Origin: Candidatus Kapaibacterium sp.
GTDB taxonomy: Bacteria; Bacteroidota; Ignavibacteria; Kapaibacteriales; UBA2268
Assembly (NCBI GenBank): GCA_026390695.1
Contig: JAPLFL010000071.1
Coordinates: 1 to 41,875, forward strand
Reading direction: 5' to 3'
Length of the DNA: 41,875 nucleotides
The notes under the pieces are model-generated. The model was not told the DNA's origin. It saw nothing but the letters and a program-made list of their open reading frames with translations, and did no database searches. Each line of letters starts with the position of its first letter. Within the stretch, counting starts at the first letter, position 1. Positions 1-41,875 of the stretch are shown here, piece by piece. The position numbers and the translations under genes were made by a program.

Positions 1-25
1 TTATTTCTTCAACTTTATAAACAAA

Positions 26-149
26 TTTGCATAATTTGCACATTTTATAATGAAAAAATGCAATCTTTTGCATACTTTTGCATAGTACATTATGCAACGA
101 GATGCTGCTCCAGCAGCGCTTCCAAAAGCCTTATGCATACTTTTGCATA
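26..149. repeat. Cluster of TTTGCATA motifs
   Basis: TTTGCATA occurs at 26-33, 67-74, 77-84 and 142-149, with TTTGCA at 35-40, an inverted TATGCAA near 91-97 and TTATGCATA at 131-139. The 16-mer GCATACTTTTGCATAG is present twice, at 70-85 and 135-150. No gene is visible around it. It could be a protein-binding cluster (iteron-like or operator-like) or a degraded repeat; AT-rich sequence makes chance occurrence more likely. Confidence 0.45.
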
Positions 150-273
150 GTTTTTTGCCCTTTTCGTGTCTGAACTGAGATTTATGGGATTAAGGGATTA
201 AAGAATTTTGGAATTTTCCATTTTTTTTTAATCTATCAATTGTCAGGATTCTGGATTGTGAAGTTGTACTCGA

Positions 274-344
274 AGGGGATTCCCGCATGCGCGGGAATGA
301 CACGGAGGATGAAACTGTCATTCCTGCGAATGCAGGAATCCCCT
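274..344. repeat. Double-hairpin MITE-like element, copy 1
   Basis: Two adjacent palindromes sit here, ATTCCCGCATGCGCGGGAAT near 279-298 and the GTCATTCCTGCGAATGCAGG hairpin near 317-340. They are also inverted relative to each other, so roughly 29-nt outer arms pair across the whole element with only a few mismatches. The first palindrome resembles the Neisseria dRS3 class of ATTCCC-GGGAAT repeats. Related copies lie at 2854-2926, 18241-18320 and 41656-41725. Confidence 0.7.
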
Positions 345-642
345 AATGAAAGAAACACAAATTTTCGATTTCATTCTTACCATGATAAACTTTCAAAGAA
401 CTTCCACAAAATTAACTCCTCAAATCTTCGCTGTCAACTACACAGTTCAAAAACGACTCACGAAATAGTTTCGGTAAAAGTTTCGTGGCAGCAAATTCGG
501 CTTGCATAGATTATTAATAATAGCTAATTTACAATTTGGGTAATATCGAAGTTTTGCTATGAGAGATTTAATCTCGAAGTTCAATTAGGTTTGTTAAATT
601 AATTTTAAATATTCAAACGGAAAGTCATAATAAAGAGGTTTT

Positions 643-1760
643 ATGTTTAAGAATTTATTACTCGTTTTAGCACTTCTTTTTGTGCTTATCTCTGCTTCTC
701 TTGCGGTGGAACAAGGAGCATTGATTTTTATCAAAATATGATTGCCTTCGCAGGAGGTGGAGGAACAAGTGTTTATGATTTACAGACTGATTCTCTGCTC
801 TTTAAAGATTCCGGTTATTTATTTGTAAAGTTTACAAGTGATGGGAATTTTTTAATAACAAATAACGGGAGTACATTCAATTATGCTGGGATTTCAATTT
901 ATGATACAAAATCATGGTTAAAAATTAATTCTATAAATCTGAGTTTAGATGCTCTTGATATTTCTTATGATTCTAAATTTATGGCATTGGGTGTATCAAG
1001 TTGGAACAGATTAAAATTGGATTCATCTGGTATAATCAGTATTTTCAGTTTTCCAAATATAACATGGTTAAAAACATTATTAGTGAAAAAATCCTTACAC
1101 GTTTACCATGTTAGTTTTTCTTCGGATGGCCAATACCTCGCAGCAGCAACAAGTGACGGTGTCAAAATCTGGAATACTTCTGATTGGTCGCTGTTTACAG
1201 ATATAACTATTGGCTCTGATTCAAGAGCTGTAACTTTTTCGGCAGATAATAAATATGTTGTTGCTGGATTTACTATCGGGGGGAAAGATTGGGCAAGACT
1301 TTATTTATATAATTTAGCAATAAATAAAATAATAAATTCATACTTATTAGGTTATTTACGAGATGGGCAAGAAGGTGGCGATGTTCCGACTTGTGTATCT
1401 ATAAGCAATGATTCTAAATATATTGCTGTCGGAAGTATGGGAGCTATATTTATGCTCAACGCCAAATGGAACCCAACTTCAGTATCGGATAATTCTGAAC
1501 AGAAAAATAATAAAATTATTTCTCCCAATCCCGCTACCGGCGAAATATCTCTGAATTTTGAAATAGAAAATACTACATCAACTATAATCAATTTGACAGA
1601 TATAAATGGTGACAAGATTAGAAATTTATTTAATGATTGTCTTCCTGTCGGTCAAAATTCTTTAAAGTTCGATATTTCAGATTTATCTTGCGGAACATAT
1701 TTCATTCAAATAAAAAATGGAGAATATGAATATTCAGATAAATTTGTTGTAGTTAAATAA
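643..1760 (+). pseudogene. Secreted WD40-like protein with T9SS tail, N-terminus frameshifted
   Basis: A predicted signal peptide (MFKNLLLVLALLFVLISASL) is read from ATG 643 but stops at TGA 739-741. The rest of the protein is open in another frame from ATG 738 to 1760 (340 aa), overlapping as ATGA. The upstream extension of the second frame is also open back through about 700, so a one-base indel between about 700 and 735 would join the two. The body has WD40-like repeats (for example SFSSDGQYLAAATSDGVKIW) and ends in about 80 residues of T9SS type A sorting domain (SPNPATGEISLNF through GTYFIQIKNG). The intact protein should be exported and surface-attached or secreted. Sequencing error, recent decay or translational coupling are all possible; without the leader the body would not be exported. 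It shares its WD40 plus T9SS plan with the giant protein at 19467-24122. Confidence 0.7.
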
Positions 1761-2209
1761 GTTCTTTGATTATTTTAAGAAAATCCCCCCTGCCCCCCTT
1801 TTTCGGGTGGGGGGTACAATAGAATTCCCCCCTTTTTCGGGTGGGGGGTACAATAGAATTCCCCTCTTTGCAAAAGAGGGGTTAGGGGAGATTTTTGCAC
1901 TCGAGGCTGTCTCAAGTAAAAGAATTTGAATTTATCATTTCTTTTCCTCAATTCTGCATTGTACATTATACATTAAAAAAAGTTCTTTGATTATTTTAAG
2001 AAAATCCCCCCTGCCCCCCTTTTTCGGGTGGGGGGTACAATAGAATTCCCCACTTTTTCGGGTGGGGGGTACAATAGAATTCCCCTCTTTGCAAAAGAGG
2101 GGTTAGGGGAGATTTTTGCACTCGAGGCTGTCTCAAGTAAAAGAATTTGAATTTATCATTTCTTTTCCTCAATTTTGCATTGTACATTCTACATTATACA
2201 TTAAAAAAA
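1761..2209. repeat. Tandem duplication, two copies of 221 and 228 bp
   Basis: Copy 1 (1761-1981) and copy 2 (1982-2209) are almost identical, and a third copy seems to begin at 2210 with GTTCTTTGATAA before diverging. Each copy contains an internal direct repeat of TTTTTCGGGTGGGGGGTACA and the palindrome CCCCTCTTTGCAAAAGAGGGG. Differences between copies are a few substitutions and a short TTCTACAT-type insertion near the end of copy 2. Open frames on the minus strand follow the repeat and look spurious. The first copy begins directly after the stop codon of the T9SS gene. Confidence 0.9.
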
Positions 2210-2248
2210 GTTCTTTGATAAATTTTGATGATTTTTACGGATTTACGC

Positions 2249-2738
2249 TTTCGTACGCATTCATTTTACTTTCGTAAAGTTTTAAAATAGTTGCGTAAAG
2301 CGTTAAAACACTTTCGTATAAGATTAAAGTGGTTTCGTATGCCATTAAATCAGTTCCGTAAAGGCTTAAAGTGGTTTCGTATGTTGTTAAAGAGCTTTCG
2401 TAACGTTACGCGAGTGCTTTAAACCATTACGCGAGTGCTTTAAACCATTACGCGAATGCTTTAATCTCTTACAAAAGCATTTTAAACATTTACAAGAACA
2501 TTTTAATAGATGGCAGAACTCAAATAATAATTTACAAGAGTTCTTTAAACCATTACCAGAGTTCAATAATCGTTTACAAGAGTTCTTTAAACCATTACCA
2601 GAGTTCAATAATAATTTATAGGAGTTCTTTAAACCATTACGAGAGTTTAATAATCGTTTACAAGAGTTCTTTAAATCATTACGAGAGTTTAATAATAATT
2701 TACAGGAGTTCTTTAAACCATTACGAGAGTTTAATAAT
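2249..2738. repeat. 21-bp-period minisatellite, about 23 degenerate units
   Basis: Landmark TTT/AAT codons recur at 2249, 2270, 2291, 2312, 2333, 2354, 2375 and 2396, then after a single +1 slip at 2418, 2439, 2460, 2481, 2502, 2523, 2544, 2565, 2586, 2607, 2628, 2649, 2670, 2691, 2712 and 2733. The period is strictly 21 bp. Most early units match TTTCGTannnnnTTAAAnnn. Read on the plus strand, the units give heptads of the form FRxxLKx, then FKPLREC, then paired FKPLPEF/NNRLQEF. In-frame TAG codons occur at 2288 and 2619. The minus strand is open from 2387 to 2608 with Cys-rich LKNSCKR-type heptads. It may be a decayed heptad-repeat gene or a non-coding array with two-helical-turn phasing. 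Confidence 0.85.
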
Positions 2739-2763
2739 AAAGTATTTTTCAGATTTTTACCTC

Positions 2764-2824
2764 GTTACCAAGCTCCCGCATGGTAATGGATAAAAAATCT
2801 GTTCCCAGGCGGGAGCTTGGTAAC
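2764..2824. repeat. Inverted repeat with GTTACCAAGCTCCCGC arms
   Basis: Perfect 16-bp arms GTTACCAAGCTCCCGC (2764-2779) and its reverse complement (2809-2824) flank a 29-nt spacer. It sits between the 21-bp array and the next MITE-like element, so it is part of the local repeat cluster. There is no T-run that would make it a convincing terminator. Confidence 0.8.
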
Positions 2825-2853
2825 AAGAATGAAAAGCCTCATATTTAACAAAA

Positions 2854-2926
2854 ATGTCATTCCTGCGTATGCAGGAATCTTATTCCAGTGCCAATCAGTG
2901 GATTCCTGCATTCGCAAAAATGACAG
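2854..2926. repeat. Double-hairpin MITE-like element, copy 2
   Basis: The hairpin TGTCATTCCTGCGTATGCAG (from about 2855) and an inverted partner with GGATTCCTGCATTCGC (from about 2900) ending in AATGACA reproduce the layout of copy 1. The second hairpin is degenerate. It lies just downstream of the 3' end of the minus-strand FecR-like gene. Confidence 0.7.
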
Positions 2927-2972
2927 CTACTCAGCTTATGCCCACTTTACACTATTTAGAAACTTTATGAAC

Positions 2973-3908
2973 TCAATTGTCGATCTGGTTATTCAGCAAA
3001 AAGTTCTTATAGAGTTTTTCATATTCTGCAACTCCGCGCTCTGCTTGAATACCTGCTTTATAGCTCTCTAATGCGTTTAAAATCAATTTTCTTTCCTCAT
3101 AGAACCTTCCGACAATTAAATTACCAAGCGCCGAATTTGAGTCCTTTCCAAGCTCTGTTTGAAGTTTTTTCAATTCCTTGTCAATCAGGATTGCTTCTTC
3201 CTTTGAAACAAGTTTAAAAGAAGATGTTTTGGGATGAATATTATTAACATCACTTGCTTCAATTGTCAGACTATATATTTGATTCGTTTTTAATTTCAAT
3301 TCTTCGGTATTAATATTAAAGCTTGGCTCTTCGGAAATAAATTCTCTGTTCAACTGCCCTTTTTTATCTTTCAAAGTAATCTTATACTTCTTGTTGTTAG
3401 CTATTGGCAGCCATTTTACGTCGATAGGAGCATTGCTTATATTTGTTTGAACCGGAAAGTTTGATTTGATTTCCGAAAGTTGTGTTATTGTATCGTCTAA
3501 CTTACGTTCCACTGCACCTGAAGCACCTGTTTTAACATTTTTCTTAGTCAGATCATCAATATTTGAAATTTCTTTTATGATATATTCTGAAAATCTAAGA
3601 TATTGTTTACTTCTTTTTTCAGTCATTTCATTACTTAATTCTGCACAATTATATTCACCAGGATTTTTAAGTTCCTTAGTTCCCCCCATTGAATATGACA
3701 AACCAACATATCCGTTAGTGCTGACTCTGATTTTATCCTTTGCAAATAAGTCCATACCGGCATTTGCCTGCGTCCAATTGCTGCTTCCGAACTTCTGCAT
3801 GGCAACCTCGCCGCGAACAGCGAGAATCTTGAAAGTTAGTTTCTCAGCATAAGAATATGCAGTAAAAATGAAACTAATAAGCAGAAATACGGTTATAATT
3901 TTTTTCAT
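2973..3908 (-). CDS. FecR-like secreted protein, copy A
   Basis: A 311-aa protein with a signal peptide (MKKIITVFLLISFIFTAYSYA) and a FecR-like beta domain at about residues 26-90 (ILAVRGEVAMQKFG, GMDLFAKDKIRVS, YVGLSYSMGGTKELKNPGEY). A central segment contains NIDDLTKKNVKTGASGAVER, then a fibronectin-like stretch (IDVKWLPIANNKKYKITLKD), and the C-terminus is helical and TPR-like (SALGNLIVGRFYEERKLILNALESYKAG). The start is supported by AAGGAG (3916-3921 on the minus strand), 8 nt upstream. Its ATG overlaps the upstream CHASE2 gene by 4 bp, so the two are almost certainly co-translated. It is a paralogue of the protein at 15941-16876, which has the same length. FecR in iron signalling is a sigma regulator with a membrane anchor; none is visible here, so it is probably periplasmic or surface-exposed. 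Its ligand and partner are unknown. Confidence 0.85.
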   Translation of the reverse strand: MKKIITVFLLISFIFTAYSYAEKLTFKILAVRGEVAMQKFGSSNWTQANAGMDLFAKDKIRVSTNGYVGLSYSMGGTKELKNPGEYNCAELSNEMTEKRSKQYLRFSEYIIKEISNIDDLTKKNVKTGASGAVERKLDDTITQLSEIKSNFPVQTNISNAPIDVKWLPIANNKKYKITLKDKKGQLNREFISEEPSFNINTEELKLKTNQIYSLTIEASDVNNIHPKTSSFKLVSKEEAILIDKELKKLQTELGKDSNSALGNLIVGRFYEERKLILNALESYKAGIQAERGVAEYEKLYKNFLLNNQIDN

Positions 3909-5128
3909 AATTTTTCTCCTTTGTTGATTTTTTTTAATCCGTGAAAAATGATTGGTTTTATTGAAAAAGTATATGCCTCAAAAATCATAAGAGACAGTGC
4001 GCATGCAAAGATTGCGCCGGTAACTTTCAATTCGAATAAATAAATAAGGAAGCAATAATACATAATAAACAGAAGTAAAATGGATTCGAGGACGAATATG
4101 AAAATGCTTGATAGCTCGTACCAATCGCGGAATTTATCGCATATAAAACCAAACAAAACCATATTGCAATAGCATACCAAAATTGGAAGAAGATAAAAGA
4201 GCCAACGCGGCATTTGATTGAAGTAATTACCTTCGATAATCATAGAAATAATATTTGCATGAACCTGCAAACCATACATATCAGGCCAGGAAACGCCGGA
4301 ATTCTTTTGAAGTGGTGTGAAATATAAATCTTTTAACGCATATTCGTCACTCGGTGCTTCTGCATCAACTTTTTTGCTAATTCCTAATAAAACTAATTTA
4401 TTTGAAAAGATATTTTTATCAAAATCACCGGCTATTATATTCTTGTAGTTTTCGGTCAGAAATTTATCAGTGCCCTTCCAATTAATTGTTTCGCGGCTCA
4501 ACTTACGACTAAGTAGTTTTTTGGCGGCTTCAGGATTAAGTAGCATAGCAAGTTTAACAGAAAAAGCGGTATCAATATTATCTTTGGAATGTACGATAGG
4601 AAGGCAAGTGCGAAGGGTAATAAATTGTTTATTTTCATCAAAGTAGAAATTCCCATGTCCTGTACTTGTAGCTCCCACAATATCACTGTCACTGACAATA
4701 TATCCATTAAAATAATTATGTTCTCTATTGAAATTTGTCAAAATCTTATTGATAATGATATTTTTATTATGATTAATAATCTGCGTAAGTTCAATATCTC
4801 CGATTGGATCAGAAAAGTCTTTATTAATAATTTTTTCAATACCGATACCCTTGGGAGCACATTGTTCAATAATGGCTATCAAAGCAGCAAGGTCACGATT
4901 ACTAATATTTTCGGAATTGATTAATGTGATATTAGTATCGGCAGAAATTGTGGACCGTTCTATGATTGAAGAGAAGGCGTTGTCAGTTATTTCAACATCA
5001 TCAAGAGTAAGTCTCAGTGGTTCAAAAACTGAGATATTAAATGCTTTCTCAAACAAAAACATAATAGCAAAAACTATCACAGTTTTGATAAAATTATCAA
5101 AAGTAAATATTTTAAGATTCTTTAACAT
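3905..5128 (-). CDS. CHASE2-domain membrane protein without output domain (second of pair)
   Basis: The 407-aa protein has an N-terminal membrane segment (about 13-30), a large extracytoplasmic CHASE2 domain (about 40-300) and three C-terminal membrane segments (about 305-390), ending in a short basic tail. CHASE2 signatures include NITLINSENISNRDLAALIAI, KLVLLGISKK and the late motif DMYGLQVHANIISMIIEGNYF. In characterised families CHASE2 precedes a kinase, cyclase or GGDEF domain; here nothing enzymatic follows the membrane segments. The start is preceded by GAGGAAG, and the gene overlaps the upstream CHASE2 gene by 17 bp and the downstream FecR-like gene by 4 bp. This argues for a stoichiometric envelope complex. 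I infer a sensory or scaffold role, with signal output passing through a partner protein. Confidence 0.85.
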   Translation of the reverse strand: MLKNLKIFTFDNFIKTVIVFAIMFLFEKAFNISVFEPLRLTLDDVEITDNAFSSIIERSTISADTNITLINSENISNRDLAALIAIIEQCAPKGIGIEKIINKDFSDPIGDIELTQIINHNKNIIINKILTNFNREHNYFNGYIVSDSDIVGATSTGHGNFYFDENKQFITLRTCLPIVHSKDNIDTAFSVKLAMLLNPEAAKKLLSRKLSRETINWKGTDKFLTENYKNIIAGDFDKNIFSNKLVLLGISKKVDAEAPSDEYALKDLYFTPLQKNSGVSWPDMYGLQVHANIISMIIEGNYFNQMPRWLFYLLPILVCYCNMVLFGFICDKFRDWYELSSIFIFVLESILLLFIMYYCFLIYLFELKVTGAIFACALSLMIFEAYTFSIKPIIFHGLKKINKGEKL

Positions 5129-6365
5129 TCTTCCTCGAAATTAGCTTCCTGAACCTGCCAAATACTTTTAATGATATTGGCTTAATTGAGTCGTGATATG
5201 CTTCGTAAGAAGTAGTAATAAGGCAAAGTCCGTAAAATTGACCGACCATATTAATCTCGAACCGGAAAAAATTAAGTACTGCTAAAATTATAACCCAGTA
5301 TAACACCAGTTCAACTAAAATTATAAGCAAGCTGACAGTCTCGTACAAATCAATATCATATTTTCTGATAAAAGAAAATAAAAGGACATTTAAATAAATA
5401 ATAATAAAACTTAAAACATGAGACCATATTACAGAATTTCTATTATAGAACTTCCCATCAAGAATCATTGAAATGATGTTTGCATGAATGACAACTCCAT
5501 ACATATCAGGGAATGAGCGGCCAATATATTTAGCATTCATCGGTGTAAAGAAAATATCCTCAAGAGTTTTGGTTTTCAAATCAGGTCCAAGGAACCCCAT
5601 TAATATAATTTTATCTTTGAGAAATCCGAGTGAATCTTGCTTTTTAAAAACATCGTCCCAATCTAAAGTCAAATATTTATCTGTGTTTCTACGGAAATTG
5701 ACTATCTCAGAGCGATTTTCACGACCAAGAAATCCATCAGCTTTAATAGAATCAAATTGCCGAGCTGCGGCTACAGCAAACGAAATCAGATGCTTACCTT
5801 TAATATTTACTTCTGGATAAAAAGTACGTTCAACTTCTTCCCAAGGTTTCTCAACATTTAAGGTAACAAAGCCCTGATAGCCGTATTTACCAAATATATC
5901 AATTGGGTTGGTCACATCATCAAATCGTTTATCCGGATCGTCCTCTTCTTCGCAGTCCTTACAATTTGTATCAACATTTAAACGACTGGCAAGGACAAGA
6001 TTTTCAACTTTTGATATTGAATTTGCGAAGACTGAGTCTAATTCTTTGGTCTTATGCTTGAAGAACATTATATCTAAAGCAATAACTTTTGGCTTCCATT
6101 TGTTGAGGATTTCAACTTGTTTTGCCAAACCATCACGTTTCAAATATCCTATATTGACAAGAACAATGTTCGTATCGGTTTTTATTGTTTTTTTATCATT
6201 TAAACTCGAAAATACAATGTTGGTGACGTCAAAATCCTGCATTATATTCTGAATAGGATTTAAAAAGTCAACTTGAAAAAAATACGGAAAATATTTCAGA
6301 ACCAGAAAAACTATAATGCATACCATTACATGATCAATGTGAAATATTTTTAGTAGTTTGTACAT
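5112..6365 (-). CDS. CHASE2-domain membrane protein without output domain (first of pair)
   Basis: A 417-aa paralogue of the next gene with the same plan: one N-terminal membrane segment (about 13-30), an extracytoplasmic CHASE2 region (about 35-310), three membrane helices (about 315-395) and a basic tail (FGRFRKLISRKN). Recognisable pieces are TNIVLVNIGYL, KVIALDIMFF, KIILMGFLGPDLKTKTLEDIF and DMYGVVIHANIISMILDG. It has an acidic insertion with a cysteine pair (NCKDCEEEDDPDKRFDD) near residue 140 that could bind metal or form a disulfide. It begins 12 bp after fixH, so it probably shares that transcript. Like its neighbour it lacks any catalytic or DNA-binding domain. Confidence 0.85.
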   Translation of the reverse strand: MYKLLKIFHIDHVMVCIIVFLVLKYFPYFFQVDFLNPIQNIMQDFDVTNIVFSSLNDKKTIKTDTNIVLVNIGYLKRDGLAKQVEILNKWKPKVIALDIMFFKHKTKELDSVFANSISKVENLVLASRLNVDTNCKDCEEEDDPDKRFDDVTNPIDIFGKYGYQGFVTLNVEKPWEEVERTFYPEVNIKGKHLISFAVAAARQFDSIKADGFLGRENRSEIVNFRRNTDKYLTLDWDDVFKKQDSLGFLKDKIILMGFLGPDLKTKTLEDIFFTPMNAKYIGRSFPDMYGVVIHANIISMILDGKFYNRNSVIWSHVLSFIIIYLNVLLFSFIRKYDIDLYETVSLLIILVELVLYWVIILAVLNFFRFEINMVGQFYGLCLITTSYEAYHDSIKPISLKVFGRFRKLISRKNVKES

Positions 6366-6376
6366 AAAGTATTGCT

Positions 6377-6823
6377 TTAATTCGTATTAAAATCAGTTTC
6401 CAGATAATACCTTGATGCTGAATCAGACAAATCAATTTTAACTTTCCACATTCCTTTAGCAAAAGATTTAAGATCAAAAAATTGTTTAAAAGAAGAATCA
6501 AGAATTAATTCGGAACGAAAATCCCGTCTGTCGTCGGAAACACAATAGAATAAAATTTTCCCTTTTGAACTTTTATTCAAATTTTTAGGAAAATTAAGTA
6601 TAAGATCATGCTGGTTCTTAGAAATACTAAATTCAGCCTGTAAAAATTTAGATTTATTGATAATATCAATCTGATCCTGATATTTAAGTTCTTTATCGTA
6701 ATAATTTTTTTCGACAACATCAATTTTACGAGTTGTAGCGTAAATTACCATCCCAATAGTGACAAGAGCAAAAGCAATATAAAGAATTGCAATCCTCCAT
6801 CCCCAGTTTTTCAAAATATTCAT
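6377..6823 (-). CDS. fixH: FixH/CcoH-like protein
   Basis: A 148-aa protein with one N-terminal membrane helix (about 9-31, WRIAILYIAFALVTIGMVIY) followed by KNYYDKELKYQDQID, the signature of FixH/CcoH, and a small extracytoplasmic beta domain. The family is associated with assembly of cbb3-type cytochrome c oxidase, with FixG/CcoG. It lies 54 bp downstream of ccoG, matching the usual order, and 12 bp upstream of the CHASE2 pair. The structural oxidase genes (ccoNOP) and the copper ATPase ccoI are not in the window. Confidence 0.88.
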   Translation of the reverse strand: MNILKNWGWRIAILYIAFALVTIGMVIYATTRKIDVVEKNYYDKELKYQDQIDIINKSKFLQAEFSISKNQHDLILNFPKNLNKSSKGKILFYCVSDDRRDFRSELILDSSFKQFFDLKSFAKGMWKVKIDLSDSASRYYLETDFNTN

Positions 6824-6876
6824 TTAATAAGTCTCAATCAACAATAATTAAATATAAAGCATACAAATATATCAAA

Positions 6877-8322
6877 TTATTTTAACTTATTAATAAAATA
6901 AAAAGCAGTTTTTATCTCTTTCAATTTCTTACCATTATCATAAACTCCAATAATTATCTGGCTATTTTGAGCAGGAAGTTTCCTTTTATCAATTTTAATC
7001 AATATTGATGCCTCACTGGTCTGGCTCGGTTCCACCATAATCTTTTCATTACCCGGAATTTCAATAGCGCCTTCAGGAGATTCAAGTTTAAGATCCAAAG
7101 TCATAATCTTATATGTCCGATTTGTGAAACTTGCAGTATAGACATTTTCAACAACGAAATTATCAAGAGCAATAGGTTGAATATTTTTAACACGATGAAC
7201 TCGGGCATCCACATCGGTTCTGATTAGCATTAAAACGCTGATAAGGGTTATAAGAACAGTCAGCAAAGCAGAGTATATAATGATTCTGGGTGTAATTCTA
7301 AATTTTTGATTGAAAGCAATAGAATTAATCGAACCGTATTTTATCAGTTTTCTCGGTTTTTCTATTCTATCCATAATTTCATCACAAGCATCAATACATG
7401 CGGTACAGTTCACGCATTCAAGCTGAGCACCCTTGGAATTTCGTATATCAATTCCCGTTGGACAAACCCGGATACAAGCTCCACAGTCAATGCAATCTCC
7501 ATCAGCATTAGAATCATTTTTATCTTTTCTTGGCTCACCGCGTACATAATCATAGGCCACAATAATCGAATTATTATCAAGCAGCACTGATTGCAACCTT
7601 CCATAAGGACAAATCACGATACATGCCTGTTCGCGAAATCTTGCGAATATAAAATAAAATATTCCGGAAAATAAAAGCATAGCAATAAAACCGACCAGAT
7701 GAGAGCCTACAGGGTCTTTAATTATACTGAATAATTCATCTGTACCAATTATATATGACAGTAATAAATTTCCGGTTATAAATGAAATTATATAAAAAAT
7801 CGAATGCTTCAGAAACTTTTTAAAAAACTTCACCGCTGTCATAGACGAATTGTTAAGTTTCCTCTGAGTAGGAGCATCTCCTTCAATTAAATATTCGATT
7901 TTTCTGAAAACGAATTCCAAAAATAGAGTTTGTGGACAAGCCCAGCCACACCATAATCTCCCATATATTGCAGTAAAAAGAACAACAATAATTATCGAAG
8001 CAATAAATGCTAAAGCAAGTATAAAAAAATCCTGAGACCAAAAGACTAATCCGAAAATAATAAATTGTCTGTGGAAAAAATCGAATAATAAAAAAGGATG
8101 ACCTGATACTCTGATAAATGGAACAATAAAAAGGAATGCAAATAGTACAATAGCAACGGCAATTCTAGCTCGGTGAAATTTACCTCTGGGTTTTGATGGA
8201 TAAATCCATTTTCTCTTCCCTGTTCCATCAATAAATCCGACAACATCACGAAAAGTCTCACCGGATCCGTCGTCCGGGACAGTATTGTTCTTATTTAACT
8301 CTGAATTTAACTCTGTTTTCAT
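6877..8322 (-). CDS. ccoG: Cytochrome c oxidase accessory protein CcoG/FixG/RdxA
   Basis: A 481-aa polytopic membrane iron-sulfur protein. Membrane helices lie near 53-72, 88-119, 175-192, 208-228 and 345-365. Cysteine motifs are CGWACP (125-130), CIVICPYG (234-241), and two ferredoxin motifs, C277xxC280xxC283xxxC287P and C303xxC306xxC309xxxC313. The C-terminal 110 residues form an immunoglobulin-like IG-FixG domain. CcoG is needed for cbb3 oxidase biogenesis and is thought to reduce Cu(II) for the catalytic centre. The order queD-ccoG-fixH on one strand suggests transcription together, though the 92-bp gap to queD leaves room for a separate promoter. Confidence 0.96.
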   Translation of the reverse strand: MKTELNSELNKNNTVPDDGSGETFRDVVGFIDGTGKRKWIYPSKPRGKFHRARIAVAIVLFAFLFIVPFIRVSGHPFLLFDFFHRQFIIFGLVFWSQDFFILALAFIASIIIVVLFTAIYGRLWCGWACPQTLFLEFVFRKIEYLIEGDAPTQRKLNNSSMTAVKFFKKFLKHSIFYIISFITGNLLLSYIIGTDELFSIIKDPVGSHLVGFIAMLLFSGIFYFIFARFREQACIVICPYGRLQSVLLDNNSIIVAYDYVRGEPRKDKNDSNADGDCIDCGACIRVCPTGIDIRNSKGAQLECVNCTACIDACDEIMDRIEKPRKLIKYGSINSIAFNQKFRITPRIIIYSALLTVLITLISVLMLIRTDVDARVHRVKNIQPIALDNFVVENVYTASFTNRTYKIMTLDLKLESPEGAIEIPGNEKIMVEPSQTSEASILIKIDKRKLPAQNSQIIIGVYDNGKKLKEIKTAFYFINKLK

Positions 8323-8414
8323 AATTTATTTTCCAAATTTAGAAAAACAAAATTAACTTTTATTCAATCAACAACAAAACTCGTCAATTATTAATGGTTA
8401 ATGGAATCTCTTCT

Positions 8415-8822
8415 TTATAAACCCGTATAATCCACCCAACTGGTCTCATTTTCATAAAGTCTGATATTATATAACCTGCCTTCAGTGATCTTATCAACTA
8501 ATAAATCCCAGAATATTTTAATTAAATTCTCCATTGTAGGATTAGTTCTCTGCAAAAAATCAACTTCATAATTTAGATTCTTATGATCGACCTTCTCAAT
8601 AATTTCCGTGTTTACGATACGCTTCAAATTTCGCATATCAATCAAATATCCTGTTTCGGGATTTACCTCACCAGCAACGGTTACTTCCAAAAAATAATTA
8701 TGTCCGTGCCCGTATTTATTATTACATTTATCATAAACTTCTATATTTTTTTCAGGTGTAAAATCCGGATTATTCAAACGATGTGCCGCTGAAAATTCAG
8801 AACGCTTAGTAACAAACATCAT
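8415..8822 (-). CDS. queD: 6-pyruvoyl/6-carboxy-tetrahydropterin synthase family protein
   Basis: A 135-aa T-fold enzyme. The zinc ligands are H14 (SAAHRL), H39 and H41 (YGHGHNY); catalytic C33 lies in DKCNNKYGHGH, with D79-H80 (KVDHKNL), E98 (NPTMENL) and E124 (LYENETSW). The family converts dihydroneopterin triphosphate to 6-carboxytetrahydropterin (queuosine route) or to 6-pyruvoyltetrahydropterin. The CxxxxxGHGHNY spacing is closer to the PTPS type than to E. coli QueD, so the exact product is uncertain. Two adjacent ATGs (8822 and 8819) are possible starts. No other queuosine gene is adjacent. Confidence 0.92.
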   Translation of the reverse strand: MMFVTKRSEFSAAHRLNNPDFTPEKNIEVYDKCNNKYGHGHNYFLEVTVAGEVNPETGYLIDMRNLKRIVNTEIIEKVDHKNLNYEVDFLQRTNPTMENLIKIFWDLLVDKITEGRLYNIRLYENETSWVDYTGL

Positions 8823-8910
8823 CTCTTATTCTTCCAATTAATGAAAAAACATGATGACGCAATTTTTAGATTAATATTTCTTAGTTTTAAAGATTTAGTT
8901 AATTGTATTT

Positions 8911-9804
8911 ATGATAAAAATGTCCCTAAAAACAAAGTATTTTAAACCAATTCAATCAGCTCTGATAATTCAGAGAGCTTGCACTGTAGCTTTTTCTCAG
9001 GTTTCACAATCATCAGGAATATTAAATTTAAGACATTTATTTAATATATTTTCAACTATATTTATTCTATTTTTTATTTTATCCTGTTCAACAAGTAAGC
9101 AAATCAGCCGGAATGCAAATATAGATGAAAATTTAGGACCAGTGCAGCTTAAATGGCATAACGATATGGAGTATCTGGAACTGAATTGTAATTTCAATAT
9201 TAAAGCCGGTGATAATGATGCCTCGGCAAGTGGAAAATTCATCTTGTGCCGGCGAGATTCGCTCTCACTAAGCATTTCGGGACCATTTGGAATTTCTATC
9301 GGGAAATTATTTAGCAGAAAAGATTATTTTTTATTTTACAATACATATCAGAATGAAATCTATGAAGGAACTCCAACAGTAGAGAATTTATCACATGCAG
9401 TTCGAATTCCACTTAGTTATTCAGACCTTGTTGCATTGATTAGGGCTGAAACTCCTGAGTCAGCATTAATTTTCAAAGAATCAGCCAGAGATAAGGATCT
9501 TGGCACAATTGATTTCAAAGCAAAAAATGCAAGTAATGAAGATGTCTTTGTAAAACTTAACAATAAAAATTCCTCGATTCTTGAATATAGCCGCCGCAAC
9601 AGCGAAGGAGAACTGATTCATGTCACTTATACCACATATTTTAAAATTTCAGGATTTTATCGACCCAAAAAGATTAATATTCGCTTTCCCCAATCCGAAG
9701 TTGAAATAGAAATTATCGAAAATGAAACAAAAATCAATAAAAAGCCGGAAAAACCGTTATCATTCAATAAACCGGACGATGTTCCGGTAAAAAGATTAGA
9801 ATAA
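8911..9804 (+). CDS. DUF4292-type outer membrane lipoprotein
   Basis: A 297-aa protein with a hydrophobic segment and lipobox ending at C59 (IFILFFILSCS). The C-terminal body (PVQLKWHNDMEYLELNCNFNIKAG, GPFGISIGKLFSRKDYFLFYNTYQNEIYEG) matches the DUF4292 pattern, a LolB/LolA-like half-barrel common in Bacteroidota and Chlorobi. The 58 residues before the lipobox cysteine are unusually long for a lipoprotein signal peptide. Only ATG 8911 and an ATG three codons later are available, so a non-ATG start near 9030 is possible. It precedes lptD with no gap, so a role in lipid or lipopolysaccharide handling at the outer membrane is a reasonable inference. Confidence 0.8.
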   Translation: MIKMSLKTKYFKPIQSALIIQRACTVAFSQVSQSSGILNLRHLFNIFSTIFILFFILSCSTSKQISRNANIDENLGPVQLKWHNDMEYLELNCNFNIKAGDNDASASGKFILCRRDSLSLSISGPFGISIGKLFSRKDYFLFYNTYQNEIYEGTPTVENLSHAVRIPLSYSDLVALIRAETPESALIFKESARDKDLGTIDFKAKNASNEDVFVKLNNKNSSILEYSRRNSEGELIHVTYTTYFKISGFYRPKKINIRFPQSEVEIEIIENETKINKKPEKPLSFNKPDDVPVKRLE

Positions 9805-9885
9805 GTGATAGAATTTGTGTTAATGAGAAAAAATCTTTGTTTCATAAATATTTATAAACATAAATTCAGTATTAATGAATTTAAT

Positions 9886-12537
9886 ATGAAGTCAAGTAGT
9901 GGCTTTAGTAGCTGTATCAGAGCTTCATTTATTATCATTTTTCTTTTTTTTAACTATTTGTTTCCTTTCTCATCTTACGGACAGGACAGTTTAAAATCCG
10001 ACAAATCCACTCTCAGGCTAACTACTGACACATCTTCGGCTATAAAATTATCAATTGATGATCTTAAAAAGCAAGATTCTGTAAAATTAATTTCATCTTC
10101 AACAATTACAAAAAAAAGTAAGAATGAAATGGATAGCACCGTAACTTTTTCTGCAAAAGATACAATCAGACTACGTGTAAAGAATAGGATCATGCACTTG
10201 AGCGGTTCATCGGTGTTAAAATATAAAGATGAAAAATTAAGTGCTGAATATATTGATATTGATTTCTCAGCTTCTGCTCTGTATTCTTACGGAAAAATCG
10301 ATTCAAATAAAAAGCTGTCCGGCTTTCCACATTTTCTCGAAAAAGGTGAAGAATACGTTGGAGACAAGATTTCCTTCAATTTTAAAACAAAAAAAGGTGT
10401 AATCGGGCTTGGCGAAACAAAGATCTCAAACGGATTTTTCTTTGGTGAAAAAATAAAACGCGTTTCTGAAGCTGAATTTTTCATTAATAAAGGCTACTAT
10501 ACTACTTGTGACGCTCCTCACCCACACTTCTATTTTGGTTCACCGAAAATGAAGATAATTGCTAATAATCAAATTTTCTTGGATCCTATTATATTCTATG
10601 TTCAGGATATGCCAATTTTTATGCTGCCAATCGGATTGTTTTTCCCGAGTAAATCAGGCCGCCAATCTGGCATTACTATCCCATCTTATTTCTTTTCTGC
10701 TGATCGTGGTGTTAAAATTGAGAACTTTTCAATTTATTTAGCCTTGAGTGATAATTATGATACCCAGTTTGGATTTGACTTTTTTTCAAAAGGTGGATAT
10801 ATCGTTAAAAATACGACCAGATGGAAGTTTACCGACGAAAACTTTGGCGGTAGTACACATCTTGAAATAGGACGGACCAAAAATCATCCTGACGATCAAT
10901 TATCAACAAATTATAAGATTGATTTAGACCAGCGCCATGAACTGAACCCATTCCTTTCATATAACGCAAATATTCATTTTACTTCTGATAATTTTTATCA
11001 AAATACTTCATATAATCCAACCGAACGTATGATTCAGCAAGCCACTTCCAATGCTTCTGTTGTGTATCAGACAGAATTCGGAGTTGGTTTGTCGGGTTCC
11101 TATCAGATGAACCAAAATATAACAACTGGTGCAAATTCGCAGTCATTGCCAATATCAGTGACTGTACCGATTTGGCAGCCATTAAAAAATCTGAATACAT
11201 TGGATTGGGTAAAAGATTTCACAGTCTCAGCTAATAGTTCATATATCTGGAGCCAGACCAAATCGGTCGATGCAAATTCCTCTTCTTCATTTTCCAAAAA
11301 TATGTCCCAGCATATTTCTATTAATCCGGGTTTTTCTATTTCACCGAGATTTTCATATTTTAATATCAGTCCTTACTTTTCAACCAATTCTAATTTTTAT
11401 TTTAGGCAAATGACTCAAACATACAGCAGTACTGATTCTACATTGAGGACATCATACAGTAACGGAATTTTCCCTGAATATAACTGGAGTACCGGCGTTA
11501 ATTTTTCAACTACTTTATATGGTATGTTAAAGCCGGGTTTTTGGGGTTTAAGAGCCTTCCGACACACTTTCAGACCATCTTTCGGTTTTTCATATTCACC
11601 GGATTTATCATCTAACCCAGGTTTTTATGGCAGATACTTTAATACAAGAGATTCTTCATGGGTAACTTACAGCAGGTATTCGACTGATGGCGGTGGAATT
11701 GCCTCAAGAATGCTTTCAAAAAGTTTGGTTTACTCGGCAGATAATAATTTTGAATTGAAAGTCAAGGACAACGATACCCTTGATAAAAACATTACTCTTT
11801 TGCAATGGCATTTTAACGGTTCAGTAAACATGGCAGCCGATTCATTGAAATGGTCAGATGTTGGAATGTCATTCAATATTCCAACTACAAGCTGGCTTAA
11901 CATGGGATCCAGTGCAAACTTTACACCATATCAGCAAGTTATGAAACACAGAGCCTATGATAGTGCTTATGTTCCAATAAACCGATTCCTGATTGAAGAT
12001 AATAACGGGCTCCTGCGCTTAACAAATTTCAATTTGCATATTAGCACTTCATATTCTTCTTCGAATGGAGGTTCGGTGGTTACTACACAACATGGGGAAA
12101 ATGATACAAGCAAACAACAGGAATTAGGTGAACGATTTCGTGAGCGTGTCAATTATGTTCATCACGATGATGATATATATGGGGACTGCAGCCCGGGCTA
12201 CACTCCATTTTCTTTCCCTTGGTCAGTATCATTCGATTTGAGTTATAGTTATTCAGAATATATCATACACAGTATAACTCGCACTGTTAGCCTCTCATCG
12301 CATTTTTCAATGAAATTGACTCCCACATGGAATTTTTCTACAAGTGCTAATTATGACTTTGTAACTAAACAATTTATCTCACCAATGATAAGTATCAGCA
12401 AAGATATGCACTGTTGGGAACTTGGCTTTTCGTGGTTTCCGATAGGTTTAAATCAGGGTTTTTATCTCAAATTCTCAGCCAGAGCGCCTCAATTAAAGGA
12501 TCTGAAACTTGAAAAGCGTAGCAGTGTCATATATTAG
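9886..12537 (+). CDS. lptD: LptD-like LPS assembly outer membrane protein
   Basis: 883 aa from ATG 9886, chosen because it places a normal signal peptide first (MKSSSGFSSC through FPFSSYGQDS); the frame stays open upstream to GTG 9805, directly after the DUF4292 stop. A periplasmic OstA/LptA-like domain covers about residues 95-200 (KNRIMHLSGSSVLKYKDEKL). The family-typical GYYTTCDAPHPHFYFG (about 203-218) and QDMPIFMLPIGLFFPSKSGR follow. The remainder is a long beta-barrel rich in alternating aromatic strands. LptD inserts lipopolysaccharide into the outer leaflet with the lipoprotein LptE; no LptE is recognisable here, but the upstream lipoprotein is a candidate partner. Confidence 0.88.
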   Translation: MKSSSGFSSCIRASFIIIFLFFNYLFPFSSYGQDSLKSDKSTLRLTTDTSSAIKLSIDDLKKQDSVKLISSSTITKKSKNEMDSTVTFSAKDTIRLRVKNRIMHLSGSSVLKYKDEKLSAEYIDIDFSASALYSYGKIDSNKKLSGFPHFLEKGEEYVGDKISFNFKTKKGVIGLGETKISNGFFFGEKIKRVSEAEFFINKGYYTTCDAPHPHFYFGSPKMKIIANNQIFLDPIIFYVQDMPIFMLPIGLFFPSKSGRQSGITIPSYFFSADRGVKIENFSIYLALSDNYDTQFGFDFFSKGGYIVKNTTRWKFTDENFGGSTHLEIGRTKNHPDDQLSTNYKIDLDQRHELNPFLSYNANIHFTSDNFYQNTSYNPTERMIQQATSNASVVYQTEFGVGLSGSYQMNQNITTGANSQSLPISVTVPIWQPLKNLNTLDWVKDFTVSANSSYIWSQTKSVDANSSSSFSKNMSQHISINPGFSISPRFSYFNISPYFSTNSNFYFRQMTQTYSSTDSTLRTSYSNGIFPEYNWSTGVNFSTTLYGMLKPGFWGLRAFRHTFRPSFGFSYSPDLSSNPGFYGRYFNTRDSSWVTYSRYSTDGGGIASRMLSKSLVYSADNNFELKVKDNDTLDKNITLLQWHFNGSVNMAADSLKWSDVGMSFNIPTTSWLNMGSSANFTPYQQVMKHRAYDSAYVPINRFLIEDNNGLLRLTNFNLHISTSYSSSNGGSVVTTQHGENDTSKQQELGERFRERVNYVHHDDDIYGDCSPGYTPFSFPWSVSFDLSYSYSEYIIHSITRTVSLSSHFSMKLTPTWNFSTSANYDFVTKQFISPMISISKDMHCWELGFSWFPIGLNQGFYLKFSARAPQLKDLKLEKRSSVIY

Positions 12538-12705
12538 TTTGTAAAGTTGAATTTTGTTAATAAGCTACAATAGCCATGGAACAGTAATTTGTACATTCGC
12601 AAGTATTACATGATATTCATATAAGTTAAATTAAACCAGATTTTTCATAAGACATTAAAAAATAACAAGAAAAACTCTCTCCAAATCATTTGTAATTCTT
12701 AATTC

Positions 12706-13338
12706 TTAATTATATATAAATTGCAATATCTCCGCTGCTGGTATAGCTCCTTCACGAACAATCTTAACGGGATTTTCAGTTAAATCAATGACAGTTGACT
12801 CTTTAGCATACTTTGTAATCCCTGTATCAAGAATAATCGGAATCAGTGACTTCATTGATTTATAAACTTCAATAGCAGTGACAGCGAATTTCCCGCCAGA
12901 CAAATTAGCCGAGGTAGCGGCTAAAGGTCTGCCGAATTTATTTATCAAATCGATGGTTATTTTACTATCGGGAAATCTGATTGCGATTGTATTGCCACCT
13001 GCTGTAGCTGCAAGCGGGATATTATATTTTTTAAAAGTAATTATAGATAATGGACCGGGTAGATATTTTTCAGCTAATTTAAAAAACAGCGGTGGTGGTG
13101 ATTCAAGAATAGATTCTGCCATTTCAATAGAGCTTACATGCGCTGCCAATGGTTTTGAGAAGGGTCTGTTTTTAATTGAAAAAATCTTTTGGATTGCTTC
13201 GGTATTGTATATATCAACTCCTACACCATAAACTGTTTCTGTCGGAAAAGCAACAATATTTCCGGTTCTGAGCATATCAATAGCTTTTATGAGACACTCA
13301 GCAGGTTTTTTCTCGGCATTTATTATTTCTGTGACCAT
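12706..13338 (-). CDS. tsaC: Threonylcarbamoyl-AMP synthase (Sua5/YciO/YrdC family)
   Basis: A 210-aa single YrdC-domain protein. Landmarks are GNIVAFPTETVYGVGVD (about 30-47), KNRPFSKPLAAHV with the substrate-binding K/R cluster, YLPGPLSIITFKK, NTIAIRFPDSK and ATSANLSGG. The C-terminus ESTVIDLTENPVKIVREGAI is typical. The enzyme makes threonylcarbamoyl-AMP from threonine, bicarbonate and ATP for the t6A37 modification of tRNAs. The long C-terminal Sua5 domain is absent, so it is the shorter TsaC/YrdC form. It stands alone, divergent from the PASTA gene. Confidence 0.93.
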   Translation of the reverse strand: MVTEIINAEKKPAECLIKAIDMLRTGNIVAFPTETVYGVGVDIYNTEAIQKIFSIKNRPFSKPLAAHVSSIEMAESILESPPPLFFKLAEKYLPGPLSIITFKKYNIPLAATAGGNTIAIRFPDSKITIDLINKFGRPLAATSANLSGGKFAVTAIEVYKSMKSLIPIILDTGITKYAKESTVIDLTENPVKIVREGAIPAAEILQFIYN

Positions 13339-13414
13339 AAGGGGTATTAAAAAAGTATTAATTTAATCATTTTTTCTTATTTTTGAGCTTATAAGTTAAG
13401 GAAAAATTTTTTTT

Positions 13415-14176
13415 ATGGGCTTTTCGATCAAATCAATAGTTGATTTCAGGAATCTTCAGGGTTTCAAGGGGTATTTTATCATCACAATTTGCTTTGTCCT
13501 TGGTTTGGCATTAAGTATTTTGTTGTTTGATAATTATCTTATGAGATATATAATTGGTTCGAGAGATATTGTAAAAATACCCGATTTAATAGGTATGAGT
13601 GCTAATGATGCCGAATTAAAAGTTCAATTGCTTGGCTTGGAATATGTTAAAAGTTCAGAGCAATTTAATTTAAAATTTAATCCCGGAACAGTTGTAAACC
13701 AAATACCAAGAGCCGGAATAGAAGTAAAAACCGGTAGAAAAATTTTTTGTACTTTGAGCAAAGGTCGTGAACTGATAAAAATGCCTTTTTTAATCGGCAG
13801 AACAATCAGGACTTCAGTTACAATGCTCCAACAAAGCGGACTCTGCGTAGGTGAATTAATCTACTCATTCAGTGACAGTATCGGAAAAGACACGGTGATA
13901 GGTCAAATTAAGCAGGGTGGTTCAATGGTTCCTTACGGCGATACAATTAGTATCATAGTAAGTAAGGGAGCTTTGAAGCAGCTTCAGACGCCAAATTTAA
14001 TCGGGTACCCCTTTCCCGAAGCCCTAAAAATATTAACAGAAAATGGATTCAAGTTAGGATCAACTGATTATATTAAGGACGGTACATATCTGAAAAATAC
14101 CGTTATTAAACAAGACCCTGCTTCTGGAGAAAGTGTACCGGACAATAGTATAATTAATCTTACTATAACAAAATAA
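13415..14176 (+). CDS. PASTA-only membrane protein
   Basis: A 253-aa protein with a short cytoplasmic N-terminus, one membrane helix (about 19-40) and three PASTA repeats (about 52-117, 118-185, 187-253), each with the IPDLIGM/MPFLIGR/TPNLIGY start and the GTVVNQIP or TVIKQDPASG end. PASTA domains bind peptidoglycan fragments in Ser/Thr kinases and penicillin-binding proteins; here neither a kinase nor a transpeptidase is fused. An upstream TATTTTTG (13378-13385) resembles the Bacteroidota -7 element, but no matching -33 was seen. The OmpA-type gene starts 33 bp downstream on the same strand, suggesting a peptidoglycan-associated operon. Confidence 0.88.
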   Translation: MGFSIKSIVDFRNLQGFKGYFIITICFVLGLALSILLFDNYLMRYIIGSRDIVKIPDLIGMSANDAELKVQLLGLEYVKSSEQFNLKFNPGTVVNQIPRAGIEVKTGRKIFCTLSKGRELIKMPFLIGRTIRTSVTMLQQSGLCVGELIYSFSDSIGKDTVIGQIKQGGSMVPYGDTISIIVSKGALKQLQTPNLIGYPFPEALKILTENGFKLGSTDYIKDGTYLKNTVIKQDPASGESVPDNSIINLTITK

Positions 14177-14209
14177 TTTTAAATAAATTTAATAGAATAG
14201 GAGTAGCAC

Positions 14210-15748
14210 ATGAATTTGAGATATTTTAAAATTCTGATATTAATTGTGTTTCTATTTTTGTTTAACATGCAGTCATATTCTCAAGCTGTTAAAAAAATAC
14301 AGGCAGGTGACGGAGTAAACACATTGTGCGATGAGACCAATCCTCATATTTCTTATGATGGGAAGACTCTTTATTTTATAAGAACAAACGATCCGAATAA
14401 TACTTTTGCAAAACAAATTCCAAATTCGCAAGATATATGGTATTCCACTCTCGATTCAAAAGGGAAGTGGTCAAAAGCAAAAAGGATGGACAAACCATTT
14501 AATCAGAGAAAATATAATTCTCTTATTCATGTATCCAAAGATGGGACTAAAATGCTAATACGTGGTGCTTATGAAAAAGGGAAATATATTGGTACCGGAT
14601 TCTCAACTACTGAAAAAAAAGATGGGAAGTGGACTGATCCTGAGCAATTGGAAATACCAGGTTTTAAGGTTTTAGATAAAGGTGCTTCAAATGGAGCATT
14701 TATGAGTTTCGATGAAAAAGTTCTTCTTATTTGCCTGAGTGAATCTGAGCAAAGTAAGAATTATAACATCTTTATTAGCTTTCTTGATTCAAATAAAAAT
14801 TGGACAAAGTTAGTACCCTTGCCTGAAACCATTAATTCAGCCTCTGATGAGTTCACTCCTTGCCTATCCAAAGATAATATGACAATGTATTTCTCCAGCA
14901 ATCGTGAAGGTGGCTATGGATTGACTGACATATACGAATCAGTCCGTTTAGATAATACTTGGCAAAATTGGTCAACTCCTCAGAATTTAGGAACCGAAAT
15001 CAACACAGATGGCTGGGACGGCTATCTCACACTTGATAATGATGAAATGTATGCTTATATGGTTTTAAATAATAAATTTTCAGCTGGAGATATTATAAAA
15101 TTTGTTTTACCTGAAAATTTTCGACCGAAACAATTCTTTTCGAGTAAGGGAAAAGTTTTAAATTCCAAAACAAAAACTCCTATTGACGCTGAAATTCACA
15201 TCGACATTCTGCCTGAAGGCAATTCTTATGCAACTATCAGACCTGATGCGGCGGGTAATTACCAGGTATCTTTTCCAATCGGTCAAAACTACGCTATCTA
15301 TGCTACTGCCGATAAATTTCTGTCAATCTCCGAGAATATAAATCTTTTCGTAAAACCTGATTCAAATGAGGTTTTAAAGAATTTGGAACTTGCCCCTCTC
15401 GAAATCGGATCAACCATAACTTTGAAGAACCTATTTTTCGATTTCGCAAAATCTTCTATCAGACCTGAATCATTTCCCGAATTAGATAGATTAGTCAATA
15501 TTTTGAAAGATAATCCCGGAGTTAATATTGAAGTTTCCGGCCATACTGATAATGTTGGTTCAGAGCAAAGAAATTTAATAATTTCTAAAGACAGAGCCAA
15601 TGCAGTTAAAACATATCTTATAACAAAAGGAATTGGAGAAGCTCGACTGACAGCCGCAGGATATGGAAAGGAAAAGTCAATTGCCACTAATGATAGCGAA
15701 GAAGGTAAACAAATGAACAGAAGAGTTGAAATTACAATAACAAAATAA
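14210..15748 (+). CDS. PD40 beta-propeller protein with OmpA C-terminal domain
   Basis: A 512-aa protein. A signal peptide (1-25, ending SYSQA) is followed by WD40-like PD40 blades (NPHISYDGKTLYFIRTN, DEFTPCLSKDNMTMYFSSNREGGYG), a carboxypeptidase-regulatory-like beta domain (about 312-385) and an OmpA/Pal peptidoglycan-binding domain (about 395-512) with VSGHTDNVGSEQRN, the D/R pair for diaminopimelate contact, and MNRRVEITI. AGGAG sits 6-7 nt upstream of the ATG. Such proteins anchor the outer membrane to the cell wall; homologous PD40-OmpA proteins in Bacteroidota are often linked to T9SS or gliding loci, which would fit the T9SS cargo here. There is no lipobox. Confidence 0.9.
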   Translation: MNLRYFKILILIVFLFLFNMQSYSQAVKKIQAGDGVNTLCDETNPHISYDGKTLYFIRTNDPNNTFAKQIPNSQDIWYSTLDSKGKWSKAKRMDKPFNQRKYNSLIHVSKDGTKMLIRGAYEKGKYIGTGFSTTEKKDGKWTDPEQLEIPGFKVLDKGASNGAFMSFDEKVLLICLSESEQSKNYNIFISFLDSNKNWTKLVPLPETINSASDEFTPCLSKDNMTMYFSSNREGGYGLTDIYESVRLDNTWQNWSTPQNLGTEINTDGWDGYLTLDNDEMYAYMVLNNKFSAGDIIKFVLPENFRPKQFFSSKGKVLNSKTKTPIDAEIHIDILPEGNSYATIRPDAAGNYQVSFPIGQNYAIYATADKFLSISENINLFVKPDSNEVLKNLELAPLEIGSTITLKNLFFDFAKSSIRPESFPELDRLVNILKDNPGVNIEVSGHTDNVGSEQRNLIISKDRANAVKTYLITKGIGEARLTAAGYGKEKSIATNDSEEGKQMNRRVEITITK

Positions 15749-15940
15749 GTTAATTATTAATATTTAGCCATTTATTATAAATAATTAATATTTTTCTTGC
15801 TTGTGAGCTAAATATTTTGTAATTTGCATTGATATATTTTATTGATGACAATAATTTTTTATAATAGTCGTCCTTCTTTCAGAGAGCAAGTATATCAAAA
15901 CTTTGGAAAAATTTTTTTTAATTATATAAGGAGAATCACA

Positions 15941-16876
15941 ATGAAAAAAATAATACTATTTCTTTCGTTAATTCTTTTGGTATCTTCCGTTAATCTATTG
16001 GCTGCAAATGCTGATTTCAAAGTATTAGCCGTTAAGGGAGACTTATTTCTCCAAAAAAGAGATGGAAAAGGTTGGGATAAAATCAAAGCCGGATCTGATC
16101 TTTTCGAAAAAGATAAAATAAAAATAGGCAAAGGAGCATATCTCGGTTTGTCTTTTTCTAAAGGTGGTACAAAAGAATTAAAAAATGAGGGCGAGTATAA
16201 CATTTCAGATTTAGTTCATGAAATGGCAAGTAGAAAAGGTAATCTTACCAAACGATTTACCGATTATGTAACCACAGAAATTACAAATATTGATGATCTA
16301 ACTAAAAAAGGTAGTAAAACCGGTGCTACAGGTGCTGTAGAACGTGGTTTAGGTGATTCCACCACCCTTCTTTCCGTTATTAAATCGGATTTTCCGAATA
16401 AAACTTCTTTAATAGATCCCGCTGTGAAAATATCTTGGGATCCAGTTCCTAATGTTGCAAATTATCAAGTAACAATAACTGATAAAAAAGGAGCCGATGT
16501 TTTAAAAATGACTATGGCTGAACCGCAGATTGCTTTTAATGTCGAAGATATGAAACTTCAGAATAATCAATATTATACAATTACAATCAAACCTGCAACA
16601 GGAACTACTGTAAGCCCAAAAATAGGTTCGTTTAGCTTACTTCCAAAAGACAAAACACTGCTTATCGGAAAACAACTGAAAAATTTGAAGAGTGAATTAG
16701 GCCAAGATGAAAGTTCTGCTTTGGGGAATATAATTATTGGTAAATTCTACGAAGAAAATAATTTAAATATTGAAGCTTATTCTTCATATAAAAAAGCTGT
16801 AGAAATTGTCCCGGAAGTTCCAGAATACAAATCAATTTACGATACTTTCACCCAAAAAGTTGAGATTGCAAAATAA
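15941..16876 (+). CDS. FecR-like secreted protein, copy B
   Basis: 311 aa from ATG 15941, chosen because AAGGAG (15928-15933) and a signal peptide (MKKIILFLSLILLVSSVNLL) precede it; the frame is open from 15842 but that extension has neither. Architecture matches the protein at 2973-3908 almost segment for segment: FKVLAVKGDLFLQK, YLGLSFSKGGTKELKNEGEY, NIDDLTKKGSKTGATGAVER, then KISWDPVPNVANYQVTITD and a C-terminal helical repeat (SALGNIIIGKFYEENNLNIEAYSSYKKA). Unlike copy A it has no CHASE2 neighbours and follows the OmpA gene after a 192-bp gap, so it probably has its own promoter. An intrinsic terminator follows. Ligand and function are unknown. Confidence 0.87.
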   Translation: MKKIILFLSLILLVSSVNLLAANADFKVLAVKGDLFLQKRDGKGWDKIKAGSDLFEKDKIKIGKGAYLGLSFSKGGTKELKNEGEYNISDLVHEMASRKGNLTKRFTDYVTTEITNIDDLTKKGSKTGATGAVERGLGDSTTLLSVIKSDFPNKTSLIDPAVKISWDPVPNVANYQVTITDKKGADVLKMTMAEPQIAFNVEDMKLQNNQYYTITIKPATGTTVSPKIGSFSLLPKDKTLLIGKQLKNLKSELGQDESSALGNIIIGKFYEENNLNIEAYSSYKKAVEIVPEVPEYKSIYDTFTQKVEIAK

Positions 16877-16893
16877 ATTGAACTGAAAAATTT

Positions 16894-16932
16894 AAGCGGA
16901 ATATTTATTAACAAGTATTCCGCTTTTTTTTT
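16894..16932 (+). terminator. Intrinsic terminator after FecR-like copy B
   Basis: A 10-bp stem AAGCGGAATA (16894-16903) and TATTCCGCTT (16916-16925) with a 12-nt loop is followed by an unbroken T-run to about 16932. It lies 18 nt after the stop codon, a strong Rho-independent terminator for the plus strand. Confidence 0.9.
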
Positions 16933-16989
16933 ATAAATATTTATCGATCATTTTCGTTTTTAAATTTTAAACAATAATAAAAGGAAAAA

Positions 16990-17763
16990 ATGGAATCCTT
17001 AAAGGATTTTGTATTAAATAATAAATATTTAATAGCGGGTCATCGCGGATCTTCCGGTACTGCACCCGAAAATACTCTTTCATCTTTTTCCGAAGCAATA
17101 GCTGCTGGTGCTAACATGGTGGAGGTCGATGTTCAGATCACACGGGATAATCAAATTGTGGCTTTCCATGACGCTCGCTTGGAAAGAACTTCAAACGGTT
17201 TAGGATTCCTTGTAGAGCAGGATATTGACTCATTGCGTAGTTTGGATGCAGGATCTTGGTTTAATGCCAAATATAATGGTGAGCAGATACCTACTCTTGA
17301 TGAAGTAATTGAATTGACAAGAGGCAAGGTTTATCTTAATATCGAAGCTAAAAGTCGTAAATTCGCAAAAATAGATGAGAAAGTATATTCGATTCTAAAA
17401 AGAATTGAGTACTATGATTTAGTTGATTATGTTCTTTTTTCCTCTTTCGATTATGTTCTATTAAAAGTTATCAAAGAATATAATCCAAATATTCCCACAG
17501 CAGCTATACGTATTCCGGGAGATACAACTCCTGCTTCGGTATTAAAAAAAGAGGTTTTTTGCGATGCTTTTGTGTGTGCAGTCGAAGAATTATCCGATGA
17601 TATTTCTCAGGATTGTAAAAAAAATAAAATCATCATCGGTGTTTATTCCGTTGATGACGACAAGCAACTTGATATTGCTCTCAGGTATGACGTAAAAGCT
17701 ATTGTAACAAATTTTCCGGACAAGATCAATAAATTAATGATTGCCAGAGGTTTAATTAAATAG
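16990..17763 (+). CDS. Glycerophosphodiester phosphodiesterase family protein
   Basis: A 257-aa cytosolic-looking GDPD TIM barrel without signal peptide. Catalytic and metal residues are visible: H18-R19 (AGHRGSSGTAPENT), E27, E45 and D47 (MVEVDVQITRD), H60 (VAFHDARLERTSNG), and EAKS in the middle. The enzyme hydrolyses deacylated phospholipid headgroup esters to glycerol-3-phosphate and an alcohol. AAGGAA precedes the ATG by about 5 nt. Its stop codon is directly adjacent to the stop of the convergent cutA gene. Confidence 0.93.
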   Translation: MESLKDFVLNNKYLIAGHRGSSGTAPENTLSSFSEAIAAGANMVEVDVQITRDNQIVAFHDARLERTSNGLGFLVEQDIDSLRSLDAGSWFNAKYNGEQIPTLDEVIELTRGKVYLNIEAKSRKFAKIDEKVYSILKRIEYYDLVDYVLFSSFDYVLLKVIKEYNPNIPTAAIRIPGDTTPASVLKKEVFCDAFVCAVEELSDDISQDCKKNKIIIGVYSVDDDKQLDIALRYDVKAIVTNFPDKINKLMIARGLIK

Positions 17764-18096
17764 CTATCTGTCCCCTATTGCAAGTTGCATCCAACTTAAA
17801 TAACCCGAAGATGATTCTGAAAGCGGCAAAGATATAATTTCAGGAACTTCGTCAGTATGCAATTCAGTAACTCTTGATTCCAGAATATTCAGATTAGCTT
17901 CTGAAGTTTTAGCAATTATCAGATTTTCATTTCTTTCAACGAGTGTACCTTGCCAACCGAAAAATGATTTGATATTCGGTATAACCGTACAACAAGCTGC
18001 AATATTTTCAGAAATCAGAATTTTTGCTATCAGTAAAGCATTATCATAAGATTCGGTGCTAACAAAAACTACCCTAAATTCTTTAGTATTTACCAT
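17764..18096 (-). CDS. cutA: Divalent-cation tolerance protein CutA
   Basis: A 110-aa protein of the CutA1 family, which forms PII-like trimers. Signatures are FVSTESYDNALLIAKILI, AACCTVIPNIKSFFGWQG, ENLIIAKT and LHTDEVPEIISLPL. Linked to copper tolerance in E. coli, though the biochemical role is unsettled. It converges with the GDPD gene with zero intergenic bases, so the transcripts must overlap at their 3' ends. Confidence 0.93.
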   Translation of the reverse strand: MVNTKEFRVVFVSTESYDNALLIAKILISENIAACCTVIPNIKSFFGWQGTLVERNENLIIAKTSEANLNILESRVTELHTDEVPEIISLPLSESSSGYLSWMQLAIGDR

Positions 18097-18240
18097 AACA
18101 CGTACAATTTATTGTTTAACATATTTTTTTAAAATCCAAAGTTGAACATTCATAAAGTTAAAAGTTTGTTGATTGATGAATTACGAATTTGATTGTAAAC
18201 AGACAGATTGTAAATTTTTTAACATATAATACGTTTCCTA

Positions 18241-18320
18241 CTTTATTGCTGTCATTCCTGCGTATGCAGGAATGACAGCAATAAAGAGTTTTTACACAAC
18301 CTCATGCGCGGGAATGACAA
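18241..18320. repeat. MITE-like element with perfect 21-bp hairpin, copy 3
   Basis: A perfect inverted repeat with 21-bp arms (18241-18261 and 18266-18286) and a GTAT loop contains the TGTCATTCCTGC core. A second inverted partner, CATGCGCGGGAATGACA, lies at about 18303-18319. This is the longest perfect hairpin in the window and belongs to the same family as 274-344, 2854-2926 and 41656-41725. The rest of the 303-bp gap (18097-18399) shows no gene. Confidence 0.85.
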
Positions 18321-18337
18321 TAATTCCTATTTCATTA

Positions 18338-18349
18338 AGGAAATGATAT
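18338..18349. repeat. Solo arm of the ATATCATTTCCT repeat
   Basis: AGGAAATGATAT at 18338-18349 is the exact reverse complement of the left arm of the element at 19259-19382, suggesting a fragment of the same family on the other side of the NlpC/P60 gene. At 12 bp it could also be coincidence. Confidence 0.4.
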
Positions 18350-18399
18350 AATTAACTCATCCAAACTCCTAATTCTTCATTCCTTATTCCTTTTTTTAA

Positions 18400-18987
18400 T
18401 TAATAATTATTCAAAATCCTTCCGTAAGAATTAAATTTACTTGATAGATACGGATCGTCTAATGACTGTAGAATCACACCCTTCGAGCTTGAAGCATGGA
18501 TTATTTGATTATCTCCCACAAAAATACCAACATGGGAAATGACGTTCTTAGACCCGAAAAAGACCAGATCACCGGCTTTAACGTTGGTTTCATCAATTTT
18601 CTTACAGATTAAATATTGATCCGAAGCAGTACGTGGCATACTAAGCCCAATAGAAGAATATACAATTTGCACTAATCCCGAGCAATCAATACAATCAGCA
18701 CCGGATCCGCCATAGCAGTAAGGAGAGCCTATGTATTTCTGAGCTTCTTCTATTAACTGCCTTTGTTCAGAATCAAGATTCTTATCAATTTTCAAAGGTT
18801 CGATATTTTTTTTGAGCCTTGTATAATTATCAGACCTATCCTTCTCAGAATCAACTTTCACAATATTTCTCGTTTCTTTCTTTGCCTCGCTTAACGTTGC
18901 AAATCGAACAGCGGACTGGCAGCCAATGAACTCAAACATTATCAGAAGAGTAAATAAATTTGATAATATTTTCAGACCAGATCTCAT
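18400..18987 (-). CDS. NlpC/P60 cell-wall peptidase lipoprotein
   Basis: A 195-aa protein with a lipoprotein signal (lipobox EFIGC, C23) and a C-terminal NlpC/P60 domain (about 78-195). The catalytic cysteine is C102 (DCSGLVQIVY), with H152 (SHVGIFVGDN) and a third polar residue near H164 (IIHASS). The family cleaves D-glutamyl-diaminopimelate bonds in murein peptides. A linker of about 50 residues joins lipid anchor to enzyme. The ATG overlaps the stop of a 44-aa membrane protein gene upstream as ATGA (18984-18987), indicating translational coupling. Confidence 0.92.
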   Translation of the reverse strand: MRSGLKILSNLFTLLIMFEFIGCQSAVRFATLSEAKKETRNIVKVDSEKDRSDNYTRLKKNIEPLKIDKNLDSEQRQLIEEAQKYIGSPYCYGGSGADCIDCSGLVQIVYSSIGLSMPRTASDQYLICKKIDETNVKAGDLVFFGSKNVISHVGIFVGDNQIIHASSSKGVILQSLDDPYLSSKFNSYGRILNNY

Positions 18988-19118
18988 AAATGATATCTTG
19001 TATGATTTGATCTGACTTTCACACTTAGCAGACGTTTGTTTTCATTAGATCTTATTTTTAAAATTGCGATCAATGCTATAGATGTGAATAAGAATAGCTG
19101 TATTAAGATTGTTTCCAT
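18984..19118 (-). CDS. 44-aa single-helix membrane protein coupled to NlpC/P60
   Basis: A short gene encoding a 44-residue protein: METILIQLFLFTSIALIAIL followed by a basic tail (KIRSNENKRLLSVKVRSNHT). A hydrophobic helix covers about residues 4-20 and the C-terminus is strongly positive, predicting a small membrane protein with a cytoplasmic tail. GGGAG lies about 9 nt upstream of the ATG, and the TGA overlaps the NlpC/P60 ATG by 4 bp. Those two signals argue that it is a real gene. I do not recognise a family. It may modulate or localise the peptidase, or act only as a leader that couples translation. Confidence 0.65.
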   Translation of the reverse strand: METILIQLFLFTSIALIAILKIRSNENKRLLSVKVRSNHTRYHL

Positions 19119-19466
19119 ATTATAAACTCCCAAAAAAGAACAAAAATTAATTACAGGAAATAATTAGCAATTTCCGTACCAAAGAAGATAATGGTTAATG
19201 GTTAAAGTTAATGATTGGAGAAGAAAGCGAATAAATATGATATTTGAATTGTGGGCTAATATCATTTCCTATTTCAGAAAAATAAAATCAAGCTCAGACG
19301 AGGACGTCTAAGCTACTATAAATCAAAGTAGAACAGACGTCCTCGTCTGTTCTATCGATTAATTTCAAATAGGAAGTGATATAATAACTGAAAACGACAG
19401 ATTTGCCAAAAGGCAGACTAATCATTCATTCTCAATCAATTAGGAAAAAGAATATATCATTAACCA
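19119..19466. other. Gap with a palindromic element, no gene
   Basis: Between the small membrane protein and the giant vWA/WD40 gene there is no supported gene. The interval holds the element at 19259-19382 and some AT-rich sequence. Confidence 0.6.
19259..19382. repeat. MITE-like nested inverted repeat
   Basis: Outer arms ATATCATTTCCTATTT (19259-19274) and AAATAGGAAGTGATAT (19367-19382) match at 15 of 16 positions. Inner arms AGACGAGGACGTCT (19296-19309) and AGACGTCCTCGTCT (19335-19348) are perfectly complementary. The whole 124-bp unit can fold as one long interrupted hairpin. No open frame is inside, as expected for a non-autonomous element. Confidence 0.7.
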
Positions 19467-22400
19467 TTATTTAACTATTTTGAAATTTTTATTCAAAATC
19501 ATTGATGGCGTTTTAAGAACAATTAAATACTCACCATTAGGTAATTCACCGGCAGAAAATAAAAATTTTCTCTCTCCATAAGAATTGATCTCGGTTTTAA
19601 TTAAATTTTTAATAAACTTCCCTGATAAATCAAATAGATTCAACTCAGTTAATCCCTGTTCTATCAAATCACACGTAAGAGTTATTTCATCCTTACCCGG
19701 ATTAGGAGAAATGCTGATAATACCCACTGGGGACGCATTTACTTCAATCAAACGCTTACCACCTTCATAACAGATTCCTATTATTTTAAAAGATCCGTCA
19801 ATCAAACGAAAATCCAAATTCACAGTATCGCCATTTTTATCAGTTAATACAAGGGATTTAAATTTTATCAGCGTTGTATCCGAATAGCCAAGTGCAGCAA
19901 TAACATCGAATTGCGCCAAGACAGAGTCCTTAACATTAAGAGGCATTTTCAAAATAATTTCAGTTGTATCTTTTTTAATATTATATGAAATATATTCAAA
20001 ATTTTGAGAATAACTATACGGAAATATAATATTTCCCGTAACTTGTAGCTCTGCAATAAGTGTATCGGCAATACCCTGAAACGAAATCTTTTTGACGTTC
20101 ATCATTGTTAAAAATATTGGTCTCAAGTCACCAGGATAAGCTGAATCACTATTTATCCGGACTATACCCCCGATACCTTGTCCAAAAAGCTGTGCTTTTG
20201 CCGGTGTCCCAAGTCCTTTATAAACAAAACCGAGATCACATGAGGTTCTGCCAAAATATTTCGGTTTAAATCGTAAACTAATTTCTTTGGTCATTCCTGA
20301 TTTTATTGTAAATCCCACTGGACTCAGAATTTCAAATTGAATCCTGTCCGGACCTAATAATGCAAGAGAATCGACTGAAAAATCATTTTCCGAATTATTT
20401 TCAATCGCTACGACAAGTGTATCTTTTTTATCAAAAAGATTGACAGCACCAAAATCAATAATTTTAGTATTAATTTTGAAATCAGGAAGAAATCCTTCTC
20501 CCCTGATAATGGCTTCGAAAATGTTATTAGTACAAAATAATTTAATTGTATCAGCAAAAATTCCAACCGATTCGGGCACAAAAGAAAATTCTGCATCTTG
20601 CTTAGAGCCGCTTGCAAGCATATATGGCGGAGGATCGCTTACAAATCTGAAACCTGATTTTTTAGTTAAAACAATTGAATCGACTTTAATTTTACAAGTG
20701 ACATTTGAAATAAAATCACTAATAATTGAATCTTTAATCATTGAGACAAGCACTTTGCCCATATCTATATCTATTAGCTTCAATGTAGGCTTAATTATAG
20801 AGAAAAGTGCATCACTTCTATCGGTTGGAAGATAAATATCGCTTTTTAGATTCCAGATACCAACTCTGAAATCTGCGGCCCCTGACGCGACTTTTTTTCC
20901 ATCCGGACTATATGAAAGACAAATTCCATTAACTCCATGCCCAACAAAATCTTTAATTATTTTATTATTGTAAATATCAAACAAATGAAAAGTCTGAGTA
21001 TTATCCGCAAAAATAAGTTTAGTGCCGTCCGGACTAAATTTATAATCATCCTGATATGATCCAAGTGTGAATTTAGAAAGAATAATACCGCTTTTTAAGT
21101 CATGAATTAATAAGTATGGCAGAGTCAAAAATTGATAACTTGCCCATGTGCTTGCCATAGTAGTTCCATCAGGACTGAACAGAACCTTATATGGAATTCC
21201 TGTTAATCCCTTCAAATTCGCAACAGGACTATGTGAAGGCAAAGAAATAATCTTTACCGTCGAATCTCCACAAGCAATTGCTATATTTCTACTGTCGGGA
21301 CTCAAAGCATAAGACTCGTACTTCATTCCCATAATTATACTATCTACAACGAACCCATTTTTCAGATCAGCTATCATAATATTTTTAAATTTATAATTAT
21401 AAGCGAATATCGTTGTATCCCTTGCAAACTTAGGCATAGGGCCATAAGACCAGTCATTATAATAAATAAAAGATGCAGCTTTTGCATTTGTATTTAGATC
21501 AAAAACGTTAATACCAGTCGAAGAGTAGCTCCAATTATCCTCCACATAATATTTTCCATAAGGATCAAGATACACAAGACCTTTTTTATTTTGATTTTTT
21601 AATAAATTCCCATTTGAAGCATCCCATTTTTTTAAAGTCCCGTCTGTACTGCTGCTGTAAATTTCAGTACCAGCGGGATTGAAGCATACTCCGCCAACAA
21701 TATAAGTATGACCACCATAAGTATAAATTGTTTCTCCTGATGGAATATCAGTAATTTTTATTGTCAAATCAGTACTCACACTTGCAATAGCCTTACAATC
21801 ATCAGTAAAAGATATATCATTAATCCTGTTATTATGCCCGCTAATTGTCTTGGAACAAATCCCAAGGTTCAAATCCCAAATTTTAAGAACATAACTATCA
21901 TCGTCTGTAATCGCATAATCTGCAAATTGACTAAAAGCAGCCGAAGTAAAATGTCCCTTTGAATCCCGAATAGAACTTAAACATGCTCCACTGACTCCAT
22001 CCCAAACCTTAATAAAATTATCAACCGCACAACTCATAAATTTTGTGTCATCGAAGTTATATCCAACTTTAATAATACTTCCTTTATGTCCATTAACGTC
22101 ACAAGTTTGTTTTAAATTACCAGAGAAATCCCATTCTTTAACTTTAAAATCATATCCCCCACTTAAAATCCTCGTACCCGCGTGATTAACCGCAATTGAA
22201 GCAACCATAAAGTCGTCAGCCTGAATTGTTTTTAAGCAGGAACCTGAAGCCATATCCCATATCTTTATTTTTTGGTCTTCACTACCGCTTACCAGCAATG
22301 AACCGTCGGGGGTAAAGGCAATCGACCTGACACCGCCCTGATGGCCGATAAATTTATCTATTTGCTTCCTTTTTTCAATATCCCAGATAATAATGTTCCA

Positions 22401-24122
22401 ATCCGAACCGGCACTTGCAATTAATTTAGAATCAGGGCTGAAAGTAACCGTGTTCACATTTCCATTATGCCCCATCATCGAAGCTACAACACCACCTTTT
22501 ATTCTGTTCCAGATCATTACTGAGCGATCAACACTACCGGTTGCAATATATTTGCCGTCAGGACTAAAGGCAACGGCTAACACAGCCTTTTTGTGAGATT
22601 CTAATAATCTGACTGAATCATCGGATTGCTCACGTTTTTTAAGAGATGGAAAAGATAAAGTTGCTCGAATCAAGCATGAATCGCTTGCAGGCAAAGGGAT
22701 ATTTTTCCATAGAAATTTAAAGTTCGTAGCGGAATCAGTTATATTAGTCCATGATTCGCCACCATCAATACTGTAACTCAATGAAACAGTATCATCGGGC
22801 ATAACTCCTTCATATTTGATTAAGGTGTCAGTTCCGGCTATTAATTTCTCATTACCGTTTGGAAAAACTATCTTAAGAGTTTGAATCAGACTTTGCGGGT
22901 TTGACCTCTTACCTGCATTGGCAAATGAAATCGAATGATCACATTCGAGTGTTTCATATTTTAAAACTGTAAAATTATATAAACTGTCAGAATCGCTTTT
23001 GAAGTGGATTTGAACTGTTTTAGGATTATTAGGAATTAATTTAAAAGGTGAAAATTTAACAATCGTAAAATTAGGATTTGAGCTTGATATATTTGAAATA
23101 TTTAAATTACCATTAATCACTCTCAATGTAATATTTGTATCCCTTGATTGCCCCTTAGCCACATTACCAAAATTTATTGAACTAGGTTCAATTTCAAGAT
23201 TTAGCAACCTATCTGATGCAATTTCATATTTCAAGTTACAGGTTTGATTCAATGGTTTAAGATTAATATCACAATCAACTGTTGTATTACAGCCAGGGCT
23301 GCTGATCCACTCTACCGTACAAGGATTTGAACCAGTTGCAACTTTAAGAATAATCATGTAAGCATTAATAGCATCCTGTTCGGTACGAATATTTTCATAA
23401 TATAAGCCACCAGTGCTTGCTGTAATGGTTTTTAAGCATTGCGGACATGTCATTCCAACAGATATTGCATAAATAGTTACAGAATCTTTAATTGCAGCTT
23501 CAATTATACCATCAGTTTCGGGTTCCTGACTCGGAAGACCATCAGTTAGCATCACGATTACACGTTTATTAATACCTTTTTTTGCAACAGGAATACCTCC
23601 TGCAGCAGGATCAAGCAGAGCTTTATTATAATTTGTACCGCCTCCGGCTACCAAATCACCAATACTCTGATTTAACAAGCTCCTATTTTTAGTAAAATCC
23701 TGATTCAATTGGTTACCGTCACTGAAACTGCTAACAGCACATTCAGAGTTTAACATATCCAAACTCTTAATCCATGCCTTAGCTGCCGATTTTGCGACTT
23801 CAAGATTTTTTTTGGCCATAGAACCTGAGATGTCAATGACTAAAACTGATGAGAGAGGGATTATAGTCTTTTCAGAAGTACAAGTCACCTTGAGAACCTG
23901 CCTTGCAAGCCCATTTTCGGTGATATTGAAATCGGATTCTCTGATATTATTTATTTGATTATAAGCAGCATCGAAAGCATAGAAGCTGGCTTTCATCAAT
24001 GGGTAAGATGTTGTATCCAGTTTAAAAATACTTAAAGACTGAGAGTTGGCTTCCAGTGCTATAATCGTAAAACAAATAAAATTCAGTAGAAATCTTGACA
24101 TACTTTTCCCAAATTTGTACAT
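19467..24122 (-). CDS. Giant secreted vWA / WD40 beta-propeller protein with T9SS tail
   Basis: The largest protein in the window, 1551 aa. Order: signal peptide (about 1-28, ending EANSQ); von Willebrand A domain (about 90-265) with an intact MIDAS motif D97-I-S-G-S101 and D194 (MLTDGLPS); Ig/HYDIN-like beta domains (about 310-500); at least ten WD40 blades (about 505-1130; HKKAVLAVAFSPDGKYIATG, GHNGNVNTVTFSPDSKLIA, GHQGGVRSIAFTPDGSLL); further beta domains with abnormal-spindle/HYDIN flavour (about 1150-1290); and a T9SS type A tail (last 84 residues, ISPNPGKDEITLTC). The protein should be secreted through T9SS and remain at the cell surface or be released; vWA plus propeller implies protein-protein adhesion. 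Start 24122 or M8 (24101) are both possible. Transcribed divergently from ccmC. Confidence 0.9.
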   Translation of the reverse strand: MYKFGKSMSRFLLNFICFTIIALEANSQSLSIFKLDTTSYPLMKASFYAFDAAYNQINNIRESDFNITENGLARQVLKVTCTSEKTIIPLSSVLVIDISGSMAKKNLEVAKSAAKAWIKSLDMLNSECAVSSFSDGNQLNQDFTKNRSLLNQSIGDLVAGGGTNYNKALLDPAAGGIPVAKKGINKRVIVMLTDGLPSQEPETDGIIEAAIKDSVTIYAISVGMTCPQCLKTITASTGGLYYENIRTEQDAINAYMIILKVATGSNPCTVEWISSPGCNTTVDCDINLKPLNQTCNLKYEIASDRLLNLEIEPSSINFGNVAKGQSRDTNITLRVINGNLNISNISSSNPNFTIVKFSPFKLIPNNPKTVQIHFKSDSDSLYNFTVLKYETLECDHSISFANAGKRSNPQSLIQTLKIVFPNGNEKLIAGTDTLIKYEGVMPDDTVSLSYSIDGGESWTNITDSATNFKFLWKNIPLPASDSCLIRATLSFPSLKKREQSDDSVRLLESHKKAVLAVAFSPDGKYIATGSVDRSVMIWNRIKGGVVASMMGHNGNVNTVTFSPDSKLIASAGSDWNIIIWDIEKRKQIDKFIGHQGGVRSIAFTPDGSLLVSGSEDQKIKIWDMASGSCLKTIQADDFMVASIAVNHAGTRILSGGYDFKVKEWDFSGNLKQTCDVNGHKGSIIKVGYNFDDTKFMSCAVDNFIKVWDGVSGACLSSIRDSKGHFTSAAFSQFADYAITDDDSYVLKIWDLNLGICSKTISGHNNRINDISFTDDCKAIASVSTDLTIKITDIPSGETIYTYGGHTYIVGGVCFNPAGTEIYSSSTDGTLKKWDASNGNLLKNQNKKGLVYLDPYGKYYVEDNWSYSSTGINVFDLNTNAKAASFIYYNDWSYGPMPKFARDTTIFAYNYKFKNIMIADLKNGFVVDSIIMGMKYESYALSPDSRNIAIACGDSTVKIISLPSHSPVANLKGLTGIPYKVLFSPDGTTMASTWASYQFLTLPYLLIHDLKSGIILSKFTLGSYQDDYKFSPDGTKLIFADNTQTFHLFDIYNNKIIKDFVGHGVNGICLSYSPDGKKVASGAADFRVGIWNLKSDIYLPTDRSDALFSIIKPTLKLIDIDMGKVLVSMIKDSIISDFISNVTCKIKVDSIVLTKKSGFRFVSDPPPYMLASGSKQDAEFSFVPESVGIFADTIKLFCTNNIFEAIIRGEGFLPDFKINTKIIDFGAVNLFDKKDTLVVAIENNSENDFSVDSLALLGPDRIQFEILSPVGFTIKSGMTKEISLRFKPKYFGRTSCDLGFVYKGLGTPAKAQLFGQGIGGIVRINSDSAYPGDLRPIFLTMMNVKKISFQGIADTLIAELQVTGNIIFPYSYSQNFEYISYNIKKDTTEIILKMPLNVKDSVLAQFDVIAALGYSDTTLIKFKSLVLTDKNGDTVNLDFRLIDGSFKIIGICYEGGKRLIEVNASPVGIISISPNPGKDEITLTCDLIEQGLTELNLFDLSGKFIKNLIKTEINSYGERKFLFSAGELPNGEYLIVLKTPSMILNKNFKIVK

Positions 24123-24273
24123 GTACTTAAATATAATGACACAGAAAACTTGATTTCATCTCCAGAAAATTGAAAATAATTTCCAGCAGATAATAATTAT
24201 GGTTATGACTTGGGATTTTCTTAATTTTGTAATCTGTATTAAGTTTTAATTTGGGAATAAATAATAAAAATAT

Positions 24274-25314
24274 ATGAAACCTATAGGAATAATTTTAGGA
24301 CTTGGAATTGGATTATTAGTTGGACTTTTATATGGCATAGATAAGAAAAAGCCGCAGTGGTGGCAGATATTAGCTATTAGCTTGCTTTGTCTTGCATGCC
24401 TTGTTAATTTAGTTCCGCCATTATCCACCAATTTGCAGGTTGCAAAAAATGTAATAAAAATGAAATCGGATATTCTGATTCCGATAAAATTAACTCCAAC
24501 GGCTGCTATTCAGGATTATCACTCCTTTTCTGCCTTTGAAGTAAAATACAACAACATCACCGATACATTACTAACATCAAAGGAAATTGCAGCTAATCTG
24601 TCTCTGAACACTACTTACATAGTAGAATCAAAGTATGATACAACTCTGAATAAATTTTATTCGGACAAAATAGTATCGACTTCCCCATCCATCTCTTATC
24701 CATTTATTCCTACACTTAAAGATAGGATAAGGATAATGAATTTCCACGTCCCCGTTGCATGGGTCTGTGTTATTTCATTTTTATTATCAATGATATATTC
24801 GATAAAATATTTGAAAAAAAGAGATCTGTACTATGATTTAGTTGCTTCCTCGGCTGCTTCGATAGGACTGCTCTATACAATACTTGCTACCGTTACAGGT
24901 ATGTTATGGGCAAAGTTCAACTGGGGAGCCTACTGGAACTGGGATCCACGCGAAACATCAATCTTTTTTCTTTTGCTGATTTATTTTGCTTATTTCGGAT
25001 TACGCACAGCAATCGAAAATGATGAGCAAAAAGCAAGATTGAGTTCGGTTTACTCCATTCTTGCATTTGTTACTGTTCCATTCTTTATTTTTGTCTTGCC
25101 AAGGATTACTACCGGACTTCATCCGGGTTCAAAGGACGAATCTAACTCCGGGCCAGTACTAAGTGCTTCGCAAAATATGCTTGATTCGCAGCTTTTAATA
25201 GGTTTTGCCATTTCGCTTGCTGCATTCATTATAATATATTTCTGGATTTTCAACCTTAGGGTTCGAACTGCTAAAGCAGAACATAAATATGAATTATTAA
25301 AATTTAACAAATAG
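24274..25314 (+). CDS. ccmC: CcmC/CcsA-type heme export protein with N-terminal extension
   Basis: A 346-aa membrane protein. The C-terminal 200 residues are CcmC-like: RIRIMNFHVPVAW with the heme-ligand H158, and the tryptophan-rich WWD motif (WGAYWNWDPRETS, about 218-230), followed by further helices. The extra N-terminal 150 residues comprise two membrane helices (about 4-20 and 31-49) and a soluble beta-rich segment (about 55-145) that ordinary CcmC (about 245 aa) lacks. It presents heme to CcmE in system I cytochrome c maturation. ccmD follows after 7 bp. Confidence 0.9.
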   Translation: MKPIGIILGLGIGLLVGLLYGIDKKKPQWWQILAISLLCLACLVNLVPPLSTNLQVAKNVIKMKSDILIPIKLTPTAAIQDYHSFSAFEVKYNNITDTLLTSKEIAANLSLNTTYIVESKYDTTLNKFYSDKIVSTSPSISYPFIPTLKDRIRIMNFHVPVAWVCVISFLLSMIYSIKYLKKRDLYYDLVASSAASIGLLYTILATVTGMLWAKFNWGAYWNWDPRETSIFFLLLIYFAYFGLRTAIENDEQKARLSSVYSILAFVTVPFFIFVLPRITTGLHPGSKDESNSGPVLSASQNMLDSQLLIGFAISLAAFIIIYFWIFNLRVRTAKAEHKYELLKFNK

Positions 25315-25321
25315 AGGTTTT

Positions 25322-25462
25322 ATGATAGAATTTTTTGATAAAAACTCAATATATATAGTTCTCGGAATAGTTTTGATTATATGGGCTGGCTTATCTATGT
25401 ATTTATTCAATGTAGATAAAAAGGTTCAGAAACTTGAGAAACTGATTGAGACAAACGAGTGA
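25322..25462 (+). CDS. ccmD: CcmD-like small membrane protein
   Basis: A 46-aa gene lying between ccmC and ccmE. It encodes one membrane helix (about 9-29, SIYIVLGIVLIIWAGLSMYL) followed by a charged coiled tail (VDKKVQKLEKLIE). AGAGG precedes the ATG by 4-5 nt. CcmD is the small helix that keeps holo-CcmE in the CcmC complex. Length, topology and position between ccmC and ccmE support the call more than sequence does. Confidence 0.85.
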   Translation: MIEFFDKNSIYIVLGIVLIIWAGLSMYLFNVDKKVQKLEKLIETNE

Positions 25463-25683
25463 GTTTATTGATGAGTCCCTGCTTTATAATTTGCTGAGGG
25501 AATGTATTCCGGCTGAATCGGCATCAGAAGTTAAAGTTCAGCCATTTTTATGATAACAGGAATGACAATCTTGCACAAATTTTAATTATAAGACGGGCTC
25601 AAAAGATATTTATATAAAATATATATAAATTACATTTTCAGATTATAAATGATTATTTGTACACAAAAAAAATAGGATATTAT

Positions 25684-26073
25684 ATGAAAACACGATATAT
25701 AGTCGGTGCAATTTTGTTGGTAGGATTTATTATCTTAGCATTTACATCCTTTAGCCAGCAGAAAATAGATTATGCCGATTTTGCTTATGCCAAAGCTCAG
25801 GGTAAAACTTTTCAGGTGAAAGGTTATTGGGTTAAAGAAAATAAATATACCTACGACCCAGCAAAAAACCTCATGTCCTTCAATATGAAGGATACAACTT
25901 ATGCAATTACAAAAGTTGAGTATCAGGGCGCACCTCCGAACAATTTTGATATGGCAACTTCAGTTGTCGTCAAAGGGAAATTTGTAGGTGATGTATTCAA
26001 AGCCTCTGAAATTCTAACACAATGTCCATCGAAATACGATGCTAATTCAGTCGAACCACAAAAAGCAAACTAA
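25684..26073 (+). CDS. ccmE: CcmE heme chaperone, CxxxY type
   Basis: 129 aa from ATG 25684 (the frame extends to TTG 25657, but AGGAT lies just upstream of 25684 and the N-terminal anchor starts there). One membrane anchor (about 5-22) precedes an OB-fold periplasmic domain with FQVKGYWVKENKYTYDPAKN, SFNMKDTTYAITKVEYQG and VVKGKFVGDVFKASEILTQC. The heme-attachment histidine of the classical HxxxY motif is replaced by C114 in C-P-S-K-Y118. Cysteine variants with CxxxY are known from Desulfovibrio and archaeal CcmE proteins. The 3' end is 14 bp from ccmF. Confidence 0.92.
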   Translation: MKTRYIVGAILLVGFIILAFTSFSQQKIDYADFAYAKAQGKTFQVKGYWVKENKYTYDPAKNLMSFNMKDTTYAITKVEYQGAPPNNFDMATSVVVKGKFVGDVFKASEILTQCPSKYDANSVEPQKAN

Positions 26074-26087
26074 CAGGGAAATAAAAT

Positions 26088-28490
26088 ATGCCAGAGAATT
26101 CATTTTTTTCATTATTCGGACAAGGACTTTCAAAATTTTTCGGGTCAATTTCAAACTCAGGGAATTTACTGATCTTTGTCATGTCGCTTGTTTCAATCGC
26201 AGCAACCATCGCTTACTTTTTATCGATTTCCAAGGGTGAAAAGTTCACTCAGATTGGTAGAAGATTATTTTATACGCTTACATTATTATTTGTAGCTACG
26301 TCAGCATTCTTAATGTCAAATATTTTTTCACATAATTTTCAATATAATTATGTTTGGGAATATTCATCACGCCAATTATCGACTCTTCTTTTAATCTCAT
26401 CATTTTATGCCGGACAAGAAGGATCATTCTTACTTTGGGCATTATTCTTAGCATTAGTGGGATACTTTCTGATACCTTACGCTAAAAAACGCGGTTATGA
26501 ATCAGTGGTAATGGGGATTTATAGTTTATTATTATTATTTTTAGTAGTAATCTTGATTTTCAAAAATCCTTTTGCTTTGAAAGATGGTCAAATAGCAGCA
26601 AATGGTCGTGGACTCAACCCTATCCTTGAAAATTACTGGATCATTATCCATCCCCCCGTTTTATTTATCGGATATGCAGCAATGAGTGTACCTTACATCT
26701 TTGCTGTAGCAGCACTGCTAAAGCGGGATTATCACAATTGGATTAATATTGCTTTGCCCTGGACTGTGATTGCAACGGGAATATTGGGCTTAGGAATTAT
26801 GATGGGTGGATTCTGGGCTTATGAAACATTAGGCTGGGGAGGCTTCTGGGGCTGGGATCCAGTTGAGAATTCATCTCTTTTGCCTTGGTTGGTTGCAGTT
26901 GCATTGATCCATTCGATGCTTGTGCAGAAAAAAACAAAAGGATTAATCAAAACAAATTTCATTCTTGCTTTTACATCATTTTTATTAGTACTATATGCCA
27001 CTTTCCTAACCCGCAGCGGTGTATTGACCGACGCATCTGTCCATTCCTTCGGCGATCCGGGAAAAGAAGTCTATGGCATATTATTATTTCTTCAACTATT
27101 CTTCCTTGCCCTCGGCTTTGTTGTATTAATCATAAGAATGAAAGACATTGCAGCCAGCAAGATGTCCTTCGGACTGAGTTCCAGAGAATTTACATTATCA
27201 ATTGGCTCAATAATTCTTTTAGCTTCAACGATTGTAATATTTATTGGTACAAGCTGGCCAATTATTGCAAAAATCTTTAATGCCACTCAAGCAACTGTGG
27301 ATATTTCATTTTATAATATCTGGAATTTACCGCTTGTAGTGCTGATTTTAGTATTGAATAATGTGGGTTTGATTGAATCATGGAAGGGTCAATCATTTGC
27401 CGAATTAAAAAGTAAGGGTAACGTTACATGGATATTTCTGCTTTCACAGATTTTCTTTGGTGTCCTTGGCTTAGTTTTATTGCTTGTTCAGGTTTTGGAT
27501 ATGTATTTTGTGCATCTGTTCAGGAACATCAAATACTTTCAGGATTTTGAGTATATTGTTTTACTAATCGCTTCATTCTGTGCATTGGTGTACAATATAA
27601 TAAGATTCGGAAAAGTAATCATTAATACTCCTACCAAAACCGGAGCATATATATCGCATCTCGGAATTGCTCTTATGATGATCGGAGTAGTGGCCAGTTG
27701 CGGCTATTCAAAGACTCAACCTATATCACTTAAAATAAATGAATCTGCTAATGCTTTTGGTTATACGTTCACTTATCTTAACAGAACACAGATTGAAAAG
27801 GAATTAAGCGATCGTGAAAAATATGAATTTAATATAAAAGTTACTAAAGATAATCAGAGTGAAATAATTAAACCTATCATTTATTTACACGATTTCAATG
27901 GCCGTAGCTCACCGTATTTTGAACCGGGTATCGAAAGATTCATGGCTCACGATCTATATATTTCACCAAAAGCATTAATGATGGATAATGGCCCATCTGC
28001 TGAACTTGCAAAAGGCCAGAGCACAGTTGTAGAGCATGATTCAAATTATTCCATCCAATTTCTTTCCTTCGATATGAGCCACATGTCCGACGAGAAGATG
28101 AATCCAAATGATTTCGCCATTGGAGCGGTTATTCTACTTCATAATAAAAAGACAAATAAAAGCGATACCATGAACATACCAGCAAGTATGGATATGCAAT
28201 CTGGCGAATTAAAACCTGTGTGGACTCTGATTGACAGTGCAAATTCAAAGGTTGAAATCGGATTTACACAATTTCTACCAAGTAAAGAAAATATTGCTGC
28301 ATCTAAAATTATTTTGAGTTTCCGCCGCGTCGGTGAAGCAGCAACAGAAGCCAAGGAAATAGTTCATTTCGATGTATCTGTAAAACCTTTTATCAATGCT
28401 GTATGGTTTGGAGTAATTGCAATTGTTTTCGGATTCATAGTTGCGTTTTTCAAATATTTTAGCAAAAGGAAGCAATTATTAAATGATTAA
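26088..28490 (+). CDS. ccmF: CcmF-type cytochrome c heme lyase subunit
   Basis: An 800-aa polytopic membrane protein, longer than the usual 630-670 aa of CcmF. The heme-handling WWD motif is WGGFWGWDPVENSSLLPWL (about residues 248-266). Conserved CcmF landmarks include GQEGSFLLWAL, NPILENYWIIIHPPVLFIGY and FLTRSGVLTDASVHSFG. The C-terminal 250 residues hold a large extracytoplasmic beta domain before a final helix. It ligates heme onto apocytochromes in system I. AGGGAA lies upstream of the ATG. ccmA, ccmB and the thioredoxin-type ccmG/ccmH are absent here. Confidence 0.95.
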   Translation: MPENSFFSLFGQGLSKFFGSISNSGNLLIFVMSLVSIAATIAYFLSISKGEKFTQIGRRLFYTLTLLFVATSAFLMSNIFSHNFQYNYVWEYSSRQLSTLLLISSFYAGQEGSFLLWALFLALVGYFLIPYAKKRGYESVVMGIYSLLLLFLVVILIFKNPFALKDGQIAANGRGLNPILENYWIIIHPPVLFIGYAAMSVPYIFAVAALLKRDYHNWINIALPWTVIATGILGLGIMMGGFWAYETLGWGGFWGWDPVENSSLLPWLVAVALIHSMLVQKKTKGLIKTNFILAFTSFLLVLYATFLTRSGVLTDASVHSFGDPGKEVYGILLFLQLFFLALGFVVLIIRMKDIAASKMSFGLSSREFTLSIGSIILLASTIVIFIGTSWPIIAKIFNATQATVDISFYNIWNLPLVVLILVLNNVGLIESWKGQSFAELKSKGNVTWIFLLSQIFFGVLGLVLLLVQVLDMYFVHLFRNIKYFQDFEYIVLLIASFCALVYNIIRFGKVIINTPTKTGAYISHLGIALMMIGVVASCGYSKTQPISLKINESANAFGYTFTYLNRTQIEKELSDREKYEFNIKVTKDNQSEIIKPIIYLHDFNGRSSPYFEPGIERFMAHDLYISPKALMMDNGPSAELAKGQSTVVEHDSNYSIQFLSFDMSHMSDEKMNPNDFAIGAVILLHNKKTNKSDTMNIPASMDMQSGELKPVWTLIDSANSKVEIGFTQFLPSKENIAASKIILSFRRVGEAATEAKEIVHFDVSVKPFINAVWFGVIAIVFGFIVAFFKYFSKRKQLLND

Positions 28491-28499
28491 TTGATTTTC

Positions 28500-28533
28500 C
28501 CCTACAATCAGCTTGTAAAACCTGATTGTAGGG
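28500..28533. other. Hairpin after ccmF
   Basis: Perfect 12-bp arms CCCTACAATCAG (28500-28511) and CTGATTGTAGGG (28522-28533) with a 10-nt loop start 9 nt after the ccmF stop. No T-run follows on either strand, so it is a 3'-end stabilising hairpin or weak terminator rather than a classical intrinsic one. Confidence 0.6.
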
Positions 28534-28675
28534 AATTATCTCATCATAACTGCCATAGATGCGATTAGTTGTAAATTTTCTGCATCACTATTTCAGGAAT
28601 GATAATAATGAATTTTGAGAATGTATCAAAGTGTATCAACCTTTTTGATATACTCTGGAATGAAAATTGATTAAT

Positions 28676-28725
28676 AAAAAAATCAATTAGGATACAATAA
28701 ATTGATTTTTTTATTATATTGTATC
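28676..28725 (+). promoter_or_regulatory. Possible pseudoknot/attenuator leader upstream of the biotin carrier gene
   Basis: An 13-bp stem (28676-28688 with 28700-28712) ends in a T-run, and the loop sequence GATACAAT (28691-28698) is complementary to ATTGTATC (28718-28725), just beyond that stem. The two helices can coexist only as an H-type pseudoknot, or compete. The start codon is at 28750. A weaker GTATCAA/TTGATA stem lies upstream (28633-28653). Low GC makes chance helices likely. Confidence 0.4.
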
Positions 28726-28749
28726 TGAAATTTAAATTAAAAATGAAAT

Positions 28750-29253
28750 ATGAATTTAACCTACGAAAATAAAAAATATAATGTCGAATCCAAGATTGAA
28801 GAGAATATCCTAAAATCTCAGATTAATGGTGAGAGCAAATCATTTAATATCAGGAAAATTAACGACAACACCATTGCTATTTTAAGTGATGGCAAATATT
28901 CAAATGCATATTTTGCCGAGGATTCAAACAATTTATTTGTTAATTATCAAGGTTATAATTACGTTTTTACTAAAACTAAAGAAGAAGAAAAATCTTACGA
29001 TACTTCAGATGCCGATTCGTCTGATATTTTATTAGTCAAGGCTCCAATGCCCGGATGTGTCGTAAAAGTAGAAGTTGAATCGGGAGCCGCAGTAGAAGAA
29101 GGTTCCGCTTTGCTAATTGTCGAAGCGATGAAAATGGAAACCTGTATTTTTTCCACAATTAGTGGAATTGTAACGGAAATTAATGTTAAGGCTGGCGAAC
29201 AGGTTGATCCGGATAAAATTTTACTGAAGGTTGAAAAAGTAAAAACAGAGTAA
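28750..29253 (+). CDS. Biotin carboxyl carrier protein (orphan biotinyl-lipoyl domain)
   Basis: A 167-aa protein. Residues 1-80 are a beta-rich domain like the BT region of acyl-CoA carboxylase alpha subunits; 81-95 is an acidic linker; 96-167 is a biotinyl domain (VKAPMPGCVVKVEVESGAAV) with the biotinylation motif EAMKMET, K128. It carries carboxybiotin between a biotin carboxylase and a carboxyltransferase in propionyl-CoA, methylmalonyl-CoA or acetyl-CoA type enzymes. Neither partner subunit is in the window; they must be elsewhere. The stop is 1 nt from the next gene's ATG, which implies co-transcription with an unrelated esterase. Confidence 0.93.
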   Translation: MNLTYENKKYNVESKIEENILKSQINGESKSFNIRKINDNTIAILSDGKYSNAYFAEDSNNLFVNYQGYNYVFTKTKEEEKSYDTSDADSSDILLVKAPMPGCVVKVEVESGAAVEEGSALLIVEAMKMETCIFSTISGIVTEINVKAGEQVDPDKILLKVEKVKTE

Positions 29254-29254
29254 C

Positions 29255-31270
29255 ATGAAAAGCTACATATTATCCCTTCTGATCATAGCTAATTGCAATG
29301 CTTTTAGTTTTTTCTACAAATCATACAAAAATATTGAATATGCCCGCTATGATACCACAAGTATCAAGTTGGATTTATATGTTCCAGATACCACGATTTC
29401 TCCAAAACCTGTTATAGTATGGATCCATGGCGGTGCTTGGGTTTATGGCGATAAAGAAGAACCCTTAGCATTATATTTGGCAGCTCATGGGTATGCTGTT
29501 GTAAGTATTAACTATAGACTGGCTCCCACTTTTACTTACCCCTCCCAGATACAGGATTGTAAAACAGCCATTCGATGGATTCGTGCAAATGCCAGTACAT
29601 ATAATTTAGACGGTTCACGTATCGGAGTGTGGGGAACTTCATCAGGAGCGCATCTTGCCTGTTTATTAGGTACAAGCAACGGAATTAAAGATTACAGAAT
29701 AGGAAATGTTCAAATTTCTTTCGAGAATGATTTAAGTTTATATTCAAAATATTCCAGTGATGTTCAGGCAGTTTGTGATTGGTATGGTAATACTGATTTT
29801 AGTCTTTCAGACCAGAGTTCCACAGTTTCCGGTGAGGCGCTTTTTATCGGTGGAGCACTTTCGGCTCACCCTGAAATGGCAAAGATGGCTTCTCCATTGA
29901 CTTATGTTAATAATAATTCAGCCTCATTTTTAATTGTTCATGGAGAATTAGATAATGTGGTCGATATTAAAAATAGTTCTCGACTGGATTCAGCATTAAA
30001 AAACAATAATGTAAGTTCATTTTACATCCCTCTCAAAAAGACCGGCCATGGCGGAAATTTATTCTATTCTGATTCTATTAGAATGAGAGTTATGGACTTT
30101 TTTGATAGTAAGTTTAAACCAAAATTCAGCGGTTCAACACCAGATTGGAAGAAATATTTTACTATCGACCCAGATCAGGGAAAATCCTTTGTGGTCGATA
30201 CAACTCCATATATTAGTTTTGCAGGTTCACCTGTTTTAACAATTAACAACAATGAGAATATCATTCTTTCGTATTCTTCCTGGTTTATGTATAACAGTCC
30301 CTTTATACTTATGAATAATGGTGATAATAAAAATTATGATTTTAATGCAGTTAACCACATTAATAGCACAGGCGCTTTAATTTATCTTCCTGATGGAAGA
30401 TATAGATTTATTTATGAAGAATTCGAAGCCGATTATTCGCTCACAAGGCATAAATCGCACCTTGCAAGCCAGATTTCAAACGATGGTATTAATTTTATCA
30501 AAGAAGAAGGTATCAGATTCAATCCTACTTTTAATGATGATTCAATAACTTCTAATCCTACTGCTATTCAAATTAATGACAGTACTTGGAGAATGTACTA
30601 CGTTTCCGATGAGTATAAAAATCAAGGCATTAAAACTGCTCTTTCAACCAATTTCGGATTATCATGGCATCCTGAATCTCAAACCAATATTTTAAAAACA
30701 GAAAATATTTCACCTTTGCCTTTGTATTTATCTAATAATGAGTATCGTTTATATTTTCGTATCAATAATAAATTATTGGATTCAACTCAAACAGGTATCG
30801 CATTTTGCGACAGCAAGGATGGGATTAATTTCGATCCTTCACAATCCAAATTGATAATAACTGATTCAAGTGGATTGGGATTTAATTTAACTAATTTTTC
30901 ACTTATACGTTATCTGGATGGTTCTTTAAACAGTTTTATAGGTCTCACATCAAAATACGGCTATCCTGTAACAAGAATTATCAGGGCACTTCCAGCAAAG
31001 AAAACGAATATTGAAGATCAAAACACCAATAACATCACAGCATTCAACTGTGAATACAACAATCTTGATGAAAGCCTTTTAATTAAAATTTTTGATTCAA
31101 ATTTTATTTATTGCAATTACCGGATTTTTGATCTTGAAGGCAGAATAGCAGCAAGCGGATCTTTATATAATAAAGAAAATATCATAAATATCAACAATTT
31201 AAAGAATCAGTTCTATTTATTAAAAATCAATACTCCTCAAAATTATCATTTATTCAAATTTGTAAAATGA
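29255..31270 (+). CDS. Secreted alpha/beta-hydrolase esterase fused to a propeller-like domain, with T9SS tail
   Basis: A 671-aa protein. After a signal peptide (about 1-18) comes an alpha/beta-hydrolase of the BD-FAE/carboxylesterase type (about 25-285): oxyanion motif H58-G-G-A-W, nucleophile S129 in GTSSG, acid D233 (HGELDNVVD) and H265 (KTGHGGN). Residues about 300-590 resemble a five-bladed sialidase/glycosidase-like propeller (FIYEEF, GLSWHPES). A T9SS-type C-terminal domain (about 595-671) closes it. Likely substrate is an esterified polysaccharide or other extracellular ester; the exact one is not visible. Its stop overlaps the next start by ATGA. Confidence 0.88.
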   Translation: MKSYILSLLIIANCNAFSFFYKSYKNIEYARYDTTSIKLDLYVPDTTISPKPVIVWIHGGAWVYGDKEEPLALYLAAHGYAVVSINYRLAPTFTYPSQIQDCKTAIRWIRANASTYNLDGSRIGVWGTSSGAHLACLLGTSNGIKDYRIGNVQISFENDLSLYSKYSSDVQAVCDWYGNTDFSLSDQSSTVSGEALFIGGALSAHPEMAKMASPLTYVNNNSASFLIVHGELDNVVDIKNSSRLDSALKNNNVSSFYIPLKKTGHGGNLFYSDSIRMRVMDFFDSKFKPKFSGSTPDWKKYFTIDPDQGKSFVVDTTPYISFAGSPVLTINNNENIILSYSSWFMYNSPFILMNNGDNKNYDFNAVNHINSTGALIYLPDGRYRFIYEEFEADYSLTRHKSHLASQISNDGINFIKEEGIRFNPTFNDDSITSNPTAIQINDSTWRMYYVSDEYKNQGIKTALSTNFGLSWHPESQTNILKTENISPLPLYLSNNEYRLYFRINNKLLDSTQTGIAFCDSKDGINFDPSQSKLIITDSSGLGFNLTNFSLIRYLDGSLNSFIGLTSKYGYPVTRIIRALPAKKTNIEDQNTNNITAFNCEYNNLDESLLIKIFDSNFIYCNYRIFDLEGRIAASGSLYNKENIININNLKNQFYLLKINTPQNYHLFKFVK

Positions 31271-32430
31271 ATTCTAAAGATATATTCACTCTTATCGAAA
31301 ACTATCAAACAGACCTAATTCTCCTTCGTAGAAAAATACATGCAAATCCGGAACTTTCATTCCAGGAATTTCAAACAAGTGCTCTGATACAGAAATATTT
31401 GACAGATTTGGGTGTGAATTTTCAAATATTAGCTTCTACCGGAGTTGTGGCTCATATTGGAAATCCCGATCACCCTTGCATTGCATTGCGAGCCGATATT
31501 GACGCTCTGCCCATTTTAGAAGAAACCGGTCTTGAATGTTCATCTCAAAATAAAGGTATAATGCATGCCTGTGGACACGATTTCCATACTTCTATCCTTC
31601 TTATATGTGCTGCCATTCTAAAAAGTCAAGAAACTCAATTAAAAAAGTATATAAAATTAATTTTTCAGCCTGCCGAAGAAAAAATTCCAGGTGGCGCTTC
31701 CATCATGATTAAAGAAGCCGTACTCGAGAATCCTAAACCTAATGCAATTTTTGGCTTACATATTGAACCATCCACATCAACCGGACAAATTGCTGTCAAT
31801 CATGGGCCAATACTGGCTTCTGCTGATGAATTATACTGGACAATAAAAGGTAAAGGGTGTCATGCAGCACAGCCTCATGTCGGAAATGATTGCGTTCTTG
31901 CAGCTTCTCACTTAGTAATGCACTTGAATACATTGATGACAAAATTCCGCAATCCGTTAAATCCCGGTGTACTTTCAGTAACATCAATCCATGGAGGTAG
32001 TGCAACAAATATATTTCCAGATGAAGTGAAGCTGATGGGCACTTTAAGGGCTTTCAACGAGGATTTGAGATCGAAGATGCACGAATTGATTCGAGAGAAT
32101 TCCAAAGCAATATGTAGCCTTTATGGCTGCGATTGTGATGTGGAAGTCGCAATTGGCTATCCTCATCTGAATAATGACCGACTTCAAACAGAATATGTTC
32201 AAAAAGTAGCGTCTGAAATACTTGGTGAATCTAATGTCTTAACTTTTGAACCCAAAATGTGGGCTGAAGATTTTGCTTTTTATGCTAAAGAAATTCCAGC
32301 ATGTTTCTTTTTTCTTGGCGTACAACCGGAGGACAGTGAACTGCCCCCACTGCATAATGCCCGTCTTTCACCTGACGAGAATGCACTTAAAATAGGAGTT
32401 GCGATGATGGTAGGGCTTTGTAATTACTAA
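31267..32430 (+). CDS. M20 family amidohydrolase (HipO/N-acyl-amino acid type)
   Basis: A 387-aa cytosolic metallopeptidase of the M20D group. Visible motifs: RRKIHANPELSFQEFQT, ALRADIDALPI, the metal site MHACGHDFHTS (C102, H104), FQPAEEKIPGG (E137/E138), GLHIEP and the final WAEDFAFYA. A typical dimerisation domain covers about 180-290. Members hydrolyse N-acyl amino acids, amino-acid amides or indole-3-acetyl conjugates. No signal peptide. It is translationally coupled to the secreted esterase, suggesting use of a product or just linked expression. Converges with the chimeric transcription factor 40 bp downstream. Confidence 0.93.
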   Translation: MNSKDIFTLIENYQTDLILLRRKIHANPELSFQEFQTSALIQKYLTDLGVNFQILASTGVVAHIGNPDHPCIALRADIDALPILEETGLECSSQNKGIMHACGHDFHTSILLICAAILKSQETQLKKYIKLIFQPAEEKIPGGASIMIKEAVLENPKPNAIFGLHIEPSTSTGQIAVNHGPILASADELYWTIKGKGCHAAQPHVGNDCVLAASHLVMHLNTLMTKFRNPLNPGVLSVTSIHGGSATNIFPDEVKLMGTLRAFNEDLRSKMHELIRENSKAICSLYGCDCDVEVAIGYPHLNNDRLQTEYVQKVASEILGESNVLTFEPKMWAEDFAFYAKEIPACFFFLGVQPEDSELPPLHNARLSPDENALKIGVAMMVGLCNY

Positions 32431-32470
32431 TTACGAATTGGGATTTTTATTGTTTAGTTTCTGGTTAAAT

Positions 32471-34624
32471 TTAGTCTGATATTTCTAAAATATTCCCATC
32501 GGTTAATTTAATTTTACCATTTTCTATTTGCCTTAATATAATAAGTTTGACTTGATAATGGGATGAATTGTATAAAGTTGAATAATGATTTACGAATTCA
32601 TTTAATTCCCAACCACTGTATTTTTTTAAAGCTTTTTTTGCAAAAATACCACAATTTGACTTTTTAAGTTTATAAAATCTTGGATTATACTTTTTCGATT
32701 TTAATCCAATAAAGTATGATGGAAAAAAAATAAAATTAGAATTCTCCATAATTTTTAAATTATCAAGAATACTTCTTTCGTAAGTCTTTGATTTGAATTG
32801 TTTAACATGCTCTGTAATTACTGAAATGTGTAGTGGTTCATCAAATTGCTCTAAATACTCTTCAACAATCTCTCTTATACTCCCAATTTTGATATTTTCA
32901 TCTTCATCACATTGATTTAATAATCCATAAAATTCATTTTTACCGAAACGTATAAAAACATCATTTCTATTTTTTAAAAAATTTTTCAAAAAAGAATATG
33001 TAAATTTGAGGGATGGATGTTTTTCTTTTAACGCAATTTCTATTTGTCGAATTGACATTTTAATAGATTCTTGTTCCAGAATTTCATAAATATAATTAAC
33101 AGTTGGGATCTGGTTAGTTTGATTGAGAATTCTATCGTCTTGATTTAATCTCAGATCAAATTCTTCCAATAATATTTGATTAAATACAAATTTTATATCA
33201 TTCCATACTTCATCTTCAATAGTCAATGATGATTCAATTATATATTCTTTTAAATTTACATTAGATATTAATCGAATCTTCTTTTTAATTATTTTATGTA
33301 TGTCAAATATTATTTTTTCTAAATTGAAACACTTTGAAACATGATTATCAATTAGATAGAAGCTAAACTCGCCATGTTGTAAATTTTTTGTCGCTATTTT
33401 ACGAACAGTATTATTGATTTGTAATATACTACATGAATTAGACACAAGCTGTTGAAATATTAAAGTATAAAAATGAACATTAAATATTACTCCCTCTTTC
33501 TCATTGATACTGTTAATTAATTCAGGGTTTATTTTATAATATAAACAATTATCTTGTTCCAAATAATTCACGATTTCACTATTTTTCATTATTGAGACAA
33601 ATGACAAAAACGTTCGTAAATTGTTATTCATAATGTTTTTTCTTTGCCTTATTCTTTCCCTTGACAAATTATATTGATTAGCGATTAATACTAAGTTATT
33701 ATTGATTGAATCATGATTTGTATATAATTGTAGAAAAATGGCTTTGTCAATTTCTGATAAAATATTAGTATTATAAATAAGGTAATTTATTAATGAAAAG
33801 AGCTGCAATTTTCCATTAATATCAATAAATTGGTTAAATTGGAATTCCAAGTTATTAGTCAAATTTTTAAACGTGGCTTCTACAATATCTTTTAAAATAG
33901 GTAAATCAATATGATCGTTTCTAATTTGATGAATTATCTTTATTACATCTTTCAAATTTAATATGTAATCTTCTATTTCGGATAAAGATTTATTACCGAA
34001 ACCTTTATTATCCTTAATGATAAATTCATCAGCAAGCAAAATATTCAATGTTTCTTCATCAGAAACAGTAGAGAATAATTTATTAACTATTGAATTTAAT
34101 TTATTAAAATCCTTAATAAGTCTTAACTTATAATATTTGAACAATACCGACTTTTGAAAAAAAGTAAAAGAATTTAATAATTCTTTAAATTGAATAATGC
34201 TTGAGTTTTTCATTGAGTCGTTTTCTGATGATAATAAATTTATTGAGTTAGAAAAAGTAATTAATTCTGAGTCAAGTTCGTAAGCATCCATGTATGTAAA
34301 ATCCAGATCATTGTTCGTTTCTAAAAAATATTTTTCTTTGTCAATTGACTTTGAAAGAAGAAGATTGGAATATTTCCTGCATAATTTAACTAATTCTTTT
34401 TCAGTTAAATTACCACAATTTTTTAAATTAATGAAATTACTATTTTTAAAGTATGAAAGTATTTTACTTAATGATGTTAATGAGTTTTTCTGAAGTATAT
34501 TTACAGCTCTTTGTGATAAATTCTCAATTATTGATAATTCATCAAGAGAAAAGTCATATTGAATAAATTTCATAGAAAATTTTATATTAAGTTCATTTAT
34601 AAAAAAAATTATAAAACGATTCAA
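32471..34624 (-). CDS. Chimeric transcription-factor-like protein (alpha-CTD / sigma-4 / HARE-HTH segments)
   Basis: 717 aa, or 700 from M18 (34573), where the first domain begins cleanly. Segments I can discern: an RNA polymerase alpha-CTD-like helix-hairpin-helix region (about 28-85; LSQRAVNILQKNSLTSLSKIL, NCGNLTEKELVKLC); a second alpha-CTD-like motif at about 208-222 (FGNKSLSEIEDYILNL); a sigma-70 region 4-like helix-turn-helix at about 290-345 (YNLSRERIRQRKN); a winged-helix-like stretch (about 505-570); and a HARE-HTH-like segment (about 578-645; SIREIVEEYLEQFDEPLHIS). Lys/Asn/Ile-rich, with GC in sampled lines roughly 20-28%. It may be laterally acquired. Function unknown; DNA binding or RNA polymerase contact is inferred from folds only. 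Confidence 0.7.
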   Translation of the reverse strand: MNRFIIFFINELNIKFSMKFIQYDFSLDELSIIENLSQRAVNILQKNSLTSLSKILSYFKNSNFINLKNCGNLTEKELVKLCRKYSNLLLSKSIDKEKYFLETNNDLDFTYMDAYELDSELITFSNSINLLSSENDSMKNSSIIQFKELLNSFTFFQKSVLFKYYKLRLIKDFNKLNSIVNKLFSTVSDEETLNILLADEFIIKDNKGFGNKSLSEIEDYILNLKDVIKIIHQIRNDHIDLPILKDIVEATFKNLTNNLEFQFNQFIDINGKLQLFSLINYLIYNTNILSEIDKAIFLQLYTNHDSINNNLVLIANQYNLSRERIRQRKNIMNNNLRTFLSFVSIMKNSEIVNYLEQDNCLYYKINPELINSINEKEGVIFNVHFYTLIFQQLVSNSCSILQINNTVRKIATKNLQHGEFSFYLIDNHVSKCFNLEKIIFDIHKIIKKKIRLISNVNLKEYIIESSLTIEDEVWNDIKFVFNQILLEEFDLRLNQDDRILNQTNQIPTVNYIYEILEQESIKMSIRQIEIALKEKHPSLKFTYSFLKNFLKNRNDVFIRFGKNEFYGLLNQCDEDENIKIGSIREIVEEYLEQFDEPLHISVITEHVKQFKSKTYERSILDNLKIMENSNFIFFPSYFIGLKSKKYNPRFYKLKKSNCGIFAKKALKKYSGWELNEFVNHYSTLYNSSHYQVKLIILRQIENGKIKLTDGNILEISD

Positions 34625-34720
34625 ATAGAATATTATTTCTTAACTCTATAAAAAAAATGAAATGAATCCATTAAAATTTTGAATCCAACACAAAACAAAA
34701 CTCTCTCTGTAAATTTTCCT

Positions 34721-37678
34721 TTACTTCATAATAATAATTTTTATTGATTCTGTTAATTCCTGTGATTTTATCCGGCAGAAATATACTCCATCCGGTAGAT
34801 TATCAGGATAAAAATCAATTTTGTGCGTCCCCGCTCCTACAAATTCATTTGATAATAACTCGGCTAATTCCCTTCCGAAAATGTCTTCTAAAAGTAGAGA
34901 TACACTTGTGCTATGTTCAATTGTGAATGAAATCGAAGAATGCTCAAAAAATGGATTTGGTGTGATTTGTAAATTGTATGTTCTTTTTACCTCATTTTGA
35001 TCATAGATAGCTTTTGTACCTGCTTCCTGTGTTACGATAATTTGCTGAGATCCGGCGCCTATTGCCGTTACAGTAACTAATGCCGCTCTTGAGATAGTAT
35101 TCTTATTTTCCAAGGCAGTTAAGGTAATTGTTGAATTACCGTTTCCATAACTAATGTTTGCAGAAAGCCAAGACTGATCGCAGGAGATAATCCAATTTGC
35201 ATTTGAGTTAATCAAAAAAGACTTGCTGCTCATTGCCGGTGCAGAAATGCTTAAATTGTTTGGTGATACCAAAAGAGTTAAAGTTGATAATCCAGGTAAA
35301 TCGGATTCCCATAAACCTCGCCCATTTGTGGCTGCTCTGATTTTATTAATACTGTAAGCAATCTCTAATTCCTGAACATCTACATTGGGCAAACCGGTGA
35401 AAAATGGCTGCCATACTTTTAATGTATCATTAATCATGTAAACACCAACATCAGTTCCAACATATAATTCATTATTAGTATTATTTCTATAAACGATACA
35501 ATTAACCGGTAGATTTGGCAATCCGGTTGAGTAACTTGTCCAGGATTTTCCAGTATCAGCTGTCCCCCACACTTTATTTACAGAACTATAACCTGAAAAA
35601 GTGATATATGCACGACCGGGATTGGAATTACTCACTGCTATAGCCGTAATTTGAGATGAAGCAACGGGCAGATTCGACGTTTTATCTGCAAAATTAATTC
35701 CATCAACAGAAATAAATAATTTGTTTGATTTAGCTGCATAAATATAATCAGGATTCGATGGAGCATAGGCAAGAGCAATTAAATTTGTGGCTCCACCACT
35801 TACATTTCCAACTTGTTTAAAGCTCATTCCTTTATCACTCGTTCTCCAGACCTGTGATTTACCTACTAATAAAATTGAATCATTTGAGGGATGCATAATA
35901 AATGGAGTTATCCAACTGCCTTGTGCATTGACTCCTGTTCCGGAATTTGAACAAATAACATCGAAAAGAGGATAAGTATTATAGGCTTTAATTATCCACC
36001 CCATATAAGATTCAATATATACAATTGTGTCATTTGTTCTTTCCAAAATACATTCCATACCATCTCCTGTGTTAGGAGTAAAAATTGACCAATTACCGGA
36101 TTTAAAGCGTTGTGTGGCCATATCCTGATGCCCTGTAAAAATAGTATATGGATTCAGTGCTGAAGTTCCAAGTTTATACATTTGAGAAATTTGCTGTCCC
36201 TCATTTCTGGGTTTCCATGTTTTACCATAATTTGTAGTTTTCCATATTCCGCCATCATTACCTGAAAAATAAACAGAATCTGTTCCGGGTAAATATTCCA
36301 AGGCATGATGATCAGGATGAACCAATGGGCCACCAATTCCGTTACTTGTGTGCTTTATCCATGTTAATCCGCCGTCAAGGCTTCTCCAAGTATCGGTAGC
36401 TCCAACAATTATTGTATCCTTACGAATAGGTGAAACTGCCATTGAAAGATTATACCATGCCTGAGAACTCGGCACGCCAGCCAATATATTGGGAGTACTA
36501 GCCCGAAAAGTAAAATTATCTCCACCATCGGTAGAGCGATAAAATCCGTAAAAATCGTAGATACCTGGTTTGACAGCCACTACATAGATATAATTTGAAT
36601 CAGCAGGGGTAACTCCGATTTCGAGCCGACCCACACTTGAACCGGATGGTAATCCAGAAGTAATTTGATAAAATGTACCACCACCATCCGTTGACTTATA
36701 AAATGATCCCCCGTTAAATAATCCTGCAACTGCATAGACAACATTCGGATTAGTAGGTTTGAATTCTATATCTGTAAAATGTCCTTTCTGAACCTGAGTC
36801 CAGCTTGCACCTGCATTAAGCGTTCTATAAACACCATCACTGGTTGCAGCTAAAACCGTATCCGGATTTATTGGATTTATAATTATTTTATAAACATTCC
36901 TGTTCATACTGACCTGCCAGTTCATAGTGTTTGCTCCCCACGAGCCACCACCGTCTGTTGATTTGAAAATACCGATAGAGCTTAATGTTAATTGAGAGCC
37001 AGTGCCGTTTCCGTCACCTGTGGCAAGGTACATTATTTTTGTATTAACTGGATTAATCGCAAGATCAGAGCAACCGATAATAGAAAGTTGATCTGTATTC
37101 GCGCATGTCCAATTCAATCCACCGTCAGTGCTTGTCCATAAACCACCAGTAGGAGAGCCTGTCCACATAATTTGACTATTTTTCGGATCAAAGCGCAGGA
37201 AATTAACACGAGCAGAGCCTCCGAAAAATTCTCCACCCATTAAATTTCCGGTTGGACCAAGTGGAACCCAGTTTCCAGTGCTCTGGACAGAATTTTTTTT
37301 AACATTTTCAACGCACTTTTTATAAATATCGGAATTAAGATATTTTTGAAATTCAAGATAATTATTTGAGGGTAACGTAATGTCGCCTGTAGGGTAAACT
37401 CTTGATTCGGTGTGCCATTCCCAGCGCTTATACTGGGCATATCCCGGAAATTTCCCTTCGGTTTCAAACCCATTATCAAGACTGACCAGGCGACTAATAT
37501 TTCTTTTATCAAAATCTTTTTCATATAAATTAAATGCTTTTTGAATTTCGTAAAAATTACGAATTTTAGAACTGTCTGCCAGATTGTAAGGCTGGAAATA
37601 AGGGGAATACATCCAGGTCTGTGCCAGAGAAATTGATTTTAAAACAGAAATCAAAAAAAGAATGTATATTTTTTTCAT
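34721..37678 (-). CDS. Secreted sortilin/BNR beta-propeller protein with BACON and T9SS domains
   Basis: A 985-aa protein with a signal peptide (MKKIYILFLISVLKSISLAQ) and a charged region to about residue 130. Two large propellers follow (about 135-770) built from Asp-box/BNR repeats (STDGGLNWTCAN, KSTDGGGSWGAN, TTNYGKTWKPRN, TADTGKSWTSYS), as in VPS10/sortilin or xyloglucanase-like proteins. A BACON domain (about 795-885; SFLINSNANWIISCDQSWLS) and a T9SS type A tail (about 900-985; ITPNPFFEHSSIS) close it. No catalytic acid pair can be assigned by eye. It is likely surface-exposed and may bind glycans. Confidence 0.9.
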   Translation of the reverse strand: MKKIYILFLISVLKSISLAQTWMYSPYFQPYNLADSSKIRNFYEIQKAFNLYEKDFDKRNISRLVSLDNGFETEGKFPGYAQYKRWEWHTESRVYPTGDITLPSNNYLEFQKYLNSDIYKKCVENVKKNSVQSTGNWVPLGPTGNLMGGEFFGGSARVNFLRFDPKNSQIMWTGSPTGGLWTSTDGGLNWTCANTDQLSIIGCSDLAINPVNTKIMYLATGDGNGTGSQLTLSSIGIFKSTDGGGSWGANTMNWQVSMNRNVYKIIINPINPDTVLAATSDGVYRTLNAGASWTQVQKGHFTDIEFKPTNPNVVYAVAGLFNGGSFYKSTDGGGTFYQITSGLPSGSSVGRLEIGVTPADSNYIYVVAVKPGIYDFYGFYRSTDGGDNFTFRASTPNILAGVPSSQAWYNLSMAVSPIRKDTIIVGATDTWRSLDGGLTWIKHTSNGIGGPLVHPDHHALEYLPGTDSVYFSGNDGGIWKTTNYGKTWKPRNEGQQISQMYKLGTSALNPYTIFTGHQDMATQRFKSGNWSIFTPNTGDGMECILERTNDTIVYIESYMGWIIKAYNTYPLFDVICSNSGTGVNAQGSWITPFIMHPSNDSILLVGKSQVWRTSDKGMSFKQVGNVSGGATNLIALAYAPSNPDYIYAAKSNKLFISVDGINFADKTSNLPVASSQITAIAVSNSNPGRAYITFSGYSSVNKVWGTADTGKSWTSYSTGLPNLPVNCIVYRNNTNNELYVGTDVGVYMINDTLKVWQPFFTGLPNVDVQELEIAYSINKIRAATNGRGLWESDLPGLSTLTLLVSPNNLSISAPAMSSKSFLINSNANWIISCDQSWLSANISYGNGNSTITLTALENKNTISRAALVTVTAIGAGSQQIIVTQEAGTKAIYDQNEVKRTYNLQITPNPFFEHSSISFTIEHSTSVSLLLEDIFGRELAELLSNEFVGAGTHKIDFYPDNLPDGVYFCRIKSQELTESIKIIIMK

Positions 37679-37953
37679 GTTTACTTTAGATTAACTTTAA
37701 TTATTTCCAATTAGATAATCACCACAATAGAGATCAAAAAATTGCTCTCTGCTTGCCTTTAAGCTCAATAGCAATAAAACAATTTAAAGGGAAAAGTTAC
37801 AAAAAAAAACAATTAAATTAAGTTGAGCTCAAAAAAAATATAATTCTTAATATTTTTATTATTATCTTTGCTATTAGGTCAATAATTAATTTTTTATTCT
37901 AAAATAATTCATAACAAAGGCAAATATAATTTCATAAATAATCGGAGCAAAAA

Positions 37954-39153
37954 ATGGCAGTTACTGAAAAAAAACAAAGACTTATATTCATTGATGTATT
38001 GCGGGGAATAGCAGTTATCTGGATGATTGAGACCCATGTTGTTGACATTATGCTTAATAGAGGATATAAAGTTGGCTGGTTCTATAATCAACTAAATATT
38101 TCAAACGGATTTGTTGCAGTTAGTTTCTTGTTTTGTGCGGGAGCAGGCTTCTGGCTTGCCTCAATGCGCAAAGGCGATGATTACCGTAATTTCAGGCTTC
38201 CTCTGTGGATTTATATTAGACGTTTATTATTAATATTAGCAGTTGGATTCTGGCTCCACACGCCAATTCTATCACTTAGCAGATTAATTAATTTGGCTTA
38301 TGCACCTCTGAATCCTGCCGATCCTACCTTCCCCTATCGCACTTTCTATGGTATGATTGAATGCGATGTTTTGCAGGCAATTATTTATTCATCATTCATT
38401 TCATTATTTTTAATGATGATTATTAAAAATATGAAAATATTGCGCTGGGTCTTCCTTGTTTTAAGTGTTGCAGTGTTTGCATTAGCACCTATTATTTGGA
38501 ATATTAATTTCATGGATAAGTGTAATCCGTTTATCGGTGCTTTATTCACAGGTAGAATTCCCGGAACTCAGGTTATGATTTCTAAGTTCCCTTTATTCCC
38601 TTGGAGCGGATATTTTTTTGGTGGAGTTGCCCTCACAGCCTTTTTCATGGCAGCGGAGAACAAAAGACGATTTGCATGGATAGTTTTTATAATTACATTT
38701 ATTGCTCCACATGTAATCTTTTGGGTTAAAGACTTACCCTTTGTTTATCCCGGAAATCAAAATTGGTGGTGGAATTCACCCGGACATTCTTTATTTAGAA
38801 TAAGCGTTTCATCATGTGTTTTCGCATTTTTATATTTAACCGAAAATTATTACAGAAATTGGTTTATTTCCAAACCACTTCAGTTAAGCGGTCAGGAATC
38901 ACTTTTCTTATATACAAGTCATATCCTTTTAGTCTATAATATTATTCCAGGAGACTGGTTCAGGCAGTTTTACCAACTGAAAGGTAGTTTAGACTGGCTT
39001 GGAACACTTATTGCATTTATTGTGATAACTGTTCTGTGTTATTACGTATCCAAATTATGGCACATACTGAAGGATAGGGACATGTTTTGGGCAAGAGTTG
39101 TAATAAATGCTGTTTTACTATTTTTTATCGTGAAATTGGTGTTTACGCCGTAA
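37954..39153 (+). CDS. DUF1624/HGSNAT-like membrane acyltransferase
   Basis: A 399-aa protein with about ten membrane helices. The N-terminal RLIFIDVLRGIAVIWMIETHVVDIML is the signature of the heparan-alpha-glucosaminide N-acetyltransferase (YeiB/DUF1624) superfamily. Related proteins move acetyl groups from cytosolic acetyl-CoA to sugars on the outside, but the substrate here is unknown. It is monocistronic: a 275-bp upstream gap and a terminator at 39209-39237. The gene upstream runs in the other direction. Confidence 0.85.
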   Translation: MAVTEKKQRLIFIDVLRGIAVIWMIETHVVDIMLNRGYKVGWFYNQLNISNGFVAVSFLFCAGAGFWLASMRKGDDYRNFRLPLWIYIRRLLLILAVGFWLHTPILSLSRLINLAYAPLNPADPTFPYRTFYGMIECDVLQAIIYSSFISLFLMMIIKNMKILRWVFLVLSVAVFALAPIIWNINFMDKCNPFIGALFTGRIPGTQVMISKFPLFPWSGYFFGGVALTAFFMAAENKRRFAWIVFIITFIAPHVIFWVKDLPFVYPGNQNWWWNSPGHSLFRISVSSCVFAFLYLTENYYRNWFISKPLQLSGQESLFLYTSHILLVYNIIPGDWFRQFYQLKGSLDWLGTLIAFIVITVLCYYVSKLWHILKDRDMFWARVVINAVLLFFIVKLVFTP

Positions 39154-39208
39154 AATTATCAATAATCTCAAATATTTGATATAAACAATTATTTTTGAAA
39201 ATCTCTAC

Positions 39209-39237
39209 AACCCCTCTTTTGCAAAGAGGGGTTTTTT
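39209..39237 (+). terminator. Intrinsic terminator after the DUF1624 gene
   Basis: Perfect 11-bp stem AACCCCTCTTT (39209-39219) and AAAGAGGGGTT (39223-39233), loop TGC, then T-run to about 39237. The stem core is the same CCCCTCTTT/AAAGAGGGG palindrome that occurs inside both copies of the tandem duplication at 1761-2209, so a dispersed repeat may have been recruited as a terminator. Confidence 0.9.
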
Positions 39238-39388
39238 ATTCTACTTTATTCACCTATAACCTCAGTTGTTGACTGCTTCGCTCGCTGTAAAAATTATTAA
39301 CATCCAAAGAAATAAATACACTTCGATAATAATGTTGAAAAATTGTCAAAAATCATTTCCGGCATTATTAAATAGCCATTGCCCATTA

Positions 39389-40477
39389 TCAAAGGATTTG
39401 CTTTAATGCAAACGCATAGATCTCATTCTCATCAGGAAGTCCTATTGTCACTCTTAAACAATGTGGCAATCCGAATGGCCGCAAAGGCCGAATGATAACT
39501 CCTCTGCGTAATAATTGTTCGTTTATTCTATTAACTTCCTCTTCAGAATCATGTACTGTCATAACAAAATTAGCTTCTGATTTTATATATCTAATTCCAA
39601 GTTCGTCATAAAGATTATATAAAAATTCTTTACCAGTTTTATTAACCTTTAAGTAGTAATCCAGAAATTGCTTATCAGTCAAAGCCGCTATACCTGCAGC
39701 TTGCGATGGAATTCCCGGTTCGAATGGTAAACGCACTTTCAACATATATCCGACTAATTCAGGATTTGCAAATCCATATCCAATGCGGATTCCGGCAAGT
39801 CCGTAAGCTTTTGAGAATGTTCTAAGGGTTACAATATTGTCACGACGATAATCCATTGAATTCGGGAAATCGGGATTATCTGTAACAAATTCAAAATATG
39901 CCTCATCGACAATAATGATAATATTTTCCGGCACCAAATTAATAAACTCTTCAAATTGCTTTTTTGTAAATATTGTGCCAGTCGGTGAATTCGGATTTAC
40001 GAGATAAATCACTTTAGTCTTTGGAGTTATTGCATCCAGAATGGCGCCCAGATCAAAACCATAATTTTCATCCAAAGGAAGCAGGTGCAACTTTATTCCG
40101 ATTGCTTTCGTGATGACATAGAATCCAACAAAAGTCCCTGTTACGGTTATAGCTTCATCATCATCATTTAGAAAAGTACGCATTAAAGTTTGGATAATAG
40201 CCTCAGAGCCATGTCCGGTAATAATACAACTTGTTTCTATATGAAAAAATTCGGATAATTTTGTTCTTAGAGTCATAGAAGCTATATCGGGATAGCGATT
40301 AAGTTGATGAATAGAGTTTATCATGGCTTGTATTGCCAGAGGAGAGACTCCAAGTGGATTTTCATTCGAGGCTAATTTTATTACCCTTTCAAATCCATAT
40401 TCTTTCTGAATGTCTTCAATTAATCTTCCGGGCTTGTATGGCTGCAAATCAATAATGTGGCGTGGTACTTCTATCAT
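39389..40477 (-). CDS. hisC: Histidinol-phosphate aminotransferase
   Basis: A 362-aa PLP fold-type I aminotransferase. PLP lysine K223 lies in TLRTFSKAYGLAGIRIGYG; other markers are ASNENPLGVSP (about 36-46), TGHGSEAI, NPNSPTGT (161-168) and DEAYFEF (191-197). It transfers an amino group from glutamate to imidazole-acetol phosphate in histidine synthesis, and homologues accept aromatic substrates. Its ATG overlaps the stop of the panE-like gene (40474-40477), and no other his gene is nearby. An aromatic aminotransferase role is therefore possible. Confidence 0.92.
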   Translation of the reverse strand: MIEVPRHIIDLQPYKPGRLIEDIQKEYGFERVIKLASNENPLGVSPLAIQAMINSIHQLNRYPDIASMTLRTKLSEFFHIETSCIITGHGSEAIIQTLMRTFLNDDDEAITVTGTFVGFYVITKAIGIKLHLLPLDENYGFDLGAILDAITPKTKVIYLVNPNSPTGTIFTKKQFEEFINLVPENIIIIVDEAYFEFVTDNPDFPNSMDYRRDNIVTLRTFSKAYGLAGIRIGYGFANPELVGYMLKVRLPFEPGIPSQAAGIAALTDKQFLDYYLKVNKTGKEFLYNLYDELGIRYIKSEANFVMTVHDSEEEVNRINEQLLRRGVIIRPLRPFGLPHCLRVTIGLPDENEIYAFALKQIL

Positions 40478-41433
40478 TTGATTCCATTCGAATTTGATTT
40501 TTTTGTGATTGCTTTAACTAAATTTGTGAATATCAGATTTAAGGGTGTCTGAATATAGTGTTTGCGCCCGTATTCGACAATTTTCCCGTTTATATAATCT
40601 ATTTCTGTTTCTCTGCCATTAAGCATATCTACTGCAATAGAAGGTAAATGTGTTCCAGCATTCTTCAAACTTCGCAATAATAATCTTGAAATATTATCCC
40701 GAAATTTTACACCTTCTGCTTTGGCCACCTCTAAAGACTCGAAAATTAATTGTTCTACAATCTCAAGAGTTTCGGAATTACTCATAGCTTCCTTAATATT
40801 TAAATTAGAAATACCACAAAGAGGACTGATAGAAGCTATAAGTATCATTTTTTCCCAAACATGATTTGTCAGCGAAAACGAATCAATATTCTTGGTATCC
40901 ATTCCGACACTTGAGAGTAATTCGGCAATTTTAGATGATATTTCCGGATTGGAATCGTTAATGGAAGCAATATAGTTAGGTGGAGCAAAAAACGTCACAT
41001 TCGATACGTTCGGTGCATTTAATACTCCAGCAAAGTTGATGACCATTCTCAAAAGCTGCGATTCATTAAAATGGCTAATGTATTGATTTGTGATGTCAAT
41101 TCCATTTTGAGCACACATTACATAAACATTATTGTGCTGATACTTTTCAACCTGATTAAGAATTGTTTCGACCCGATAAGATTTCACTGCGCTAATTATT
41201 ACATCGACACCATGATCGAGTAGCTCCTGCACAGAAGAGTAATTATAATCGAAAAAACAGGATTTCTGATAATGACCAATTAATTTCACTCCGTCCTGAC
41301 GGATGAGATTCATCTTATCCTTATCATAATCACATATTGCAACTTCGCAACCTGCTTCTTTTAAATGAACAGCTAAAATCAGACCCACAGAGCCGAGTCC
41401 GATAATCCCGATCTTCAACTTTTTTGCTCCCAT
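40474..41433 (-). CDS. Ketopantoate reductase family protein (PanE/ApbA)
   Basis: A 319-aa Rossmann-fold dehydrogenase. The nucleotide motif is GIIGLGSVGLILAVHL (about 9-24), with ICDYD for cofactor choice, the ISAVKSYR hinge, CAQNGID and a C-terminal all-helical domain with KMILIASISPLCGI and GRETEIDYINGKIVEYGRKH. PanE reduces 2-dehydropantoate to pantoate for coenzyme A synthesis, using NADPH. Coupled to hisC, which is unusual, so substrate assignment is uncertain. No panB or panC is present. The 441 bp upstream show no gene. Confidence 0.88.
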   Translation of the reverse strand: MGAKKLKIGIIGLGSVGLILAVHLKEAGCEVAICDYDKDKMNLIRQDGVKLIGHYQKSCFFDYNYSSVQELLDHGVDVIISAVKSYRVETILNQVEKYQHNNVYVMCAQNGIDITNQYISHFNESQLLRMVINFAGVLNAPNVSNVTFFAPPNYIASINDSNPEISSKIAELLSSVGMDTKNIDSFSLTNHVWEKMILIASISPLCGISNLNIKEAMSNSETLEIVEQLIFESLEVAKAEGVKFRDNISRLLLRSLKNAGTHLPSIAVDMLNGRETEIDYINGKIVEYGRKHYIQTPLNLIFTNLVKAITKKSNSNGIK

Positions 41434-41875
41434 ACCCTCTAATTTTTAAATTTAATAAATATAATTTTAATTTTAGACCAAACAACAAATTTACAAAAAT
41501 TCTTGAATAAATTTCTCTTTTTTTTGTGATGTTAAGGATTGTTTTTGCCAGAAATTAATCAATGCACAGTGCAATATCCTTTAAAAACCACCACCCTACC
41601 ATAAATATAATAATCAGAAAACTATACAATGAGGATGTCTCAAAAGTCTCATTACTGTCATTCCTGCGAATGCAGGAATGACAAGAAATTGAAGTTTTCA
41701 CACGGTCTCATACACAGGAATGACATTTTTGTTGGATATGTGGCTTTTGAGTTTGTATGTTTGAAAAGCAGGCTTAACCAAAAATTGATTAATTTAGTTT
41801 TTGGTAAAAATAAAATTTATAAACAATTAATGGAGAAGCCATGCTTAGAATGCAAAATACGCAATTAGATTATTC
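41434..41875. other. Right-end gap, repeat only
   Basis: No supported gene. Apart from a MITE-like element at 41656-41725 the sequence is AT-rich. The frame opening at 41629 runs through that repeat and shows no domain. Confidence 0.6.
41656..41725. repeat. Double-hairpin MITE-like element, copy 4
   Basis: Perfect 12-bp arms TGTCATTCCTGC (41656-41667) and GCAGGAATGACA (41672-41683), loop GAAT; a third, inverted and degenerate ACAGGAATGACA follows near 41714-41725. The layout and about 70-bp length match copies 2 and 3. Confidence 0.75.

Follow-up and report, generated by a model that had tools for sequence, protein, structure and literature searches.

What could two CHASE2 membrane proteins that lack an output domain do together with a secreted FecR-like protein, and why do their genes lie behind ccoG and fixH? 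The window, that is, the whole stretch of 41,875 nucleotides analysed here, contains the following features that bear on this question.

2973–3908, minus strand: F1, a secreted FecR-like (retention-module-like), Fn3 and TPR protein of 311 aa (AF2 pLDDT 90.7; Foldseek match 4z29)
3504–3518, minus strand: codons of the F1 linker residues 131–135 (GAVER; position checked on the sequence)
3905–5128, minus strand: CHASE2-b, 407 aa, a diverged paralogue of CHASE2-a (Pfam CHASE2, 2.7e-16)
5112–6365, minus strand: CHASE2-a, 417 aa (Pfam CHASE2, 3e-21; AF2 pLDDT 92.7)
5196–5204, minus strand: codons of E388-x-Y390 in CHASE2-a (conservation in 73 rows)
6377–6823, minus strand: FixH (Pfam FixH, 1.9e-14)
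6877–8322, minus strand: CcoG/FixG (TIGR02745, 5.4e-120)
14210–15748, plus strand: OmpA-family (PD40 and OmpA) protein, upstream of F2 (Pfam OmpA, 1.3e-21)
15941–16876, plus strand: F2, a second FecR-like/Fn3/TPR protein, in-paralogue of F1 (weak NCBIfam retention_LapA match, 0.0036)

An earlier note on this DNA described fixH, the two CHASE2 genes and F1 as one same-strand run. The overlaps of 17 bp and 4 bp stand, but the gap between fixH and CHASE2-a is 11 bp (6366–6376) and not 12 bp. The CHASE2 and FixH identities were confirmed by Pfam, and CcoG was recognized by TIGR02745. Our Pfam survey of the window covered 24 ORFs of at least 150 aa, one of them seen through the best 25 of its 48 families, and, as had been stated, neither a sigma factor (ECF) nor a TonB receptor, the partners of a FecR regulatory system, was seen among them. 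The full-length F2, which lies behind the OmpA-family gene, had been overlooked.

The two CHASE2 proteins scored 60.4 and 76.6 bits against Pfam CHASE2 (PF05226; cut-off 26.3), and no kinase or cyclase domain, nor any other credible Pfam domain, was found in them. The AF2 model of CHASE2-a shows TM1, a periplasmic CHASE2 domain, three C-terminal TM helices and a short cytoplasmic tail, and the hydrophobicity plot of CHASE2-b agrees with this layout. As Pfam gives no catalytic domain in the tails, the view that both paralogues are without an output domain was upheld. No other CHASE2 match was found in the whole 4.6-Mb assembly. In the complete CHASE2 ORFs of loci L056 to L135 and the window (n = 92), the median length was 416.5 aa, and only a double-CHASE2 fusion was longer than 494 aa; judged by length, the called CHASE2 ORFs are too short to hold an output domain. 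Their conserved core reads GxxxPDMYGxVxHANIxSMI. A Foldseek search with the CHASE2-a model gave no match at E 0.001, the best VIA Z was 5.5, and a PDB sequence search found no CHASE2 relative; these results are no evidence of a new fold, since the model of more than 400 residues was searched whole. On plasmids, CHASE2 relatives were found in one record, from Bernardetia, where a "hypothetical protein" gene follows the CHASE2 gene.

The gene order was kept far beyond the window. A CHASE2 gene and a FecR-like gene were adjacent and co-directional in 66 of the 80 named loci, 53 with one CHASE2 gene and 13 with two, mainly in Ignavibacteria, Kapaibacteria and Cytophagales; a FecR-like gene was present in 73 of the 80, and four Flavobacteriales loci were divergent. 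Cultivated bacteria with the pair include Marivirga (L133) and Fulvivirga (L091), both with a single CHASE2 gene, and Cytophaga aurantiaca. The loci L032 to L055 share some contigs with L056 to L135, and the two sets were not summed. L080 and L108, in which no CHASE2 ORF was called, both carry the FecR-like gene and stand outside the neighbour counts. These counts disagree with the possibility that the order is confined to close relatives and, with the tails described above, they support the proposal of an envelope set that has three parts and no output domain. In Bacteroidota, the genes of CHASE2 and of the secreted FecR-like/Fn3/TPR protein form a conserved pair that is independent of ccoG-fixH.

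CHASE2-a and CHASE2-b fell into separate clades of 14 rows each (support 100/99 and 100/100, respectively), and they are old paralogues that stayed together in the lineage of the window; the tree is unrooted and gives no order for the one- and two-CHASE2 states. The window grouped with L061 in all three trees (a, b and FecR-like). Natural fusions join CHASE2-a to CHASE2-b (L056, 825 aa, on the same contig as L037) and CHASE2 to the FecR-like part (L048, 750 aa), which supports one complex. In the MAFFT alignment, single CHASE2 rows were set against the first half of the double-CHASE2 fusion.

The link to respiration that had been drawn from position is largely contradicted by synteny. Searches by phmmer with the window proteins found ccoG or fixH beside the pair in 0 of the 80 named loci (flanks of up to 8 kb, often shorter). 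The 15 other CHASE2 genomes that have fixH all carry it on another contig (14 genomes, some contigs being short) or ~2 Mb away (one genome). A redox sensor or a respiration-linked assembly system acting with CcoG-FixH, as the earlier note suggested, would fit the co-directional genes with their short gap, the cytochrome c assembly genes that the window contains at a distance of ~16 kb, and a mildly positive co-occurrence of FixH and CHASE2 across genomes (16/23 vs 10/37, p 0.003, size-adjusted 0.024, from presence and absence sets compiled by hand from search results, as in the other co-occurrence tests). Inside the family, the size-adjusted p was 0.77. Moreover, the place upstream of CHASE2 is taken in nine family members by a ~267-aa gene, which is an exonuclease III homologue as read from sequence (Exo_endo_phos, 8 of 113 neighbours). 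We therefore regard such a function as very improbable; the neighbourhood of FixH and CcoG looks incidental, and a local rearrangement may have placed these genes beside CHASE2. In Cyclobacteriaceae, a ~300-aa gene after the pair encodes a succinyl-CoA ligase subunit (CoA_binding/Ligase_CoA, 12 of 113 neighbours). Both this gene and the exonuclease III homologue were considered as conserved partners and, being housekeeping genes, were treated as bystanders.

The name FecR did not withstand the domain searches. F1 has no FecR match in Pfam (PF04773, up to E 10) or NCBIfam, and FecR was neither among the 20 families that 68 relative rows matched at E 0.01 nor among the best 25 of the 29 families matched by 25 relative rows at E 0.1. 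The confident AF2 model of F1 consists of a retention-module-like domain, a helix, a disordered linker, Fn3 and TPR. In this linker, Arg135 was invariant in 68 of 68 rows. The top Foldseek match of F1 in the PDB was MtxA (4z29, E 1.6e-7), and VIA aligned residues 146–311 with it (Z 9.3, 149 aligned, rmsd 3.3), while many single-Fn3 rows reached an equal or higher Z but cover mainly Fn3. By its model, F1 fits an exported MtxA-type fold of ~310 aa with Ig/Fn3 and TPR. VIA also aligned 75 positions within residues 22–99 with 5ix9 at an rmsd of 2.2 (Z 12.3); this entry, a "cell surface anchoring domain", we take to be the retention domain of an ice-binding adhesin.

Profile searches gave little in F1 itself. 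MtxA_C (PF22121) was not found in F1 and matched 3 of 68 rows at E ≤ 0.01 (best 0.0033); in its own genome there were 0 matches, in a search whose controls were silent as well. DUF928 (PF06051), also without a match in F1, weakly matched 3 of 68 rows (best 2.8e-4). The LapA-type retention module (NCBIfam NF033682) was not found in F1 and scored 17.5 bits in F2, below the cut-off of 50. F1 and F2 share 44% identity and group as in-paralogues with support of 100/99. The PDB matches of profiles A1 and A4 were mostly TPR and some Fn3 chains, and MtxA was absent among the 35 A1 matches listed and the best 60 of the 63 for A4.

How a receptor without output would pass on its signal was considered from the CHASE2 proteins and from their neighbours. 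CHASE2-a, CHASE2-b and the FecR-like partner may form a split one-component receptor that senses the envelope and signals inwards through the cytoplasmic end of the last TM helix, the recipient being a kinase, a cyclase or some other enzyme whose gene lies elsewhere. In other phyla CHASE2 is carried on kinases, cyclases and a caspase, as the available parts of the sources report (PMC5192318, PMC9239204, PMC3501461), and E388 (81%) and Y390 (96%) are conserved over 73 rows near the cytoplasmic end of the last TM helix, with a variable tail behind them. This conservation means that the partner could be cytoplasmic, and it counts against an effector in the periplasm. On the other hand, no kinase or cyclase recurred among the neighbours (HATPase_c and Response_reg in 3 of 113 each; Response_reg in 2 of 120 of a far sample), and the effector-like neighbours have N-termini that resemble signal peptides by eye. 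We consider inward signalling of this kind a serious but unlikely explanation.

The same-strand neighbours within two genes of the pair pointed to another class of protein. Thirteen of 113 were papain-like C1 (6), CHAT (4) or caspase C14 (3) proteins, while protease-type ORFs made up 2 of 285 at four or more genes away in the same loci (Fisher 2.8e-6, a test that counts non-independent cases, as the protease loci cluster in few clades). Both sets exclude edge ORFs and those shorter than 100 aa, and FecR-caspase fusions were counted as FecR-like and not as neighbours. The query domains for this labelling were cut from the neighbours themselves; the independent check by Pfam again gave 6, 4 and 3 of 113. 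In the far Pfam sample (120 of the 235 far ORFs of at least 150 aa), C14 was found in 2 of 120, and CHAT and C1 were not among its 25 commonest families. The two far caspases are most likely those of L074 and L088 (distance 5), within the same papain-caspase runs as the near genes; caspases at distance 3 in L081, L085, L093 and L095 belong to neither set.

A run of CHASE2, FecR-like, papain and caspase genes was observed in six loci, and in L082 and L083 the FecR-like domain is fused to a caspase with an outer-membrane-barrel match (L049 is the contig of L082). Nearly all printed protease N-termini resembled signal peptides by eye; the CHAT protein of L087 is cut off, and the start of L083 was called too far upstream. 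No caspase, CHAT or papain protease was found in the fetched stretch of 62 of the 78 loci with a called CHASE2 ORF, nor among the Pfam-scanned ORFs of the window, the genome of which has three caspase and two CHAT matches. CHAT co-occurred with CHASE2 within the family of the window (12/13 vs 6/23) and not outside it (0/10 vs 2/14), and the co-occurrence of caspase was weak (11/23 vs 6/37, p 0.017, size-adjusted 0.11). The overall association of FixH, used as a comparison gene, was just as strong. A defence system was also considered and rejected, as PADLOC matches none of the three window proteins; of four neighbours submitted to it, L068 (675 aa) and L082 match "caspase" only.

Taken together, we tentatively favour a periplasmic sensor/adaptor complex that gates an exported protease, a reading that we consider possible though somewhat short of probable, the gating step being the conjectural part. 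CHASE2-a and CHASE2-b would form a heteromeric membrane receptor and, with the FecR-like protein, one complex reaching from the inner membrane into the periplasm. The FecR-like protein may bind the CHASE2 domains via its N-terminal domain, the linker with Arg135, or both. Since there is no output domain, the signal would be handed on laterally, within the periplasm, to an exported effector. This effector would be bound by the Fn3/TPR part and, in loci where a caspase or an OmpA-type protein takes the place of that part or occurs along with it, by these proteins too. It would most often be a caspase-fold, CHAT or papain-like protease, and the complex would gate what it does at the outer membrane or cell wall. 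In the genome of the window the effector may be encoded elsewhere, or it may be the OmpA-type protein beside F2. Two reports count against the gating model: in the available text, an mtxA deletion mutant showed no phenotype in standard culture (PMC4439547), and the FecR-domain protein of a CHASE2-cyclase pathway in Sinorhizobium is described as dispensable for plant-signal perception (PMC5498481).

The OmpA-family genes can be read in another way. They made up 4 of 113 neighbours and 1 of 285 far ORFs (p 0.02); in the window one precedes F2, and in L039 and L054 such a gene lies upstream of CHASE2. The CHASE2 proteins may simply anchor an Fn3/TPR protein that links OmpA-type proteins of the wall or outer membrane to the inner membrane, without signalling; in Burkholderia, a FecR protein with the wall-binding LysM is reported to be paired with a CHASE2 kinase (PMC5192318, as available in part). 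Such a scaffold is at odds with the strongly conserved CHASE2 core and with the signalling outputs that CHASE2 pairs with in other phyla, and the FecR-like-caspase fusion is unexpected for a pure tether. We regard it as distinctly unlikely.

The gating model also has a stricter form, by analogy with the LapA/LapG/LapD circuit. As described in the available parts of PMC6890996 and PMC13090378, this circuit resembles F1 in its beta domain, helix, conserved linker motif and inner-membrane receptor; the LapA motif is [T/A/P]AAG, while the FecR-like linker is GxVxR-like, and the relation is one of analogy. The Pfam survey of the window ORFs showed no LapG or LapD domain. The FecR-like protein, with its domain, helix and Arg linker followed by Fn3-TPR or caspase, would be a cleavable substrate or pro-segment; an exported caspase, CHAT or papain protease would cut the linker after Arg; and the output-less CHASE2 receptor, in the role that LapD plays for LapG, would either mask this site or present it. 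We judge this arginine-specific circuit to be quite improbable. If it were true, a large class of uncharacterised Bacteroidota proteins would become a new family of envelope proteolytic switches, and bacterial caspases would be effectors outside the cytoplasm.

The ligand of CHASE2 was stated to be unknown (PMC5192318, available in part). The present study adds a widespread CHASE2 form without any output, which retains a single exported partner across classes of Bacteroidota, and joins this partner to MtxA by fold. Arg135 offers a precise testable site, and the exported caspase-fold and papain-like proteases are a candidate effector class.

The systems compared below are described as far as the available parts of the cited papers go. 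In magnetotactic bacteria, the MtxA gene is paired with a CHASE2-adenylate cyclase gene, and MtxA resembles F1 in being exported, in its length of ~313 aa, in Ig/Fn3 followed by TPR, and in adjoining a CHASE2 gene; in contrast, its CHASE2 protein bears the cyclase, and the structural alignments have 6–10% identity (PMC4439547). MtxA was reported in the same source to lack homology. The Burkholderia BiofilmReg operon encodes a response regulator, a LysM-FecR protein and a CHASE2 histidine kinase; the exported FecR protein gene is directly beside the CHASE2 gene as in the window, but CHASE2 there comes with kinase domains, and LysM takes the place of Fn3/TPR in the FecR protein (PMC5192318). In Campylobacterota, a CHASE2 adenylate cyclase is likewise clustered with FecR and TPR proteins and a cAMP phosphodiesterase; it differs in its cyclase output and in having FecR and TPR on separate proteins (PMC9239204). 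A Nostoc gene array holds CHASE2 and DUF928 (PMC5587647), the family weakly matched by the few FecR-like rows mentioned above. Trichodesmium links a caspase to CHASE2 in a CHASE2-metacaspase protein (PMC3501461, PMC2853523), in which the caspase is predicted to be cytoplasmic and is fused N-terminally to CHASE2, whereas the Bacteroidota caspases appear to be exported and either form a fusion with the FecR-like part or lie next to it. The literature search found CHASE2 and the CHAT domain together in no paper, and CHASE2 with FecR in three. The earlier note had called the set a system that its author did not recognise; this was only partly correct: FecR or TPR proteins beside CHASE2 kinases and cyclases had been published for other phyla. 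As MtxA, FecR and DUF928 proteins adjoin CHASE2 kinases, cyclases and sensors there, the set in the window represents a known pairing in a form that lacks the output.

Both CHASE2 proteins of the window passed the Pfam cut-off, and no further credible domain was found in either by Pfam. They are the only CHASE2 matches in the 4.63-Mb assembly. The genes concerned are arranged as follows.

6877-8322, minus strand: ccoG
6377-6823, minus strand: fixH
5112-6365, minus strand: first CHASE2 copy (CHASE2-a)
3905-5128, minus strand: second CHASE2 copy (CHASE2-b)
2973-3908, minus strand: FecR-like gene for a secreted 311-aa protein (F1)
15941-16876: second FecR-like gene (F2), behind an OmpA-family gene

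A gap of 11 bp separates fixH from CHASE2-a, followed by overlaps of 17 bp and 4 bp. Downstream of the F1 gene there is a mostly intergenic array of 21/42/84-bp units (2269-2740), and a 221-bp unit with an inner 34-bp tandem repeat is repeated twice at 98% identity (1755-2196). The sequence at 2840-2930, read by eye, is an inverted repeat resembling attcctgcgtatgcaggaat, of a kind often dispersed through genomes. The window also encodes a WD40 protein with a secretion tail (738-1760, Pfam), a 1551-aa protein with many WD40 repeats (19467-24122) and, about 16 kb from ccoG-fixH, two cytochrome c assembly proteins (24274-28490; Cytochrom_C_asm, with CcmF_C in one).

CHASE2 was present in 23 of 60 genomes, the window's own included, and the closest relatives within the named collection were Kapaibacteria and Ignavibacteria, which probably places the window in this section of the Bacteroidota/FCB. 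The order CHASE2-a, CHASE2-b, FecR-like, which the earlier note had singled out, recurs in the window's family. Among the 80 named loci, which are the best 80 of 213 confirmed in a genome-collection scan, 66 carry a FecR-like gene immediately downstream of CHASE2 on the same strand, with one CHASE2 copy in 53 and two in 13. The other 14 have a different co-directional gene (6), an opposite-strand gene (5), no called CHASE2 ORF (2) or a contig edge (1) there; four of them, all Flavobacteriales (L079, L114, L115, L135), have the FecR-like gene divergent and upstream. The proposed link with ccoG/fixH was not borne out, as neither gene was found beside the pair in any of the 80 loci (phmmer with the window's proteins; many flanks <8 kb). 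In 15 of the 22 other CHASE2 genomes fixH was found, on a separate contig in 14 and ~2 Mb distant in one (G045). In some relatives (L052 11944-12381; L076 10826-11806) the pair is followed by genes for NfeD and SPFH/Band 7 proteins, a further envelope association; NfeD makes up 3 of 113 same-strand neighbours within two genes (Pfam).

In an unrooted CHASE2 tree of 94 rows, which does not date the a/b duplication, the a copies (support 100/99) and the b copies (100/100) formed separate clades, each with 14 rows. Each half of a natural CHASE2 fusion (L056) was placed in its expected clade, and the duplication in L111 was separate from this split. Within the a clade the window's copy was sister to that of L061 (97/96), and the same held for its b copy within the b clade (98/55); the two FecR-like proteins of the window, in-paralogues of each other (100/99), also grouped with L061 (100/98). 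This shared grouping suggests that the three genes move as a set. L034 has three copies of the FecR-like gene; arrays of four follow the CHASE2 pair in L042, L044, L057, L058 and L062, and in the last three same-position copies are orthologous.

The F1 model, built from 68 rows (pLDDT 90.7), starts with a signal helix and a beta domain (24-87); helices then extend to residue 126, and a linker (pLDDT <50 at 133-138) leads to Fn3 (154-233) and TPR (236-306). Its two top PDB matches in Foldseek were MtxA chains (E 1.6e-7 and 3.2e-7), and VIA gave 5ix9 (Z 12.3, residues 22-99) and MtxA (Z 9.3, residues 146-311). The FecR profile did not match the secreted protein; weak profile matches to MtxA_C and DUF928 (3 of 68 rows each) and, for F2, to retention_LapA are consistent with the fold matches. 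Three columns are fully invariant in the 68 rows, namely G33, R135 and W166. R135, also invariant in all rows of a second, 25-row alignment, sits in the disordered linker within a G-[AS]-V-x-R motif (53/68 rows), and GxVxR or GxIxR at residues 91-260 was found in 78 of 87 FecR-like ORFs versus 27 of 363 others. Since the residue is invariant within a disordered loop, it suggests a candidate recognition site, used either in docking to CHASE2 or by a protease.

A counterpart of the motif occurs in natural fusions (TGSVER in L048, TASVDR in L082, TASVER in L083). L048 is a single 750-aa protein with CHASE2 at residues 2-403 and the FecR-like/Fn3/TPR part at 411-742; the hydrophobic stretch at the junction (405-433) looks like a former signal peptide that became a membrane helix. 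CHASE2 is retained in L082 and L083; there the FecR-like part covers model positions 1-156 and 6-154, and behind it Fn3/TPR gives way to a caspase with an outer-membrane-barrel match, weak in L083. The FecR-like domain is common to all three fusions, and it is therefore taken as the putative CHASE2-binding part.

The 113 neighbours included six papain-like, four CHAT and three caspase ORFs, with an identical Pfam count, versus two caspases and no papain-like or CHAT ORF in a set of 285 ORFs at a distance of four genes or more (p 2.8e-6); many protease loci belong to one clade, so these statistics overstate independence. Of the 78 loci in which a CHASE2 ORF was called, 16 have at least one such gene that is co-directional with the pair and lies within or close to it. 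In the Ignavibacterial branch, CHASE2, FecR-like, papain-like and later caspase genes follow each other in L074 (one extra gene after CHASE2), L081, L085, L088, L093 and L095. L068 has a caspase upstream and a papain-like gene downstream, and in G058 (L054) a caspase-bearing ORF lies upstream within a run of co-directional genes whose last members are OmpA-family, CHASE2 and FecR-like. The protease N-termini are mostly signal-peptide-like by eye. No papain-like, CHAT or caspase gene was found among the window's Pfam-scanned ORFs or in the fetched stretches of the named double-CHASE2 loci (L057-L067, L069, L111). Arg or Lys is reported as the preferred P1 residue of caspase homologues (PMC7475262), which would fit the invariant linker Arg.

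Inside the window's family, CHAT occurred in 12 of 13 CHASE2 genomes versus 6 of 23 others (p 0.0003; 0.007 given size), with no association outside it (0/10 vs 2/14). Over all genomes, caspase was found in 11/23 versus 6/37 (p 0.017; 0.11 given size), and CHAT or caspase in 17/23 versus 10/37 (p 0.0005; 0.006 given size). This co-occurrence is weak evidence, because the comparison gene FixH also associates with CHASE2 (16/23 vs 10/37; p 0.003, 0.024 given size). The related genome G050 has 15 CHAT-domain matches, several of them weak pieces on contig C164.

Taken together, a sensor/adaptor pair of CHASE2 and the FecR-like protein is well supported, and a protease as its output is a lead. A point against the proposed reading is that the FecR-domain protein SMc02177 of Sinorhizobium is reported to be dispensable for signal perception (PMC5498481). 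Earlier papers describe FecR paired with a CHASE2 kinase (PMC5192318), FecR and TPR with a CHASE2 cyclase (PMC9239204), MtxA with a CHASE2 cyclase (PMC4439547), DUF928 with CHASE2 in a single Nostoc array (PMC5587647) and CHASE2 fused to caspase (PMC3501461), so the pairing was already known in pieces. Within the literature searched, what is new here is the output-less Bacteroidota form (CHASE2 without a kinase or cyclase domain), along with the doubled CHASE2, the naturally fused proteins and the neighbouring exported proteases.
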